A stretch of DNA of 64,000 bases from Onchidella celtica (lineage: Eukaryota; Mollusca; Gastropoda; Systellommatophora; Onchidiidae), in assembly GCA_963931925.1 (NCBI GenBank), contig OZ007571.1:41964779-42028778 (forward strand). The letters run 5' to 3'. A model generated the notes under the pieces. It worked only from the letters and a program-made list of their open reading frames with translations, did not search any database and had not been told where the DNA came from. The position numbers and the translations under genes were made by a program. Below, piece after piece: positions 1 through 64,000 of the stretch. Every line of letters begins with the position of its first letter. Within the stretch, counting starts at the first letter, position 1.

Positions 1-1254
1 ATCTTTTGTTGTTATTTTTAAATCAAATGTGTTTGTTTTCAATTGGTCGTTAGAGAGCCTGTAATAAAATGAACTGAACCATAAATCATCCACACAAAGT
101 CGCTAAATATGTACATGTATATAAATATTTTTTTAAATAACATAACTTGATACATTTGTTATAGCTATGAAACTTTGAGCAGCAAATTCAGCTATTAATC
201 ATTCTAAAACAAAGTTACGTTGTAAATGATAGCTCGTACTTTCGCTTTAAATTAATAAACAATTTCAAAACAATCAAAGGGAATGGTAAAATATATGCCA
301 CTTTTTTTTTTCTTTTCAGATTTCACTCACATGATTCACAGGGCACATACATGCATGGAAGGCGCTTCTTAATAGCATCGTGCCGCATTTTACATATTTA
401 ACGTTGCTTAATGAAAGCAGAAAAAAGCTGCAACTGAAAAGTCATGCAACGCAACACTGCATGCACGTGGTTTGTATGGGCTTCTGCTGTTGTTTTCACA
501 ATTTACTCAGCATCAACTTCACTGCCAAATTCTCACTGTTGCAAATATTTGAAAATAATCAATCAAAATTTATGTGTTAGTGTGTGCGTGTGTGTGTGTG
601 TTTTGTTTGGTTGTTTTCGTTTTGTTTTGTTTTGTTTCTCGCATTTTCATTCAATTTTTCTTAAAGGACTCCCAATTTGCATAAATCAAAAGGCCTGCGT
701 GCAATGAATGTCCAAGTGCAGTTTTTATGTTCTTTTTAATCAAAGGCAACTTTGTCACTCTTCAGCTTGCGTTAACCCTTACACAGCTATTCTCAACTTT
801 CATTTTACAAAGAGAAAGAAAAGTACAAAACTGTTTTTTCTTTTAATTTTATTTTAAGTGCTCGCTTTTACCCCCCCCCCCCCCCCCAAAAAACTATTAA
901 AAAATTGTCATATAAAAGGAATGTCTTTTATTACCGAAAGGTGCATATGCAAATAAACGAAACGGTTCATATGCTTGCAGACGCCATGATAAAATGCACT
1001 CACGACAGTAGTACGTGACATTATACAAGAGGGAAAAAAAATGTCACACGCGCTCTGAAATAGGGTCAGCTGCTGCAATGGTTTGAGCTTCACATTTGAA
1101 AAGACGGGGGTAAAAAAAAACTAAAACCAACTAAAAGAGTGGGGCCCGGGGACGGTGGTAAGAGAAAGAGTTTTTTAAATAGTAGAATGTGAAGAAGGAA
1201 AAAAATGGACGAGTTATTTGAGGACAAATCCCCTAGCAAAATCTGCCGAGTATT
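1..1254. other. Intergenic, no gene seen
   Basis: AT-rich DNA with short GT repeats near 580-602 and a C run near 871-887. Open frames here are short and of low complexity, with no recognisable protein motif. I see nothing functional. Confidence 0.6.
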
Positions 1255-1440
1255 TTCATAAGGTCATGTGGCCGCACGCGACACATCTGCCCCTGCAAAA
1301 TTTTCATTGGCTGATAACGCGCTCGTGCGGCTTCTCATTGGCCGAAGGCACGCTCGTGCTGAGCTCATGTTTGGAAGGCATAATCACCCATTCAAGATCC
1401 TCAGCTGCCCCTTGTCAGGTCACCCTTTTAAGGTTGCCGC
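1255..1440. promoter_or_regulatory. GC-richer patch with two inverted CCAAT boxes
   Basis: A patch richer in CpG than its surroundings holds two ATTGGC elements (inverted CCAAT) about 30 bases apart, near 1308 and 1338, each followed by related CGCTCGTGC-type words. The spacing resembles an NF-Y-type proximal promoter. No clear gene starts on either side, so this is only a candidate regulatory patch. Confidence 0.2.
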
Positions 1441-2649
1441 CTCCCCCCCCCCCCTCACCCAACTAAGAGGGAAAAAAAAAACACCATTTTTTTTCTTTAT
1501 AAGTTATCGTTTCTTGCCAGACCATGTTTCACGTCTCCAGTAACTTGTAACTGGATAAAACATGTGGTCAAAAGAGTTCTCCAATTCAGCCCAAATTGCT
1601 ACTCCCCGCCTCCCTCCAATTTTCCCTGTGTATGCATGTTTGATAAATGAAACTTCGGGGCATTGACTTAAAAGTGAAAATAAAAACAAAATAAAAAGAT
1701 GAAAAAAAAAAAACACGAGACAATTAAATAAAGATAAGGACAGTGTGAGGTAGTTGAGAAGGCTGGGGCGTTTTAAGGTAAGCAGAACAGTCATTTTGCA
1801 AGAGATATTGACAATTTCAGCCACTTCCAATGCAAATGTGTCCTTGATTTTTAAAGTACAACAAAACTTTATAAAAAAATTTCCGTTCCGTTAACAGACG
1901 AAAGAAAAACAGGTGCATGGTGGTAGAGGGATGGGGAGGGGGGATGTCAATTAGAAATAATGGAGATTTAATGGATAATTTTTTTCTTGTTGTTTTGTTT
2001 TGTTTTAGTTCAGGCTATAAATATACTACATTGTGCGAGAGACGCTTGGTGATGTGCTTGAGCCAAGTACCAGTGCACCAGACTGCTGTGTGTTCATATA
2101 ACCTGGCATACTGTTACAAGTTAATAATAAAGTTTGATAAAAACTAACCATGATTATTACATGTACTGTGCGAATGCTGTTATCTTTCACTATGCAATAC
2201 GTTATCCTATCATTTCATAACTACCGTTTTCACAATAGGCTTTTATAATTTTCCTTTTTCCTTTTAAATCACTATTCTGCATGTTAAATTGCTATAATGT
2301 TATGGCACAATCATTATCAAGATTTCCCTTTCTCCAGTGTGATAAGTTTAATTGTTGAATGAACGAAACCTACGCCCGGACGAAGAAAAAGGTTTGCATT
2401 TAGCGCCATTTGTTTACAAATTAGAGGTGCAAATAACCTTTCGGCTTCTTCTCCGAAAATTCCAAAATACACACAAATTCACGGACGTGGCATTTAATTC
2501 ATAAAGTATTTTTGATTTTCCTCTCATTATTTTTGCCCCAGTTCTTGCTGTTTCGTTTGTTGAACACGATCATACCTTCACTTTTTTCAAATGACTCTCT
2601 TTCATTCACTTAAATCCTCTGTTCGTCTACAGACGGTTAATTCTTGAAG
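1441..2649. other. Intergenic, no gene seen
   Basis: AT-rich sequence with homopolymer C and A runs. No protein-like frame, RNA gene or inverted-repeat element is recognisable. Confidence 0.6.
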
Positions 2650-2990
2650 TTCCGCAATTGCCCGCATTTTCTCTCGACCTTAGTTCTTGTCTGTTCTATC
2701 TCCATTTTCTGCAAAACTGAAGATCTTGTAGTATGTAGATAGAAGAGCTATAACTAATGCACACTTTTTTGACACCTGTGTAAAATGCCTTGTGACACTT
2801 ATCAAACTGTTTCACAGTTCCCATTATTTATTTTAACTCTTTATCAATAGTGGCCGTACTTGTGGTGCCGCGGTCTAGTTGCAAAGACGAATAGAGACAA
2901 TACTAAAGCTGCAAACTTTTAACATTGAATTTCTCAGCTGTGCAAAATGTGGAGTTAGAACAAACAAAAACTAAGGTCGTGTTCTCCTCT
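2650..2990 (+). repeat. Dispersed repeat family 1, copy 1
   Basis: About 300 bases align in direct orientation with 10,785-11,060. The best blocks are the GTTCTATnTCCATTTTCTG word, the AGATCTT...AGTATGTAGA block, the TGCACACTTT block and the TGTGCAAAA.GTGGAGTT block, with small indels between them. No coding motif is visible. It is probably a decayed mobile element, family unknown. Confidence 0.55.
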
Positions 2991-3639
2991 CAACACTTTC
3001 ATAATTATATCCTCTGCCAAGGCATCCAAATCTACGCCAAGGCCCACCACACTGTCGCAGGTCAGTCAGTATTAGAACTGATCTTTGATCTCCCATCCTC
3101 CTATACCCCTATTTTTTCAAGTCCCATCAGCCAAAGGTCTTCAGATCTCCAGTTTCAGTCTAGCGCCCCTCCACGTTCCAGTTTCATTTCTCTTAACAAC
3201 CAACTGATTTTTCAGACTTCACGAAGAAAATGACTGCTATACCCCTTGTGTATCTCTTGCTGTGTCGTCGACATCTACCACCACCCCTCCCCCACCCCTT
3301 TTTCCATTTTCCCGTCAAATCCCCCCCCCCCCGCACCCCCCGCTTCCCATACCTTTTCCCTCCCCCACCACCCCACGTCTGAATTGTCCTAAACTCTCGC
3401 ACCAAGGCCGGAGAAACGGCCATAGGTAAAGTAGACACGCCTGGGTTCACCGAGTCAAAAAAGCTGAATATCAGGGGAGCGACGACCCCCCTGGGCCATA
3501 TTTAAATTCCATTTGATTTACAAGGAGCATGGAAATTGTAGAGCTACCGTTGTCAAATCAAAGAGACCCTGTAGAACATTATCTTTCGGGCCCCGAGGAA
3601 AGGTTTGGGGTACCTAAGGTAGCGGTAGGTTACCAGCCC
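2991..3639. other. Intergenic, C-rich low complexity
   Basis: A C-rich tract around 3,280-3,375 (long C runs interrupted by A and T) lies between ordinary AT-rich sequence. Frames across it are compositional artefacts. No gene supported. Confidence 0.55.
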
Positions 3640-3760
3640 GCCATCCGCGCTTGCGATTGGCTGGTTTGGCGACAGCTGGGACTTCGGTCGCGTGCCCTCG
3701 ACATGATTGATTTTAACCCGGCCACGTGGAACACCTGCCCCTGTGACGTCATAATAGGTC
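3640..3760. promoter_or_regulatory. Candidate promoter or enhancer with CCAAT, E-box and CRE
   Basis: A CpG-containing patch contains an inverted CCAAT (ATTGG, 3656-3660), a palindromic E-box CACGTG (3723-3728) and a perfect cyclic-AMP response element TGACGTCA (3744-3751) within about 100 bases. The cluster is suggestive, but no transcript or conserved frame can be attached to it. Confidence 0.3.
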
Positions 3761-6700
3761 TGCTCTTCTCACCCCTGCTCTGGTCGCGTGTGGTACTGGA
3801 AACTGTCGTCTGTCTTAAATGTCCTAACTTGAGGATCTTCTGTTTAAAATTTTGCACAGTTTACTCTTTTTGAATCACCGTGACAAGAGTGCCAGAATAT
3901 TGCAAAACGTAAAATGATCTATGTGCAAAAAGCAAAAAAAAAAAAACCTTTAGAAGGAGGAGAAAAAAAAGTGTTTTTTTTTAATGTTGTAGTCTAATTA
4001 CGAAGCCAAGTTGAGAAAATACAGAGTTGTTTTCACATTTCAGCAATGGCTTATAATATAAAATACCATATGCCCCTAGGAGTAGCCTTTTTTAAAAACT
4101 CACTTTTGCATTTTGCTTCTCTAGGAAAAAGATCTCAGTATCACCCCGGTCTTGCATTTCATTTCGTTACCGACATTTTTCATTCTGTGATGATAAAAGC
4201 GTTTTAGACAAAAACCTGTGACTTGGAACATCAACATAATTGATTTCATTTATTATGCAATTCAATTAACGTCATGCTAATTTTTGTTATCATGCTCCAG
4301 AGCCCCTGCCTCTCATGTGTCATGGTCCATGCCCTTGAGAAAATGTGTACCGGTACGTATTCATGATTGTCAGATATTTGTCAGTACAACTGAAAAAAAT
4401 ATCTTCTTCCCCCCCCCCCCCACCTTTTAAATGGATTTTTGAAAAGAAGGAGAAGAAGTGAGCTCTGCTTCATGATCACACTCGACTCCAAACGCATGGA
4501 TATCGCTTTGCCCGCTGGGTATTCCGACAATCTTGCACTAAATCATCAATGCATAACACACAGCTGCTGACAGGGTTTCAAAGGAAAAGAAAAAAAAAAT
4601 AATGGTAGTATTAATAATATTCACAATCATAATAATACATGCAATATAATTCAGTTCAAAATTACAATGAGTTGGTTGCGGGTGAACGGCGTGGGGTGAT
4701 AAAAGAAATAAAGTAATAGTTGATAAAGAGGCGGGAGATGGAGAGAACGAGGCAAATGAATAAAGTTATAGAAAAACATAGCAAGTCAGAATTTCTTCCT
4801 ATCTCATGCGTTCTCTGCATCTTTCATGATACTCACGTTTCCATTCCCTTGCTCATACTCTTACTTTGTGTTCCCCGTATCCTCTTCCGCAGTCGTCATT
4901 GTTCCATGATGGTTTCTCCTCTACGTATTTTATCATCTACATTATTATTGTGTGACACTAGTCTTGTTCTGTTCTGTTTGCAAGTCAGTATCGTGGTTGG
5001 TCCGTCATCATGTATCAAAATTGTTCAATTCAATTGATGTGCTGTATTAAATGTAAAAAAAAATATAAAAAATCTGTATCTTTTTTTGCGTGGATGCAAC
5101 TTTTTTCCTCCTGTGCAACCCGAAAGTGAAACAGGGAAAATGGAGTTGCGTGGTAGCAGGGAATCGTTGCATGTTTTGTTTGCAGTGTAAGACACGAAAC
5201 TGTGATGCATTTTATTCCTAGGAAAATGTTTCTGAAATTTGATATCGCTAGAAGCATGCATTTGTCACACAGTGATTACATGGGTGTAGTGATTCAGTTT
5301 TTGACAGAATAGAAAAATCCCAACCATCACACATTTTAATCAACCATAGGTTTATTGTGAGACAGATCTTAATTCCTAACTCTTGAGACAACTTCAAACT
5401 TCTTTCATGCATTATTTTTGTTAAACTATGGAGCACTGAAATAATTCATTGTTTAACTGCCTTATGTTATCATAAATGTCAGCAGGGTAAGCGAAGTCGG
5501 CCATTAAAGTTTGTAGCTGACGTAGCTTTTTGAAAAAAAACAAAAAAACTAGTTCATAAAAAGAAAAATAATACAAAATTAACTTTAATATTAAACAGAT
5601 AAATAACTTTTAAAGTAGATTTTGTCTAAATAATCTCAAAAAGTAATCTTTGCAAACATGGCAATAATCAGAAGAGAAGTATACGACTAGCCACTGAACA
5701 ATTAATAAATAACCAGCAACAGTTGCTTTAGTGCATGGTGTATAAATTCTGCAAAGATATCGTATTACCAGTAGCGAACTACATAAAGGTAACTTATCAT
5801 CTGAACAGAAATGTAATTATGTCTTTCCGGTCAGTCGGGGCTATCCCAATACAAATAGGGCTGTGTGGGTGGGGTGGGAATTGGGGGGGGGGGTGAAACT
5901 GGGAACTATGAATGAGAAGGTGAGGAAGTGGAGGAGGGGGGAAAGGGCGAGGGGGGGGGGCTATCTCAAACAGGAGACAGATCAAGCTTGAGAAAAATGG
6001 ACAGGATCTGAAAGAGGAGAAGGTGGGGGGGGGGGGAGGGCCCTTCTCAATGGATGCCCTAACGGTTGGGACCCTATTGCAAAGTTCATAGCAAGGTGAA
6101 CGCTCGAACACTGAAGTTGGCTGTAGGAGGACATTCACCAGGAAACCCCCACATCCACCACCGCCATCTCTCGAACAAGACTGGATAAAAGAAAAGAATA
6201 AGGAAAAAATGCTCTGTACGCAAGAAATAAGATGAACTTCGCCCGAGAACCATCTGCCCATTCTGACCGTTAGGCATCAGTGACGGACTAAAACATTTCC
6301 TGCAATTTCCAATAGAGTTGTTGAAGAATTAGTGTTTAGTTTATTCTTGTTGTTGATCCAGAGCATACTATAATTATGCCACTGAAGTCTGGCGACATGC
6401 TTGGTCATCAGACACTTAGTGCGTCATGATAGGGGAATAACATGTATTTCTTTAATGAATATATATTTAATAAACATACACGTCTTGGTAGTTTTTTCTT
6501 TTATGTTGTATTGGATTTTAACATTTCTGAGTGGATCTGAGGAAATCAAGCTTAATGTGAAAGACCAAATTCCTGAGAACCACCCCCAAAGAGAACAATT
6601 TCCTATGGAAATTGAGGTTTGCTTGTAATACGAAAAATTAGCCATTTCTCTGCATTCAGTTAAAATATTTTGCTTGAAATCGTCTTAGAAATATTTTATT

Positions 6701-9568
6701 TTGATTTTGTAAGGAGGTATATAAATTTTACCGTTACCCCGGTTTTGTCAGATCCACCCATATATTATATAACAATAACATTTAGCAAAGGATATTTAAC
6801 AATTAAAAAAATAACAAAATGTGCGTCCTGAATAGACTTTACTTCTTCACTTTTTCCGATCCAGCGACCATATTAAGAGCCTGAGCCCACTGACTTGGTC
6901 TAAAATAGAAAAATAAAAGCAGTTGGTAAAAATGGTAGCTTCTGTGGTATTTCATATCTGACCTGCTACACTGATGTTGCAGTTTCACTGCTCAGACTAA
7001 CTAGTTGCTTTACTGATTTGAGTCACATATGCCTGACCAGATAATTTTCGTTAAATTTATTCTATAGACCTTTTTATTTATTTTATTTGTTGTATGGTCA
7101 GTGAGTCCAAAATGCCTGAGCAGTTGATCATAAATATTGATCTCTGTAACTACCATCTAACATAGAAAACGCTGTGGAGTCCCTGCAGAGTTGACACAAA
7201 GATAAGATAGGGCAAAGAAAAAGTTGTATTTCTCAGAGCTCCAAGTCGGATACAAACAGCAAGACCACTATACAACTTTTAGAATTAATTCCACATATTT
7301 CTTGTTGTTTATATCCTAAAACTAAAATGGAGCTTTGTGAAATACACATTTTGCCACATAATTTAGGAAATTAACTATGGATGCAGAACACTATACATTG
7401 TAGAGCTAGCTATGCTCGATCTCTTTAACATTTAACGACTCTGGTCGTAGTTTCTGTCTATCAATACCGTATTAATTATATTTGGATGGGTGATAATAAC
7501 CACAGATTACGACGACCAATTAATAGTGATGGCAGCAGGGCAGCTGATTCATTGGTCAAAATAAAAAATTCAAAATATTTCTGGTCAGGCCGTAATGATC
7601 AGTCATCTTTTTTTTTCTTTTGTTGTTAAATCATTTTCCGATATTCAGATTTGGTAGCAAGGGTCAGACGCGTAGTGAGACCGTCGACCATTCAGTAATA
7701 GCCCATGTATTAACCAAATATGACCACTTTATGGCTTTTCTTATGACGATCGGTATGTTTGGCTTGTTTATGGCGCAATGCATAGTATTTACACATGACA
7801 TTTATGAGAGCTGGTATGCTACTGTGTGTCAAGCGTCAGTCATTTTGTGTGCCAAAATGTGATGGTTATGACCGGAATCGGAGTTACGCCACGGCCTTTT
7901 GGGAACCAATTGGGCAGACATCGCTTCTTTTTTCCACCATTTTTTTTTGTTTTGCTTCTTTTTTTTTCTACTCCTGTTTACTCTTCTTTTCATTCCTTCT
8001 TTTGGCTGTGCCTTCTGTAGGAGAACTGCCACTACAAGGTCTCCAGCTGTGTGGAATTCCGCTTGAGCATTTAAATTCCGATCTAATTAGGTAAACGTTT
8101 GTTAAAGTTTGGTTAGATACATAACTTCAAAGTTTAATGTGTACGATAAGCTACAGTTTGTTTTTTTTTTCCAACAGAAGCGGGCACAAAAAGAATAAAA
8201 ATTGAAGTTTTTAAGAATATCTTGTCTTCTTGTGAGGAGAACTATTCGAGGGTGAGCGGCTTGCAGAGCGCCTTTTTCCGGCTGTATTTTTACACGTATG
8301 TAAATTGCAAATTGAGAACACAAGAGACAACAACAAAACCTAGATAAAGTCCTTATTTACCTATATTTATTATGAAAACTTTAGTTTGCGATGGACAAAT
8401 GAAATTGCAGGTATATGCTCTCTTGGCAATTTTCAAAATCGAACTGTTGAGGTTTAGAAGATCTCTGCCCTTGACATTAGCACCTATAAACTGAACCTTA
8501 CCGTTTCCACGTCGCGTTTTGCAAGACCAACATTCCCAACTTTTCCTGTCCGAGTTTTGTAGTAAAGTTTATTTTTCTAGTATCGTCTTTCGGCAGTTTG
8601 GCATTATAATCATAAGTCAGCACTTTCCAACGCAGACTTAAATTATCATGACGTGTAAAATATTGCCAATCAAGATAATGAGAAAAGCATCTTTTTTTTC
8701 TGCGCCCTGGCGTAGGCTGGGTTATTCTGCCAATTGTGAGATTGAATAACTGCAAGTCAGTTTTAACTTGGAACAATTCCGCAAAATTACACGTTACTCC
8801 TGTCTGCCTTACGCTTCATTCTGTTTTCACAAATACCAACCTTTGCTCATGAATGAAAGCGCCGCAGAATTGCAGAGTGAATTCCAAGTCTGGCACGCCT
8901 TTCAAGTGTTTATATAAACCAGAAGTTGTAAACGGAGCAAGACAAACTTCCCCCCTTTTTTTTTCTTTTGATAAGGGAAAGTGCAATGCCACACTGGGAG
9001 CAAAGACCTCTGCAGATATGAAAGTCGTGGATGACGAGGACAAGAAAGGATGAAATGATGAGAGAAAATAAAAAAAGAGAGAGAGAGAGAGAAGACATGG
9101 AGTAAGAAGATAGTAAAAATTGTCCTTGTCCTTTAGCACAAAATAGATACTCCGGTACTGTAGACCCTCGCAATGTGGAACCAACAAAACACGGGCCGTT
9201 TAAAAAAAAACAAAAGAAACTCCTGCACCCCACAACTCTGAAATACAACAAGATTTGGAAACGGAGTGTTTGAATCCACACTGAAATCAAGGTTTGGTCT
9301 CCGACACGCAGATCAACGCAGAAGTTGATGAAGAAATAAAATTGTGACTTGGAGAGCGAGAAAGACGGTGTGTCATATTGGGAAAATTACGTGTCCTGGA
9401 AAGAACATGTCTCTGTGGTGATGCAATGATGACACATGTCGCTTACTCCCCCGAAAGTTCGACTGTGTCGTACCGATCTTCATCTATCTCCTATTGCTAA
9501 ACTAATTGTAGTTTGTGTGTGTATGCATAATTATCTGAGACTGAATTCGGCTGTGCCTGACTATGCGT
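3761..9568. other. Intergenic, no gene seen
   Basis: Nearly 6 kb of AT-rich DNA. Open frames (for example 7,620-7,862 plus and 8,498-8,776 minus) have no recognised motif and no sign of constraint. G-run-rich sequence at 5,880-6,040 is listed separately. An unannotated exon cannot be excluded without transcripts. Confidence 0.55.
5880..6040 (+). repeat. Cluster of long G runs (possible G-quadruplex)
   Basis: Three runs of ten or more G occur at about 5,883-5,893, 5,951-5,960 and 6,024-6,036, with shorter GGG blocks between, all on the plus strand. This strand-biased run arrangement matches the G-quadruplex pattern. A minus-strand proline-rich frame across it is a compositional artefact. Confidence 0.45.
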
Positions 9569-9614
9569 ATGTGTGTGTGTGTGTGTGTGTGTGTGTCAAA
9601 GAGAGAGAGAGAGC
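9569..9614. repeat. (GT)n followed by (GA)n microsatellite
   Basis: A GT tract (about 9,571-9,596) abuts a GA tract (about 9,599-9,613), read directly from the sequence. Confidence 0.9.
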
Positions 9615-9769
9615 GACGGGTGATTGTGTTATTTCACGTCCTCTCTCCGTCCACACATACAAACACAAACACACAGACACACACATGTGAATCATGAAAT
9701 AAAACGCTAACTACATTCACTGTGCTTTCACAAACTAATACCCGAGTGTTCCCTCAGTTGCCCCCATGC

Positions 9770-9885
9770 AGCGCCCTGCGCGTCCCCTCTCACTGGCAGC
9801 CATCTTGGGATACAATAGCCACGTGCCCTGGGCTGACAACGGTTGGTTGACTCGCATGCAAATGAGATAGGCGCGTGCCAGCCTG
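9770..9885. promoter_or_regulatory. Candidate regulatory patch with YY1, E-box and octamer words
   Basis: A GC-richer patch contains GCCATCTT (9799-9806, YY1-type), the palindromic E-box CACGTG (9820-9825) and a perfect octamer ATGCAAAT (9856-9863, POU/Oct-type) within 70 bases. Octamer words often pair with Sox sites, but no adjacent Sox site was confirmed. It lies about 8 kb upstream of the first HMG-box gene. Regulatory function is inference. Confidence 0.25.
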
Positions 9886-10784
9886 GCCTTCCTGATAAAT
9901 TGGGATTTACTGAACAGAGACACACGTTGTTTTTCACTTGCTATGCATTTGATTTTTCCCACACATTTTTTTTTCACCCCAACGCAAGTGGAGTTGGGGG
10001 TGGGGGTGGGAAGCACATGAGAGAGGGGTATTTTGTATGGGTGACATAGGAGACCAGAGGTGGGGAGGGGGAGAGAAGAAACTGATTAAAAGCTTTGGGG
10101 ACATTATTGTGATATTAAAGCTGTGTGCAATTTTGCTTGGGTGTGTGTGTGTGTGTATGGGGGCAGGGGTACTGATTACAAACTGGGGGACATAGTAATG
10201 TTAATTTCCTACAGTTTTGCTTTGATACCCCCACCCCCTTGCATTTATTCCCCTCCTCCTATTCCATTTATTTCCCCCAGCCAAAGACATTGAACAATAC
10301 TACTTGGAATGGGCGGTGAGATTGAAATGAAAAGCATAAATTATTATAAATCAGAAGTTGTCAAATGAGGAGAGTGCAGTTACTGAGATCTGCCTGTAAG
10401 AAGGGGGGGGGGGGCATTTCAGTTTCACACTCTGACAAAATAATGGATATAATCTGTCTATCAAATTTTGATAATAATAATAAACAATAATAATAATATT
10501 GTTATTAATATTTTTTCTTCCCACAGAGTGTCTAGAGCAGTAGTAATTGAAATTAGTTTCACTGCCTTGGCGCTCACATATTGTAAGGTAGTCGTGTGTT
10601 TGTTTTCTCTTTTATTGGTAAATTTTAATGTGTACAAACAAACCTTTACACCTTGAGGGGTTTCTGTCTTTCTTTCCTTTTTTTTTTAGAATTTGTTTGG
10701 GCCATGTTAAATTATTCACATAGGATTTTATTTACCAGCCTACGGCCGGTTTCGCGAAAAAGTTATTGTGGAGATGTCGCGAAT
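9886..10784. other. Intergenic, no gene seen
   Basis: G-rich and GT-rich stretches (about 9,992-10,010 and 10,141-10,157) in AT-rich sequence, with an ATAAT-rich low-complexity block near 10,468-10,500. No gene supported. Confidence 0.55.
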
Positions 10785-11060
10785 GAAAAGTTTCTTGGTG
10801 GCCATTTCGCAACTTTAGTTCTTGTTTGTTCTATTTCCATTTTCTGAAAAAACTGGAGATCTTTTAGTATGTAGAAGAGGTATAACAGATGCACACTTTG
10901 GCACTTGTTTCAAAAGCGTTGTGGCACTTATCAAGTTGTTTAAAAGTTCCAATTTATTCCCCCTATTACAATATGGAGACGTAAACATTTTAAGTAGATT
11001 TTCTTTGTTGTGCAAAAAGTGGAGTTGGAAGAAACTAACAAGAACTAAGATTGTGAATTT
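10785..11060 (+). repeat. Dispersed repeat family 1, copy 2
   Basis: Direct-orientation partner of 2,650-2,990, sharing the same ordered blocks with indels. No coding content is recognisable. Confidence 0.55.
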
Positions 11061-12554
11061 GCTACAGATAATCCCAGCCCTAAAGCCAAACCTCCAAACT
11101 AAATTCACTGTGTAAACAAGACTTACTTTAGACACATTAATTTTATCATGATGCAAATAGTCATTGTTTTACCCCCCCCCCCCCCCCGCCAAAATGCTGT
11201 TTGAAAGAGGATGTTTTCTCCGTTGATTTCAAATTCACTTTGTCTCTCAGTCTGCGTGTTTCGAAGATTAGGATTCACAGAGCAAGCGTCATAAATAAAA
11301 TAAGAATGTAAACAACAGTCTTTGGATTCCCTGTTCACTTCACTCCGAAAACTCTGTCACAGTGTCAGCCCGGTAATGGAGGGCTTTGAAGTAGCATTAT
11401 GTGGTATCAGGCAGATCAAAATCCAGTACAGTTTTAATTAATGTCCAAACTGAGCAGCATAATTATGACAGGTAAGTAGTTTAAGTTTTTTTGGAATATT
11501 TATGTTACACAACTTTAGCCGGGTATATCCTGCATGTACTGAGTGTTAATCGCCGAGCCGCACATTTAGTATTAAAACAATCCATCTGAAATACTAACTC
11601 GCCAGGAAGGCTCCTCCGACCCCCACTCACGGACCCTCCTAAAGTCGCGTCTTTGTAATAATTAATGTCCCTATTGTGTGACTCAAATGGAACTCTTACG
11701 GTTTGTTTGTTGTTGTTTTTTTTTGGAAGAGTTCCCTACAGGTTTTCCCCAGCCAGCAAGCTCTGTATTGGTGATCCATAATTACTGCGCCAAAAGCTCG
11801 GTGACAATATCTCTGACACTAAATAATAACAGAGTAAAGATTAAGACAAGGTGTACGATATGAGTTGACACAACTTTATTAAAAAGACCCTTCTAGCGAA
11901 CCCCAGCACATGGACGCCACTGGAGTCGTGTCCATGTAGTATCCCTACTGCGGGTCACTCGAATGGAACTCTTCCCAGACTAAGATTTGTGCTTTAGTAC
12001 TGGATGATGGTAAATATTTTATTACACGGAGCGAGACACACTGTCATGATGTCAGTCCGGGGGTGGGGTGGGGGGGGGGGGGAGTGGGGTATTTTGTATC
12101 GGGGCTCCTTGTTTTAAGTTACAAATCTACATTTTGTTTAGGAATATTTCCTGCATGATATTAATAATAAAAATATATTTGAGGACGACGTGAGGTGAAG
12201 GTCAAGTCCAGATTTAGGCTATTTGTATCAGGACTAAGAATTAAACGACAAGGGCAGAGCAAGACGCTTCAAGGCTAAGGTTTATGTTTAAAGGTTTATT
12301 GTGGGCCTTCTCTGCCTTTTCTTTTGCAAGGGATGTGGAAGTTCAAATGTGCTAACATTTCTAAAGTGACACTGATGAACTCATTGTGGTGTTCCAGTCG
12401 TAGTAATAATAATAAAATAATAGTTCGTCCATCAGATATGATGATGACCTTAACAACACCAGAGGAATAAAGAACAGAAATTGTTGAGAATTTCAACACA
12501 TGGACAATAAAGAGAACTAAAGGACACAGAGGACAGAATGGAAAGACTGTTCTT
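11061..12554. other. Intergenic with small repeats
   Basis: Contains a C run near 11,171-11,187, the 45-base dispersed repeat at 11,519-11,563, a G run near 12,061-12,083, and two related words around ACTCAAATGGAACTCTT (about 11,681) and ACTCGAATGGAACTCTT (about 11,957). The right end probably includes the 3' untranslated part of the LINE fragment that follows. Confidence 0.5.
11519..11563 (+). repeat. 45-bp dispersed repeat, copy 1
   Basis: Matches 15,638-15,682 at 44 of 45 positions. It begins CCGGGTATATCCTGCATGT and ends GCCGAGCCGCAC, and the flanks do not match. Such a short, nearly perfect shared block is likely the end or core of a small mobile element. Confidence 0.75.
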
Positions 12555-13395
12555 TCATGACTTATGGCTTCTCATGTGACTGATAAGTCCTATTTTTGCC
12601 CTGCAGACCCTTCCGCATAAATGACAAGAGTGCTCCGTTGGTTCAGTACCACTGGGCCTTTTCTTGCGCCGTTCTCTTTTTTTGATAGCCTGCTGGACTC
12701 TGTCAGCTTCCCATGCTTTGCTGCCTCTGGTAAGGGCCGCCCTCCAATTTGCACGACCAAGCGAGAGCTTTTCCCACTCACTCACATCAATGGCAAAGGC
12801 CTTCAGTGATTGCTTGAGAGTGTCTTTGTAACGTCTCTTTGGGGCCCCAACATTCCTCGTTCCATTGGAGAGCTCAGAGAAGAAGATTTGCTTCGGGAGT
12901 CTGGAGTCGGGCATTCTGACAACATGTCCTGCCCAACGTAGCTGAATTTTTTTCAGGTGGCAGAAGATGCTCAATTCCTTGGCACGATTGAGGACCTCAG
13001 TGTCTGGAATTTTATCCTGCCATTTGATCCTTAGGATCTTTCTAAGGCAGGCCAGATGAAAGTGATTTAGCTTTCTGGCATGCGATTGGTACACTGTCCA
13101 GGTTTCAGCCCCATAGAGTAGGGTGGGAAGGACCACAGCATTGTACACTTTCAGCTTAGTGTCTGTGCGAATGCCGGCGACATCCCACACTCTCTTTCGA
13201 AGCCTGCCAAATGCAGAGCTGGCTTTGCTGATTCTTGAGAGAATTTCAGTATCAACACGAGCCGCGGAAGACAGTGTACTGCCAAGATAGGTGAAGTTCT
13301 CCGACACCTTCAGAAGACTGTCATGGACTTTGATATTTGGGGTCACAGGATACTTGTCGTCTGGAGTAGGCTGATGGAGCCCAGTCGTAGTACAT
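12555..13395 (-). pseudogene. 5'-truncated non-LTR retrotransposon ORF2, C-terminal part
   Basis: About 275 residues open to a natural stop at 12,555 match the region after the catalytic core of LINE reverse transcriptases. Visible are the FTYLGSTLS block, LLYGAETWT, LRKILRIKWQDKIPD, a RWAGHVVRM block, KRRYKDTLK, and a C-terminal zinc-knuckle-like CX2C...HX3H. The YADD catalytic motif is absent because the copy is truncated near 13,395, where similarity stops upstream of HQPTPDD. The architecture (GHV-RM block plus terminal Cys/His finger) is typical of several animal LINE clades in the RTE/CR1/Ingi range; the exact family is not certain. It is a dead insertion with no link to the neighbouring genes. 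Confidence 0.85.
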
Positions 13396-15254
13396 GAACA
13401 TTAAAGCCGTAATTTGTATCTGTAAAGAATCATGCTATGGAAACTCATCAGAGCAGAGCTGACGTCTATTACGCGTGAATCATGACACGAGGTTTAGAAA
13501 AGTCATACTCACAGCCAACAGAATATTACCCGTGGTATCGAACATTAACAGCTAACTCACGGGAGTCACGGATCGATACCGCAGAACTGCTTACTCACTC
13601 GTACCAAGCTGAATCATGCATTCATCAAACACACATTACTGCCCATGGGCCGTAGTGTCAATTATGAGTAGATCAATCAATAAACTATTCAGACAATCGA
13701 TCTTTCTTTTGGACAGTCCCGTTCTATTCTTGAAATTTAATCTCTAAAAGTTTGCTTCCTAACTTCTGCACTCGTTTTTACATGGACGAAATGTCACAAG
13801 GCTATGTGTGATTACAAAATGATTGTCCTAACGTGACTTTGATGTTGGCTGTCATTCTACGATAAAGTGTTCCTTCTTGAAACAAAACATAACCCTTACT
13901 CATTTATCCACATTCGTTACAAAATGTTATGACAGGAGTTCTTTCAGTGTAACTTCAACTGAAAATTATAACAGCATTTGCCTGGGATAAGGAGGGCAAG
14001 CTCTTTGATAGCGTTGGTTCAGGTGGAATGAAAAGAAAAAAGGGGAGGGGGGGGGGAGGGGGACATAGCTGGAGCCCCCGGCAAGTTATACACTGGATAA
14101 TTATTTCAAATAACACGCCGCTCATTTATCTGTTAACTGATGACATGCGGACACAGCTCTCTTCTTCTTGTGTTGCAACAATACAATGCTTCAACACTGC
14201 CATAGTGACAGGGTATATCAAAAACATGAGACATATTGTAAGTGTAAACATACATTTGTTTATTTTTACCTTAACTCTCTCTAAATCAAGGTTAATTTTA
14301 TCTTAAACACTGCTGGTGTTTCCAGTGAGAATGGCTAACATTTGTGTTCCTTTAGAATTAGAGACTAGAGGTTGTCATAGAGATAGACATGATAAAATTA
14401 TTGTCTTCCCGGTCTTGTCTATGTGTATTAGATAGCGTCTTCCTGCCATGACGGAAGGTCCAATTTGTTTTCTTTTGATATAGCTACGTTAACGTAGGCC
14501 GACTTTCAAGCGGCACCCCTAAACTAGGGGAAATACTTAGTCCTAATCCTGCCTGTATGGTTCTGGCCCTGACACTAACCCTAACTCTGGTCCTAGATTG
14601 TAAACTTAGCCCTTTCTCCCCCGACAGCCCAGCCCTGTTGGCGATAATTTACCCACCGGACCATACACGGATCTAATATTATTTCTAATCAAATAGAAAC
14701 CTTTAACAATACTTGTTAAGAAAAGTGGAGGAAACAGCATTTAGTGTGACAGAAGATTGTGTCCCCAAAATAGGAGGGAAATTTAAGCCAGGCCAGTCAG
14801 AAAAGAGCTCTCCGCTTTAGTTAGGACAGTGAAGAAAATTAGAGAGGTACGTTTTAATATGTAAGATTCATGGCGAACTTTAAGATTAGGATTTGAGTAG
14901 ACCTGGGGGGGGGGGGGGTCTGAGCCTCCAAGAAACACTATTATGCATTCTTGTATTTATTCTATTCCAGGAAAGGGAGAGGAGATAATCTGGCGCAATC
15001 ATTTCCACTATTATGATCGTTACGTTACATACCAGTAACGCATGACAAGATTCTGTTGAAACAAAATTTTGTTTCTTTTCTACCCACGGTCTCCCCCACT
15101 CCTCACTAGACTAAGCCTGAAGTCATCAAATTGGACTCGTTACTGTCGTCACACGTGGGGATGAGAGATAAGACCATGATTAATACAATTTTCAAATCCT
15201 CCTCTGATAAATCACACAAAAGGTTTCACCGGGGCCAAACTCAGGCTAAGTCCA

Positions 15255-15300
15255 CTTGTGCACGTGTCGGCTCCCTTGCGCATGCGCGGTTTCCCTTGAG
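15255..15300. promoter_or_regulatory. NRF1-like and E-box words
   Basis: TGCGCATGCGCG at 15,277-15,288 closely matches the palindromic NRF1 consensus, and CACGTG lies at 15,261-15,266. The two sit in a short CpG-containing patch about 2.5 kb upstream of the first HMG-box gene. No transcription start can be assigned. Confidence 0.25.
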
Positions 15301-15637
15301 TTGACCTCCACGGCATGAGCAGTGCCTCAGTCAGTCACTGATCGATTTCGGTGTGGATGAATGAGTGACTGACTGACTGACTGAGCATATCAGTGAGTCA
15401 CTCACGCTGACTCAGCTTGTTTCAAAGTCATCTTCCCAGTCACCTTGTCACATTATAAACTAACCTCTTCATCCAAGGAATACTCAGAAACGAATTGATG
15501 CCGGTCTTCAGTCAGTAATGGAAAGTCATTAAAATGGAAAGCATTATCTAACCCACCTCCTCATCCATTTCAAATCGCTCCACTTAAAATTCACTATTCA
15601 GAATTGATATTTCATTACACTTTCTTCCAACTTTCTT

Positions 15638-15682
15638 CCGGGTATATCCTGCATGTTCTGAGTGTTAATCGCCGAGCCGCAC
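15638..15682 (+). repeat. 45-bp dispersed repeat, copy 2
   Basis: Direct-orientation partner of 11,519-11,563 with one substitution. Confidence 0.75.
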
Positions 15683-16560
15683 CTTCATTTGTCTAAGTTA
15701 CACAATTATTATAACCGCAAGAAAAACTTGGGTGTCAGGGTTAGCACAGTACTGAGTTGCCGAACGAATTCGAACATACTTTTATTGATATATGACCGTG
15801 TCACTACCTGCAAATTAAAATTTAAAAAAAAATAAACTGCTGGAAAAGATACAAGTTTTTATTATTAATTACTAACATAAGATTAACAGAATACAACTTT
15901 TTAAAAAAAATTGTCATGGCCTCTTATCCGGTGATTAGAGCGAAAACAATGACTTATTATGTGTACACCTTATACCAAGTCCCATGGGTTTTTATTCTTT
16001 TTTTAAATTTTTGCGTCCAGATTCAAACTGCCGGATTTTTTAAAATTTCACACATGACGGAAGGCAACTCATCCATTATTTGGTAAAGCTGCTGAAAGCC
16101 AATCATAATTTTTTTTTTATATATATTGCAAGGTAAACGTGATGATAATGCAGTGTGTTTTTTTTAGAAAACGCTGATGGCATTCCCTGCTGATGTCGGC
16201 TGAAGTTAGGCTAACAAAATAATTTTTGCAAACTCCTAATCTTTGTTCTTCCCTCGTAATATCACTATCAATTCCACTTGAGTTTGCTGAATGTGTTTTT
16301 CCGTGATTGTGTTTTTGACCCGTCTCACTATCAATTATAGCATTCAATTCTTTAAGTCCTCTCGCTCTCTCCCTCTTTCTCTTGATCAACAAAAATGGGT
16401 GGGGAGGGGCACAGCCCCTAACGTAATTATGACCTTATCCTCTCCCTCTCGGAATCACTAAAATCGGGGGCGCAGCCCCTGACATAGTGCCCTTACCCCA
16501 CGCCTTGGACAGTATTTTTTATTAACGTCAGGCCAGAAAACATGCATGGGCTATGTGTCT

Positions 16561-16637
<77 letters not shown>
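16561..16637. repeat. (GA)n microsatellite
   Basis: An almost pure GA tract of about 76 bases. Confidence 0.95.
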
Positions 16638-16640
<3 letters not shown>

Positions 16641-17743
16641 GAGGAGGAGGATCGCTGATATAGTTACGGCCCTGACGTTGCGAATGGCCTGATTTTAAAA
16701 CTCCGAGTGCAAACTGTCCAGCGTCCCGCCCTTCTCTCCCTTCCCCCCTCTCTCGCTCCCTTACCCTAGAAATCCTCGTAAACTTGACACAATTTCCCCC
16801 ACACAAGTAGAGCAAGCACTGACCTACTCTCAATCGCCTTACGTAACCGACCAGCTGCCAATCATTGCCAAGTTGGGTTGGAAACGCGCGCCTCCCTGAG
16901 CGTGCGAGAAGGGGCGAGGAGCTGGTCACTTGTCGGTCAAGTTGTGACCTCTTGGGCTGACCTAGCTTTGGTTTAGGGGGAAGCCAGACAGTGGGTGGTT
17001 TGTAGGACGCGAATGGGGGGCTTTAACGAGGATCTGACAGGGATGAGATTGGGATTTTAGAAGCACTGACCATTTTATATTTCACACGGCTAAAAAGCTA
17101 AATAAAAAAAAAAAAGGGAAAAACTGTATTGTAAATAACAAGATCCATTTCTTTTTTCTTTCTGTCTTCCTTTTTCATATAGTGAATTTTTATGTAAAAT
17201 TAGCGGGCGTAGCCTAGGATTAGGATTTGGGTACACCAAAGTAGTTCATCAAACTGCAGATAAATTGAAAAAAACAACAAAAAAAACCTTAATATTAATT
17301 AGAAAAAGTTTTGAACAGATTTGCGCTCTGAAAATTTAGACAGGGAGGAGGCAGGAACGACAATATCTTCTTTAAGGAGAGAGGAAAGAGATAAGGACAC
17401 ATTCTTCACCTTATGTGAACTTATATTTCACCAAAGGGACGAACTGTCATATTCTGCTTTTTTTTTTTTAGAGGCTTTCGAGAAAGTACGAAAAGTATGT
17501 CTAACAATGTGTTGATGTGGGCTTTCAATGTGTTATTTTCAGTCTGCAATAATATCTGGGTGACATGCAGAACTGATGCACTAGTCTACCTAAACAGGCA
17601 CACGGTACGGAAGGATTTTTGCAAATTTAAAAAAAAAAAAAAAAAGTGCCATCTTTCAGTCATTTTTTTAAAAATTTACTTTCCAAACAGGCAAAAATGA
17701 AAAAAAAAAATTCTCTCCCCCGTCCTCCCCCGCTCCACCCAGA
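16638..17743. other. Intergenic upstream of first HMG-box gene
   Basis: A GC-richer patch (about 16,780-16,960) with CpG-containing words and TGACCT nuclear-receptor-like half sites is followed by AT-rich sequence. No coding frame is convincing. It could hold distal promoter elements of the gene starting at 18,244. Confidence 0.45.
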
Positions 17744-17829
17744 GCAGACAAACAGTGATTGAATTTTTTTTTGCCTGCAGGATCAATCCCATACGGGGCC
17801 CCGGCCACATCTCGTGCGGTTTCACATCG

Positions 17830-17895
17830 CTAGACCAATACCGCGCAGCAAGTCTAAGCTCCTCCCACCAAGCGTGCGGGTCCAGGTATAAAGGT
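17830..17895 (+). promoter_or_regulatory. Candidate CCAAT/TATA promoter of HMG-box gene 1
   Basis: CCAAT at 17,835-17,839, a CTCCTCCCACC GC-type word near 17,858, and TATAAA at 17,887-17,892 are spaced like a proximal promoter about 350 bases before the start codon. The same region is conserved in copy B. Alternative: a polypyrimidine tract ending GCCTGCAG just upstream (about 17,767-17,780) could be a splice acceptor, which would make this a 5' untranslated exon instead. Confidence 0.45.
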
Positions 17896-18243
17896 TGCGT
17901 ACCACATGGCTTAACTTCAAATCTTTTTGAGTTTTCTGAGATAGTGAAGGAAGTTTGTTTTTATTCAACTCTAGCTTGTTATCATCGGCAATATTTCTAT
18001 AGCAAGACATCGGACTTCATACTGTCTTAGAATTTTTCATGGATATGAACATTTCCATTGAACATTTCTCCTTTGAAAACCATTGCAGTCGCACTGTTGT
18101 GTATCATGAGACGCCGCTCCACTAGTACAAGTATGGTACATGTATGTTGATGCCAGTGACCTTATAAATAACTGAATCATTTGACACCGCATTGACAGTC
18201 TCAATCTTAATGTTTGAATATTTTTAGGTACTTTGCGCTCATA

Positions 18244-19920
18244 ATGGATTACACCAGTGACGCAGACCCAATGATTTCGGCAGCTTTCATGTCAGACTAT
18301 ATTCCATCCAATTATCAGCAGTTGCAGAGCAATATGAACACAATGGAATTTGAATCTTTCTCGCGTCAAAACCTTTCCCTTGATGGAAATATGGATTTCT
18401 CACTCACCTTGGACAGCCCGGTGTCAGTTGACGCATACTCTGAGTCAGATCTGGAGCTAGGCTTCCGAGATGAAACTAGTGATACATCAGGAACAGACGA
18501 TGAAGTCAGACCTGCCACGCCTCCTGCAACTCCCAAATCCAAGCCAAATTTGAATCTCGTCCAGAAAAAAGAATACAGTGATGAACTTTTTCTAGCTGAC
18601 CGTCGCCTTGTTGACCAAAGATTTGCTCCTTATGACGTGTTCCCGGCCAATAACAACTGGACTTTAGAAGAAAAGGCTGACAAGCTGCTGAAACTAAATC
18701 CCAACACATCATACACCATTGATGACCTATTGAATATTGACGCATTGCCATCACCCAATGAAAAAGTAGATATGTTGATAGACATAGTAGCAAGGATTCA
18801 TACTAGCTTCCCGTGGAACCACGTCGAGCCCGAGGAACTCAATAGAGCATATACCAGTGTGGCCAAATGCAAAAAGGACAAAAAGAAAGATGCCAATGGC
18901 AAGCAAGCTCCTAAGCGACCGATGAACGCATTTATGATTTGGTCTAAAAAATGTCGCACTTTGATTGCCCAGTTTGCTCCTCAGCTCCACAATGCTGTCA
19001 TCAGTTATAAATTGGGCCACATGTGGAGAGAATTCACTGATGCGGAAAAGGGTAGATATGAGAGAGAAAAAGAGAGACTGCAGTTGTTCCATGCTAAAGA
19101 ATACCCCGATTACAAGTACAGACCACAAAAGAAGCCCACCAAGAAAACCGAGCCAAAATCCTCCACTGCATCTCAGAAGACTAAAGCCAAGTCTAACAAG
19201 AAGAAGAAACAGACGTCCACCGTAACCAGTTCTGTGCCTGGCAGCGCCATTAGTCAGGCAGTGGCAGGAAGCAATCTAAGTCCAAAGCTAAAAGCAAGAC
19301 TTCAAGTCAAAATAGACTCTGAGTTGAGAAGGGGAATTGGAAAACGCTCTACTGGCATAGACATCGCCGACTTAACAGCATACCCACAACACGAACTCGT
19401 TACTTCTGTTGAGGAAACCCCTATAAAAATTGAAGCAGGTGATCACAAAACTGTTCATTTCGTCATTGACAGCGGTCCTTCATCTGTGTTTGACACACCA
19501 GGCAATTCACCACACACACCGATAACGCCTACAGATGACTCAAATGTCACTGGAACCACAACCATGAACATTTTTACATTTGATGATAAATCGTTCCAGA
19601 TGTCGCTTGAACAGAATAACAATGTTTTACCGGCTGTTTCTTGCTTTTCCCCTGTGCAAATCAAGACAGAACCAGCAGATGTATACCAGTGCATATATTC
19701 TACCGCTGACATGAAGACTGAGCCACAGGAAAATCTGTTGCCAGCAGAGAGTAACCAGGAACTACCAGTTCTGACAGCTGAAACGGTAGAAAGTTATTTT
19801 GGGAGCGACAGGAATGAGGATTTGAATGACATAATGTCACTGCTCACCTATGCAGGAGATATTCCATTGGGGTTACCACAGTTACCACTAGTCGAAACCG
19901 AGGGACCTGCCTCTGTCTGA
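18244..19920 (+). CDS. Sox-like HMG-box transcription factor, copy 1
   Basis: A single uninterrupted coding exon of 558 residues; nuclear DNA-binding role is inferred from the family. The HMG box (about residues 223-292) carries the Sox signature RPMNAFM followed by IWSKK, HNAVIS, a KLGHMW block, DAEKGRY and the closing PDYKYRP. Residues about 106-214 form a module I do not recognise that is also in copy 2. A lysine-rich stretch (about 295-325) is a likely nuclear localisation signal. The acidic C-terminal half has three SUMO-type motifs: IKIE (394-397), IKTEP (473-477) and MKTEP (490-494). A TPPATP motif near residue 95 fits proline-directed phosphorylation. The ATG at 18,244 is chosen because the frame closes at 18,208 and a TTTTTAG acceptor-like site lies at 18,221-18,227, so a 5' intron is possible. 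Its exact Sox subgroup is not assignable; the box is divergent. Confidence 0.88.
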   Translation: MDYTSDADPMISAAFMSDYIPSNYQQLQSNMNTMEFESFSRQNLSLDGNMDFSLTLDSPVSVDAYSESDLELGFRDETSDTSGTDDEVRPATPPATPKSKPNLNLVQKKEYSDELFLADRRLVDQRFAPYDVFPANNNWTLEEKADKLLKLNPNTSYTIDDLLNIDALPSPNEKVDMLIDIVARIHTSFPWNHVEPEELNRAYTSVAKCKKDKKKDANGKQAPKRPMNAFMIWSKKCRTLIAQFAPQLHNAVISYKLGHMWREFTDAEKGRYEREKERLQLFHAKEYPDYKYRPQKKPTKKTEPKSSTASQKTKAKSNKKKKQTSTVTSSVPGSAISQAVAGSNLSPKLKARLQVKIDSELRRGIGKRSTGIDIADLTAYPQHELVTSVEETPIKIEAGDHKTVHFVIDSGPSSVFDTPGNSPHTPITPTDDSNVTGTTTMNIFTFDDKSFQMSLEQNNNVLPAVSCFSPVQIKTEPADVYQCIYSTADMKTEPQENLLPAESNQELPVLTAETVESYFGSDRNEDLNDIMSLLTYAGDIPLGLPQLPLVETEGPASV

Positions 19921-22759
19921 CTTAGAGTAACCTATTGAGAACTTTCATCTTTAGAACACCATCGTGATCGTACATGCATGATTATCCTTCCATTTAGATT
20001 AAGCCCAGGCAGAGCCCTGACTCTCCACTGCCCAGATCATTATGATATTTTTGTCCAGAGACACGCAAATATATGCTGTAGTTTTCACTTTGATTTCAAG
20101 ATTGTGTTCCACCGCCAGTTATGAAAATAGGCTACCTTCGGACAATCTTTAGTCAATGACTGTTGACACTGTGTTGAATCTTTGATGTCACTCAAGGACA
20201 ATGTCACAACGCATTTATCGCCACTTAAATCTTCGTTTTATACTGCCCTTTTACATGAACTGTAGCACCGCCATCCAGGACAAATCATGACCTACTTAAC
20301 TATCCACTCATTCCATTAGCTACATTGTGAATGGGCGCTTTATACTTCCTCTCATCACGAAAATAATGATTCGTCCAAAGATGAGGGCAACGGCAGCAGC
20401 TCCGTGACTGAAGTTACCAAGTATCCCTCCCGGCAGTTGTATCAAAACTCCGTCCTTCACCGGCATCTATATTCACCTCGCTGCTGGATAAGATACAACT
20501 CATCCTCACCACACCGCAGCTCAACAAAAGCTCACCCACCAGCAGATTGCATATCATGTATGCCCACATCAGTTTACTTCCAGCGTCACTTCAAGGCGCT
20601 TTAAATAATTAACAGTGACATCATCTTCGTGACGTGTGACCCGTGTTCCAAGACCATAAAGTCATTTATTCAAAGACAAACTTTCTCTGGACATTCATAT
20701 TATCCTACAGAAGTGAAGTTTTAACTTTTGTAAAGACTATTTGCCAAGCAAAGGACTGAATGAATTCATGGCAATTCATCTGGGGACACTATCATTGTGG
20801 ACAACGACGATTCCTCGCTCAATGAGCAACTCCTTGCTCTAATATCTGAGGTAACATTTTCTCTTGTACATGTACAAATATTACAATAATATATGTATCA
20901 CCTCTGAACGTCTTAAAACACATGTCTTACTGATAATCATTGATGGGCTTACAAATACCATTCTCCTTTAGATAAATGATTTTTGCTCACAAATGAACAT
21001 TCACTTTAAATTTAAAATTCGAGTGTGTAGAATCTTGTAGGGAAAGCGATGTGTCACTTTTTTTTTTTTTTTTTGCTAATTTACTGCCAAAATAGAACAA
21101 TACTAAAGAAAGAAAGAAATGAAAACTATGATGACAGGGTTAAAGCTCGGTACAATGCAAGATTTTCACATTCCTCTGTAAATGACAGTAATACCTGCAT
21201 CATTTTCGTAGGCAACCAAATGGCCCTTGGACATGTTATTTAAGGCATTGCGTGTCTGAAATAGTGTTCACTTATCTAGTAATTCCTCCATAAACTTTTG
21301 CCTTGTCAGTTTGAGAATGTATCTTGATGGCTGCTTTTATGTACATACTGCATTGTGTCCGTGGAGGAAGAAGCAATTTTGACCACGATAATGAACTATA
21401 TTTTTGAGTTTCATCCAGTTTTGTCTCCTTATTGTGTACATGTTTATCGTTGAATGATCAGATTAACCTGGTTTTACCCTTAATGCATTCGTGCATTCGT
21501 GTCAGGGTTTGTAGCTGGCTCAAAGGTCGTGTTCTTCTTTTTTTTTTAAATTTATTTCCAGTAGCCAGTAGCGTAGCGGTCATTCAATTCAAAAGCAACC
21601 AATTCGAAACTTAGTCTTACAAAATATGCAAACAGCTTATTCTAGGATTTGATTTCAGTTACTGAATAAAGTAATTAAGTCTTTGATAACATCAAAACGG
21701 AGAAGTTTCAATTCTGTAATATTAAAATTGTGGTGGAGCCGATCTTGTGTGATATAAAAAAGTTTTTATAAAATATTTGACCAAGTCTGTGTTGAAACTT
21801 GTGTGATACAACTTGGTTGCTTGGAATTCACAAAAAGTACCCTTGTGAAATGAATGGTTTACACATTCTATCGCAAAGCTGTGTGCAATTCGGAGGAATA
21901 TAAATATTTACAAACAAACAGAAAAAAACAAATGGCTAGTGCTTGAATTTATCATTTGATACATCATTGTCATGAACTACCCGTCGACTTTGAAGTATGA
22001 AGTGATAAACGCCCATTTATCAACTGTTATAATATTATTTATTTTATTTATTTGGACGAAGATGCTTTGATGGTTCTGAAACCGTAAAATGGACTGTGAA
22101 ACACTGTAGTTAACTCCACAGTATAATCAGACCTAAATCACGTCAGTCCATTCCCATAATTTATCAAAGCGCATTCTTATTTTTGCGTCTTACGAAGACA
22201 CTGTGAAAAAGAATTGAATTTCCTTCCTTCATTTCCGTATTTATGTTCAAAGCTATCTCTTGCGTAAGAAAATATTTTAGTCCTGACGAGGTTATTTCTT
22301 AAACAAAAAATACAATGGGTAAAACGTCCGAGTGAAAACCCACAAGATGTAACTACCGGTACCTTGTGACAACACCCATTTCTGTTGTGAAGTGAGAATA
22401 TTGCACGGATGAAAGTGAGAGTGAAAACCGACCATTTGGAACAAATGAAGGTGGACAAAACAATTAAAAAAAATAAAAAAAAGAGAGAATACAAGAGCAT
22501 GGGCATGCAAAACTCAAGAGACTTTGGTCACCATGTTGTTCTTGTACTCGTACAGGCTACCTGCCATCATTCTCTGCAAAAATAAACGTCTAAATGAGCA
22601 GAATGTGCAGATTCTCATGTGCAGCTCCTAAAATTCATTGCATAAATTATGGAAAGATTAACCCATTCAGCCTGGAAGACAACGGAACACTTTGTGACAG
22701 TCATCTTGAATGCATTCTGCCCAGCCTGTTGCCACGATTCTCAGAGAAAGACAGAGGAA

Positions 22760-22762
<3 letters not shown>

Positions 22763-22816
<54 letters not shown>
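22763..22816. repeat. (GT)n microsatellite
   Basis: A pure GT tract of about 50 bases. Copy B has only a short degenerate GTGTGTGAGTGTG at the same place (about 35,144), so the tract expanded in A or contracted in B. Confidence 0.95.
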
Positions 22817-22821
<5 letters not shown>

Positions 22822-25800
22822 TTGCAATTCTAAAGTATATATCAAATGAGTTTGTGGTGTGATAACTGGGAAAAAATGTTATAAATGATTGTGATTCTGT
22901 TGTTGAACCTTGTTGACCATTAATCTTCTATTTCTTTATCGCATACTAGTGGTCAGTTTGACCTTTGAGTGACCGAAACAGTCGGATGTTTTTTCTGTGT
23001 CTTGCGAATAAGTACAAACATTATTTTCCATAACTTGGCTTGTCCGTATCTCGAGGCTATCAAGCTGTATTAAATAGTACTTTTCTGTAGGCCGTGGAGG
23101 TTACGTCAGATTTGGAGGTTTCACTGCTGTATGTGAGAAATCTGTACATACTGCATTGGCGAAAGCCATATTCTGTGCGTGTCCCGTTTGACATAAATAT
23201 TCAATGTTCGTTGTGTCATGGGTCAGTGTCAGAGATCTGATTGCTGTGACTGTATTTTTTATCTGATTTTTCAGTTTGTGAGGAAAATTAGTAACGTGAA
23301 CTTGTAAAGTGTGTAAATTACCGAAAAAAGTCTTCATTTTATTTATTTGCGATATGATATTTGCTCACACCATACCGCTTCATCAACTTTTCTTGATTAC
23401 CTAGGGAAATAAAAGAGAACACGACAAATAATCTCGGCCAGCTACATGCTCAGAGCGGAACATTGTGATTTTTCAAAGCCAGGCATTTGTCATTCTTCAT
23501 GCTATGTAAATATTTCCATGTGTATTCATTTTACTTTTGAGATCTTTTATCGTGTAACAAATTCTTTCATCTCTTTGATTGAAGAAGTTGTTTCGCCTGA
23601 ACTACAATTGGTAGTTTGTTTTTGTGTTTTTTATTTTTGAATAGACTAATGATCAGTCATACACTCCAGTCAGGAATATTTAGTCATCACAGTCATCATG
23701 TTATGCTTGTCAGTTCTTTAAAACATCTGATTCTGCTTTTAATCTAAAGACAGTATTAAATGATTGAAGGTAGCACCACCAGAGAAGGGCAATGTGTTGT
23801 TTTGTTCTCTCGACTTAATATGCAACTCCTGCCCCTCATTTTCAATTTCACCCATGGCAGCTTTTTGTAATCTATGTACCTTACAACATTATCATGAAGT
23901 TTCTCAACTGTTCATCAAATGAAATCCTCCTGGCCGTCTATTGATTCAACTTGATAGAGTATTCACATGATCTTTTTATAAACTTTTTAAGTCTTATCTA
24001 CATTTTTACAAACTACAAAAAAAGTTTACATTTTTTGAGAAAGTCAAATTACCAAGTGTAAGCTGATTGTTAGTAGTTACTTTTAACACTTGCAAAAAAG
24101 AATGGCTTGATGTTGGCTCTCGTTCATTCTTGCCAATAAAATTGTCAAGGTCTTTTGTGTAAACAATTTGATTTGGGCATTTTGTTTTTGTGTCCTTTGT
24201 TCATTAATAATCACTATAATCATGAAATCAGTTACATACTTTTCATTCTCAAAATATTTGTGAACAATTAGATGGACCAAATTCATTGAGTTTTATCATC
24301 TTGTAAATATATACATGTGTATAGATATTGTGTCTTTTATCATTTTGTGTAATGAATAGTGTTCGCCTTCAAAGAAAAATGGACAGTTTTGTTATTATGA
24401 AACAGGGGAGCAGCTAAGCAATGAAAACATGTGTTCTTTGACCATAATTCTGACACCTCTCAAATACGAGGCAGCCATTTTTTGCCCTATGAATGATTGC
24501 AAGTTCTATGTGGATTTGAATTATGTTCATATTATTCAGTCATATATAAAATATTGCCCATGTATTGTTTGTAATATTTGTCTTCAAACATTTTGGACGA
24601 AGATCGGAAGCTTTATGTGTGCGAGTCTGCCCGAAAGCCTACTCTGGAATACTCATGCTGTAACAACAGTCTAATATAAATTCGACGTTCCTGGAGAAGG
24701 TGATACCAACAAAATGTCAGTTAAAGTAATATGGTTTGAGCCGTGGGTGAAGTTTTTGTTTCTGATGGTGGATTTACAGAAACTGTGACTGGCTCAGTCC
24801 AAGACGTATTCCAATGTAGTAGGCCTCTATGTTAAAACGTCTCAAACTAAATACACCTATTTGTTAAATCATGTGAGGAAACTGATAGTCGGCTGCACTA
24901 TGACACGTGTAGTATGAGAATTCATTATATATATATCTGCCTTTGAGCTTTTGCTGTAAATATTGCTTAGCGGCCAATGTTGCGACTGGGTGTCCAGGCA
25001 TTGTCATGTTGCCGACACCGCCGTGGCATTTTACAAAGTGGTAGAAATAGAGTCTGGCACAATATACATATATTTCTTATACACCTTTGAACTATTGCTG
25101 TAAAACAAAATGTGTAATATGTATAATGACATTTTCCTTGCTTTTGATTTGTATGAATGCATCTTCATGTACTTTGTGTCCATTCTCTGAATGGAATAAT
25201 CAAAATAATGGGTGAGGTTTTTGTAGAAAGTCATCACTTTCATAGAATAGGAGGAATTTTTTTTTTCTTATTTTTAATTTTCGAAATCTGATACCTGACA
25301 AAAAGTTGAAGAACCCCTCTATTTCAAATTTGATCAAAATTTGTTAAATTGCTTTTCATTGTTAGGACATTCCAAAATCATTATTCAGGCAGCCAGTTGT
25401 CCACTTCAGAACATCAGCCCTTTACTTCTTTACTGTTTACAGATTTTCAGAGTAGTTCGAGTTTAGTGATACACTTTTTATTGTATTAAAACAGAAACTA
25501 GAAGTACAGAAAGTACATGACCCTTTTCTAATCGTGCGATTGGAATCACTGCCCACTGGTGTCTTTCTGATCATCTAATTCATGTTCATTGTCTCCGTTA
25601 TCATCCTGATCATTGTCAAACTACATGATTTAACTTTTTTTTGTATCTTTCCTCTCGTTGCCTTAATCTGCTATCAACTGTTTCTTTCATTCAGCAACTC
25701 TTTCACAAGTATTATCATTATTCCTGTCCAACTATCATAAGAAAATGATGGAATGAAATATATGCAAAGGAACAAAACGGTTTATTCATTCATTGTGTGT

Positions 25801-26896
25801 AAATCCTATGCTCAAACCAAGCAGTGCACATTATATCTTTACAGAAGTTTGCTTTTCTTTTTCTTCATGACAAAACACATTTTTCAATTTATACTGAAGC
25901 CTCTCAAAAATGATTTGTTGTATATACAAAACTTACAAAACAAACAGAAAAAAAAAAAGCCCAAAAGAATGGATAGGACTGTTTGTTTGTTTGTTTGTTT
26001 TTTCGCTTTTTCTTTTGCCATTACACAAAGACTAGCAGTGTCCAAAAAATTTTGAAGATGTTGACATGAAATGTTTATGATTATGCTGTTTTGATGTTAA
26101 CCTCCAAGTTGAACAAATTACTGTTATGCCTAAATTCAGTAAAAAGCCATTCCATTTCTTGAACGAAGTCAAGTCTTTCCTACACAAAAACATATTTTTC
26201 TACGCCTATATTTTTTTTTCTTAAAGATGAACAGGAATTTGTCTCTTTGCATCATGTTTTTATTAGTTTTAGAATGAGCAGAAACGATAATTGTGTTCAG
26301 TTAATGTCTTGGATTAAATGTGACAATTTCACATCTATGCGACTCTTATTGAGCAAAAGCCACTCTCTATCATACATATATATATACATGTGTTCAGTTT
26401 ACTTTTATTATTTTAGAATTGATAGATTTAAGAAAGAAACAATCCGATTTTTACTTTAAAAACTTTACTCTCTGTTTTTCTTTTTGCTTAATTTAAAAAG
26501 TACTTTTTACTGTAATTTGAAAGAGATTTTTAAAGTAACTTACTTTGGGATCATCCTTTTTTCCTGTCACTAAATCATGCTGTGGTTGACTTACTTAGTT
26601 AACATGATCTGTTGTCTTTTTAATGATCTGTCCATCTAACCACAAGGTGAATCATCCAAAAGTCATTTTGTTAACCTAAAGTATTCTCCATGCTTAATTT
26701 TATCGTACTGACCATGAATTGCTGGAATGAAACACATTTTCATCTAATGTGCATTTTGTGCCAGGTTACATGAGCCTGGCATTTTTTATGTTTTTATATT
26801 TTTTGTTGTTTTTTAGTTCAATAAAAAACTGATTAAAAATACAATTGGTTATTATTCTGTATGCTCTGAATGTGTGGTTCCTCTGTGTGTTTGGGT

Positions 26897-26897
<1 letters not shown>

Positions 26898-26937
<40 letters not shown>

Positions 26938-27005
26938 GAGAGGGAGAGAGGAGAGGGAGAGAGAGAGGAGAGAGAGAGAGAGGAGAGAGAGAGAGAGGAG
27001 AGAGG
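26898..27005. repeat. (GA)n-rich microsatellite
   Basis: GA tract interrupted by GGAGAGG units, aligned with the differently organised GA tract at 38,123-38,250 in copy B. Confidence 0.9.
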
Positions 27006-30000
27006 ATAAATTAACTGTAAATGAAGTTTGACAAAAATTCACCTATAGATCAATAAATCTTCATGCCATAATAATTATACTATTTTGGATAGACTATAGA
27101 TTGTATGTCATGTTTGTATAATATCAAAATTTAATTCTGGGATAGTGGCAAAAAGATAACAGATCCCTCCACAGATGAGGAGTTGTATTACAAAGTGAAT
27201 GGACGGTAGTTTGTGGCTTTTATTAAAAAACTGAGGTAACGGAGGTGGTGGATACAACAATCAATGACCGTCTGTTTCATCGTGTCAATCAAATTTTGTC
27301 TCTGAAATTTTTTGGGGGTGATTTTAAATATAAAATGAGCGAATAAAAGAAAGCTTTTAAAAAACAGGAACAAAAAGGAAAACACGTTAAGTAAGGTAAA
27401 GAAGATATATAGAAAATAGGAATGTAGATCACTTGTAGTGTATGTTTATATGCATCAAACACAGACTGATAAAGTACTGAATAGAGCCAGTAATTCTAAT
27501 TGTACGTATACGTCAGTGATTTTAAAAATGGAAGTTTACAACTGGGATATTTTACTACCAGTATGATGATAATGATGGGAATGAAAATGTTGTTCAATCA
27601 TAAAGATGATGATGGTCAAGACAGAAGAAGATGATGGTGATAATGGTTTCAATGATATTTAAATAATAATGGTTACGATGATTTGAAAGTGTTATCAAAT
27701 CAAAGATGTCAATGCCCTCATCTCCTCAGGAGACCAACATTGGACGAGTTTGACGTCTACAAATCGCAGGTGTCAGTCATTTAAAAAGAATTATTAAAGA
27801 GAGAGAGAGGGGGAAAGAGAGAGACAGAGAGACAGAGAGAGAAACAACAATATTGCAGCAGACTTTTCCCTACACAATCGCATCAATTATTTTAATTGGA
27901 CAAATTGGTGGCTATGCTCTCACGTTTACAAAAAAAAAGGAAAAACTGTATGTATCTTTTTGGTGGCGAAAAGTATTGAATAAACTAGGTTTAAAGGGAG
28001 CTAGTTTTTATTTAAAAATAGAAATTTAAGTACATATATTGTGAGGCTATGTGGTTTCCACGCAACGGATTGCACATGCACCTCATGTATTTGAAAAACA
28101 ATAAAAACAATATAAAAACTGTATTAGGGACAAATATTAGAAAGAAACACAAAGAAGCAAACAGCCAGCTCAGAAACTGAGTTGATGAAGCAAAGGAATA
28201 AATTCAAATACAAACAAGACGCAAATAGTCTATATATTATGTGTGTGAATAGAGGTGAGCAATGACAGGGCAAAGATAACAAACAGAATACACTTCAGCT
28301 GTGGAGTCCTAGTAGGGTTTCAAAAAAGTTGAAAACTTATGCACTTTATCAAAATTTCATACAAAGTCACAAATGGATACATACGGATATTAATATTGAA
28401 TTGGACCAAATGACAATAACAAACAAAAACGTTGGGATCAGAAAACAAGACAATCTTAAAGGAAAATAATGAAAAGAGAAACAAAAAGAAATTTAGATAA
28501 TAAAGTAGACAGTGGCGGCAATGAAAACAATAAACCTTTCCAGATAATAGGCCTTGAGTGACATACAGTTGTATTATGAACCGCAGAAAAGAAGAATATG
28601 GAGATAAGAGTAACAGTACTACAATGTATCTCGGTACAGCCCCTGCCTGATGATGAGGAGGACTACGATAATGATGCTGATAACGAACATAACTGTAAAT
28701 GTAATACTGATGGCAGTGTAGCTGATGATTATGATGGCGATAATGAAATTGATTAATAAAAAAATAAAAAGTTAAAGACACTTTGACTTAATTAGGTACT
28801 CTGAAATGAAAGAAATCAGTGTTTGCTTTACTTTATGACAAACACTTGGCACGTCCAGAACATTGAGAAAATAATGCTTAAATTAATGACAATGAATATC
28901 ATTGAGTTTTCAAAGGGTATCTGAGATGGTTTCCTGTGATTTGATAGAGCTGTGTTAAGCTCCAAATCCATCACTTTCTATTCCATCCATGTCTTGAAAT
29001 AAGATATTTGATGGCCCTTCATTATAAGACTACTGAGAGAGAATGAATGAGAGAAGAGTGGAGTGGTGGGAAATGAAGGTGTAGTTAGAAAATTAGATCC
29101 CAACCCCAATCACTCCTCGAATGTCTAGAGATATACATGTAGAAACCCCATTTTCTGAGTTGTTACTGAAACCAATTCATTAAATTATTGTGCAAAAAGC
29201 TAGCTGACATTTGGATGCAATGCAAGATAAAGAGTTTTACTAAATATTACTGGACATGTAAATTAGAAACTTTTCCTTTTATAGATAGATAAAAATGTAT
29301 TTTGTCTTTACTGGCTTTGTAAAATGCAGCACTATTTCCATGTATGACTTTAGCGAATTCGCTGGAAGACGGCGACAAGTGTTCTCTCGTACCTAATATT
29401 ATTGGTGAATGTTAAGAAGCTTAATTCATAATGTTCTGATTTATTGCCTGAGCATTAAGAAAGTGACTAACATCGAATGTTCAGAGATATTTGATTTCTT
29501 TGTGATTACTGATGATCTCTTACGAGTATGCCATGCTAGATCGCTTGGTTTTGTACAATTGTAAGATTTGGCGCGATTGGGAAAACTGGAAACATACTAC
29601 ATTATATATATCTTGAAATGTTCATTAGACATACGACTCTGTGATATGCCTTTCAGTCAACATGTTATAGTGTATGCTTGTTTATTTCTTTGGCTATCGA
29701 GAACTCACCAGACACTAAATCAACGTGAACAGAAACAAGTGCCGCCACGACAAGTTAAAAGCAATGAGAATTTCGCACAATTTGTTCCTTGTACTTGTAA
29801 TATCACTGCCGGATCAGAAACTTTGAATACATAATTCATTGAGATATTGTAAATGAGAATCATAGATAACGTCATTTATTTTGTTGAAAAACAAACAAAA
29901 CAAACAAACCAGCCCAGCCTTCATAACAGTATTTTAAATGAAAACTGTGGGACAGCAGAGAAAAGCCCTTGGTCAAAGGTAAGTAATGCGATAAATAAAC

Positions 30001-31030
30001 CCGATCTGACATACTATGGACGCAAAATCCATTGTCTCTGGAGACTGAAGGAGACAAAACACAAACAATAACAAACAACAGGATGTGTTGTCGAAAACAC
30101 ACATACACACATGGGAAATTCACACATACACACATACAAACGCCACCTCGCTCATGAACTCATGCACACACTTTCTCTAAACAATTCCTGTGAATGTTAA
30201 TGGGAATTGAAAACGATTCATTAGAATGATGCTAATATTTTGTTTGACTTTTTGTTTGTTTGGTGTTTAAAATAGGAACATCTGCCATATGTGAGTGCAG
30301 CTAGTCTCCTCAAAACACGGAGCATATATTGTAGAACTGCACACTCTTCTCATCACTGCGAGAAACGTATTGGCCACAACCCACCGACCTGAATATCAAA
30401 CTCTACGGCGCTCGGCCAGAACTGCAGAAAACCGTAGATTTTCTTAAAAGAACAAATCTGCAGATTTAGATTGGTGAAAGAAAGAAGAAGAAGAAGAAGA
30501 AGTTTGTTTGGTTGTAGCCTATCAAAGTGAGTGAATTATTATGCTGTCCTGTTGATTCCACTTTGTTTGCTATAAGTACATAATACATGCAAGAAGCTAC
30601 AGTGACCGTTTCCAATCATAAAATCAAACAGACATTGTGCTTTTTAAAAATATACTACATGACTGTATCATCTTTCAAAAGTGTGATACATGTATAAGAA
30701 TTTTTACAGAATTAACAATTGATTCACGCTATCCGCCAACGGCCTGCAGTAGGCTACATAACCATTTCTCTATGCAAGCATATAATATGAGCAGTATAGA
30801 TATTTTATGCTATATATATGATTATGTTACCTGTCTGCGTGTGTGTTTGTGCAATCCTGTAGCAAGCTAACTACCATAGAATCGAGCCATCTGCATGACG
30901 TCACTGTGTAGGCTACTTTCAAATTGATTCTATTGTCTAGTTTGTGGCGTAAGATTAATTTCTTTTTTCAATGGAATTTAATGAAATACTTCCTGATCAG
31001 TCTTTTGGTATTCATCCCTTTGATGTTCCG

Positions 31031-31070
31031 AGATACCTAATTTCTGCCAAAGATACCTAATTTCTGCCAA
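31031..31070 (+). repeat. Perfect 20-bp tandem duplication
   Basis: The 20-base unit AGATACCTAATTTCTGCCAA occurs twice in a row in copy A; copy B has it once (about 41,322-41,341). It is therefore a recent duplication in A. Confidence 0.95.
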
Positions 31071-31340
31071 TTATGCTTGTTGCAAGAAAGACGGAATCAA
31101 AAATACATGTATTAAAATGAGCATGAAGGGTCCGGGAGTAAATGGTTAAAGGGACACCACCCAAAATATTATTTCTGTGGCTTCTTCGACAGCATTACTT
31201 CCCATGTATAGAATCAAACTATCAGACGTTACAAAATTTGGAGTTTACGTTTCCCTTGTGAATATTACATCCTAGATTTAATTCGTTCAATCTGTAAAAA
31301 ATCTGTTTTTGTGCGATCCAGGCTCATGTAATACTGAAGA

Positions 31341-31665
31341 TATAAACTTTACTCCTTCTCACAATAGTGAAATTTGGAAATGTTTCCTGTGAATGTTAAT
31401 GGGTCTTGAGAACGTTCGACCTGATCACACACACACACAAAAAAAGTTGTTGTGCCACCCAGGCCAATGTAATACCGTACTAAAGATATAAACTTTGCTT
31501 CTTCTCACAATAGTGAAATTTGGAAATGTTTCCTGTGAATGTTAATGGGTCTTGAGAACGTTCGACCTGACCTCACACAAAAAAAAGTTGTTGTGCCACC
31601 CATGCTAATGTAATACCGTACTAAAGATATAAACTTTGCTTCTTCTCACAGTAGTGAAATTTAGA
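31341..31665 (+). repeat. Tandem repeat of about 141-146 bp, two full units plus a partial third
   Basis: The word TATAAACTTT starts at 31,341, 31,487 and 31,628. Units share CACAATAGTGAAATTTGG, TCCTGTGAATGTTAATGGG and GTTGTTGTGCCACCC, and differ mainly in the length of an internal CA/A tract. The repeat lies just beyond the right end of duplicon A. A shorter version of the GTGAATGTTAATGGG block also occurs inside the duplicons near 30,190 and 40,752. Confidence 0.9.
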
Positions 31666-31974
31666 AATCTTTCCAGCAATGATTGTTCACAATTTACACC
31701 AGTTGTGCAGCTTGTGTTGGATAGGTTGGGTGATTTGTTGAACTGGGGTGGAATGGGAGGGAGGGGGGGGGGTCGAGGAAATGACAGAGACGAAATGATT
31801 ATTTACTATTTTGCTAACACTGTCCATTTCATGTAAAACGAAATATTGGAAATTGAATAAATTGTAATACATAAACAATTAAAGAATATAATATATTATC
31901 TAGTTCTCTTTCTTTAATTTTTGTTTTAATTCTTTCTTCCTTGCTTTCTGCCTTCTTTCTATTATTTCTTGTTT
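31666..31974. other. Spacer between duplicon A and the CT tract
   Basis: AT-rich sequence with a G run near 31,764-31,771. Nothing coding is recognised. Confidence 0.55.
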
Positions 31975-32219
31975 TCTTTCTTTCTTTCTTTCTCTCTCTT
32001 CCTCTCTCTCTCTCACTCTGTCCCGTTCTCTCTCTCTCTCTCTGTCTGTCTGTCTCTCTCTTTCTCACTCTCTCACTGTCCCTCTCTGTATCTATATGTC
32101 TCTTTCTCTCACTCTGCCCCCCCCCCCATCTCTCTCTCTTACACTCATTCTGTCCCTTCCCATCTCTCTCTCTCTCTGCCTCTGTCTCTCTCTTTCTGTC
32201 TCCCGACCCCGTCCCTCTC

Positions 32220-32259
<40 letters not shown>
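31975..32259 (+). repeat. Long CT/TCTG pyrimidine tract
   Basis: About 285 bases almost entirely of C and T on the plus strand (CT, CTTT and CTGT units). It ends in CTCTCTCTCAG exactly where homology of copy B to copy A begins. Such strand-asymmetric tracts can form triplex structures and can bind GAGA-type factors. The long serine/leucine or arginine/glutamate frames across it are artefacts. Confidence 0.95.
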
Positions 32260-32262
<3 letters not shown>

Positions 32263-32299
32263 AAAAGTGATTGAAGTTTTGCCAGCAGGACCAATCCCG

Positions 32300-32400
32300 T
32301 GCGGCGCATCGGCCACCCCTCGCGTGGTTTCACATGGCTTGACCAACACCTCGCAGCAATGCTAAGCCCCTCCTACTGAACACGTGGGTCCAGGTATGGG
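32300..32400 (+). promoter_or_regulatory. Promoter-equivalent region of gene 2 with altered TATA and CCAAT
   Basis: Aligns with the gene 1 upstream region. The copy A words GACCAATACC and GGTATAAAGG are GACCAACACC and GGTATGGGTT here, so both the CCAAT and the TATA match are lost. The GC-type word and GGTCCAGGTAT are kept. A separate upstream GACCAATCCC near 32,289 still holds a CCAAT. The gene may use another start or be weakly expressed. Confidence 0.45.
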
Positions 32401-32489
32401 TTTAACTACACTCGCTATGACTTTTCTGATACAGAGAAGGAAAGCAAGACAGCAAGACCCTAGTCTGCAGCATTAAGGTTCAGACAACC

Positions 32490-33977
32490 ATGAATACAAG
32501 TGAATTCGAATCGTTCTCGCTGGATGAAACTAGTGCTACATCAATAACAGCCTTTGAAGTCAGACCTGACACGCCACCTGTAACGCCCAAATATCACCTT
32601 GATTCGACACTTGTCCAGAAAAAAGAAGATAGTGATGAACTTTTTCTAGCTGACCGTCGCCTTGTTGACCAAAGATTTGCTCCTTATGACGTGTTCCCTG
32701 CCAATAACAACTGGACTATAGAAGAAAAAGCTGCCAAGTTGCTGAAACTAAATCCCGACACATCATACACCATTGGTGACCTATTGAATATTGACGCATT
32801 GCCATCAGCCAATGAAAAATTGGATATGTTGATAGACATAGTAGCAAGAGTTGACACTAGCTTCCCGTGGAATCACGTCGAGCCCCAGGAACTCCATAGA
32901 GCATATACCAGTGTGGCCAGAAGCAAAAAACCTAAAAAAGGTGTCAACGGGAAGGAAGCTATAAAAAGGCCATTAAATGGCTTCATGATTTGGTCTAAAA
33001 AATGCCGAAATTTAATTGCACAATTTGTCCCAATTCTTAACAATGCTGTCATCAGTTCTAAATTGGGCCAGAGATGGAGAGAATTCACGGACGCTGAAAA
33101 AGGGAGATATGACACAGAAAAAGACAGACTGCAGTTATTCCATACTAAACAATATCCACATTACAAATTCCAACCGCAAAAGAAGCCTACCAAGAAAACA
33201 GAGCCAAAATCCTCCACTGGATCTCAGGAGACTAAATCTAAGTCGAACAAGAAGAGAAAACAGACATCTACTGTAACCAGTTGTGTGGCTGGCAGCGCCA
33301 TTGGCATTAGTCAGGCAGTAACAGGAAGCGATCTAAGACCAAAGCTAAAAGCAAGACTTCAAGTCAAAATAGACTCTGAGTTGAGAAGGGAAATTGGCCA
33401 ACGCTCAATTGGCATAGACATCGCCGAATTAACAGCATACCCACAAAACGGGGATATTCCTATGTCTGTTGAAACACATAGGAAAATTGAAGCAGATAAT
33501 CACAAAACTGTTCCACTCACCATTGACAGCCGTCCAGCATTTGTATCTCAATACAATTCACCACATATGCCGATAACGCCTACAGATGACTCAAGTGTCA
33601 CTGAAACCACAACCATGAACACGTTCACCTTTGATGATGAATCATTCCTGACGTCTCCTGAACAGAATAGCATTGATTTAGCAGCTGTTTCTTGCTTTTC
33701 CCCTGTGCAAATTAGGTCGAAACCATCAGATGTAAACCAGTGCACATATTCTACCTCCGACATGAAGATTGAGCCCCAGGAACATCACTTGGCCGAGAGT
33801 AAGCAGCAGACACCAATTCTACCAGTTCTAACACTTGAAACGTTAGAAAGTTATTTTGGAAGCGACAGGAATGAGGATTTGAATAACATAATGCCACTGC
33901 TCACCTATACAGGAGATATTTCATTGGAGTTACCACAGTTACCACGAGGCGAAACAGCGAGACCTGCCTCAGTCTGA
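32490..33977 (+). CDS. Sox-like HMG-box transcription factor, copy 2
   Basis: Intact 495-residue frame paralogous to the gene at 18,244. The start aligns with an internal Met of copy 1 (MNTMEFESFS against MNTSEFESFS), so about 30 N-terminal residues of copy 1 are absent, and a further stretch of about 34 residues is missing in frame just after it. The shared N-terminal module is residues 42-150 and the HMG box about 158-227. Signature residues differ: RPMNAFM is RPLNGFM, LHNAVIS is LNNAVIS and PDYKYRP is PHYKFQP. Of the three SUMO-type motifs only MKIE (425-428) is intact; the others read RKIE (331-334) and IRSKP (408-412). The frame has no stop or frameshift, which argues for recent function. 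Binding specificity may differ from copy 1; this is inference. Confidence 0.85.
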   Translation: MNTSEFESFSLDETSATSITAFEVRPDTPPVTPKYHLDSTLVQKKEDSDELFLADRRLVDQRFAPYDVFPANNNWTIEEKAAKLLKLNPDTSYTIGDLLNIDALPSANEKLDMLIDIVARVDTSFPWNHVEPQELHRAYTSVARSKKPKKGVNGKEAIKRPLNGFMIWSKKCRNLIAQFVPILNNAVISSKLGQRWREFTDAEKGRYDTEKDRLQLFHTKQYPHYKFQPQKKPTKKTEPKSSTGSQETKSKSNKKRKQTSTVTSCVAGSAIGISQAVTGSDLRPKLKARLQVKIDSELRREIGQRSIGIDIAELTAYPQNGDIPMSVETHRKIEADNHKTVPLTIDSRPAFVSQYNSPHMPITPTDDSSVTETTTMNTFTFDDESFLTSPEQNSIDLAAVSCFSPVQIRSKPSDVNQCTYSTSDMKIEPQEHHLAESKQQTPILPVLTLETLESYFGSDRNEDLNNIMPLLTYTGDISLELPQLPRGETARPASV

Positions 33978-34469
33978 CTTAAAGTATTGAAAGCTCATCT
34001 TCAGAACATCATCGTGATCGTGCATGCATGATTATCCTTCTATTTAGATTGAGCCCATTCATTAACAATGACATCATCCTAGTGAAGTGTGATCTGTGTT
34101 CCAAGACGATAAAGTCATTTATTCAAAGACATACTTCCTCTGGACATTCATATTGTTATACAATAGTGAAGTTATGTAAAGACTATTTGTTTAGCAAAGG
34201 ACTGAATAAATTCATGGCAATTCATATTGGGACACCTTCATCATGGACAACGAACGATTCTACATTCTGGCATCTCAGGTAACATTAATTTTTCTCTTGT
34301 ATATGTACAAAAGTAAATAATAATATATACATGTATGTATCACATTTGAATGTCCTAAAACACAGCCATGTCTTATTGATAGCGAATTGCTGATTCGCAG
34401 ACGTCTGCGATTAAGTTCCTGATCTTATTCGCAGATGGGGGTTTCTTGGTTTTGTCGTGTATACTATGG

Positions 34470-34573
34470 AAGAGTTCCCCCAGCCTATAGGGGTCTGCGT
34501 AATGCAATGTCTAGGGTCTGCGGCTATCAGTCGGACACTATGGGTTCGAAACCCAGCCGGAGCCTTTTTTTTT
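34470..34573 (+). other. tRNA-like / SINE-like fragment with B box
   Basis: GGGTTCGAAACCC at 34,542-34,554 is a perfect T-arm stem-loop and pol III B-box word, and a T run (34,565-34,573) follows like a pol III terminator. The acceptor and anticodon arms do not fold cleanly by eye, so a functional tRNA is unlikely. It lies in the part of copy B that replaces 1.25 kb of copy A. Confidence 0.4.
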
Positions 34574-35987
34574 AAAAACCTGGTAGTAGTACTGCTCATT
34601 ATTGGGAACCAAGAACTGAATTTCTTTCCTTCATTTCTGTATTTATTTTTCAAAGCTATCTCTTGCGTGAGGAAATATTTTAGTCCTGACAAGATTATTT
34701 CTTAAAGACACTGGACAAAATTCACTGGTTTAAACATTTAAGTGAAAACCCACAAGAATTAACTATTTCGTGACAACGCCCATTTCTGTTGTGAGAAGGG
34801 AATGCATGGCTGAAAGTGAGAGTGAAAACAGACACGTTGAAACAAATGAAGGTGGAAAAAAAATAAATAAAAAAGATAATGCAAGAACGTGGGCATGCAA
34901 AACTCAAGAGATCTGGGTCACCATGTTGTTCCTGTACTCTGGTTCTTGGCATCATTCTCTGCAAAAACCTAACGCCTCACAGAGCAGAATTGCAGATTCT
35001 CATGTGCAGCTCCTAACACTCATTGAATTGTTTATGGGAAGGCTAATCCATTCAGTCCGGAAGACAAGGGAACACTTTGTGACAGTCATCTTGAATGCAT
35101 TCTGCCCAGCCTGTTGCCACAATTCTCAGAGAAAGTGGAAGGGAGTGTGTGAGTGTGTTTGACTGTGGGTATTTGCATCTATAAAGTATATCAAATGAGT
35201 TTTGTGCTGTGATAACTGGGCAAAAATGTTATAAATGATTGTGATTCAATTGTTGAACCTTGTTGACCGTTAATCTTCTATTTCGTTATCATATACTAGT
35301 GGTCAGTTTGACCTTTGAGTGACCGAAACAGTCAGATGTAAGTTTTTCTGTGTCTTGCGAATACGTACAAACATTAGTTTCCATAACTTGGTTTGTCCGT
35401 ATCTCGAAGCGTATCAAGCTGTATTAAATAGTACTTTTCTGTAGGCCGTGGAGGTTACGTCAGATTTGGAGGTTTCACTGCTGTATGTGAGGAATCTGTA
35501 CATACTGCACTGGCGAAAGCCATATTCTGTGCATGTCCCGTTTGACATAATTATTCAATCTTAGCTGTGTCATGGGTCAGTGTCAGAGATGTGATTGCTG
35601 TGATCGTATTTTTATCTAATTTTTCACTTTGTGAGGAAAATTAGTAACGTGGACTTGTAAGTGTGTAAATTACCGAAAAAAGTCTTCATTTTACTTATAT
35701 GCGTTATGATATTTACTCACACTATACCGCTTCATCAGCTTTTCTTGATTAACATCTAGGGAAGTAACCTAGAATACCACAAATAATCTCGAGCGGCTAC
35801 ATGCCCAAAACGAAACATTGTGATTTTTCAAAGCCTAGCATTAATGTGTCATTCTTTACGCTATGTAAATACTTTCATGCTCATTTTACTGTTGAGATTT
35901 TTTATCCTATAACAAGTTCTTTCATCTCGTTAACGGGAAACGTCATTTCGCCTGAACTACAAGTGGTAGTTTGTTTTTGTGTGTCTT

Positions 35988-36019
<32 letters not shown>

Positions 36020-38122
36020 AATATTTATAGTCACCACAGACATCATGTTATGTTTATCGGTTCTTTAAACCATTCGATACTGCTTTTAATATAAAGACAG
36101 TATTAAAATGATTGAAGGTAGCACCCCAGTGCGGGGTAATGATTGTTTTGTCTTGTTCCCCCGACTTAATATGCAAACTCTTGCCGCTCATTCTCGGTTT
36201 CACCCTTGACAGATTTTTGTAATCTATGTACCTCACAACATTATCGTGAAGTTTCTCAACTGTTCATCAAATGAAATCCTCCTGCCCGATTATTGATTCA
36301 GTTTGATAGAGTATTCACTATTGTTGCTGTAAAACAAAATGTGTAATATGTATAATGACATTTTCCTTGCTTTTGATTTGTATGAATGCATCTTCATGTA
36401 CTTTGTTTTCATTCTCTGAATGGAATAATCAAAATAATGGGTGAGGTTTTCGTAGAAAGTCATCACTTTCATAGAATAGGAGGAATTTTTTTTTTCTTAT
36501 CTTTAGTTTTCGAAATCTGATACCTGACAAAAAGTTGAAGAACCCCTCTATTTCAAATTTGATCAAAATTTGTTAAATTGCTTTTCATTGTTAGGACATT
36601 CCAAAATCATTATTCAGGCAGCCAATTGTCCACTTCAGAACATCAGCCCTTTACTTCTTTACTGTTTACAGATTTTCAGAGTAGTTCGAGTTTAGTCATT
36701 CGCTTTTTATTGTATTAAAACAAAAACTAGAAGTACAGAAAGTACATGACCCTTTTCTAATCGTGCGATTGGAATCACTGCCCACTGGTGTCTTTCTGAT
36801 CATCTAATTCATGTTCATTGTCTCCGTTATCATCCTGATCATTGTCAAACTACATGATTTAACTTTTTTTTGTATCTTTCCTCTCGTTGCCTTAATCTGC
36901 TATCAACTGTTTCTTTCATTCAGCAACTCTTTCACAAGTATTATCATTATTCCTGTCCAACTATCATAAGAAAATGATGGAATGAAATATATGCAAAGGA
37001 ACAAAACGGTTTATTCATTCATTGTGTGTAAATCCTATGCTCAAACCAAGCAGTGCACAACATTATATCTTTACAGAAGTTTGCTTTTCTTTTTCTTCAT
37101 GACAAAACACATTTTGGAATTTATACTGAAGCCTCTCAAAAACGATTTGTTGTATATACAAAACTTACAGAAAAAAAGCCCAAAAGAATGGATAGGACTG
37201 TTTGTTTGTTTGTTTGTTTTTTCGCTTTTTCTTTTGCCATTACACAGAGACTAGCAGTGTCAAAAACATTTTGAAGATGTTGACATGAAATGTTTATGAT
37301 TATGCTGTTTTGATGTTAACCTCCAAGTTGAACAAATTACTGTTATGCCTAAATTCAGTAAAAAGCCATTCCATTTCTTGAACGAAGTCAAGTCTTTCCT
37401 ACACAAAAACATATTTTTCTACGCCTATATTTTTTTTTTCTTAAAGATGAACAGGAATTTGTCTCTTTGCATCATGTTTTTATTACAGTTTTAGAATGAG
37501 CAGAAACGATAATTGTGTTCAGTTAATGTCTTGGATTAAATGTGACAATTTCACATCTATGCGACTCTTATTGAGCAAAAGCCACTCTCTATCATACATA
37601 TATATATACATGTGTTCAGTTTACTTTTATTATTTTAGAACTGATAGATTTAAGAAAGAAACAATCCGATTTTTACTTTAAAAACTTTACTCTCTGTTTT
37701 TCTTTTTGCTTAATTTAAAAAAGTACTTTTTACTGTAATTTGAAAGAGATTTTTAAAGTAACTTACTTTGGGATCATCCTTTTTTCCTGTCACCAAATCA
37801 TGTTGTGGTTGACTTAGACTTACTTAGTGACCATGATTCTGTTGTCTTTTTAATGATCTGTCCATCTAACCACAAGGTGAATCATCCAAAAGTCATTTTG
37901 TTAACCTAAAGTATTCTCCACGCTTAATTTTATCGTACTGACCATGAATTGCTGGAATGAAACACATTTTCATCTAATGTGCATTTTGTATCAGGTTACA
38001 TGAGACTGGTATTTTTTGTGTTTTTATATTTTTTTGTTGTTTTTCAGTACAATAAAAAAACTGATTAAAAATACAATTGGTTGTTATTCTGTATGTTCTG
38101 AATGTGTGGTTCCTCTGGGTGA

Positions 38123-38130
38123 AAGAGAGA

Positions 38131-38161
<31 letters not shown>

Positions 38162-38211
38162 GGAGAGAGAGACAGAGAGAGAGAGAGAGTGAGAGAGAGA
38201 CAGAGAGAGAG

Positions 38212-38250
<39 letters not shown>
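38123..38250. repeat. (GA)n-rich microsatellite
   Basis: GA tract with GAGACAGA interruptions and a short CACACA insert, orthologous in position to 26,898-27,005. Confidence 0.95.
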
Positions 38251-38252
<2 letters not shown>

Positions 38253-41200
38253 CTAAATGAAGTTTGACCAAAATTCACCTATAGATCAATAAATCTTCAT
38301 GCTATCATAATTATACTATTTGGGATACACTGTAGATTGTAGGTCATGTTCGTATAATGTCAAAATTTAATTCTGGTACAGTGGCAAAAACATAGAAGAT
38401 CCCTCCACAGATGAGGAGTTGTATTACAAAGTGAATGGACGGTAGTTTGTGGCTTTTATTAAAAAACTGAGGTAACGGAGGTGGTGGATACAACAATTAA
38501 CGACCGTCTGTTTCATCGTGTCAATCAAATTTTGTCTCTGAAATTTTTTGGGGTGATTTTAAATATAAAATGAGAAAATAAAAGAAAGCTTTTAAAAAAC
38601 AAAAACAAAACAAAACAAAAAAGAAAATGACTAACATACATTAAGTAAGGTAAAGAAGATATATAGAAAATAGGAATGTAGACCACTTGAATGTTTATGC
38701 ATCAAACACAGACTGATAAAGTACTGAATAGAGCCAGTAATTCTAATTGTACGTATCCATCAGTGATTTTAAAAATTGCAGTTTACAACTGGGATATTTT
38801 ACTACCAATATGATGATAATGATGGGAATGAAAATGTTGTTTAGTCATGAAGATGATGATGGTCAAGACAGAAGAAGATGATGGTGATGATGGTTTCAAT
38901 GATATTTAAATAATAATGGTTACGGTAATTTGGAAGTGTTATCAAATCAAAGATGTCAATGCCCTCATCTCCTCATCTCCTCAGGAGACCAACACTAGAC
39001 GAGTTTGACGTCTACAAATCGCAGGTGTCAGTCATAAACCTTTCAGACATGAAACACAATAACTGGAAATGCTTCACTAACTATGTGGCATCAATACAAA
39101 CATCAAAATAAAATAGCGTGCCCTTGCTCAGCCTTTTATCTGGGTTAATGATTTAGAAGCCCAGATGAATTTAATGATCATCGCCATGATTTTGATAACA
39201 TTGTCATCTCGATCACGGCTAATGCTGTTTGGCTGCAGTGATAATGCAACCGACAAAGGGAAGGATAAAGGGACAACTCTATATATACGATCATACTGAA
39301 ATGTCTTTTTGAAGATTTCTGTCCTACAGTGCGAGGCAAACACAACAGTCTAGTCCCTCAGCAGATTACTTTTTTCAGATTTTCCTCTAAGAGTTAAGAC
39401 CTGTCTCTGTGTCTTTGAAACTGGGGAAGAGACCACGGAAACCATTATTGAAATGTATTCAGTGCTTGATGGACAGAAAAATAAAAGATGATTGTGATTA
39501 CATCAGCAAAGTTTTCAGCCAAAGTCACATGACTGTAAGTGAAAGCCAAGATACCACAGTCATGTAGATCTATGCCATAAGATGTGATAGTCCCTACTTC
39601 TGGCCTCTAAAAATAATGCATACAATTTGCTTGCTGATCGAGAGATAGACGAATGCCACATTTCATGTAAAGTAGGCCCCTATTCTTAATATTATGATCA
39701 ATTACAAATGATGTTTGTTACAGTGCTATCGCAACTATACTACAAATTCTCAGTTTTCCTGCACTGATTAAAATTATATTTCTTTCTTTTGTTCTTTTTT
39801 TTTAAATAGGCTGCTCCAGTCACGGTCTACGATGAAAACTATACAGTGAACAAAATGTATTTTGTCTTTACTGGCATTGTAAAATGCACCAGTATTTACA
39901 TGTATGACTTTAGTGCATTCGCCGGAAGACGGCGACAAGTGTTTTCTCGTATCTAATATTATTGGTGAATGTTAAGAAGCTTAAGTCATAATGTTCCTGT
40001 TTATTGCTTGAGCATTAAGAAAGTGATTAGAATCGAATGTTCCGAGATATTTGATTTCTTTGTGATTACTGATGATCTCTTACGAGTATGCCATGCTAGA
40101 TCGCTTGGTTTTGTACAATTGTAAGATTTGGCGCGATTGGGAAAACTAGAAACATAAAATACATTGTATGTATCTTGAAATGTTCATTAAACATACGGCT
40201 CTGTGATATGCCTTTCAGTCAACATGTTATATTGTATGCTTGTTTATTTCTTTGGCTATCGAGAACTCACCAGACACTAAATCAACGTGAACAGAAACAG
40301 TGCCGCCACGACAAGTTAAAAACAATGAGAATTTTGCACAATTTGTTCCTCGTACTTGTAATATCACTTGCCGAATCAGAAACTTTGAATACATAATTCA
40401 TTAGGATATTGTAAATGAGAATCATAGATAACGTCATTTATTTTGTTGAAAAACAAACAAAACAAACAAACCAGCCCAGCCTTCATAACAGTATTTTAAA
40501 TGAAAACTGTGGGACAGCAGAGAAAAGCCCTTGGTCAAAGGTAAGTAATGCGATAAATAAACCCGATCTGACATACTATGGACGCAAAATCCATTGTCTC
40601 TGGAGACTGAAGGAGACAAAACACAAACAATAACAAACAACAGGATGTGTTGTCGAAAACACACATACACACATGGGAAATTCACACATACACACATACA
40701 AACGCCACCTCGCTCATGAACTCATACGCACACTTTCTCTAAACAATTCCTGTGAATGTTAATGGGACTTGAAAACGATTCATTAGAATGATGCTAATAT
40801 TTTGTTTGACACTTTGTTTGGTTGTAGCCTATCAAAGTGTGTGAATTATTATGCTGTCCTGTTGATTCCACTTGGTTTTCTACAAGCACTCGTACATATA
40901 CCTGCAAGAAGCTATAGTGACCGTTTCCAATCATAAAATCAAAGAGAAATGGTGCTCTTTTAAAATATACTACATGTATCATCTTCCAAATGTGTGATAC
41001 AAGAGTCACTACAGAATTAACCATTGATTCATGCTATCCGCCAACGGCCTGCAGTACATAACCATTTTTCTATGCATGTATATGTATGAGCAGTATAGAT
41101 CTATATAAATAATTATGTTACCTGTCTGCGTGTGTGTGTGTCCAATCCTGTAGCAAGCTAAGTACCATAGTATCCAGCCATCTGCATGACGTCACTGTGT

Positions 41201-41516
41201 AGGGCTACTTTCAAATTGATTCTATTGTCTAGTTTGTGGCGTAAGGTTAATTTCTTTTTTCAATGAAATTGGACGAAATACTTTCTGATCAGTCTTTCCG
41301 TATTCATCCCTTTGATGTTCCGAGATACCTAATTTCTGCCAATTATGCTTGTTGCAAGAACGACAGAATGAAAACGCGTGACATGTATTAAAATGAGTAT
41401 GAGGGGTCAGTGAGTAAATGGTTAAAGGGACACCACCCAAGATATAATTTCTGTGGCTTCTTTGACAGAATTACTTCCCATATATAGAATCAAACTATCA
41501 GACGTTACAAAATTTG

Positions 41517-43012
41517 TGTCCTGAATAACCACAAAATACAAAAATACAAAAATACAAAATAAAGAAAAATCATCTTTGTCGTCTAGAGGCAAGGTGCTCG
41601 CCTCTCATGCCAAGGGGCCCGGGTTCAAAACCCGGCCGGTGCAGGCATGTTGGAAGTTTGGGATTTTTCTCATATTTTCGTGTCCCTGATCCCATTGGGG
41701 GGTAGGTTCGAGTACATAGTCTTCTCGCATAAGTACGAAACAATTCGGAGGGCCCGTGTGCATGTTGTGCACGTTAAAGATACCTTGGCAGTTGGAAATA
41801 GAAAAGAGCAGGCCGGACAGGCCGCTGCCCGGGCAAAAAATTTAAATAAAATTCATCCCGAGATTCCCCCCCCCCCCCTCAAAAAAAAAAAAAAACGCCG
41901 ACCGGCGCTGCACAGTGGCGACGACGTGTCTGCTCCAGTCGTGTCTGCTCCAGTTGTATCTGGGCTGCAATGGCAACAACAAGGCGCATGTTATGTCAAA
42001 AGATGAGGTCTCTAGCTTGAAAACTAACAGAGATATGATGGCGGGAAAATTGGACGTAAGTATGAAGCTGGATATTTCTGCCTTGAAAAAAGACGTATGT
42101 TGACTTAGGGTTGTATTTCTGGAAATATTCAGGGCATGCAGGGGTCGTAAGTCAATATACGTCTGCTTTCATCAGACCTTATGGCCATTATCTGGAAGCG
42201 TTTTTAGTGAGCGGGCCAAGCGTTTCATCCGATGCTGGTCACTTAGAAGATCCCACGATTCAGCAAATGTCATTTTTCATACAATAAGCAGGCAAATAAC
42301 TACTTCAGTGAATGCTTTCCTGAGGTGTTGAGGCATCAAGTATCACAAAAGAAGCATTGCAAAACCCTGCGACGTGATGTTCTTGTTTCAGTGGACGTAA
42401 GTCATTTCAGTTTGGCGGTTAGATTGGCCTACTCTCTATCCCGGAAGACATGGGGGCGGGGGGGGGGGGGGAGTTGTTGGTCAGAGAGGGACGACTATTC
42501 CAAGAAACGTGCAGTTTCTATTCTACTTTATTTTATTGTAAGGGCCAAATTTCTGGAAGCTGGAATTTGTTTTATTTTGCTAGATATACACCAATCTTCT
42601 CAATCCTAAAGGTATTCACTCAAGAAACTTGATTGCTTCAAATGGGATTCAGTAGTATATAATGATGATAAGAGATTACCATGCTGATCTGCAGTTCAAC
42701 GTATTACATTTTGTGTACTTCCGTGTTTATGCAGTTACTTTTTGTCGGTTACTAACCACCAGTTTCATCAAGCAAGGGTTATTTCATTTCACCCAACCAT
42801 GAAATAAAGACACATTTTGTTCCAACGTTGAACCATTCAGTTTGTGAGGCAGTTACACAAATATATTATTTGTAATACCATCTTATCTGCACACCGTGGT
42901 GCATTATATTTTCCTGCCACGCAAGCCTGGCGGTCATTTTACTGAACTGCAAGCATCTACAAAAACCTTATTATCAAACGGAGATAAGTAACGCTTCGAT
43001 GAAAATGTCGAC
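41517..43012. other. Spacer between duplicon B and the protease-like remnant
   Basis: Starts with an AAAATAC short repeat (41,533-41,560), then the SINE, then sequence with a G run at 42,455-42,471. Open frames around 42,111-42,335 and 42,325-42,609 have no recognised domain; they could be decayed remains of the mobile element carrying the next feature. Confidence 0.45.
41572..41885 (+). mobile_element. tRNA-derived SINE
   Basis: The head resembles a tRNA: TCTAGAGGCAAGGTGC (A-box-like) is followed by the T-arm and B-box GGGTTCAAAACCC at 41,621-41,633. About 130 bases further on is the word GTGCACGTTAAAGATACCTT (about 41,768-41,787), a central block I recall from widespread mollusc and metazoan SINEs. 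It ends in a C run and an A run near 41,867-41,895. The superfamily name (MetaSINE-like) is from memory and not certain. Confidence 0.65.
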
Positions 43013-43702
43013 TTGAGTTTCAGGAATTCAGTGCAAGGCAGTGACTACCAAGGTGCAGTCAAATATAAATCTTCTGGAAAGCAATGCATGTCTTATGCAC
43101 TTGCGAGCATTCTCTTTAATGAGATAACATATGCTAAACCTTGGGAGAAGCAGAACATGGATAATATTCTTCAGTCAGGAGACTGGCTCTACTGTAATCA
43201 GAGAAAGGATTATTAATTATACTCGTTGGTTCCTGACATGCCCAAATCAGTATGGCTGTATGGCAGACATTTTCAAATTAATCTTGGTACTTCCATGTAC
43301 TGGTCCCTCCTGAACCAGTACCCAGCGTTCTATGATTTCTGCAACGCAGTCAAGAACATTGAGACTTATGGCATTATGACCATTGGTGATTGTGTGCCAG
43401 CATATTCATGTGCCATCATCAGACCAGCTTCTTCCTACTTTGTCTTTGATTCACAAAAAATATCGAAACAATCTGTCGAAACAATATGTGCTGACGGCAA
43501 AGCCACGCTTACTTTACACAGAAACGACACTGAACTTGCTGGATTCTTCCAGAAACTTTCAGTTTCACTCAACATTGCAAACACTAGCATCGACACTCCC
43601 TTTGAACTTGCTTCATTAAGCGTAACGACCGAAGATGTTTCTCATTTGGATGACAAAAGTGTAGATCTTAGGTGTAATGAATCAGACAGCAGCGATTCTT
43701 AG
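43013..43702 (+). pseudogene. Herpes-tegument-like cysteine protease domain, decayed
   Basis: Two frames, 43,013-43,216 and 43,226-43,702, together resemble the ubiquitin-protease-like domain found in many invertebrate Helitron-type element proteins. Visible are SVQGSDYQGAVKY, GKQCMSYALASI (candidate catalytic Cys), a DNILQSGDWLYC block, then DMPKSVWLYGRHFQIN, and a late YFVFDSQ where family members usually have FDSH, so the catalytic His appears replaced by Gln. The two parts are separated by a stop and frameshift at about 43,214. It is a remnant; no helicase or Rep domain was recognised nearby. Family assignment is by pattern recognition and should be treated as moderate. Confidence 0.5.
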
Positions 43703-44647
43703 GAGAAGATATTCCATTGAGCAAATACGTTGCGCTTCAGAGACAGACTAGCTCGCAGCGTCGATCTAAGCTGTCTGCCAATTATATATAATGTCTTGGA
43801 TTAAATGTGACAATTTCACATCTATGCGACTCTTACTGAGCAAAAGTCACTCTCTATCATACGTATAATAATTTAGCTTACTTTTATTATCTCAGAACTG
43901 ATAGATTCAAGAAAGAAATAATCTAGTTGTTACTTTAAAAAACTTTACTGTAGCTGTTTTTCATTTTGATTTGTTTAAAAATATATGGACTTTTTTCACT
44001 TTAAACTACTTTTTACCGTAATTTTAAAGAGATTTTTAAAATAACTTACTCTGGGATCATCCTTTTTTCCTGTCATCAAATCATGCTGTGGTTGACTTAC
44101 TTAGTTACACTGTACCATGATCTGTTGTCTTTTTAATGATCTGTCTATCAGTTACAAAGTGAATCATCCAAAAGTCATTTAATTAGGCTAAAAGGTATTC
44201 TCCATGATTAATTTTATGGTATTGAACGCGAATAGCTGGAATGAAACACATTTTCATCTAAATGTGCATTTTGTGCCAGGTTACATGAGCCTGGCATTTT
44301 TTATACTCTAATGAAGTTTGGCAAAAAATGACAGCAAAATGTTCTTGGCAACAAAAATTCACATACAAACCAGTAAAGCTTCATGCCATTATATTACTGT
44401 AGATACACAGTATATCATTATAAGTATATTATTTAATGCTGGGAAAAAAAAGTAAGATCCCCTCGAAAAAAAAATCTTTTTAAATCTCCATTAAAGAGCA
44501 TTCACATCACAGAAGGTGTGGACGGTAGACAGGTCACCTTTTATTAAAAAAACTGCGTTATCGGCGGTGATGGATACAACAGTCAATAACCATCTTTTTT
44601 CATGTTGTTAATCAAATTTTGATCTCTGAATTTTTTTTAGTTTAAAG

Positions 44648-46894
44648 CAAGGACTACTCTATGAAAGGACGCGCATGGCCGATCTTCTGACTTCGCTAGC
44701 GAAGGCCATTGATTATTGACACCTACAGCCTTAATATTGACACCTAAGACTAACCAATTGTAACCAATGTTGCATCCAAACATCATCTCATTAAATAAAG
44801 CAGTTTTACCACAGTTAATGACGATACCATACAATAGAACCTCTGGCATAAGACCTCAGTATGTAATAACACATGCAATTTGGCCTTGAAATCAACCTTT
44901 TCTATTGGATTTTTTTTAACGACATTAATTATAGCCCATTCCATGAATCAGGACCATTTCTGTAGTCTTATAGCAATGGTTCCTCTGTATACAGAAACGA
45001 AAAATAACTCACCATGTTGCAGCCCAAATTAGTCAGCGAGCCGTGCCTTCTTGATGGAGGTCTGGTGCAGAGCTGAATTTCTTTGATGGTCCTTTTCCAA
45101 ATTATGAATCCCATGCAGAAGAACATTTATTTTGCCAGGCGTCGCAGCAGATGTTTAGAAAATAATCCAAAATCATAGTACTTAGGTGTTCGTGGTGAAA
45201 AGAATGTTGACAAGTTTTTGACGGCAGCATGCTTTATGTTTGGATTTCTTCACAAAGCACAAACCAGTCCTTACGAACTCATATGTGCACACATGTGGGA
45301 CAGTCAAACAACCCCTTGAAACTTCTTGGATGAAGTCTTTTACTTCGCTTGTCAATAAAGGGTCATCCTCATGAAAAGCCAAGTCATTCCCACATTTCTT
45401 CTCCAGCCATCCCGCCACGTACGCAGCAGCATTCCCTTCTGTGCCAGAAAGGGTCACTTCAGATACACAACTTTCAATGGCAGGTGCATCTTCAAAATCA
45501 ACCCCACCACTCGACTAACAAAAAAACAATGTTTCTGCTGAGCATTCTTTGCTTTCTGAAATGTTTTCCCCAGTACATGGTCAACATCTGTAGAAGAGAT
45601 CATAGACTGCAGCTTTCGTCTACTTGGGAGAACAAGAAAGTCACGCAGTTGATGGTAATTACAGTGAGGGAAAGATTCAATCGCAAAGCAGTAATCTGCC
45701 ACCGAGAATGCCTTGTCATATATGAGTTGAAGCTGTCTTGTAAGAAATTTGAGTTTCTTGCCTTTGGCAGCATCAAGCGACTCTTGGGCTTGAACTTGTT
45801 GAAGAGTCGACGCCACTTTTTTAACAACACCATCCACAGGAAGGTCATAGTTAATCGCTGAGTGCACAGCCTCAAAGAATTGTGAGTAGGATGACAGACC
45901 AGTGTTTGGACTTAAGATTTTACCCAAAGGCACGTTAATCCCATCCTTGAAAGCAGAAAGAGTAAGAGGTGAACACAAAGTAGATTTGTTGTGAACAATT
46001 ATTGACAAGAAACTCTCTCTGTTATCTTTCACCATGAAAATGCACACAAATTTGTCTTATGGACGAGATATGAGAAGATTTTCATACTTTTTTAACAACT
46101 TTTGGTCAGGAGAAAACTCAGAAAACGAAATGATTCTGTCTTTCTTGATGAAATAGTTCAGCTGTTGATCCTCAGCTTTAGGCTCGCGGGGTGCTGGTTT
46201 TAGTGTTGGCATATAAGAAGAAGGAACATTAAAAATACTTGGTGGCAACACAGGCTGAGTATGTCCACCTGGTATGTTGACCATAGGTGTATCCGCTGGC
46301 CAATGTCTTTCACATAAAAAATTTCGTTGGGTCGACAACGAAACCCTCACGTGGGGGGAGAACGTTCAACCATTTCTGTTTTTCTTGTTCGTCTTTAGGC
46401 AGTTTAAACACAAGGCATTTGTTAGATTCGTTGTAGTTGCCTTTGCAGTTCACAACACCACACCTGTTTGGCATTTTGAAAGAATATAAATCCCACAACT
46501 TGCAAAAAATATCCACCAGTATCACATTGTTTCACATGTCTGTTTCAATGTTTATATTTTCCCGCACAACCAAAGCACTTGTTCCGGTAACGTAAACATC
46601 CGGTAGAAAAAGAGTGCAAGCTTTCTGCACTAGATCTAGGCCTAAAAATAAAAGTTTTGGCGTGTTGGATATTCACTAAGTAAATTAATGCCAACAAATT
46701 GTGTGGAAAATGTGTTTACTTACTTAACTGACATAAACTTCATCGCATCTTATTAGTCTAGATTACTACGCTAAAGCGCACTATTACATTCGGTCTAAAT
46801 ATAGACTATTCATCAGAAACTGGGTCAATGCAATGGTCTTCGCTAGCGAAGTCAGAAGATCGGCCGTGCGCGTCCTTTCATATAGTAGTCCTTG
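44648..46894 (-). mobile_element. P-like THAP DNA transposon, internally deleted
   Basis: Inverted repeats of 64 bases (44,648-44,711 and 46,831-46,894) match at 61 of 64 positions and start CAAGGACTACT. They are flanked by a perfect 8-base target duplication GTTTAAAG (44,640-44,647 and 46,895-46,902). Eight-base duplications and a THAP-domain transposase fit the P superfamily. Each inverted repeat contains a 14-base perfect palindrome CTTCGCTAGCGAAG. The element interrupts duplicon C. Confidence 0.9.
45182..46474 (-). pseudogene. THAP/P-element-like transposase, broken
   Basis: The N terminus (from the Met at 46,474) is a THAP C2CH zinc finger: MPNRCGVVNCKGNY, then VFKLPKDEQEKQKWLNVLP, and after a frameshift in a six-base homopolymer (46,352-46,357) FLCERHWP supplies the last Cys and His. 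A middle frame (45,454-46,047) has the KLKFLTRQLQLIYDKAF coiled-coil-like block and LVLPSRRKLQSM typical of P transposases. The last frame (45,182-45,457) matches the C-terminal end (AAAYVAGWLEKKC, SRGCLTVP). Most of the RNase-H-like catalytic region is missing between them, so it cannot be an active enzyme. Confidence 0.75.
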
Positions 46895-48024
46895 GTTTAA
46901 AGAAAAATGGTACACTAAAGAAATACAATAAAACGTATTCTCATTTTAAACTAAAACAAACAAACAAAAACAGTAAGAAATATACCGGAATGGAAAAAGG
47001 CGAGTGAATGAAACAAAACTGAAAGAAAAAAAATAACTGAAATACAAGTACATTTAGTAACATAATGAAGATAATTATAGAAAATACAAATGTAGGTCAC
47101 TTGTATGTTTATGTCTCTGACACAGACTGGAAAGTACTGAGAAAGAGTCAGTAATATTTTGGGGGGGGGGGGGGGGGGTTCAGATTCAAATGCAATGCAT
47201 TCATTTCGTGCATGGCTCAGTCATTGGAGATCACTAAATAGGTCTGGTATATTTATATAATTAACGGGCATTTACAAAAGAACAAAAAAAAACTACTTTA
47301 AAAAGGTATCCATATAAGTGAGTTCGCAAATAAATACGTAGAGAAGTCTAGTTCAAAGTGGCTAGTTAAATGAATAAATAGATAAGTATGAAAGTACGTC
47401 TGACCTGATAATAGTCTAGCAAATAAATACACGGCTGTCTATAAGGACTATTCTGAGGATCGGACCCAATTGAAGTCTTTTATATCCCAGAATTGTCAGG
47501 TGCTGAATTCTGTGTTGTCGGCTGTTCTCGGACCATTTTGGTCTTTTCATTATCAGCTGACAGTTTTAACAGTTCATTTTCAACAGCTGGGATGAAAAAA
47601 AAAAAAGAAAGAAAGAAATTGCGTGGATGCTTCATATACAAATTACTAAGGAGTGCGTGAAAAATAGCTATAATTAAATGATAACGGTATAATGTATAAA
47701 CATCTGAACATATACAAAGGCAAGTAAGATAAAAACAAAGAAGAGAGAAACAGAGATAAAAATGAAAATAAATAAATAAATAGGTTATTATCAGCCAGAT
47801 GCGGCAAGACAAAATCAATTATTATACTAGATGGTGATAATATATTGCCAATTCCCAATAACAGAATAATAATAGCAGTATACGGCCGTATGCTAATTTT
47901 ACTTTACTTCATGCACTTTGGAATACTAGTTTTTTGCATTTTCATCTTTTTGTCATTGCCCTTTTTTTTTTTAAAGTTTATTTGCTTTCATTTTATACTT
48001 TTCAATCGTCCACTCATTCTCTGA

Positions 48025-49236
48025 TTATTTATCTGGATATACCTTCAGATATTTTTCTCTTGCCTGCATTTCTGTCTCAAATGCAAATTTAAAATTCATT
48101 GATTTGCCATATTTTACTTTACCGATACACATTTTAGCAACTAGTAGTACAGTGTTAATATCATCAATAATATTTTGATTTACAATATTATAGTCCAAGT
48201 CCCCACGTATTATTCCAAAAAGTGCATTTTTCTCATTTATTTCAATTCTTTTACCGGTTTTATTCAAAATATACTGGGCCACATAAGGTCTTTCAATTTG
48301 CTGCAATAGAAAAAGAAATGTTCTATAAAATCAGGCGTCTTACAGTGCTCGCATTTATTACTTTCCTTTATTTTCATTTTATGTAAGAGAAGATTCGTTG
48401 GGTAAGTATTGTGTAGGATTTTAAAATGTAGGAGCCTCAATCTGGTTTCTTTGCAAGCTTTAAACCCGCTATCAAAATAAGGATATATGTCGACATTGTA
48501 TTTTCGTTTCCAGAAACCCAAGCTACAGATCGTGGCGTTTTTGTTATTTATTAGTTTCTTTCTAATTTCTTTATTCGTTAGTTTAAATATATCTTTTACA
48601 TTTTCATCTATCTCATCTTCTGTATGCAAAGGTCTGTCTTCCATTCTGGTTTTTACAAAAATTTCCTTCCATTCTTTTTTAACAGCATTTGTAACTGCCC
48701 AATAGTCGAAATGGATACCAGGATAAAGTCTAATTGTCCCAGCAATATCTTGGAGGGTTTTCCAGTTGTTTTCATTAAATATTTGATACAAATATTCAAT
48801 TCCCCCTCTGACCCATTTTTCTATCCACAGTGGCTTATTTCTATATCTAATATTATTGTTGTTGAATGGCGGTTGCCGGCCTAACTTATTTGGAGCAATA
48901 TCGTTTTCTTTTTCCTTGTCCCGTTTTTTTCTAAATCTAACCATGTTTTAATTACATTCTGCCAAAAAATCGAGTTTATTTACCTACTTGTTTTACTTCT
49001 CTCGCTTTAATATCTGACTTGGTTTTTTGCAGAAATGACTGGCTAATTTTACTCCTGTTTTTAGATATGGCTTTTGTAAGCATATTTCTTTAAACCATTT
49101 TATGAGAAAGACGCTTTGATCCTTTATACTGATTACTCCTAAACCTCTCTCGTTTGGTTCTCTGCATAAAGAGTTTCGTTTGAGTTTTTCAAAAGCTCTT
49201 TTATTTGAATACTTTTTTTGCTACAAAAACTTGAAT
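48025..49236 (-). pseudogene. LINE ORF2 C-terminal part (left of nested insertion)
   Basis: Continues the reverse-transcriptase reading after the nested transposon: FKFL then a stop where Trp is usual, KKYSNKRAFEKLKR, GLGVISIKDQSVFLIKW, then a frame at 48,264-48,944 with LRLLHFKILHNTYPTN and the knuckle CEHCKTPDFIEHFFFYC. The last frame (48,025-48,306) ends with INTVLLVAKMCIGKVKY, a usual end block for Tx1-type ORF2. Several stops and shifts show it is dead. Confidence 0.8.
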
Positions 49237-49244
49237 ATGATTCT

Positions 49245-51272
49245 CGGTGATCCCGTTTTCGGCACACATCGTCAGAACCCATCCCATATTTTGCACGGTT
49301 TCGGCCCACCCTTTTTCGGCCCACTGCTATTTAGTGATGGGTTAAGAGGATCGATAATCGAATCTACTTCTTCCGTTAGCCTGGCTGTAAACCCGTTGCC
49401 CCCTGCATATCAACGGGGAAGTGGAAGTAAGACTCTGTGCAGGATATTATTTGAGGTTTAATGTCGTTAAAAATCGATAAAAATCTTCCCATCTCGAATA
49501 AAAACTTTGTCTAAGCTGTCAGTGGCTGCATCTTCAGATAGATGGCAGAGATAAAATCGGCCTGTGAAATTTCCTGCTGTTGATACTTCATTATAAGTTC
49601 AGCTCTTCTTTGTTCCTGAATCCTGGCCCTCTTTGTTAGAATGAATTTTCGATGAGAGGCCTTGATCTTCATGTCAGATTTCAACTGCTCATCCTGAGCT
49701 CTTCTGAGCTAATCGAACATGTTGGGGTGTGGACTTGAAAACATGGCGCCAAAATGACAGTGGAAACTCTCACAGCCGTTGTTGGTCCTTCTCTGCTCAA
49801 TAGTGTCATATGTCCACAAAAACGGTGGGAAGCCGGAATTGGATGAGATGTACCTTGTGAAGAGATAATCGCTGAATTTGTCGACCCTTTCATCGTCCGG
49901 CTTGTCTGCAAAGAGGACAAATGCAAAACAGTCTTCAATTTCGTCGAATGGGAGCGCTGGCAGGCCAAAGCACTTCTTGAGCCAGTTTCCAATGTCACTT
50001 GATGAGTCCTTGTACTCGTTGCTCAGTCTCAACGGTTGGATCTATCTCCAACATGACAAGGCCAGATGAAACTGACATCCTTTGACGAAACTGTCTGGGA
50101 AAACTTCTTTGACTGCTGACAGCACTGTCTTTTCAAAATCCAGGTGGGATGTCTTGTTTCCTAAGTGAAGGTTGAACTTTTGACAGGAATCTTTCGGGAT
50201 GTTCAGCATTGACACTTGAAAAAAATGTCGTGGACAAAATTTGAACGTGCGTCGGCGAAAATTTCAACATCTGGTGAACACAGAAACGAGAAAGGGAGCG
50301 TTTGATTCTGCTGAAACCATGACGATGTTTGACTGGACATCCGCTGGCTGTATCATGATTTCTCCGTCTTGTGTCTTTGTAAATTTCGAGTCCATTTTGT
50401 TCAACTCCTCTAAGAGAGCAAAACAGGTTTCCTCTTTGCTCTTGGAAAGAACCGGTCTCAAGTTCAGCCTCTTCTGACTTATGGCGTTTTGTAGATCTTT
50501 CATGTGTTTGTAGTTCAAATTTTCTGTCCCCCATCCACTCAGTTCTTGACAAATTATCTTGGAATGTCGCAATATCGGGTCTTATTCTGCCTTTCTTTTG
50601 CAAGTCTGACGAGCTTTGTGCTTCCACATTTCTTCCTCACTCAGTGCTGGATGATTGTGTGAGAGTGAACTTGAAAGTAGGACCGTTATTTCCACGTCTG
50701 TAGTGCGGTGTGCTTTGCAACTGTTCTTCTTTAGACACCTCCACTCGATTGTCGAGGTTGTCGTTCTCTATTTGCAAAATCTGTATATTTCAACCATCAG
50801 GCCGACATTTCCTCTATTTGTGACAATGCCTTCCATATTCTCTGAATGCTTTAGACAAAGTGATCCTCGAACACATTTGTTTGTTAATGAATACAGTAGA
50901 TCTAGTGTGCTACTGGTTTTTTTCCCTGGCTGCCTCACCGCTGTCTTTGACTCGCCCACAAAACACAATTTCTGCACGAGGAAGACCTTCAAACCTTCAA
51001 ACGTAACGCGGGGTTTTCAAAGAAAAAAAATTAGCCTGCATGCATTATCATGAGTGTGTTCCTCATCAATATAATATAAACTAGTCATCCACGGATAGAG
51101 AAGGGCAGATTTAGTCATTTTTGAGCGAAAACATATCGATACTCGAGAGCTTGAAGATTCAGTGAGAATATGAAGGAAAAACAGTGGGCCGAAAACGGGT
51201 AAGAAAATGGGTGTGTCAGCGGGCCGAAACCGGGTACGAATTTTTTTATCTGGGCCGAAAACGGGTTCTTCC
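49245..51272 (-). mobile_element. MULE-like DNA transposon nested in the LINE
   Basis: An insertion of 2,028 bases is flanked by an 8-base duplication ATGATTCT (49,237-49,244 and 51,273-51,280); removing it rejoins the LINE reading. Ends are inverted repeats sharing CCCGTTTTCGGC. Near the ends the word GGGCCGAAAACGGG recurs (about 51,186, 51,221 with one change, and 51,252), with inverted versions at about 49,252, 49,298 and 49,310. Its partial transposase is described separately. Mutator-type elements usually make 8-10-base duplications, which fits. Confidence 0.8.
49709..50627 (-). pseudogene. MULE-like transposase remnant
   Basis: Two minus-strand frames, 50,133-50,627 and 49,709-50,032. 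The second holds PALPFDEIEDCF, an FLWTYDTIEQRRT block and the diagnostic TNNGCESFHCHFGAMF followed by SPHPNMFD, which resembles the C-terminal end of Mutator-like DDE domains, where the Asn-Asn-x-x-Glu carries the catalytic Glu. The first has no recognised motif. The N-terminal catalytic Asp residues were not found, so the gene is incomplete. Confidence 0.6.
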
Positions 51273-52289
51273 ATGATTCTATCTATTTCAGCCAGAGTTT
51301 CCTGGGGTAGGGATAGAGCCTGAATAACATAGTTTAGTTTTGATAATAGAAACGTTTTTGCTATTATAGTCTTTCCATATATTGGCAGATTTCTTTTTGA
51401 CCATCTACGAATCAGATTTTTAATACTGTTTATTTTTTCCATCCAGTTTTGTGAAATATTAGATGCCTCGACCGTAGCGTTAAAGTGTATCCCAAGTATT
51501 TTTATGTTACCTCCCTTTTCTACCCAAGTGATTCCTTCCCCTCTTTCCTCCCTTTGTTTATTTCTTCCCACCCACATTCCCACTGATTTCTTTCTATTAA
51601 GATTTAGCCCTGAAGTGTCTAAAAACTGTTCAATTATTTTCAATGCGTTGCATAGATCTGTTTTATCTTTTATCAGTAGAGTCATGTCATCTGCGTACTG
51701 CAAAAGTTTAAGCGTATCTGTTACCACTCCTTCACTTATAATTCCCTTTACCTCCTCATTATTCCTAAGTTTTATTGCTAGTATTTCTACTACTAAGATA
51801 AAAAGCAGAGGACTAACACAACATCTCTGTCGGACACCTCGCTCTACCTTAAACCATTTAGATAACCACCCAGCATTCTTTACTGAGCTCTGCGTGTTTG
51901 AAGATCGTTTGTATGTTATGGATGAATTTTGGACCAAAATTAAATCTTTCAAGGGCAACCAATATTGTTTCCTTATCCACCGTATCGTAGGCTTTTTGGT
52001 AGTCTAATGATACAATCAAACCCCCCATGTCCTCTTTATTTACATAATTTATGACGTAATCTATTTTTCTAATATGTGACGTAATTGTTCTCTCTTTAAC
52101 AAACCCACTTTGATTTTCATGTACGATACTTTTTATAACTTTTTGCAACCTCAAAGCCAAAACCTTTGTAAAGATTTTATAGTCAACATTTGTTAGTGTT
52201 ATTGGTCGCCAATTGTTTAGATCTTCCCTATTGCTGTTGTTGCCTTTGTGTATCATAGTGATTATACCGCGTCTCTGACTGACTGACAA
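51273..52289 (-). pseudogene. LINE reverse transcriptase core
   Basis: Frames 51,858-52,289 and 51,017-51,958 overlap with a frameshift near 51,900. Seen in order: NWRPITLTNVDYKIFTKVLA, NQSGFVKERTI, GLIVSLDYQKAYDTVD, GVRQRCCVSPLLF, the catalytic QYADDMTLL (YADD at 51,686-51,697), SGLNLNRKKSVGMW, and KILGIHFN. These are the usual palm and thumb blocks of LINE reverse transcriptase; the LGI-F and GKTIIAKTFLLSKLNYV blocks point to the Tx1/L1 lineage. The second frame runs into the nested transposon after EIDRIM. Confidence 0.85.
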
Positions 52290-52842
52290 TTCTCCCTGCT
52301 CTATCGATTCTATATAACTATTATATAACGGTTTTTTTTAAGAGCCGCCAAAACACCTTATAAAAACAAGACGAAAGCCCATCGGATCCGGGAGCTGAGT
52401 CATTATTAAGTCCTTTCAATGCTTTTCCCATTTCCTCCACGCTAATGTCCAGATCACACATTTCCTTGTCTTCCTCAGCTAATCTTTCATACACTAAACC
52501 ATCTAGGAAATTGTCTCATTTATCGCCCACCACCGTCACCGATGCTTCTTTAGTGTACAGATTTTTACAATATTTTTGTGTTTCCCGAAGAATATTTAAC
52601 GGTTCCCTTCTTATTTCACCATCCCCATCTTTAACTTGTTTTATTGTATTACATATTCCCCTGGCCTTTTCCAGATTTAAAAAGAATTTGGTGTTTTTTT
52701 CTCCCTCTTCGGTCCATTTCACTCTGGATCTAATTATTGCTCCTTTAGTTTTTGCTAATAGTTCAATTTCTAATTGTTTTTTCATGTTTTCATATTTCTC
52801 CTGCAGTTTTTTTTTTTCACCCGGGAACTGAGCAATAAGCTT

Positions 52843-53810
52843 TCAGATGGCATTTACCTCTGCTTCCAGTTTATCTCTTCTAGGATTTTTTGTAGGATTT
52901 CTCTTACTGTATTGCATACATTCTACCTGAATTGCTGCTTTCAACAGTTCCCATATTGTTCGGTGATCCAGATCGTTCTTTTCCTCATCTGCTATGAAAT
53001 TGGATATAAATACATTCATACGGTTTATAAAATCAACATTATTAATGTATGACGCGTTGAATTGCCATCCGGAAGGGCCTCTCGGGAAGTTATGTTCTAA
53101 AATTTCTACGATAACTGCACGATGATCTGTGGACGGAAAATGTTTAATTTCCACATTTGTTATACATGATACTAATTCTTTATCGCAAAAAATATAATCT
53201 AGTCTTCTGGCCACAAAAGGTTCTTTCCTACACCATGTGAATTCTTTTGTTTCTTTATTTGATCCTCTCCAACAGTCATAGTATAAATCCCACATTTCCA
53301 CAAAATTTGAGAATAATTCCACTTCTTTCTTTCCGTGTGGTGCGCCCGAAATTATATCTGGATCGTTGTTTAAAATCATATTAAAATCTTCACAAATTAT
53401 AAAACTGCTCTGGCCTATCTCACTGACAATAATATCACTTAGGTGCTCTATAAACCCTTCACGCTCCTGCGGCTGTGCTGGACCGTAACAGGTTAAGTTA
53501 ATACCGTGTATAATTTATTTTGCCTTTCGAACTCAATTCCAATACACCGTGTATCAAAAGGCAGAAATTTTAATGTATCAATATGAAAGGTTCTATTCAC
53601 TAGAATGTTCTGGCCTTTACTCCTACTAGTACTTGGATAGAAAAAGAATTCACCCGTCCATTCTCTCATCCATTCAATAGCTTTCGCTTCAGTAATATAT
53701 TTTTCTTGTAAACACACTATATCATATTGATAAAATGTTTTGAATAAAAGCCTGCGTTTTAATTGCCTACGAAGGCCCCGACAATTAAGGGAGACAATCT
53801 TCATAGACAA
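52843..53810 (-). pseudogene. LINE endonuclease domain
   Basis: Frames 53,493-53,810 and 52,843-53,379 make an APE-type endonuclease: the start MSMKIVSLNCRGLR, DIVCLQEKYI (catalytic Glu), the region of the usual GDFN motif reading EDFN, WCRKEPFVARRLDYIF, and the STDHRAV motif with the catalytic Asp-His. A frameshift separates the parts near 53,490. A further frame at 52,516-52,785 is the linker to the reverse transcriptase. Confidence 0.8.
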
Positions 53811-53946
53811 TGTCTAGGAGAGAGACAGATAAAGGGGGAGAGAGAGAGAGAGAGAGAGAAAGACGACAAAGTCCGCTAGGTCCGAAAGGGAGAGTCCGTG
53901 GACAGGCCAAGTCCATTAATCAAGAAACACCACAAAGACGACTTGA

Positions 53947-54454
53947 CTACATCTCACCTGCCTGCTCAAACCAATCGATATTTTTGCTCAGCATGTTTTC
54001 ACTTGTATGTTCTTCCCCCGCCCCAACATTTTTCGTCCCGCTCTCCCGCTCACTCTTTCCATCACTCTCCTTATCGCTGCGCATTTTCTCCGCCCTCTTC
54101 CTCTTGTCACCTCCTCTCTCCGAGCTTGAGGTACGCTGTCGTTTACTGAGGCCTTCCGCCGATCGCGGTCTTCTCGCGCCTCCCCGTAAAAGGTGGAGTG
54201 TACTTTGCCTTTTTGTGAGCATTGTTCTTGCTCGCCCAATAGCCTTGTCATGAGATGGCATACCTATTTTCTCATTCTCAGGCTCGACCTCGGTGTCGTT
54301 TTGTTTTGCTCTATTTTCGTCTTTTGAGTTGTCTTTCTGCATTCTTTCCATCTCCCCCGCCCCTTGTGTCAAACCTGTTGCTTTTGTCTTCACTACCTCT
54401 CGCCCCTGCTCCCTAGAGTACAAAACTGCTAGGAATTGCGTACCTACTTTGGCT
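53947..54454 (-). pseudogene. LINE ORF1 C-terminal fragment
   Basis: A very charged frame rich in Lys, Arg, Glu and Ser, starting in the flanking DNA and entering the element after the 11-base duplication. It is probably the last part of ORF1, with the rest lost by 5' truncation. No RNA-binding or CCHC motif is left to confirm this. Confidence 0.5.
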
Positions 54455-54465
54455 GAGTCAGTAAT

Positions 54466-56812
54466 TCTTATCATTCGTACATGTAAGTGATTTTAAAAAT
54501 GGAAGTTTGCATCTGCGATATTTTAGTACCAGGATGATGATAATGATGAGGATGATAATGTTGCTCAATCATAAAGATGGTGATGATCAAGACGGAGAAG
54601 ATGATGGTGATGATGGTTACAATGATTATTTGAATAATAATGGTTACGGTGATTTGGAAGTGTTATCAAATCAAAGATGTTAATGCGCTCATCTGACAGA
54701 CAATGAACCAGTTTGGCCTCTCTATAACGCAGGTGTCAGTTATTTTAAAAGATTGAACGAGAGAGAAAGAAGCGAGAGAGAGAGGGAGAGAGAGAGGGGG
54801 GGGGGAGAGAGAGAGAGAGAAACTCCCGCTCGCCTTTCCCTACACCTCAGTCAATAGCAGAACGTATCACTTATTATAATTTGATAAATTCGAGGTTTTG
54901 CGTTCTCAAGTTCAGAAAAAAAAAAACACGCTGAATGTACAGCCATATATCTTTTTGGAGACGAAAAGTAATGAATAAGCTGGGTTTTTACAGAGCTAGT
55001 TTTTGTAAACAGAAAAGAACGTATTGTGAGGCTATGGGCTTCCTTGGCAACGACATGTGCACGTACATGTACATGTATTTGCAAAACAAACTTGGTACAA
55101 ATTATGGAACAAAAAGAAACAACCAACCATATAATAAAATGATTTGATAATGCAAAGGAATAAATTCAAATATAAACAAGACACAAATAGATTTGTGAAT
55201 GGAGGTGGGCAATGAACGAGCTAAGATAACACACAGAAAAGTTTTGGGATCGCAGTAGGACTTCAAAAAACTTCAAATTCACTGTATCAAAATTTTCATC
55301 AACGAAGTCATTTAAACGCGTGGATATACATCCACATATATCCACATCGTATTGGACAAAATGACGAAAACAAACAAAAGCTCTCCGATCAGAAGACAAG
55401 GCAATCTTGAAAGAAAATAATGAAGAAAGAAACAGAAAGAAATTTAGATAAATGAAGTAGATAATGGCGGCAATGAACACAATAAACCACACCAGACAGT
55501 AACTATGTCCGCAGTAGTACAACTGAACCGCATAAAAAGAGAGGAAGGATACGCGTAACAGTACTATCTTAATACAACTCCTAATGATGAGGAGGATCGT
55601 GATAATGATACTGATGATGAACAAGACTGTGATGGCAGTTGATAATTATGATGACGATAATGAAATTGATAAATGATACTATAAAAAAAGTTAAATATAC
55701 TGTGGCTGAATTGGGAACTTTGAAAAGAAAATAAAAAAAACATAGAGAACTAGAAACTCCACTTTCTGAGTTGTCATGGAAACCAATTTATTTAAAAACC
55801 ATCGTCTTCTGGAGTCTTGTGCACAAACGGATATTTTAATGCAATGCAAAATAAAAAAAAAGTATTACTGAATACTATTGTACAAGTAGACCAGAAACTT
55901 TTCATATTGTATTGTATGTGATAGGTCGAGCTGGAGCTTATCAGATATCTCAAATTGTATACTATAAAACGCCGATAGGCACTGGTGGCAAAGTATTTTT
56001 TTAAAACTTCAGAATAACATCTACATTTTTTAAATTTTTTTTTTACATCAAATGGGAATTATCAGGACTAACGTCATTTGCTCTCATACGTGTATATTAT
56101 TATATCGAGAGATATAATTATTCCTTGTCTTGAGATTAACAGCTACCGTAGAGTTAAAAGTGCAGATTTTTCATCAAAGCAGTGGTTATGATCATAAAGA
56201 AAATCCATGAAAATTATATTTTAATGATTAAAAGAATTCGTTACACATACTCAGTCATTCATAGAGCTAAAGATGTACATGTATGTATATCGTTAGTTCT
56301 ACGAATGACTAAGATTTTGCTTCTTCACCAGTTTTGCTGAAAGCATAAACCTTTCAGATATGAGAAGGTAACTGGAAATGCTTCACTAACTTTGTGGCAT
56401 CAATTCAAACATCAATTGTGCAATTACTGAGCCTTTTATCTGGATTAATGATTTAGAAGCCCAGCTGAATTTGGTGATTATCAACACGATTTTGATAATA
56501 TTGTCATCACAGTCGCGGCAATGCTGTTTAACTTCGATGATAATGCAATAGCCAAGGGGGAGGGATAAAGGTACCACTCTGCTGGCCAATACATGGTAAT
56601 CTTGAATGGTCTCTGAAGATTTCTGTCCCACAATGCGAGGCAAACACAACAAAGTCTAGTCCCTCGGGCAGTTTACCTTTTTTAGAATTTCTCCTCAGAC
56701 CTCTCTACGTGTCTTTGAATCTGGCGAAGAGACCATGGGAACCATCATGAAAATGCATTCTATGACTGACTGACTGACGGAAATATAAAAGATGAATGTG
56801 ATTACATCAGCT
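54466..56812. other. Duplicon C non-coding block
   Basis: GAT-rich and GA-rich (54,763-54,822) low-complexity sequence homologous to A 27,490-29,290, then sequence homologous to B 39,036 onward. The minus-strand frame 55,166-55,624 has a partner at 28,320-28,781 but is low complexity; not called. Confidence 0.6.
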
Positions 56813-56843
56813 AACATTTCCGGTACTTATCTTTGTCGAGATA

Positions 56844-56926
56844 ACAACAAATAACAACTGATAACAACAAATAACAACTGATAACAACAAATAACAACTG
56901 ATAACAACAAATAACAACTGATAACA
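56844..56926 (+). repeat. Subterminal tandem repeat, 20-bp unit
   Basis: About four copies of ATAACAACTGATAACAACAA in the left inverted end. The reverse complement recurs at 61,755-61,850 and 62,156-62,220, and the direct form at 61,873-61,940. Variable copy number explains the unequal end lengths. Confidence 0.9.
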
Positions 56927-57179
56927 CAAAAATACTTTGATTCCAGCCTCAAGAATCAATACTCATGTGGTCAACCAGGCCCCTACTTTACGTGCACAAC
57001 TCCAAGCAACTACCGGAAGTAGAATGTATTCTTTAGCGATGACCGGAGTTGCGTCCCTTTTTTGTGTACCTTCAAATCGAAAGTAACAATTTCTTGGAAA
57101 AAACGGAAACGGAAAGCCATTAAGTTTCCCCGCGCGTAATTCTCCCAGCGGTCCGGCTGATTTCTTTATCTTTGACAAG

Positions 57180-59531
57180 ATGCAGAGGAAGGCCATTAAG
57201 TTTCCCTGCACATTTTGTGCAGAAGATTGTCCTGCAACTCAGAGCAGCATTGAATGCTCTGTGTGCAATGGATGGATACACAGGTAAGAAAAAGATTTTG
57301 ATATGTTATTATCTTGATGATGATGATGATGTTGATGGCAGGTGGTGTTAATTCCGCCAATTTCAATCAGATATAAACATTATTATTATAATCAGGAAAA
57401 TGTAGCGCATAATCAGTACATAATATAAACAGAAAGAAATAATGCAAGCTAACAAATAACACTTATCTGTGACCACAATGGTGGGGGCAGTGATGGTGAT
57501 GGTGAGTGATTATGAAGGGGTGGGGGGGGGTGCAATCCACACTCACAAAAAAAAAATACTGATGCTGATGATAATAATAATAAAATGTTTGTTATGATGA
57601 TGTTCATGCTGATGCCGATGCATGATGTGTACGACATATTAAGGTAAAATTCTTTTGATAGGCGCCGTGTTCCCATGGATTATGAGCTGCTGACAAAATG
57701 GAGCAACCCTGACCTGCCGTTCACCTGTCGGGCATGCTGTTTTGACGGTGATGTCTACTCATGTTCAAGAGCACTTCAGCGGTATGTTCATTTTGAAATT
57801 CTTACGCCGCGAACACAGCACAAGCGTATTTTCGTAAAGGCGCTGCGCGGCGCAGTCTAAAGAATAAATTGTAAAATATCTTTAATTATTGAAGAATATA
57901 TCGAATTCTGCTCGGTTCTTGTCTTAATTTTTGGTCCCTGAATTCAAAAATGCCATCAGATTTTGAGTGCGGTCAATCCCCTTGAAGATAATGGCCATGA
58001 AATGATAGGTCCAGTTATGGCCAGTGACATCAGATCACGAGGTGTGTTGACAATCATTGACACTTTGGAGAGGTCATGAGAGACGGTACAATATGCGTGA
58101 GTTCGCTTCGGAAGGAATTACAACTTCATTCCTACGATAAAAGCGTGGCCTACGTATGATTTTGTATGTTTTGGAAATGTGTTCTACGTGTGTATCAAGT
58201 GTTTCTACCTGTGTATCGAGTGACAAATAATACAATTCATGCTTTCGACGGCACGGCGCCGTGGCGAAAATACGCTTTTGCCATGTTCACGGCCTTAGTT
58301 TTACATTCATTGTAACACAACAGCGCAATCTCTACATAATTTCAAAAATGTGCCTGTCTGTCTGTCTGTTTAATGTTGATACAAATCCACAGTTTTAGTC
58401 TGATCTACACCAAATTTGACATGCAGATAGGTCAGGGTCTGGTCATTGCGAGGTTGAATAAAATTCTGGGATGCTGTAGGCGGACACCCAGCCACTGATT
58501 TACATTTTGTGATAACAACTGATAACATTAATTTATTCTTTCTTTCAATCTGTTTCTAATCATTGCCTTCATCATAATAAATCAAATGACAGACCGATGG
58601 ACACAGATGTTTATATCCTTGAACTTAAGTTTGAATGTCAGTGGGAGTTAATGTTTTCAACGTTTTTTGCAGACTTGGTAATGCATCCTTCTCGTCAACG
58701 CAGGCTCAGGCTGAGTTGCTGCTGCTACGAACATATGACATCTGCCTACCAGAAGCTCAGGAAGGTGCAGCAACAGCAACAGCAGCAGGTGTGGACAAAA
58801 CCGCAACTCAGATACTCAAGAGGTACCACCCAATAATTCTTGAGACACACACCCCTGTCAACGTCACTGGTGATGGAAACTGTCTGTTTCGGGCCGTGTC
58901 AATGGGTCTCTTTGGGACGGAAAAGTATTACTTGTTGATACGATTGCTCACAACCATTGAGATGATTGCGAATGAAAACCACTATAACTATGAGCATGGA
59001 GCGTTTGTTGATCACTTTCATGAGCCAAGGCTGATTTTTTGATAAATATGACAAGATCCTGGAAGACGTATCAAAGGACAGCAGCTACTGTGGCATGATG
59101 GCCATAAGTGCCATTAGTGCTGCTCTTAATGAGGCAATAACTTCCTACTGTCCCCCAACACAAGGTGCCTATTTTTTGACAGAACCATTGTCCCGCACTG
59201 TACGCGGACGTGATGTATCGGAACGCAAGTTACCAAAAATCACACTCATGTGGACAACCCCTTTTTTTCCAAAGAGTGTAACTGACTTCAGACCAAATCA
59301 TTTTGTGTTAATGTATGATAAGAGACAGTCTGATGTTATTGATTTGACGGCCATTGAAGATGAGGATGATCTAGTTGTTTTTACTGCTATGGCTGCTAAG
59401 CATGATAATGATGAAGAAAGTGGTAATGTTTCGTCTGTTACTTCTCCATCCACAGATGATGATGGCAGTGGTGATGGTGATGCTGGTGGTGATGACAACA
59501 TTTCGTCTGCTGCTGTCCTTACTGATGATGA

Positions 59532-59563
<32 letters not shown>

Positions 59564-61449
59564 ATGGTGTCGATATTGGTGGTGGCGATGATGATGGTGG
59601 TACTATTGGTGTTCATGCAAACCTCCTACCTCATGGCAGATTCCTAGAAGCAGAAAATGTCATCAATATCCTTAAAACTGCCTCATTTAGTTCAAATTCA
59701 GATTGTATCCCTGAAGTTCCAAGAGGCCAAAAAGATAATGTTTACTTTGTTGTAAATAATGAGAAGAATGTCGATAGAAGGAAGCAGGGAAAACAGTCCC
59801 AATTCTGGGATGACAGAGGTGCGTGGGTAGGGGGGAGCACTAGCAGAACATTCTATATAAGAGAGAAAGGAAAACTCAAGACTATAACATACCGGCAAGG
59901 GAAATATTGCAAGCAACAAAGACAAGATAAAAGGTTTATTCAAGTTCCTTTGAATCCCCAACCAGAGGCTGTAGATGTCATTCAACTCAATCGTTATTAT
60001 GCAAAACATGGCACCAGAGCAGAATATGAAAAAAGAGTGTCGTATCTGGTTGGTCAGGATGTTGCTCCTGTGGCAGTTTATGAGTTTAAGGGTTGTTGCC
60101 CAGTGCTGGCTCCCCACACCTATATAAGGACAAAGCCAGCAGTAATTGAAAAAATAAAAGACGAGGTCAAAGCAAAAAAACCCGGTGATATTTACACCAA
60201 CACAAAAGATTCTATACTTGAAGGGCCTTGCAATAGAAGGCAGATTTATAACATCAAATCCAGAAACAAAACTGATGGCCAGGCCCTTCCCAAGGCCAAC
60301 TTTGCGGACCAAGTAGCAGCACTTGAGGAACTACAACACACACTTCCTTTTTTGCAGTTAATTGTCCGTCAGAGTCAGAAAGTACCAAGCATTATCCTTT
60401 ATATAGAAAACCAGATAAAGGACTTAAAGAGATTTTGTTGCCCTCCTCACGCAGCACAGTCCACTGTGCTAGGTATCGATAAGACGTTCAACCTCTCAGA
60501 AGTCCATGTAACAGTGACTGTGTACAAATGCCTAGCAGTCAAAAGGCGGGACACTGATGCGCATCCGATCTTCTGCGGGCCGTTACTATTGCATGGCAAC
60601 AGCGACAGGGATACATTTTTCATGTTTTTGCACCATCTTTCTGGTAGATTGCTGAATTGTGCTCAGCTCCCAGTTCTTGGCAGTGATGAGGAGAAGGCCT
60701 TAAGGCAAGCAATGGCCTTGGCATTTCCTCACACGCCAAGACTGGTATGTACAAGACATCTAAAGAAGAACTTTACGCATGCACTTGCAGACAAAGTCGG
60801 ACAGACAAAAAAAGAAAGACAGCTCATAGTAGGCAAGGTGTTTGGAGAAAATGGCATCATTAAAAGAGCTTCTGACCACCAAGATTTAGTTGACAGGATG
60901 CAACACTTGGTGGACAGTGTCCAAAATGAGTCCGTCAAAAAACTGCTTGACCGAATGACTCCACTTCTGGTAGAGAATGCTACAGCGCTTGGGAGGACAG
61001 GACTGCAAGTAGCCAGTCCTTTGTGGACAAATAATAATTGTGAAAGCTTAAATCACTGTCTCAAACAAGCTTTGTCCTGGCACTCTGTGAAACTGGTTGA
61101 ACTCGTCCAAAAGCTTCACAGTGTCATTACAATGCAGTACAGGGAATTGCAACGCGCAGTTTGTGGAGTTGGCGAGTTTGTACTGGTGGACGAATACCAG
61201 AGATTTGCTGTGCCCAGAGATGTGTGGTATTCGTACTCTGAAAAACAAAGAACACGCCATTTAAAGAAATTTTCAGGCACATCAAAAGAAATGCTCGTTA
61301 GAAGCACTAATTTGAAAAAGGTGGCTATTGAGCCAAAACACAAGGGTAGAAAGCCCGGCCAAAAAAAGAGAAATGTTTGCGAAAGAACATCAAGTGTGAC
61401 AAAAAAAGCAAAGACGGAGCATCACTCAACAGACAATGATTTTGCCTGA
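57180..61449 (+). pseudogene. PHD-OTU-MULE transposase gene, one frameshift from intact
   Basis: Exon 1 57,180-57,283 (donor CAG|GTAAGA), exon 2 57,662-57,781 (acceptor GATAG, donor GCG|GTATG) and exon 3 58,673-61,449 (acceptor TTTTTTGCAG) join in frame. Exons 1 and 2 encode a PHD-like finger: CTFC, CSVCNGWIH, later CRAC; the Cys expected three residues after the His is Arg (CGT). Exon 3 has an OTU-type cysteine protease motif GDGNCLFRAV (Cys codon 58,881) with the later NHFVLMY His (59,299), an Asp-rich GAT-repeat linker (about 59,450-59,600), and a MULE DDE domain. Numbering from the Met at 59,095, the likely catalytic residues are Asp462 (GIDKTF), Asp531 (GSDEEKA) and Glu650 (NNNCESLNH), with the family CTRH motif between the last two. 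One extra T in the six-T run 59,035-59,040 shifts the frame; with five T the two halves read through. It is either a fresh mutation or a sequencing error. Confidence 0.8.
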
Positions 61450-61860
61450 ATACCACACATCTCTGGACGCAGACATCTTGTCATGGATTGCTTCAGCATG
61501 TCCATCTATTCATTCGTCTATCGTATATCGTCATTAAATTGATTAATTGATTAAAAATATAAATTCCATGTATGATTGTACAGCCTACATCTGACAAATC
61601 CTGTAGTTTCAGTACCAGTACGTCCCGTTGTGTGTAATCATGTCATCACCATTTGTTGTCCTGTCATACAGTTTTGTGTGACAATGAAAATATCACTATT
61701 AAAAAGTTGTATTGGATTGATCACCTTGTGTGAGCACGTCTGTGTTGATATTTGTCGTTATTTTGTTGTTATCAGTTGTTATCAGCTGTTATTTGTTGTA
61801 ATCAGTTGTTATTTGTTGTTATCAGTTGTTATTTGTTGTTATCTCGACAAAGATAAATGA

Positions 61861-62239
61861 GTACTTAGTCGAGATAACAACAAATAACAACTGATAACAA
61901 CAAATAACAACTGATAACAACAAATAACAATTGATAACACAAAAATACATTGATTCCAGCATCAAAAATCAATATTCATGAGGTCAACCAATTTTACTTT
62001 CGATTTGAAGGTACACAAAAAAGGGACGCAACTCCGGTCATCGCTAAAGAATACATTCTACTTCCGGTAGTTGCTTAGAGTTGTGCACGTAAAGTTGAGG
62101 CCTGGTTGACCACATGAGTATTGATTTTTGAGGCTGGAATCAAATTATTTTTGTGTTATCAGTTGTTATTTGTTGTTATCAGTTGTTATTTGTTGTTATC
62201 AGTTGTTATTTGTTGTTATCTCGACAAAGATAAGTACCC
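61861..62239. mobile_element. Short inverted-repeat-only copy of the MULE ends
   Basis: The sequence runs GTACTTAGTCGAG, tandem units, then a direct left-end stretch to about 61,990, immediately followed by the inverted right end to 62,239. It has no coding room, so it is MITE-like. It abuts the inverted tandem units at 61,755-61,860 that probably were the original right end of the coding element. Confidence 0.6.
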
Positions 62240-62247
62240 AAAATTTC

Positions 62248-63315
62248 AACCCAAGTCCTGTGTCTATAGGTGAACACAAAGCTAATAGACACAATCAGAT
62301 GTGGTGGTCCCTACTTCTGGTCTCTAAAAACCATACAGTCTGCTCGTTGATCGGGGGAGGGACCCATGGCACATTTCATGAAAAGAGTGCTTTGTATAAT
62401 GATAAATTAAAAATGATGTTTGTTACGTGCCACCGCAACTATAAAACAAATGCCCAGAGTTTTCCTACAGAGATTAAAGTTGTAGTAATTTTAAAAAATA
62501 AGCTGCTTTTGTCAAGGCCTACCGTGAAAGCTGAACAATGAACAAATTTAAGTATTTTCTCTGTACTGGCTTTGTAAAATGTACCAGTGTTTATGATTTC
62601 ACATTGAGTGGCAGAGTAGAAGCAGCGCTGTCTATCTTATTGTATCTAGTGTCTTTGATGAACGTTAAAAAAGTTGATTATGTTTTGGTTGCCTGGTTGA
62701 GTCTCACCAAGTGTCTAACATCGAATGTTCCGAGTTGGCTGATTTCTTTATGATTACTGATGATCCTTTGCTGGATTGCCGTGCCAGCTTTTGCGTAGAT
62801 TAGGAAACTGAAAATGTAATATATCTTAAAATGTTCATTAAATATATAGTTCAGAACACTAGGCCATGCACAGACACACATAATGCATGCACATAAAGAG
62901 ATACAAACTCGCGGCCGCTCATAAACACATACAAACACTTTCTCCAAACAATTTCTGTGAGTATTACTGGGGCTTGAGAGCGCTTCATTAGAATGATGCT
63001 AATGTTTTATTTGACTATTTTTTGTTTGTTTGGCATGTAGCCTATCATTGTGCATGAACAAAGTTATCCTGTTGACTACATTTGGTTTGCTACAAATACA
63101 TGTACATGTGAGAAGTTACAGTGAGCGTTGCCAATCATTAAATGAAACAAGAATTGTTAGGACACGAAATGGCTGCTTTTCAAAAATAATATACTACAAT
63201 ATATGGAACATGTGATATAGGAATTACTACACAATTAAAAGTTGAATCTAACCCTAACGGGTCTGCAGTACCTTGTTTTCTGTTCATGTATGATTAGTAT
63301 AGATTTTTTATTCTG
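62248..63315. other. Duplicon C, right-hand non-coding block
   Basis: Matches copies A and B (for example CATCGAATGTTCCGAG and CATTAGAATGATGCTAAT words). About 480 bases present in A (29,640-30,110) and B are missing near 62,850. No gene seen. Confidence 0.6.
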
Positions 63316-64000
63316 TATATCGTCGTTGCAAGTGAATGACTGTATAAATCCAACATTTTCGAAAATCATTTTTTTTTCCTTGGCTGTAATCACTCGTCAT
63401 CCCCGTATCCATCACCTCTGTAAATATTATCATGGCTGCAAGATTTATGGAAAAGATTTTTTTTCCACAAGGATTATAAACCTGTATTACAGTATGTATG
63501 TATGTCCAGTGGAACACACCTATCTGGCCCACCCCAAGAGGCTTTCACGCCTTTCACTCGCCAGTTGCGCAATAGACAGACGGTCAGACCCATCGGAACA
63601 TGGTCCCAGGTAAACGGAACCTTTGAATGCAAATACTTTTGCCCTGTGAACAATCAACGCGCTAATTTATGTATCTCTGATAACTTCGGTGGGATCCCAC
63701 TGATTTATGCAGAAACACGACGTGGGGGTCGGGGGGGGGGGTTTACATCTCCCAGCTCTGAACTTCCTGTTGAACAGCTGACCGTGGTTCTCATGGTCCA
63801 CAAAATTTCCTAAAAGCCTCGACAACAGTGCCTTTGATCTGTTAAAGTGCAGACTCCTTACTGCGCCATCTACTGACATGTGATTTTATTAATGTTTCCA
63901 CGTATGTCTGACTTGTTTCGTGATCTTTGCTATCTATCTATTCTACCGCTCAGCCCCAAAAAATCATATTATAAAGAAAGCAAGGTTTCCAATGTCATCC
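63316..64000. other. Unique sequence to the window end
   Basis: Past the end of duplicon C. A plus-strand frame at 63,242-63,613 has no recognised domain. A G run lies at 63,731-63,740 and one ATGCAAAT octamer near 63,626. No gene supported. Confidence 0.5.

Follow-up and report, generated by a model that had tools for sequence, protein, structure and literature searches.

Ectopic gene conversion between tandem paralogs is a known process. In two human gene pairs, the red/green opsins at exon 5 and RHCE/RHD at exon 7, a peak of divergence is described together with gene conversion (PMC3924837, PMC3966226). The multi-copy Sry genes of the rat Y chromosome provide a further comparison, their divergence pattern being described as not consistent with gene conversion (PMC1852568). 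The locus presented here, from the gastropod Onchidella celtica, resembles the opsin and RH pairs in that the duplicates lie in tandem, a large part of their sequence is alike, and the peak of divergence falls on a functional segment. What sets it apart is that silent sites are saturated in the peak and that the four copies form two box types; homogenisation of the flanks is partial at most, and selection for difference is a candidate reading. Like rat Sry, it comprises several HMG-box gene copies in one genome for which conversion is considered; unlike rat Sry, a conversion tract is well supported. As in ectopic conversion tracts generally, about 240 bases of near-identity between two copies (B and D) lie in unlike flanks and the tree topology switches, whereas here an older segment, for which no donor was found, lies inside the tract. 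Among the titles listed in literature searches, which in places covered part of the matches (15 of 32 papers in one, 10 of 410 in another), none describes this gene array; this is not proof of its absence from print.

The window, meaning the whole stretch of 64,000 nucleotides analysed (C5:41964779-42028778), comes from one assembly of a 1.14 Gb genome and contains two of the copies. Codons are numbered throughout as in copy A. The main features are as follows.

18244 to 19920, plus strand: copy A, SOX-like HMG-box gene, single open frame, 558 aa, box type 1
32490 to 33977, plus strand: copy B, tandem paralog of A, single open frame, 495 aa, with A-like flanks and a C/D-like type 2 box segment
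18910 to 19116, plus strand: Pfam HMG box of copy A
32961 to 33167, plus strand: Pfam HMG box of copy B
18556 to 18864, plus strand: upstream module of copy A, codons 105-207
32610 to 32918, plus strand: upstream module of copy B
17749 to 31240: first tandem duplication unit, carrying copy A
32261 to 41516: second tandem duplication unit, carrying copy B

Copy B is without 64 of the first 74 codons of copy A. The search of the genome for other HMG boxes closer to copy B, which the original prediction had proposed, yielded copies C and D with B-like boxes (C5:42034850 and C5:42044554). Each is a single open frame; both lie beyond the window, 37-47 kb downstream of B, with their HMG boxes (C5:42035294 and C5:42044998) 6.5 and 16 kb past the end of the window. 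The array is thus made up of at least four predicted tandem SOX-like genes (A to D). C and D seem to start at an inner methionine, as B does. A fifth gene, E (C5:52861946-52864045), lies approximately 10.8 Mb from the array; it encodes 700 aa in one open frame and has the same order as the array genes, with the upstream module followed by the HMG box. Of the four copies A is the closest to E, scoring 117 bits in a protein search against 92-93 bits for B, C and D, and the N-terminus of A resembles that of E. By eye, the stretch in C and D that matches the N-terminus of A, directly upstream of their open frames, contains in-frame stops.

All five genes match Pfam PF00505 above cut-off. The array is like the SOX family in its HMG box and in that the best solved (PDB) box matches are SOX proteins among the genes compared, namely SOX-11 for A and B and SOX-2 for E. 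The SOX motif is RPMNAFMVW, and as a rule a protein is counted in the family when its box is about 50% identical to those of known SOX proteins. A and E contain RPMNAFMIW, and box identity to the genome's own SoxB-like gene, linker columns included, is 38/90 for A and 31/90 for B. Unlike the SOX family, the array has single long open frames, the motif RPLNGFMIW in type 2 (B, C and D) and an upstream module without a Pfam match above cut-off; DUF6258 was matched by the module at an E-value of 0.2. The product is regarded as a putative SOX-like DNA-binding protein. Searches of this genome, which scored the best candidates, matched the module only in E and the array, and these genes possibly represent a lineage-restricted SOX subfamily.

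Blocks of the second duplication unit are 77-86% identical to the first, except for 36324-39035 and 39852-40824 (94-96%). Along the first unit, identity between the two is 82.7% at 22209-23966, 94.0% at 25095-27780 and 95.8% at 29292-30262. The aligned blocks of the downstream halves (25095-30262 and 36324-40824) are 94-96% identical, against roughly 77-84% for the gene-bearing half; in the second unit the identity changes abruptly between 36318 and 36324. The high identity of the downstream halves may reflect either recent homogenisation or a nested younger duplication. The C and D units are 92% identical across 5.6 kb and their gene segments differ by 0-3%. In the noncoding DNA beside the genes the distance is 0.26-0.30 for A-C and A-D, and for A-B it is 0.36 (205 aligned bases) and 0.33 (405), not below A-C, in short alignments that may include misaligned ends. 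The intergenic DNA of A and B is closer than that beside the genes (0.14 at 22209-23966 and 0.04 at 25095-27780). Because A-B noncoding DNA beside the genes is no lower in distance than A-C, the grouping of A with B rests on the coding flanks and the intergenic DNA.

Further along the window, 43789-63147 contains colinear, diverged (70-85% identical) pieces of the duplication unit, which large insertions separate and which include no HMG gene. A pair of inverted repeats, each about 230 bases long and 97% identical (56860-57091 and 61990-62220), flank a 784-aa open frame at 59095-61449, which we take to resemble a Mutator-type transposase, with an OTU-like frame beside it at 58635-59042; 56860-62220 is perhaps a fairly intact DNA transposon. 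The minus-strand frames at 51017-53379 and 12555-13346 resemble non-LTR retrotransposon remains and may represent such.

When A and B are aligned by codon (490 codons, dS by NG86), a real silent-site island stands out. Codons 208-303 (95 aligned) have 24 amino-acid and 28 synonymous changes, with a dS of 1.18, against 11 and 6 in the 103 codons of the upstream module (dS 0.14) and a dS of 0.20 in codons 331-558. A codon model gives similar A-B values of 1.25 in 208-303, 0.13 in the module and 0.22 in 367-558. An unguided scan picks out codons 211-302, where 28/66 same-residue codons are silently changed compared with 32/296 elsewhere, and this peak was reached by 0/300 shuffles and by 0/500 in a second run. 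Silent divergence is hence non-uniform along the alignment, uniformity being rejected by the scans. The strong divergence of the HMG box claimed at the outset, silent sites included, is borne out by the Pfam box (16 amino-acid and 21 synonymous codon changes in 69 codons). The same is true of the scarcity of silent changes in the module, for which only silent changes had been given. The island had also been placed exactly over the box, and this does not hold, as the A-B peak at codons 208-248 is narrower than the box and the boundaries do not follow the domain exactly. The lysine-rich stretch that follows (304-330), described as similar again, is so only in part (dS 0.41).

With all four copies included, the island resolves into pieces whose coordinates within the window are given below.

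32895 to 33134, plus strand: conversion tract in copy B common to copy D, codons 200-280, 2 base differences in 240
18865 to 18987, plus strand: deep tract in copy A, codons 208-248, basic linker and first third of the HMG box
32919 to 33038, plus strand: deep segment in copy B, type 2, with no silent difference from D (0/37 same-residue codons)
19084 to 19152, plus strand: second, weaker high-divergence piece in A, codons 281-303
33135 to 33203, plus strand: second, weaker high-divergence piece in B

Silent changes per same-residue codon, in the order 208-248, 249-280, 281-303, module and non-module background, are 16/26, 5/24, 7/18, 6/89 and 26/205 for A-B; 15/27, 4/23, 8/16, 4/88 and 28/166 for A-C; 16/26, 4/23, 8/18, 5/91 and 30/169 for A-D; 1/36, 0/30, 9/14, 4/88 and 30/123 for B-C; 0/37, 0/30, 9/16, 5/88 and 30/125 for B-D; and 1/37, 0/31, 1/21, 3/94 and 3/248 for C-D.

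B and D are nearly identical in codons 200-280. Their two base differences are in codons 247 and 266, and no silent change occurs in the 67 same-residue codons of 208-280, compared with 30/125 in the non-module flanks. The longest B-D matching run covers 36 polymorphic sites (codons 200-247) and was reached by 0/5000 shuffles (P 0.0002); the test also gives runs for B-C (P 0.0002) and for A-B at codons 347-363 (P 0.002), with 0.015 for C-D. The tree for 200-280 is AC|BD with A on a branch of 0.26, and AB|CD has a p-AU of 0.009 and KH and SH values of 0.096 each. The trees for the N-terminal part, 281-303 and 304-558 are AB|CD, with p-AU values of 6e-9 and 4e-9 for the alternatives in 304-558. 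In codons 367-558 the commonest site pattern is A=B versus C=D (62/123 polymorphic sites). An origin of the B tract through ectopic gene conversion with C/D is well supported by these matches and trees, codons 200-280 of B matching D and the flanks grouping with A. The general idea of a conversion mosaic, put forward in the original prediction, is correct. As to direction, two sites (217 and 246) favour transfer from D to B and one (266) is against it.

Within this tract the deep segment has two forms, type 1 in A and type 2 in B, C and D. Silent divergence of A is saturated versus B and D, and 15 of the 27 same-residue codons are changed in A-C. For A-D the segment exceeds the background (Fisher 8e-6), and the codon model gives a saturated dS in 208-248 compared with 0.10 in the module, 0.25 in 367-558 and 0.44 in the N-terminal part. 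In codons 208-249, 36/39 polymorphic sites set A apart from the other three copies. The edges are sharp, codons 201-207 and 250-254 agreeing in all four copies, and codons 249-280 are ordinary, with A-D silent change at background (4/23). The earlier suggestion that the box had been replaced from another paralog is consequently supported for B, which is C/D-like in 200-280, but does not explain codons 208-248, where A is saturated versus C and D too. A and D also differ at 23/90 residues in the box and 9/100 in the module, the reverse of A and E, which differ at 48/90 in the box and 71/100 in the module. Domain constraint alone would not be expected to give this inversion, but segments of different ages would.

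A keeps M227 and A229, which are common to E, the SoxB-like gene and a third HMG locus; type 2 has neither. Of the 14 positions in 208-249 at which A and D differ, E has the residue of A at 3 and that of D at 1; the corresponding counts are 3 and 0 for SoxB and 2 and 2 for the third locus. These residues weakly suggest that type 2 is the newcomer and A nearer the ancestral state. The low dN/dS of the box (0.12 for A-B and 0.15 for A-D) indicates protein-level constraint during the separation of the types, and both therefore probably encode working DNA-binding domains.

Codons 281-303 behave differently in that A, B and C/D all differ mutually, with 7-9 silent changes in 14-18 codons per pair. 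As the elevation is alike among all of them, a single import is insufficient and more than one event would be needed. In the C-terminal parts (19342-19920 and 33399-33977) dN/dS is 0.86 for A-B and 1.14 for A-D, and the frames remain open; to judge from these ratios, they appear to evolve almost freely.

The upstream module has a dS of 0.09-0.14 for A-B, A-C, A-D, B-C and B-D, and of 0.05 for C-D. Silently changed codons are rarer in the module than in the background for A-C (Fisher 0.005), A-D (0.007), B-C (9e-5) and B-D (3e-4), with no significant deficit for A-B (0.16) or C-D (0.35). The module tree favours AB|CD, AD|BC having a p-AU of 0.37. Since the module is nearly uniform in the array yet fast-changing relative to E, we infer that it was homogenised by conversion among the copies. 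Homogenisation of the flanks, part of the original prediction, is accordingly possible for the module; on the other side, the matching-run test found no significant A-C (P 0.14) or A-D (P 0.18) run, and such homogenisation does not explain codons 208-248.

A Pfam HMG search of the genome listed 25 matches, of which four are the array and E is a fifth gene. The search for a donor of the deep segment was negative: a genome DNA search with the box of B, scoring the best candidates, returned the four array copies only, and protein searches with B and E, scored likewise, returned only A-E, the SoxB-like gene on C14 and a fragment with a stop on C2. Searches of this kind could overlook a donor that is short or degraded. 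E was considered as the donor and is not supported: box identity to E is 42/90 for A and 37/90 for D, and where the residue is the same the codon is identical as well in 12/38 and 12/34 cases. A scan of viral contigs with the module and box of A gave no match.

A conversion mosaic is the reading preferred here, with modest confidence. In it, tandem copies would trade short tracts through ectopic gene conversion, which would have homogenised the module (105-207) across the copies. Type 2 would have arisen when the C/D lineage received a divergent stretch of about 120 bp from a paralog that is either lost or missing from the assembly, and a later conversion, most likely from D, would have brought the type 2 segment into B. 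Import is preferred because the deep segment ends abruptly on both sides and the 3' flank has retained a separate history, and the C/D lineage is preferred as the recipient because A keeps more ancestral residues. Counted against this reading are that no donor was located, that AB|CD inside the tract is not rejected by KH or SH, and the elevation of codons 281-303 and the A-B noncoding distances beside the genes described above. It is also possible, but distinctly less probable, that there was no import and that the two box types were long kept by selection for different DNA binding in a partly homogenised array, the peak then marking the segment under selection. In keeping with such retention, the module varies little between the box types as far as codon 207, where the saturated segment adjoins it, the box dN/dS values given above are low, and the type 2 segment is common to B, C and D and absent from A; the divergence-peak model, as proposed for the opsin and RH genes, likewise predicts more divergence at selected exons (PMC3966226, PMC3924837). 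However, the 3' coding flank is plainly AB|CD, so that much of the locus was not homogenised between A and C/D, and the right edge is sharp at codon 249 without decay, 249-280 being at the A-D background. A further version, in which selection would keep two old DNA-binding cassettes distinct and the tandem SOX-like genes, with their uniform module, would pass them around in blocks of about 120-240 bases, is considered unlikely.

The remaining explanations are less probable still. That only B changed, by taking its box from C/D, with the A-C/D box distance giving the age of the split, would account for the near identity of B and D in 200-280, yet A-D silent change in 208-248 (16/26) is far above both the flanks (30/169) and the noncoding distance of 0.26-0.30; on these comparisons such a replacement is contradicted for 208-248, would suffice for 249-280, and is improbable as an account of the whole. 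A local mutation shower or an assembly chimera might be entertained in an array that is tandem and repeat-rich, but three copies have the type 2 segment, the B tract is a clean 240-base block in unlike flanks, and a dN/dS near 0.12-0.15 is not expected from a shower; this origin is very improbable. Least probable is synonymous constraint or codon bias, by which the flanks would be restrained at silent sites and the box left free. The module is low in all pairs and its homogenisation is not proven, which this explanation could use, but noncoding DNA beside the genes diverges like the flanking silent sites and unlike the box, GC3 in 208-303 (A 0.49, B 0.38) is near that of the rest of the genes (0.39-0.46), and B and D have zero silent changes in 208-280; for the box, constraint or bias of this kind is thereby contradicted. 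Codon use, raised beforehand as a possible cause, is similarly not supported by the direction of change, as the silent changes favour AT in B within the box (18/28) and also outside it (19/32).

The array is a clear example from nature of conversion between tandem copies of an animal regulator gene, in which the part of the protein that binds DNA was moved separately from what surrounds it. Trees of the box and of the rest of the gene disagree, and annotation from the HMG box only would pair B with C/D. Should the unlikely cassette system be true, a copy could change its target preference with its other parts unchanged. If the box types differ in binding, exchange of the segment would offer a route to a one-step change of target.
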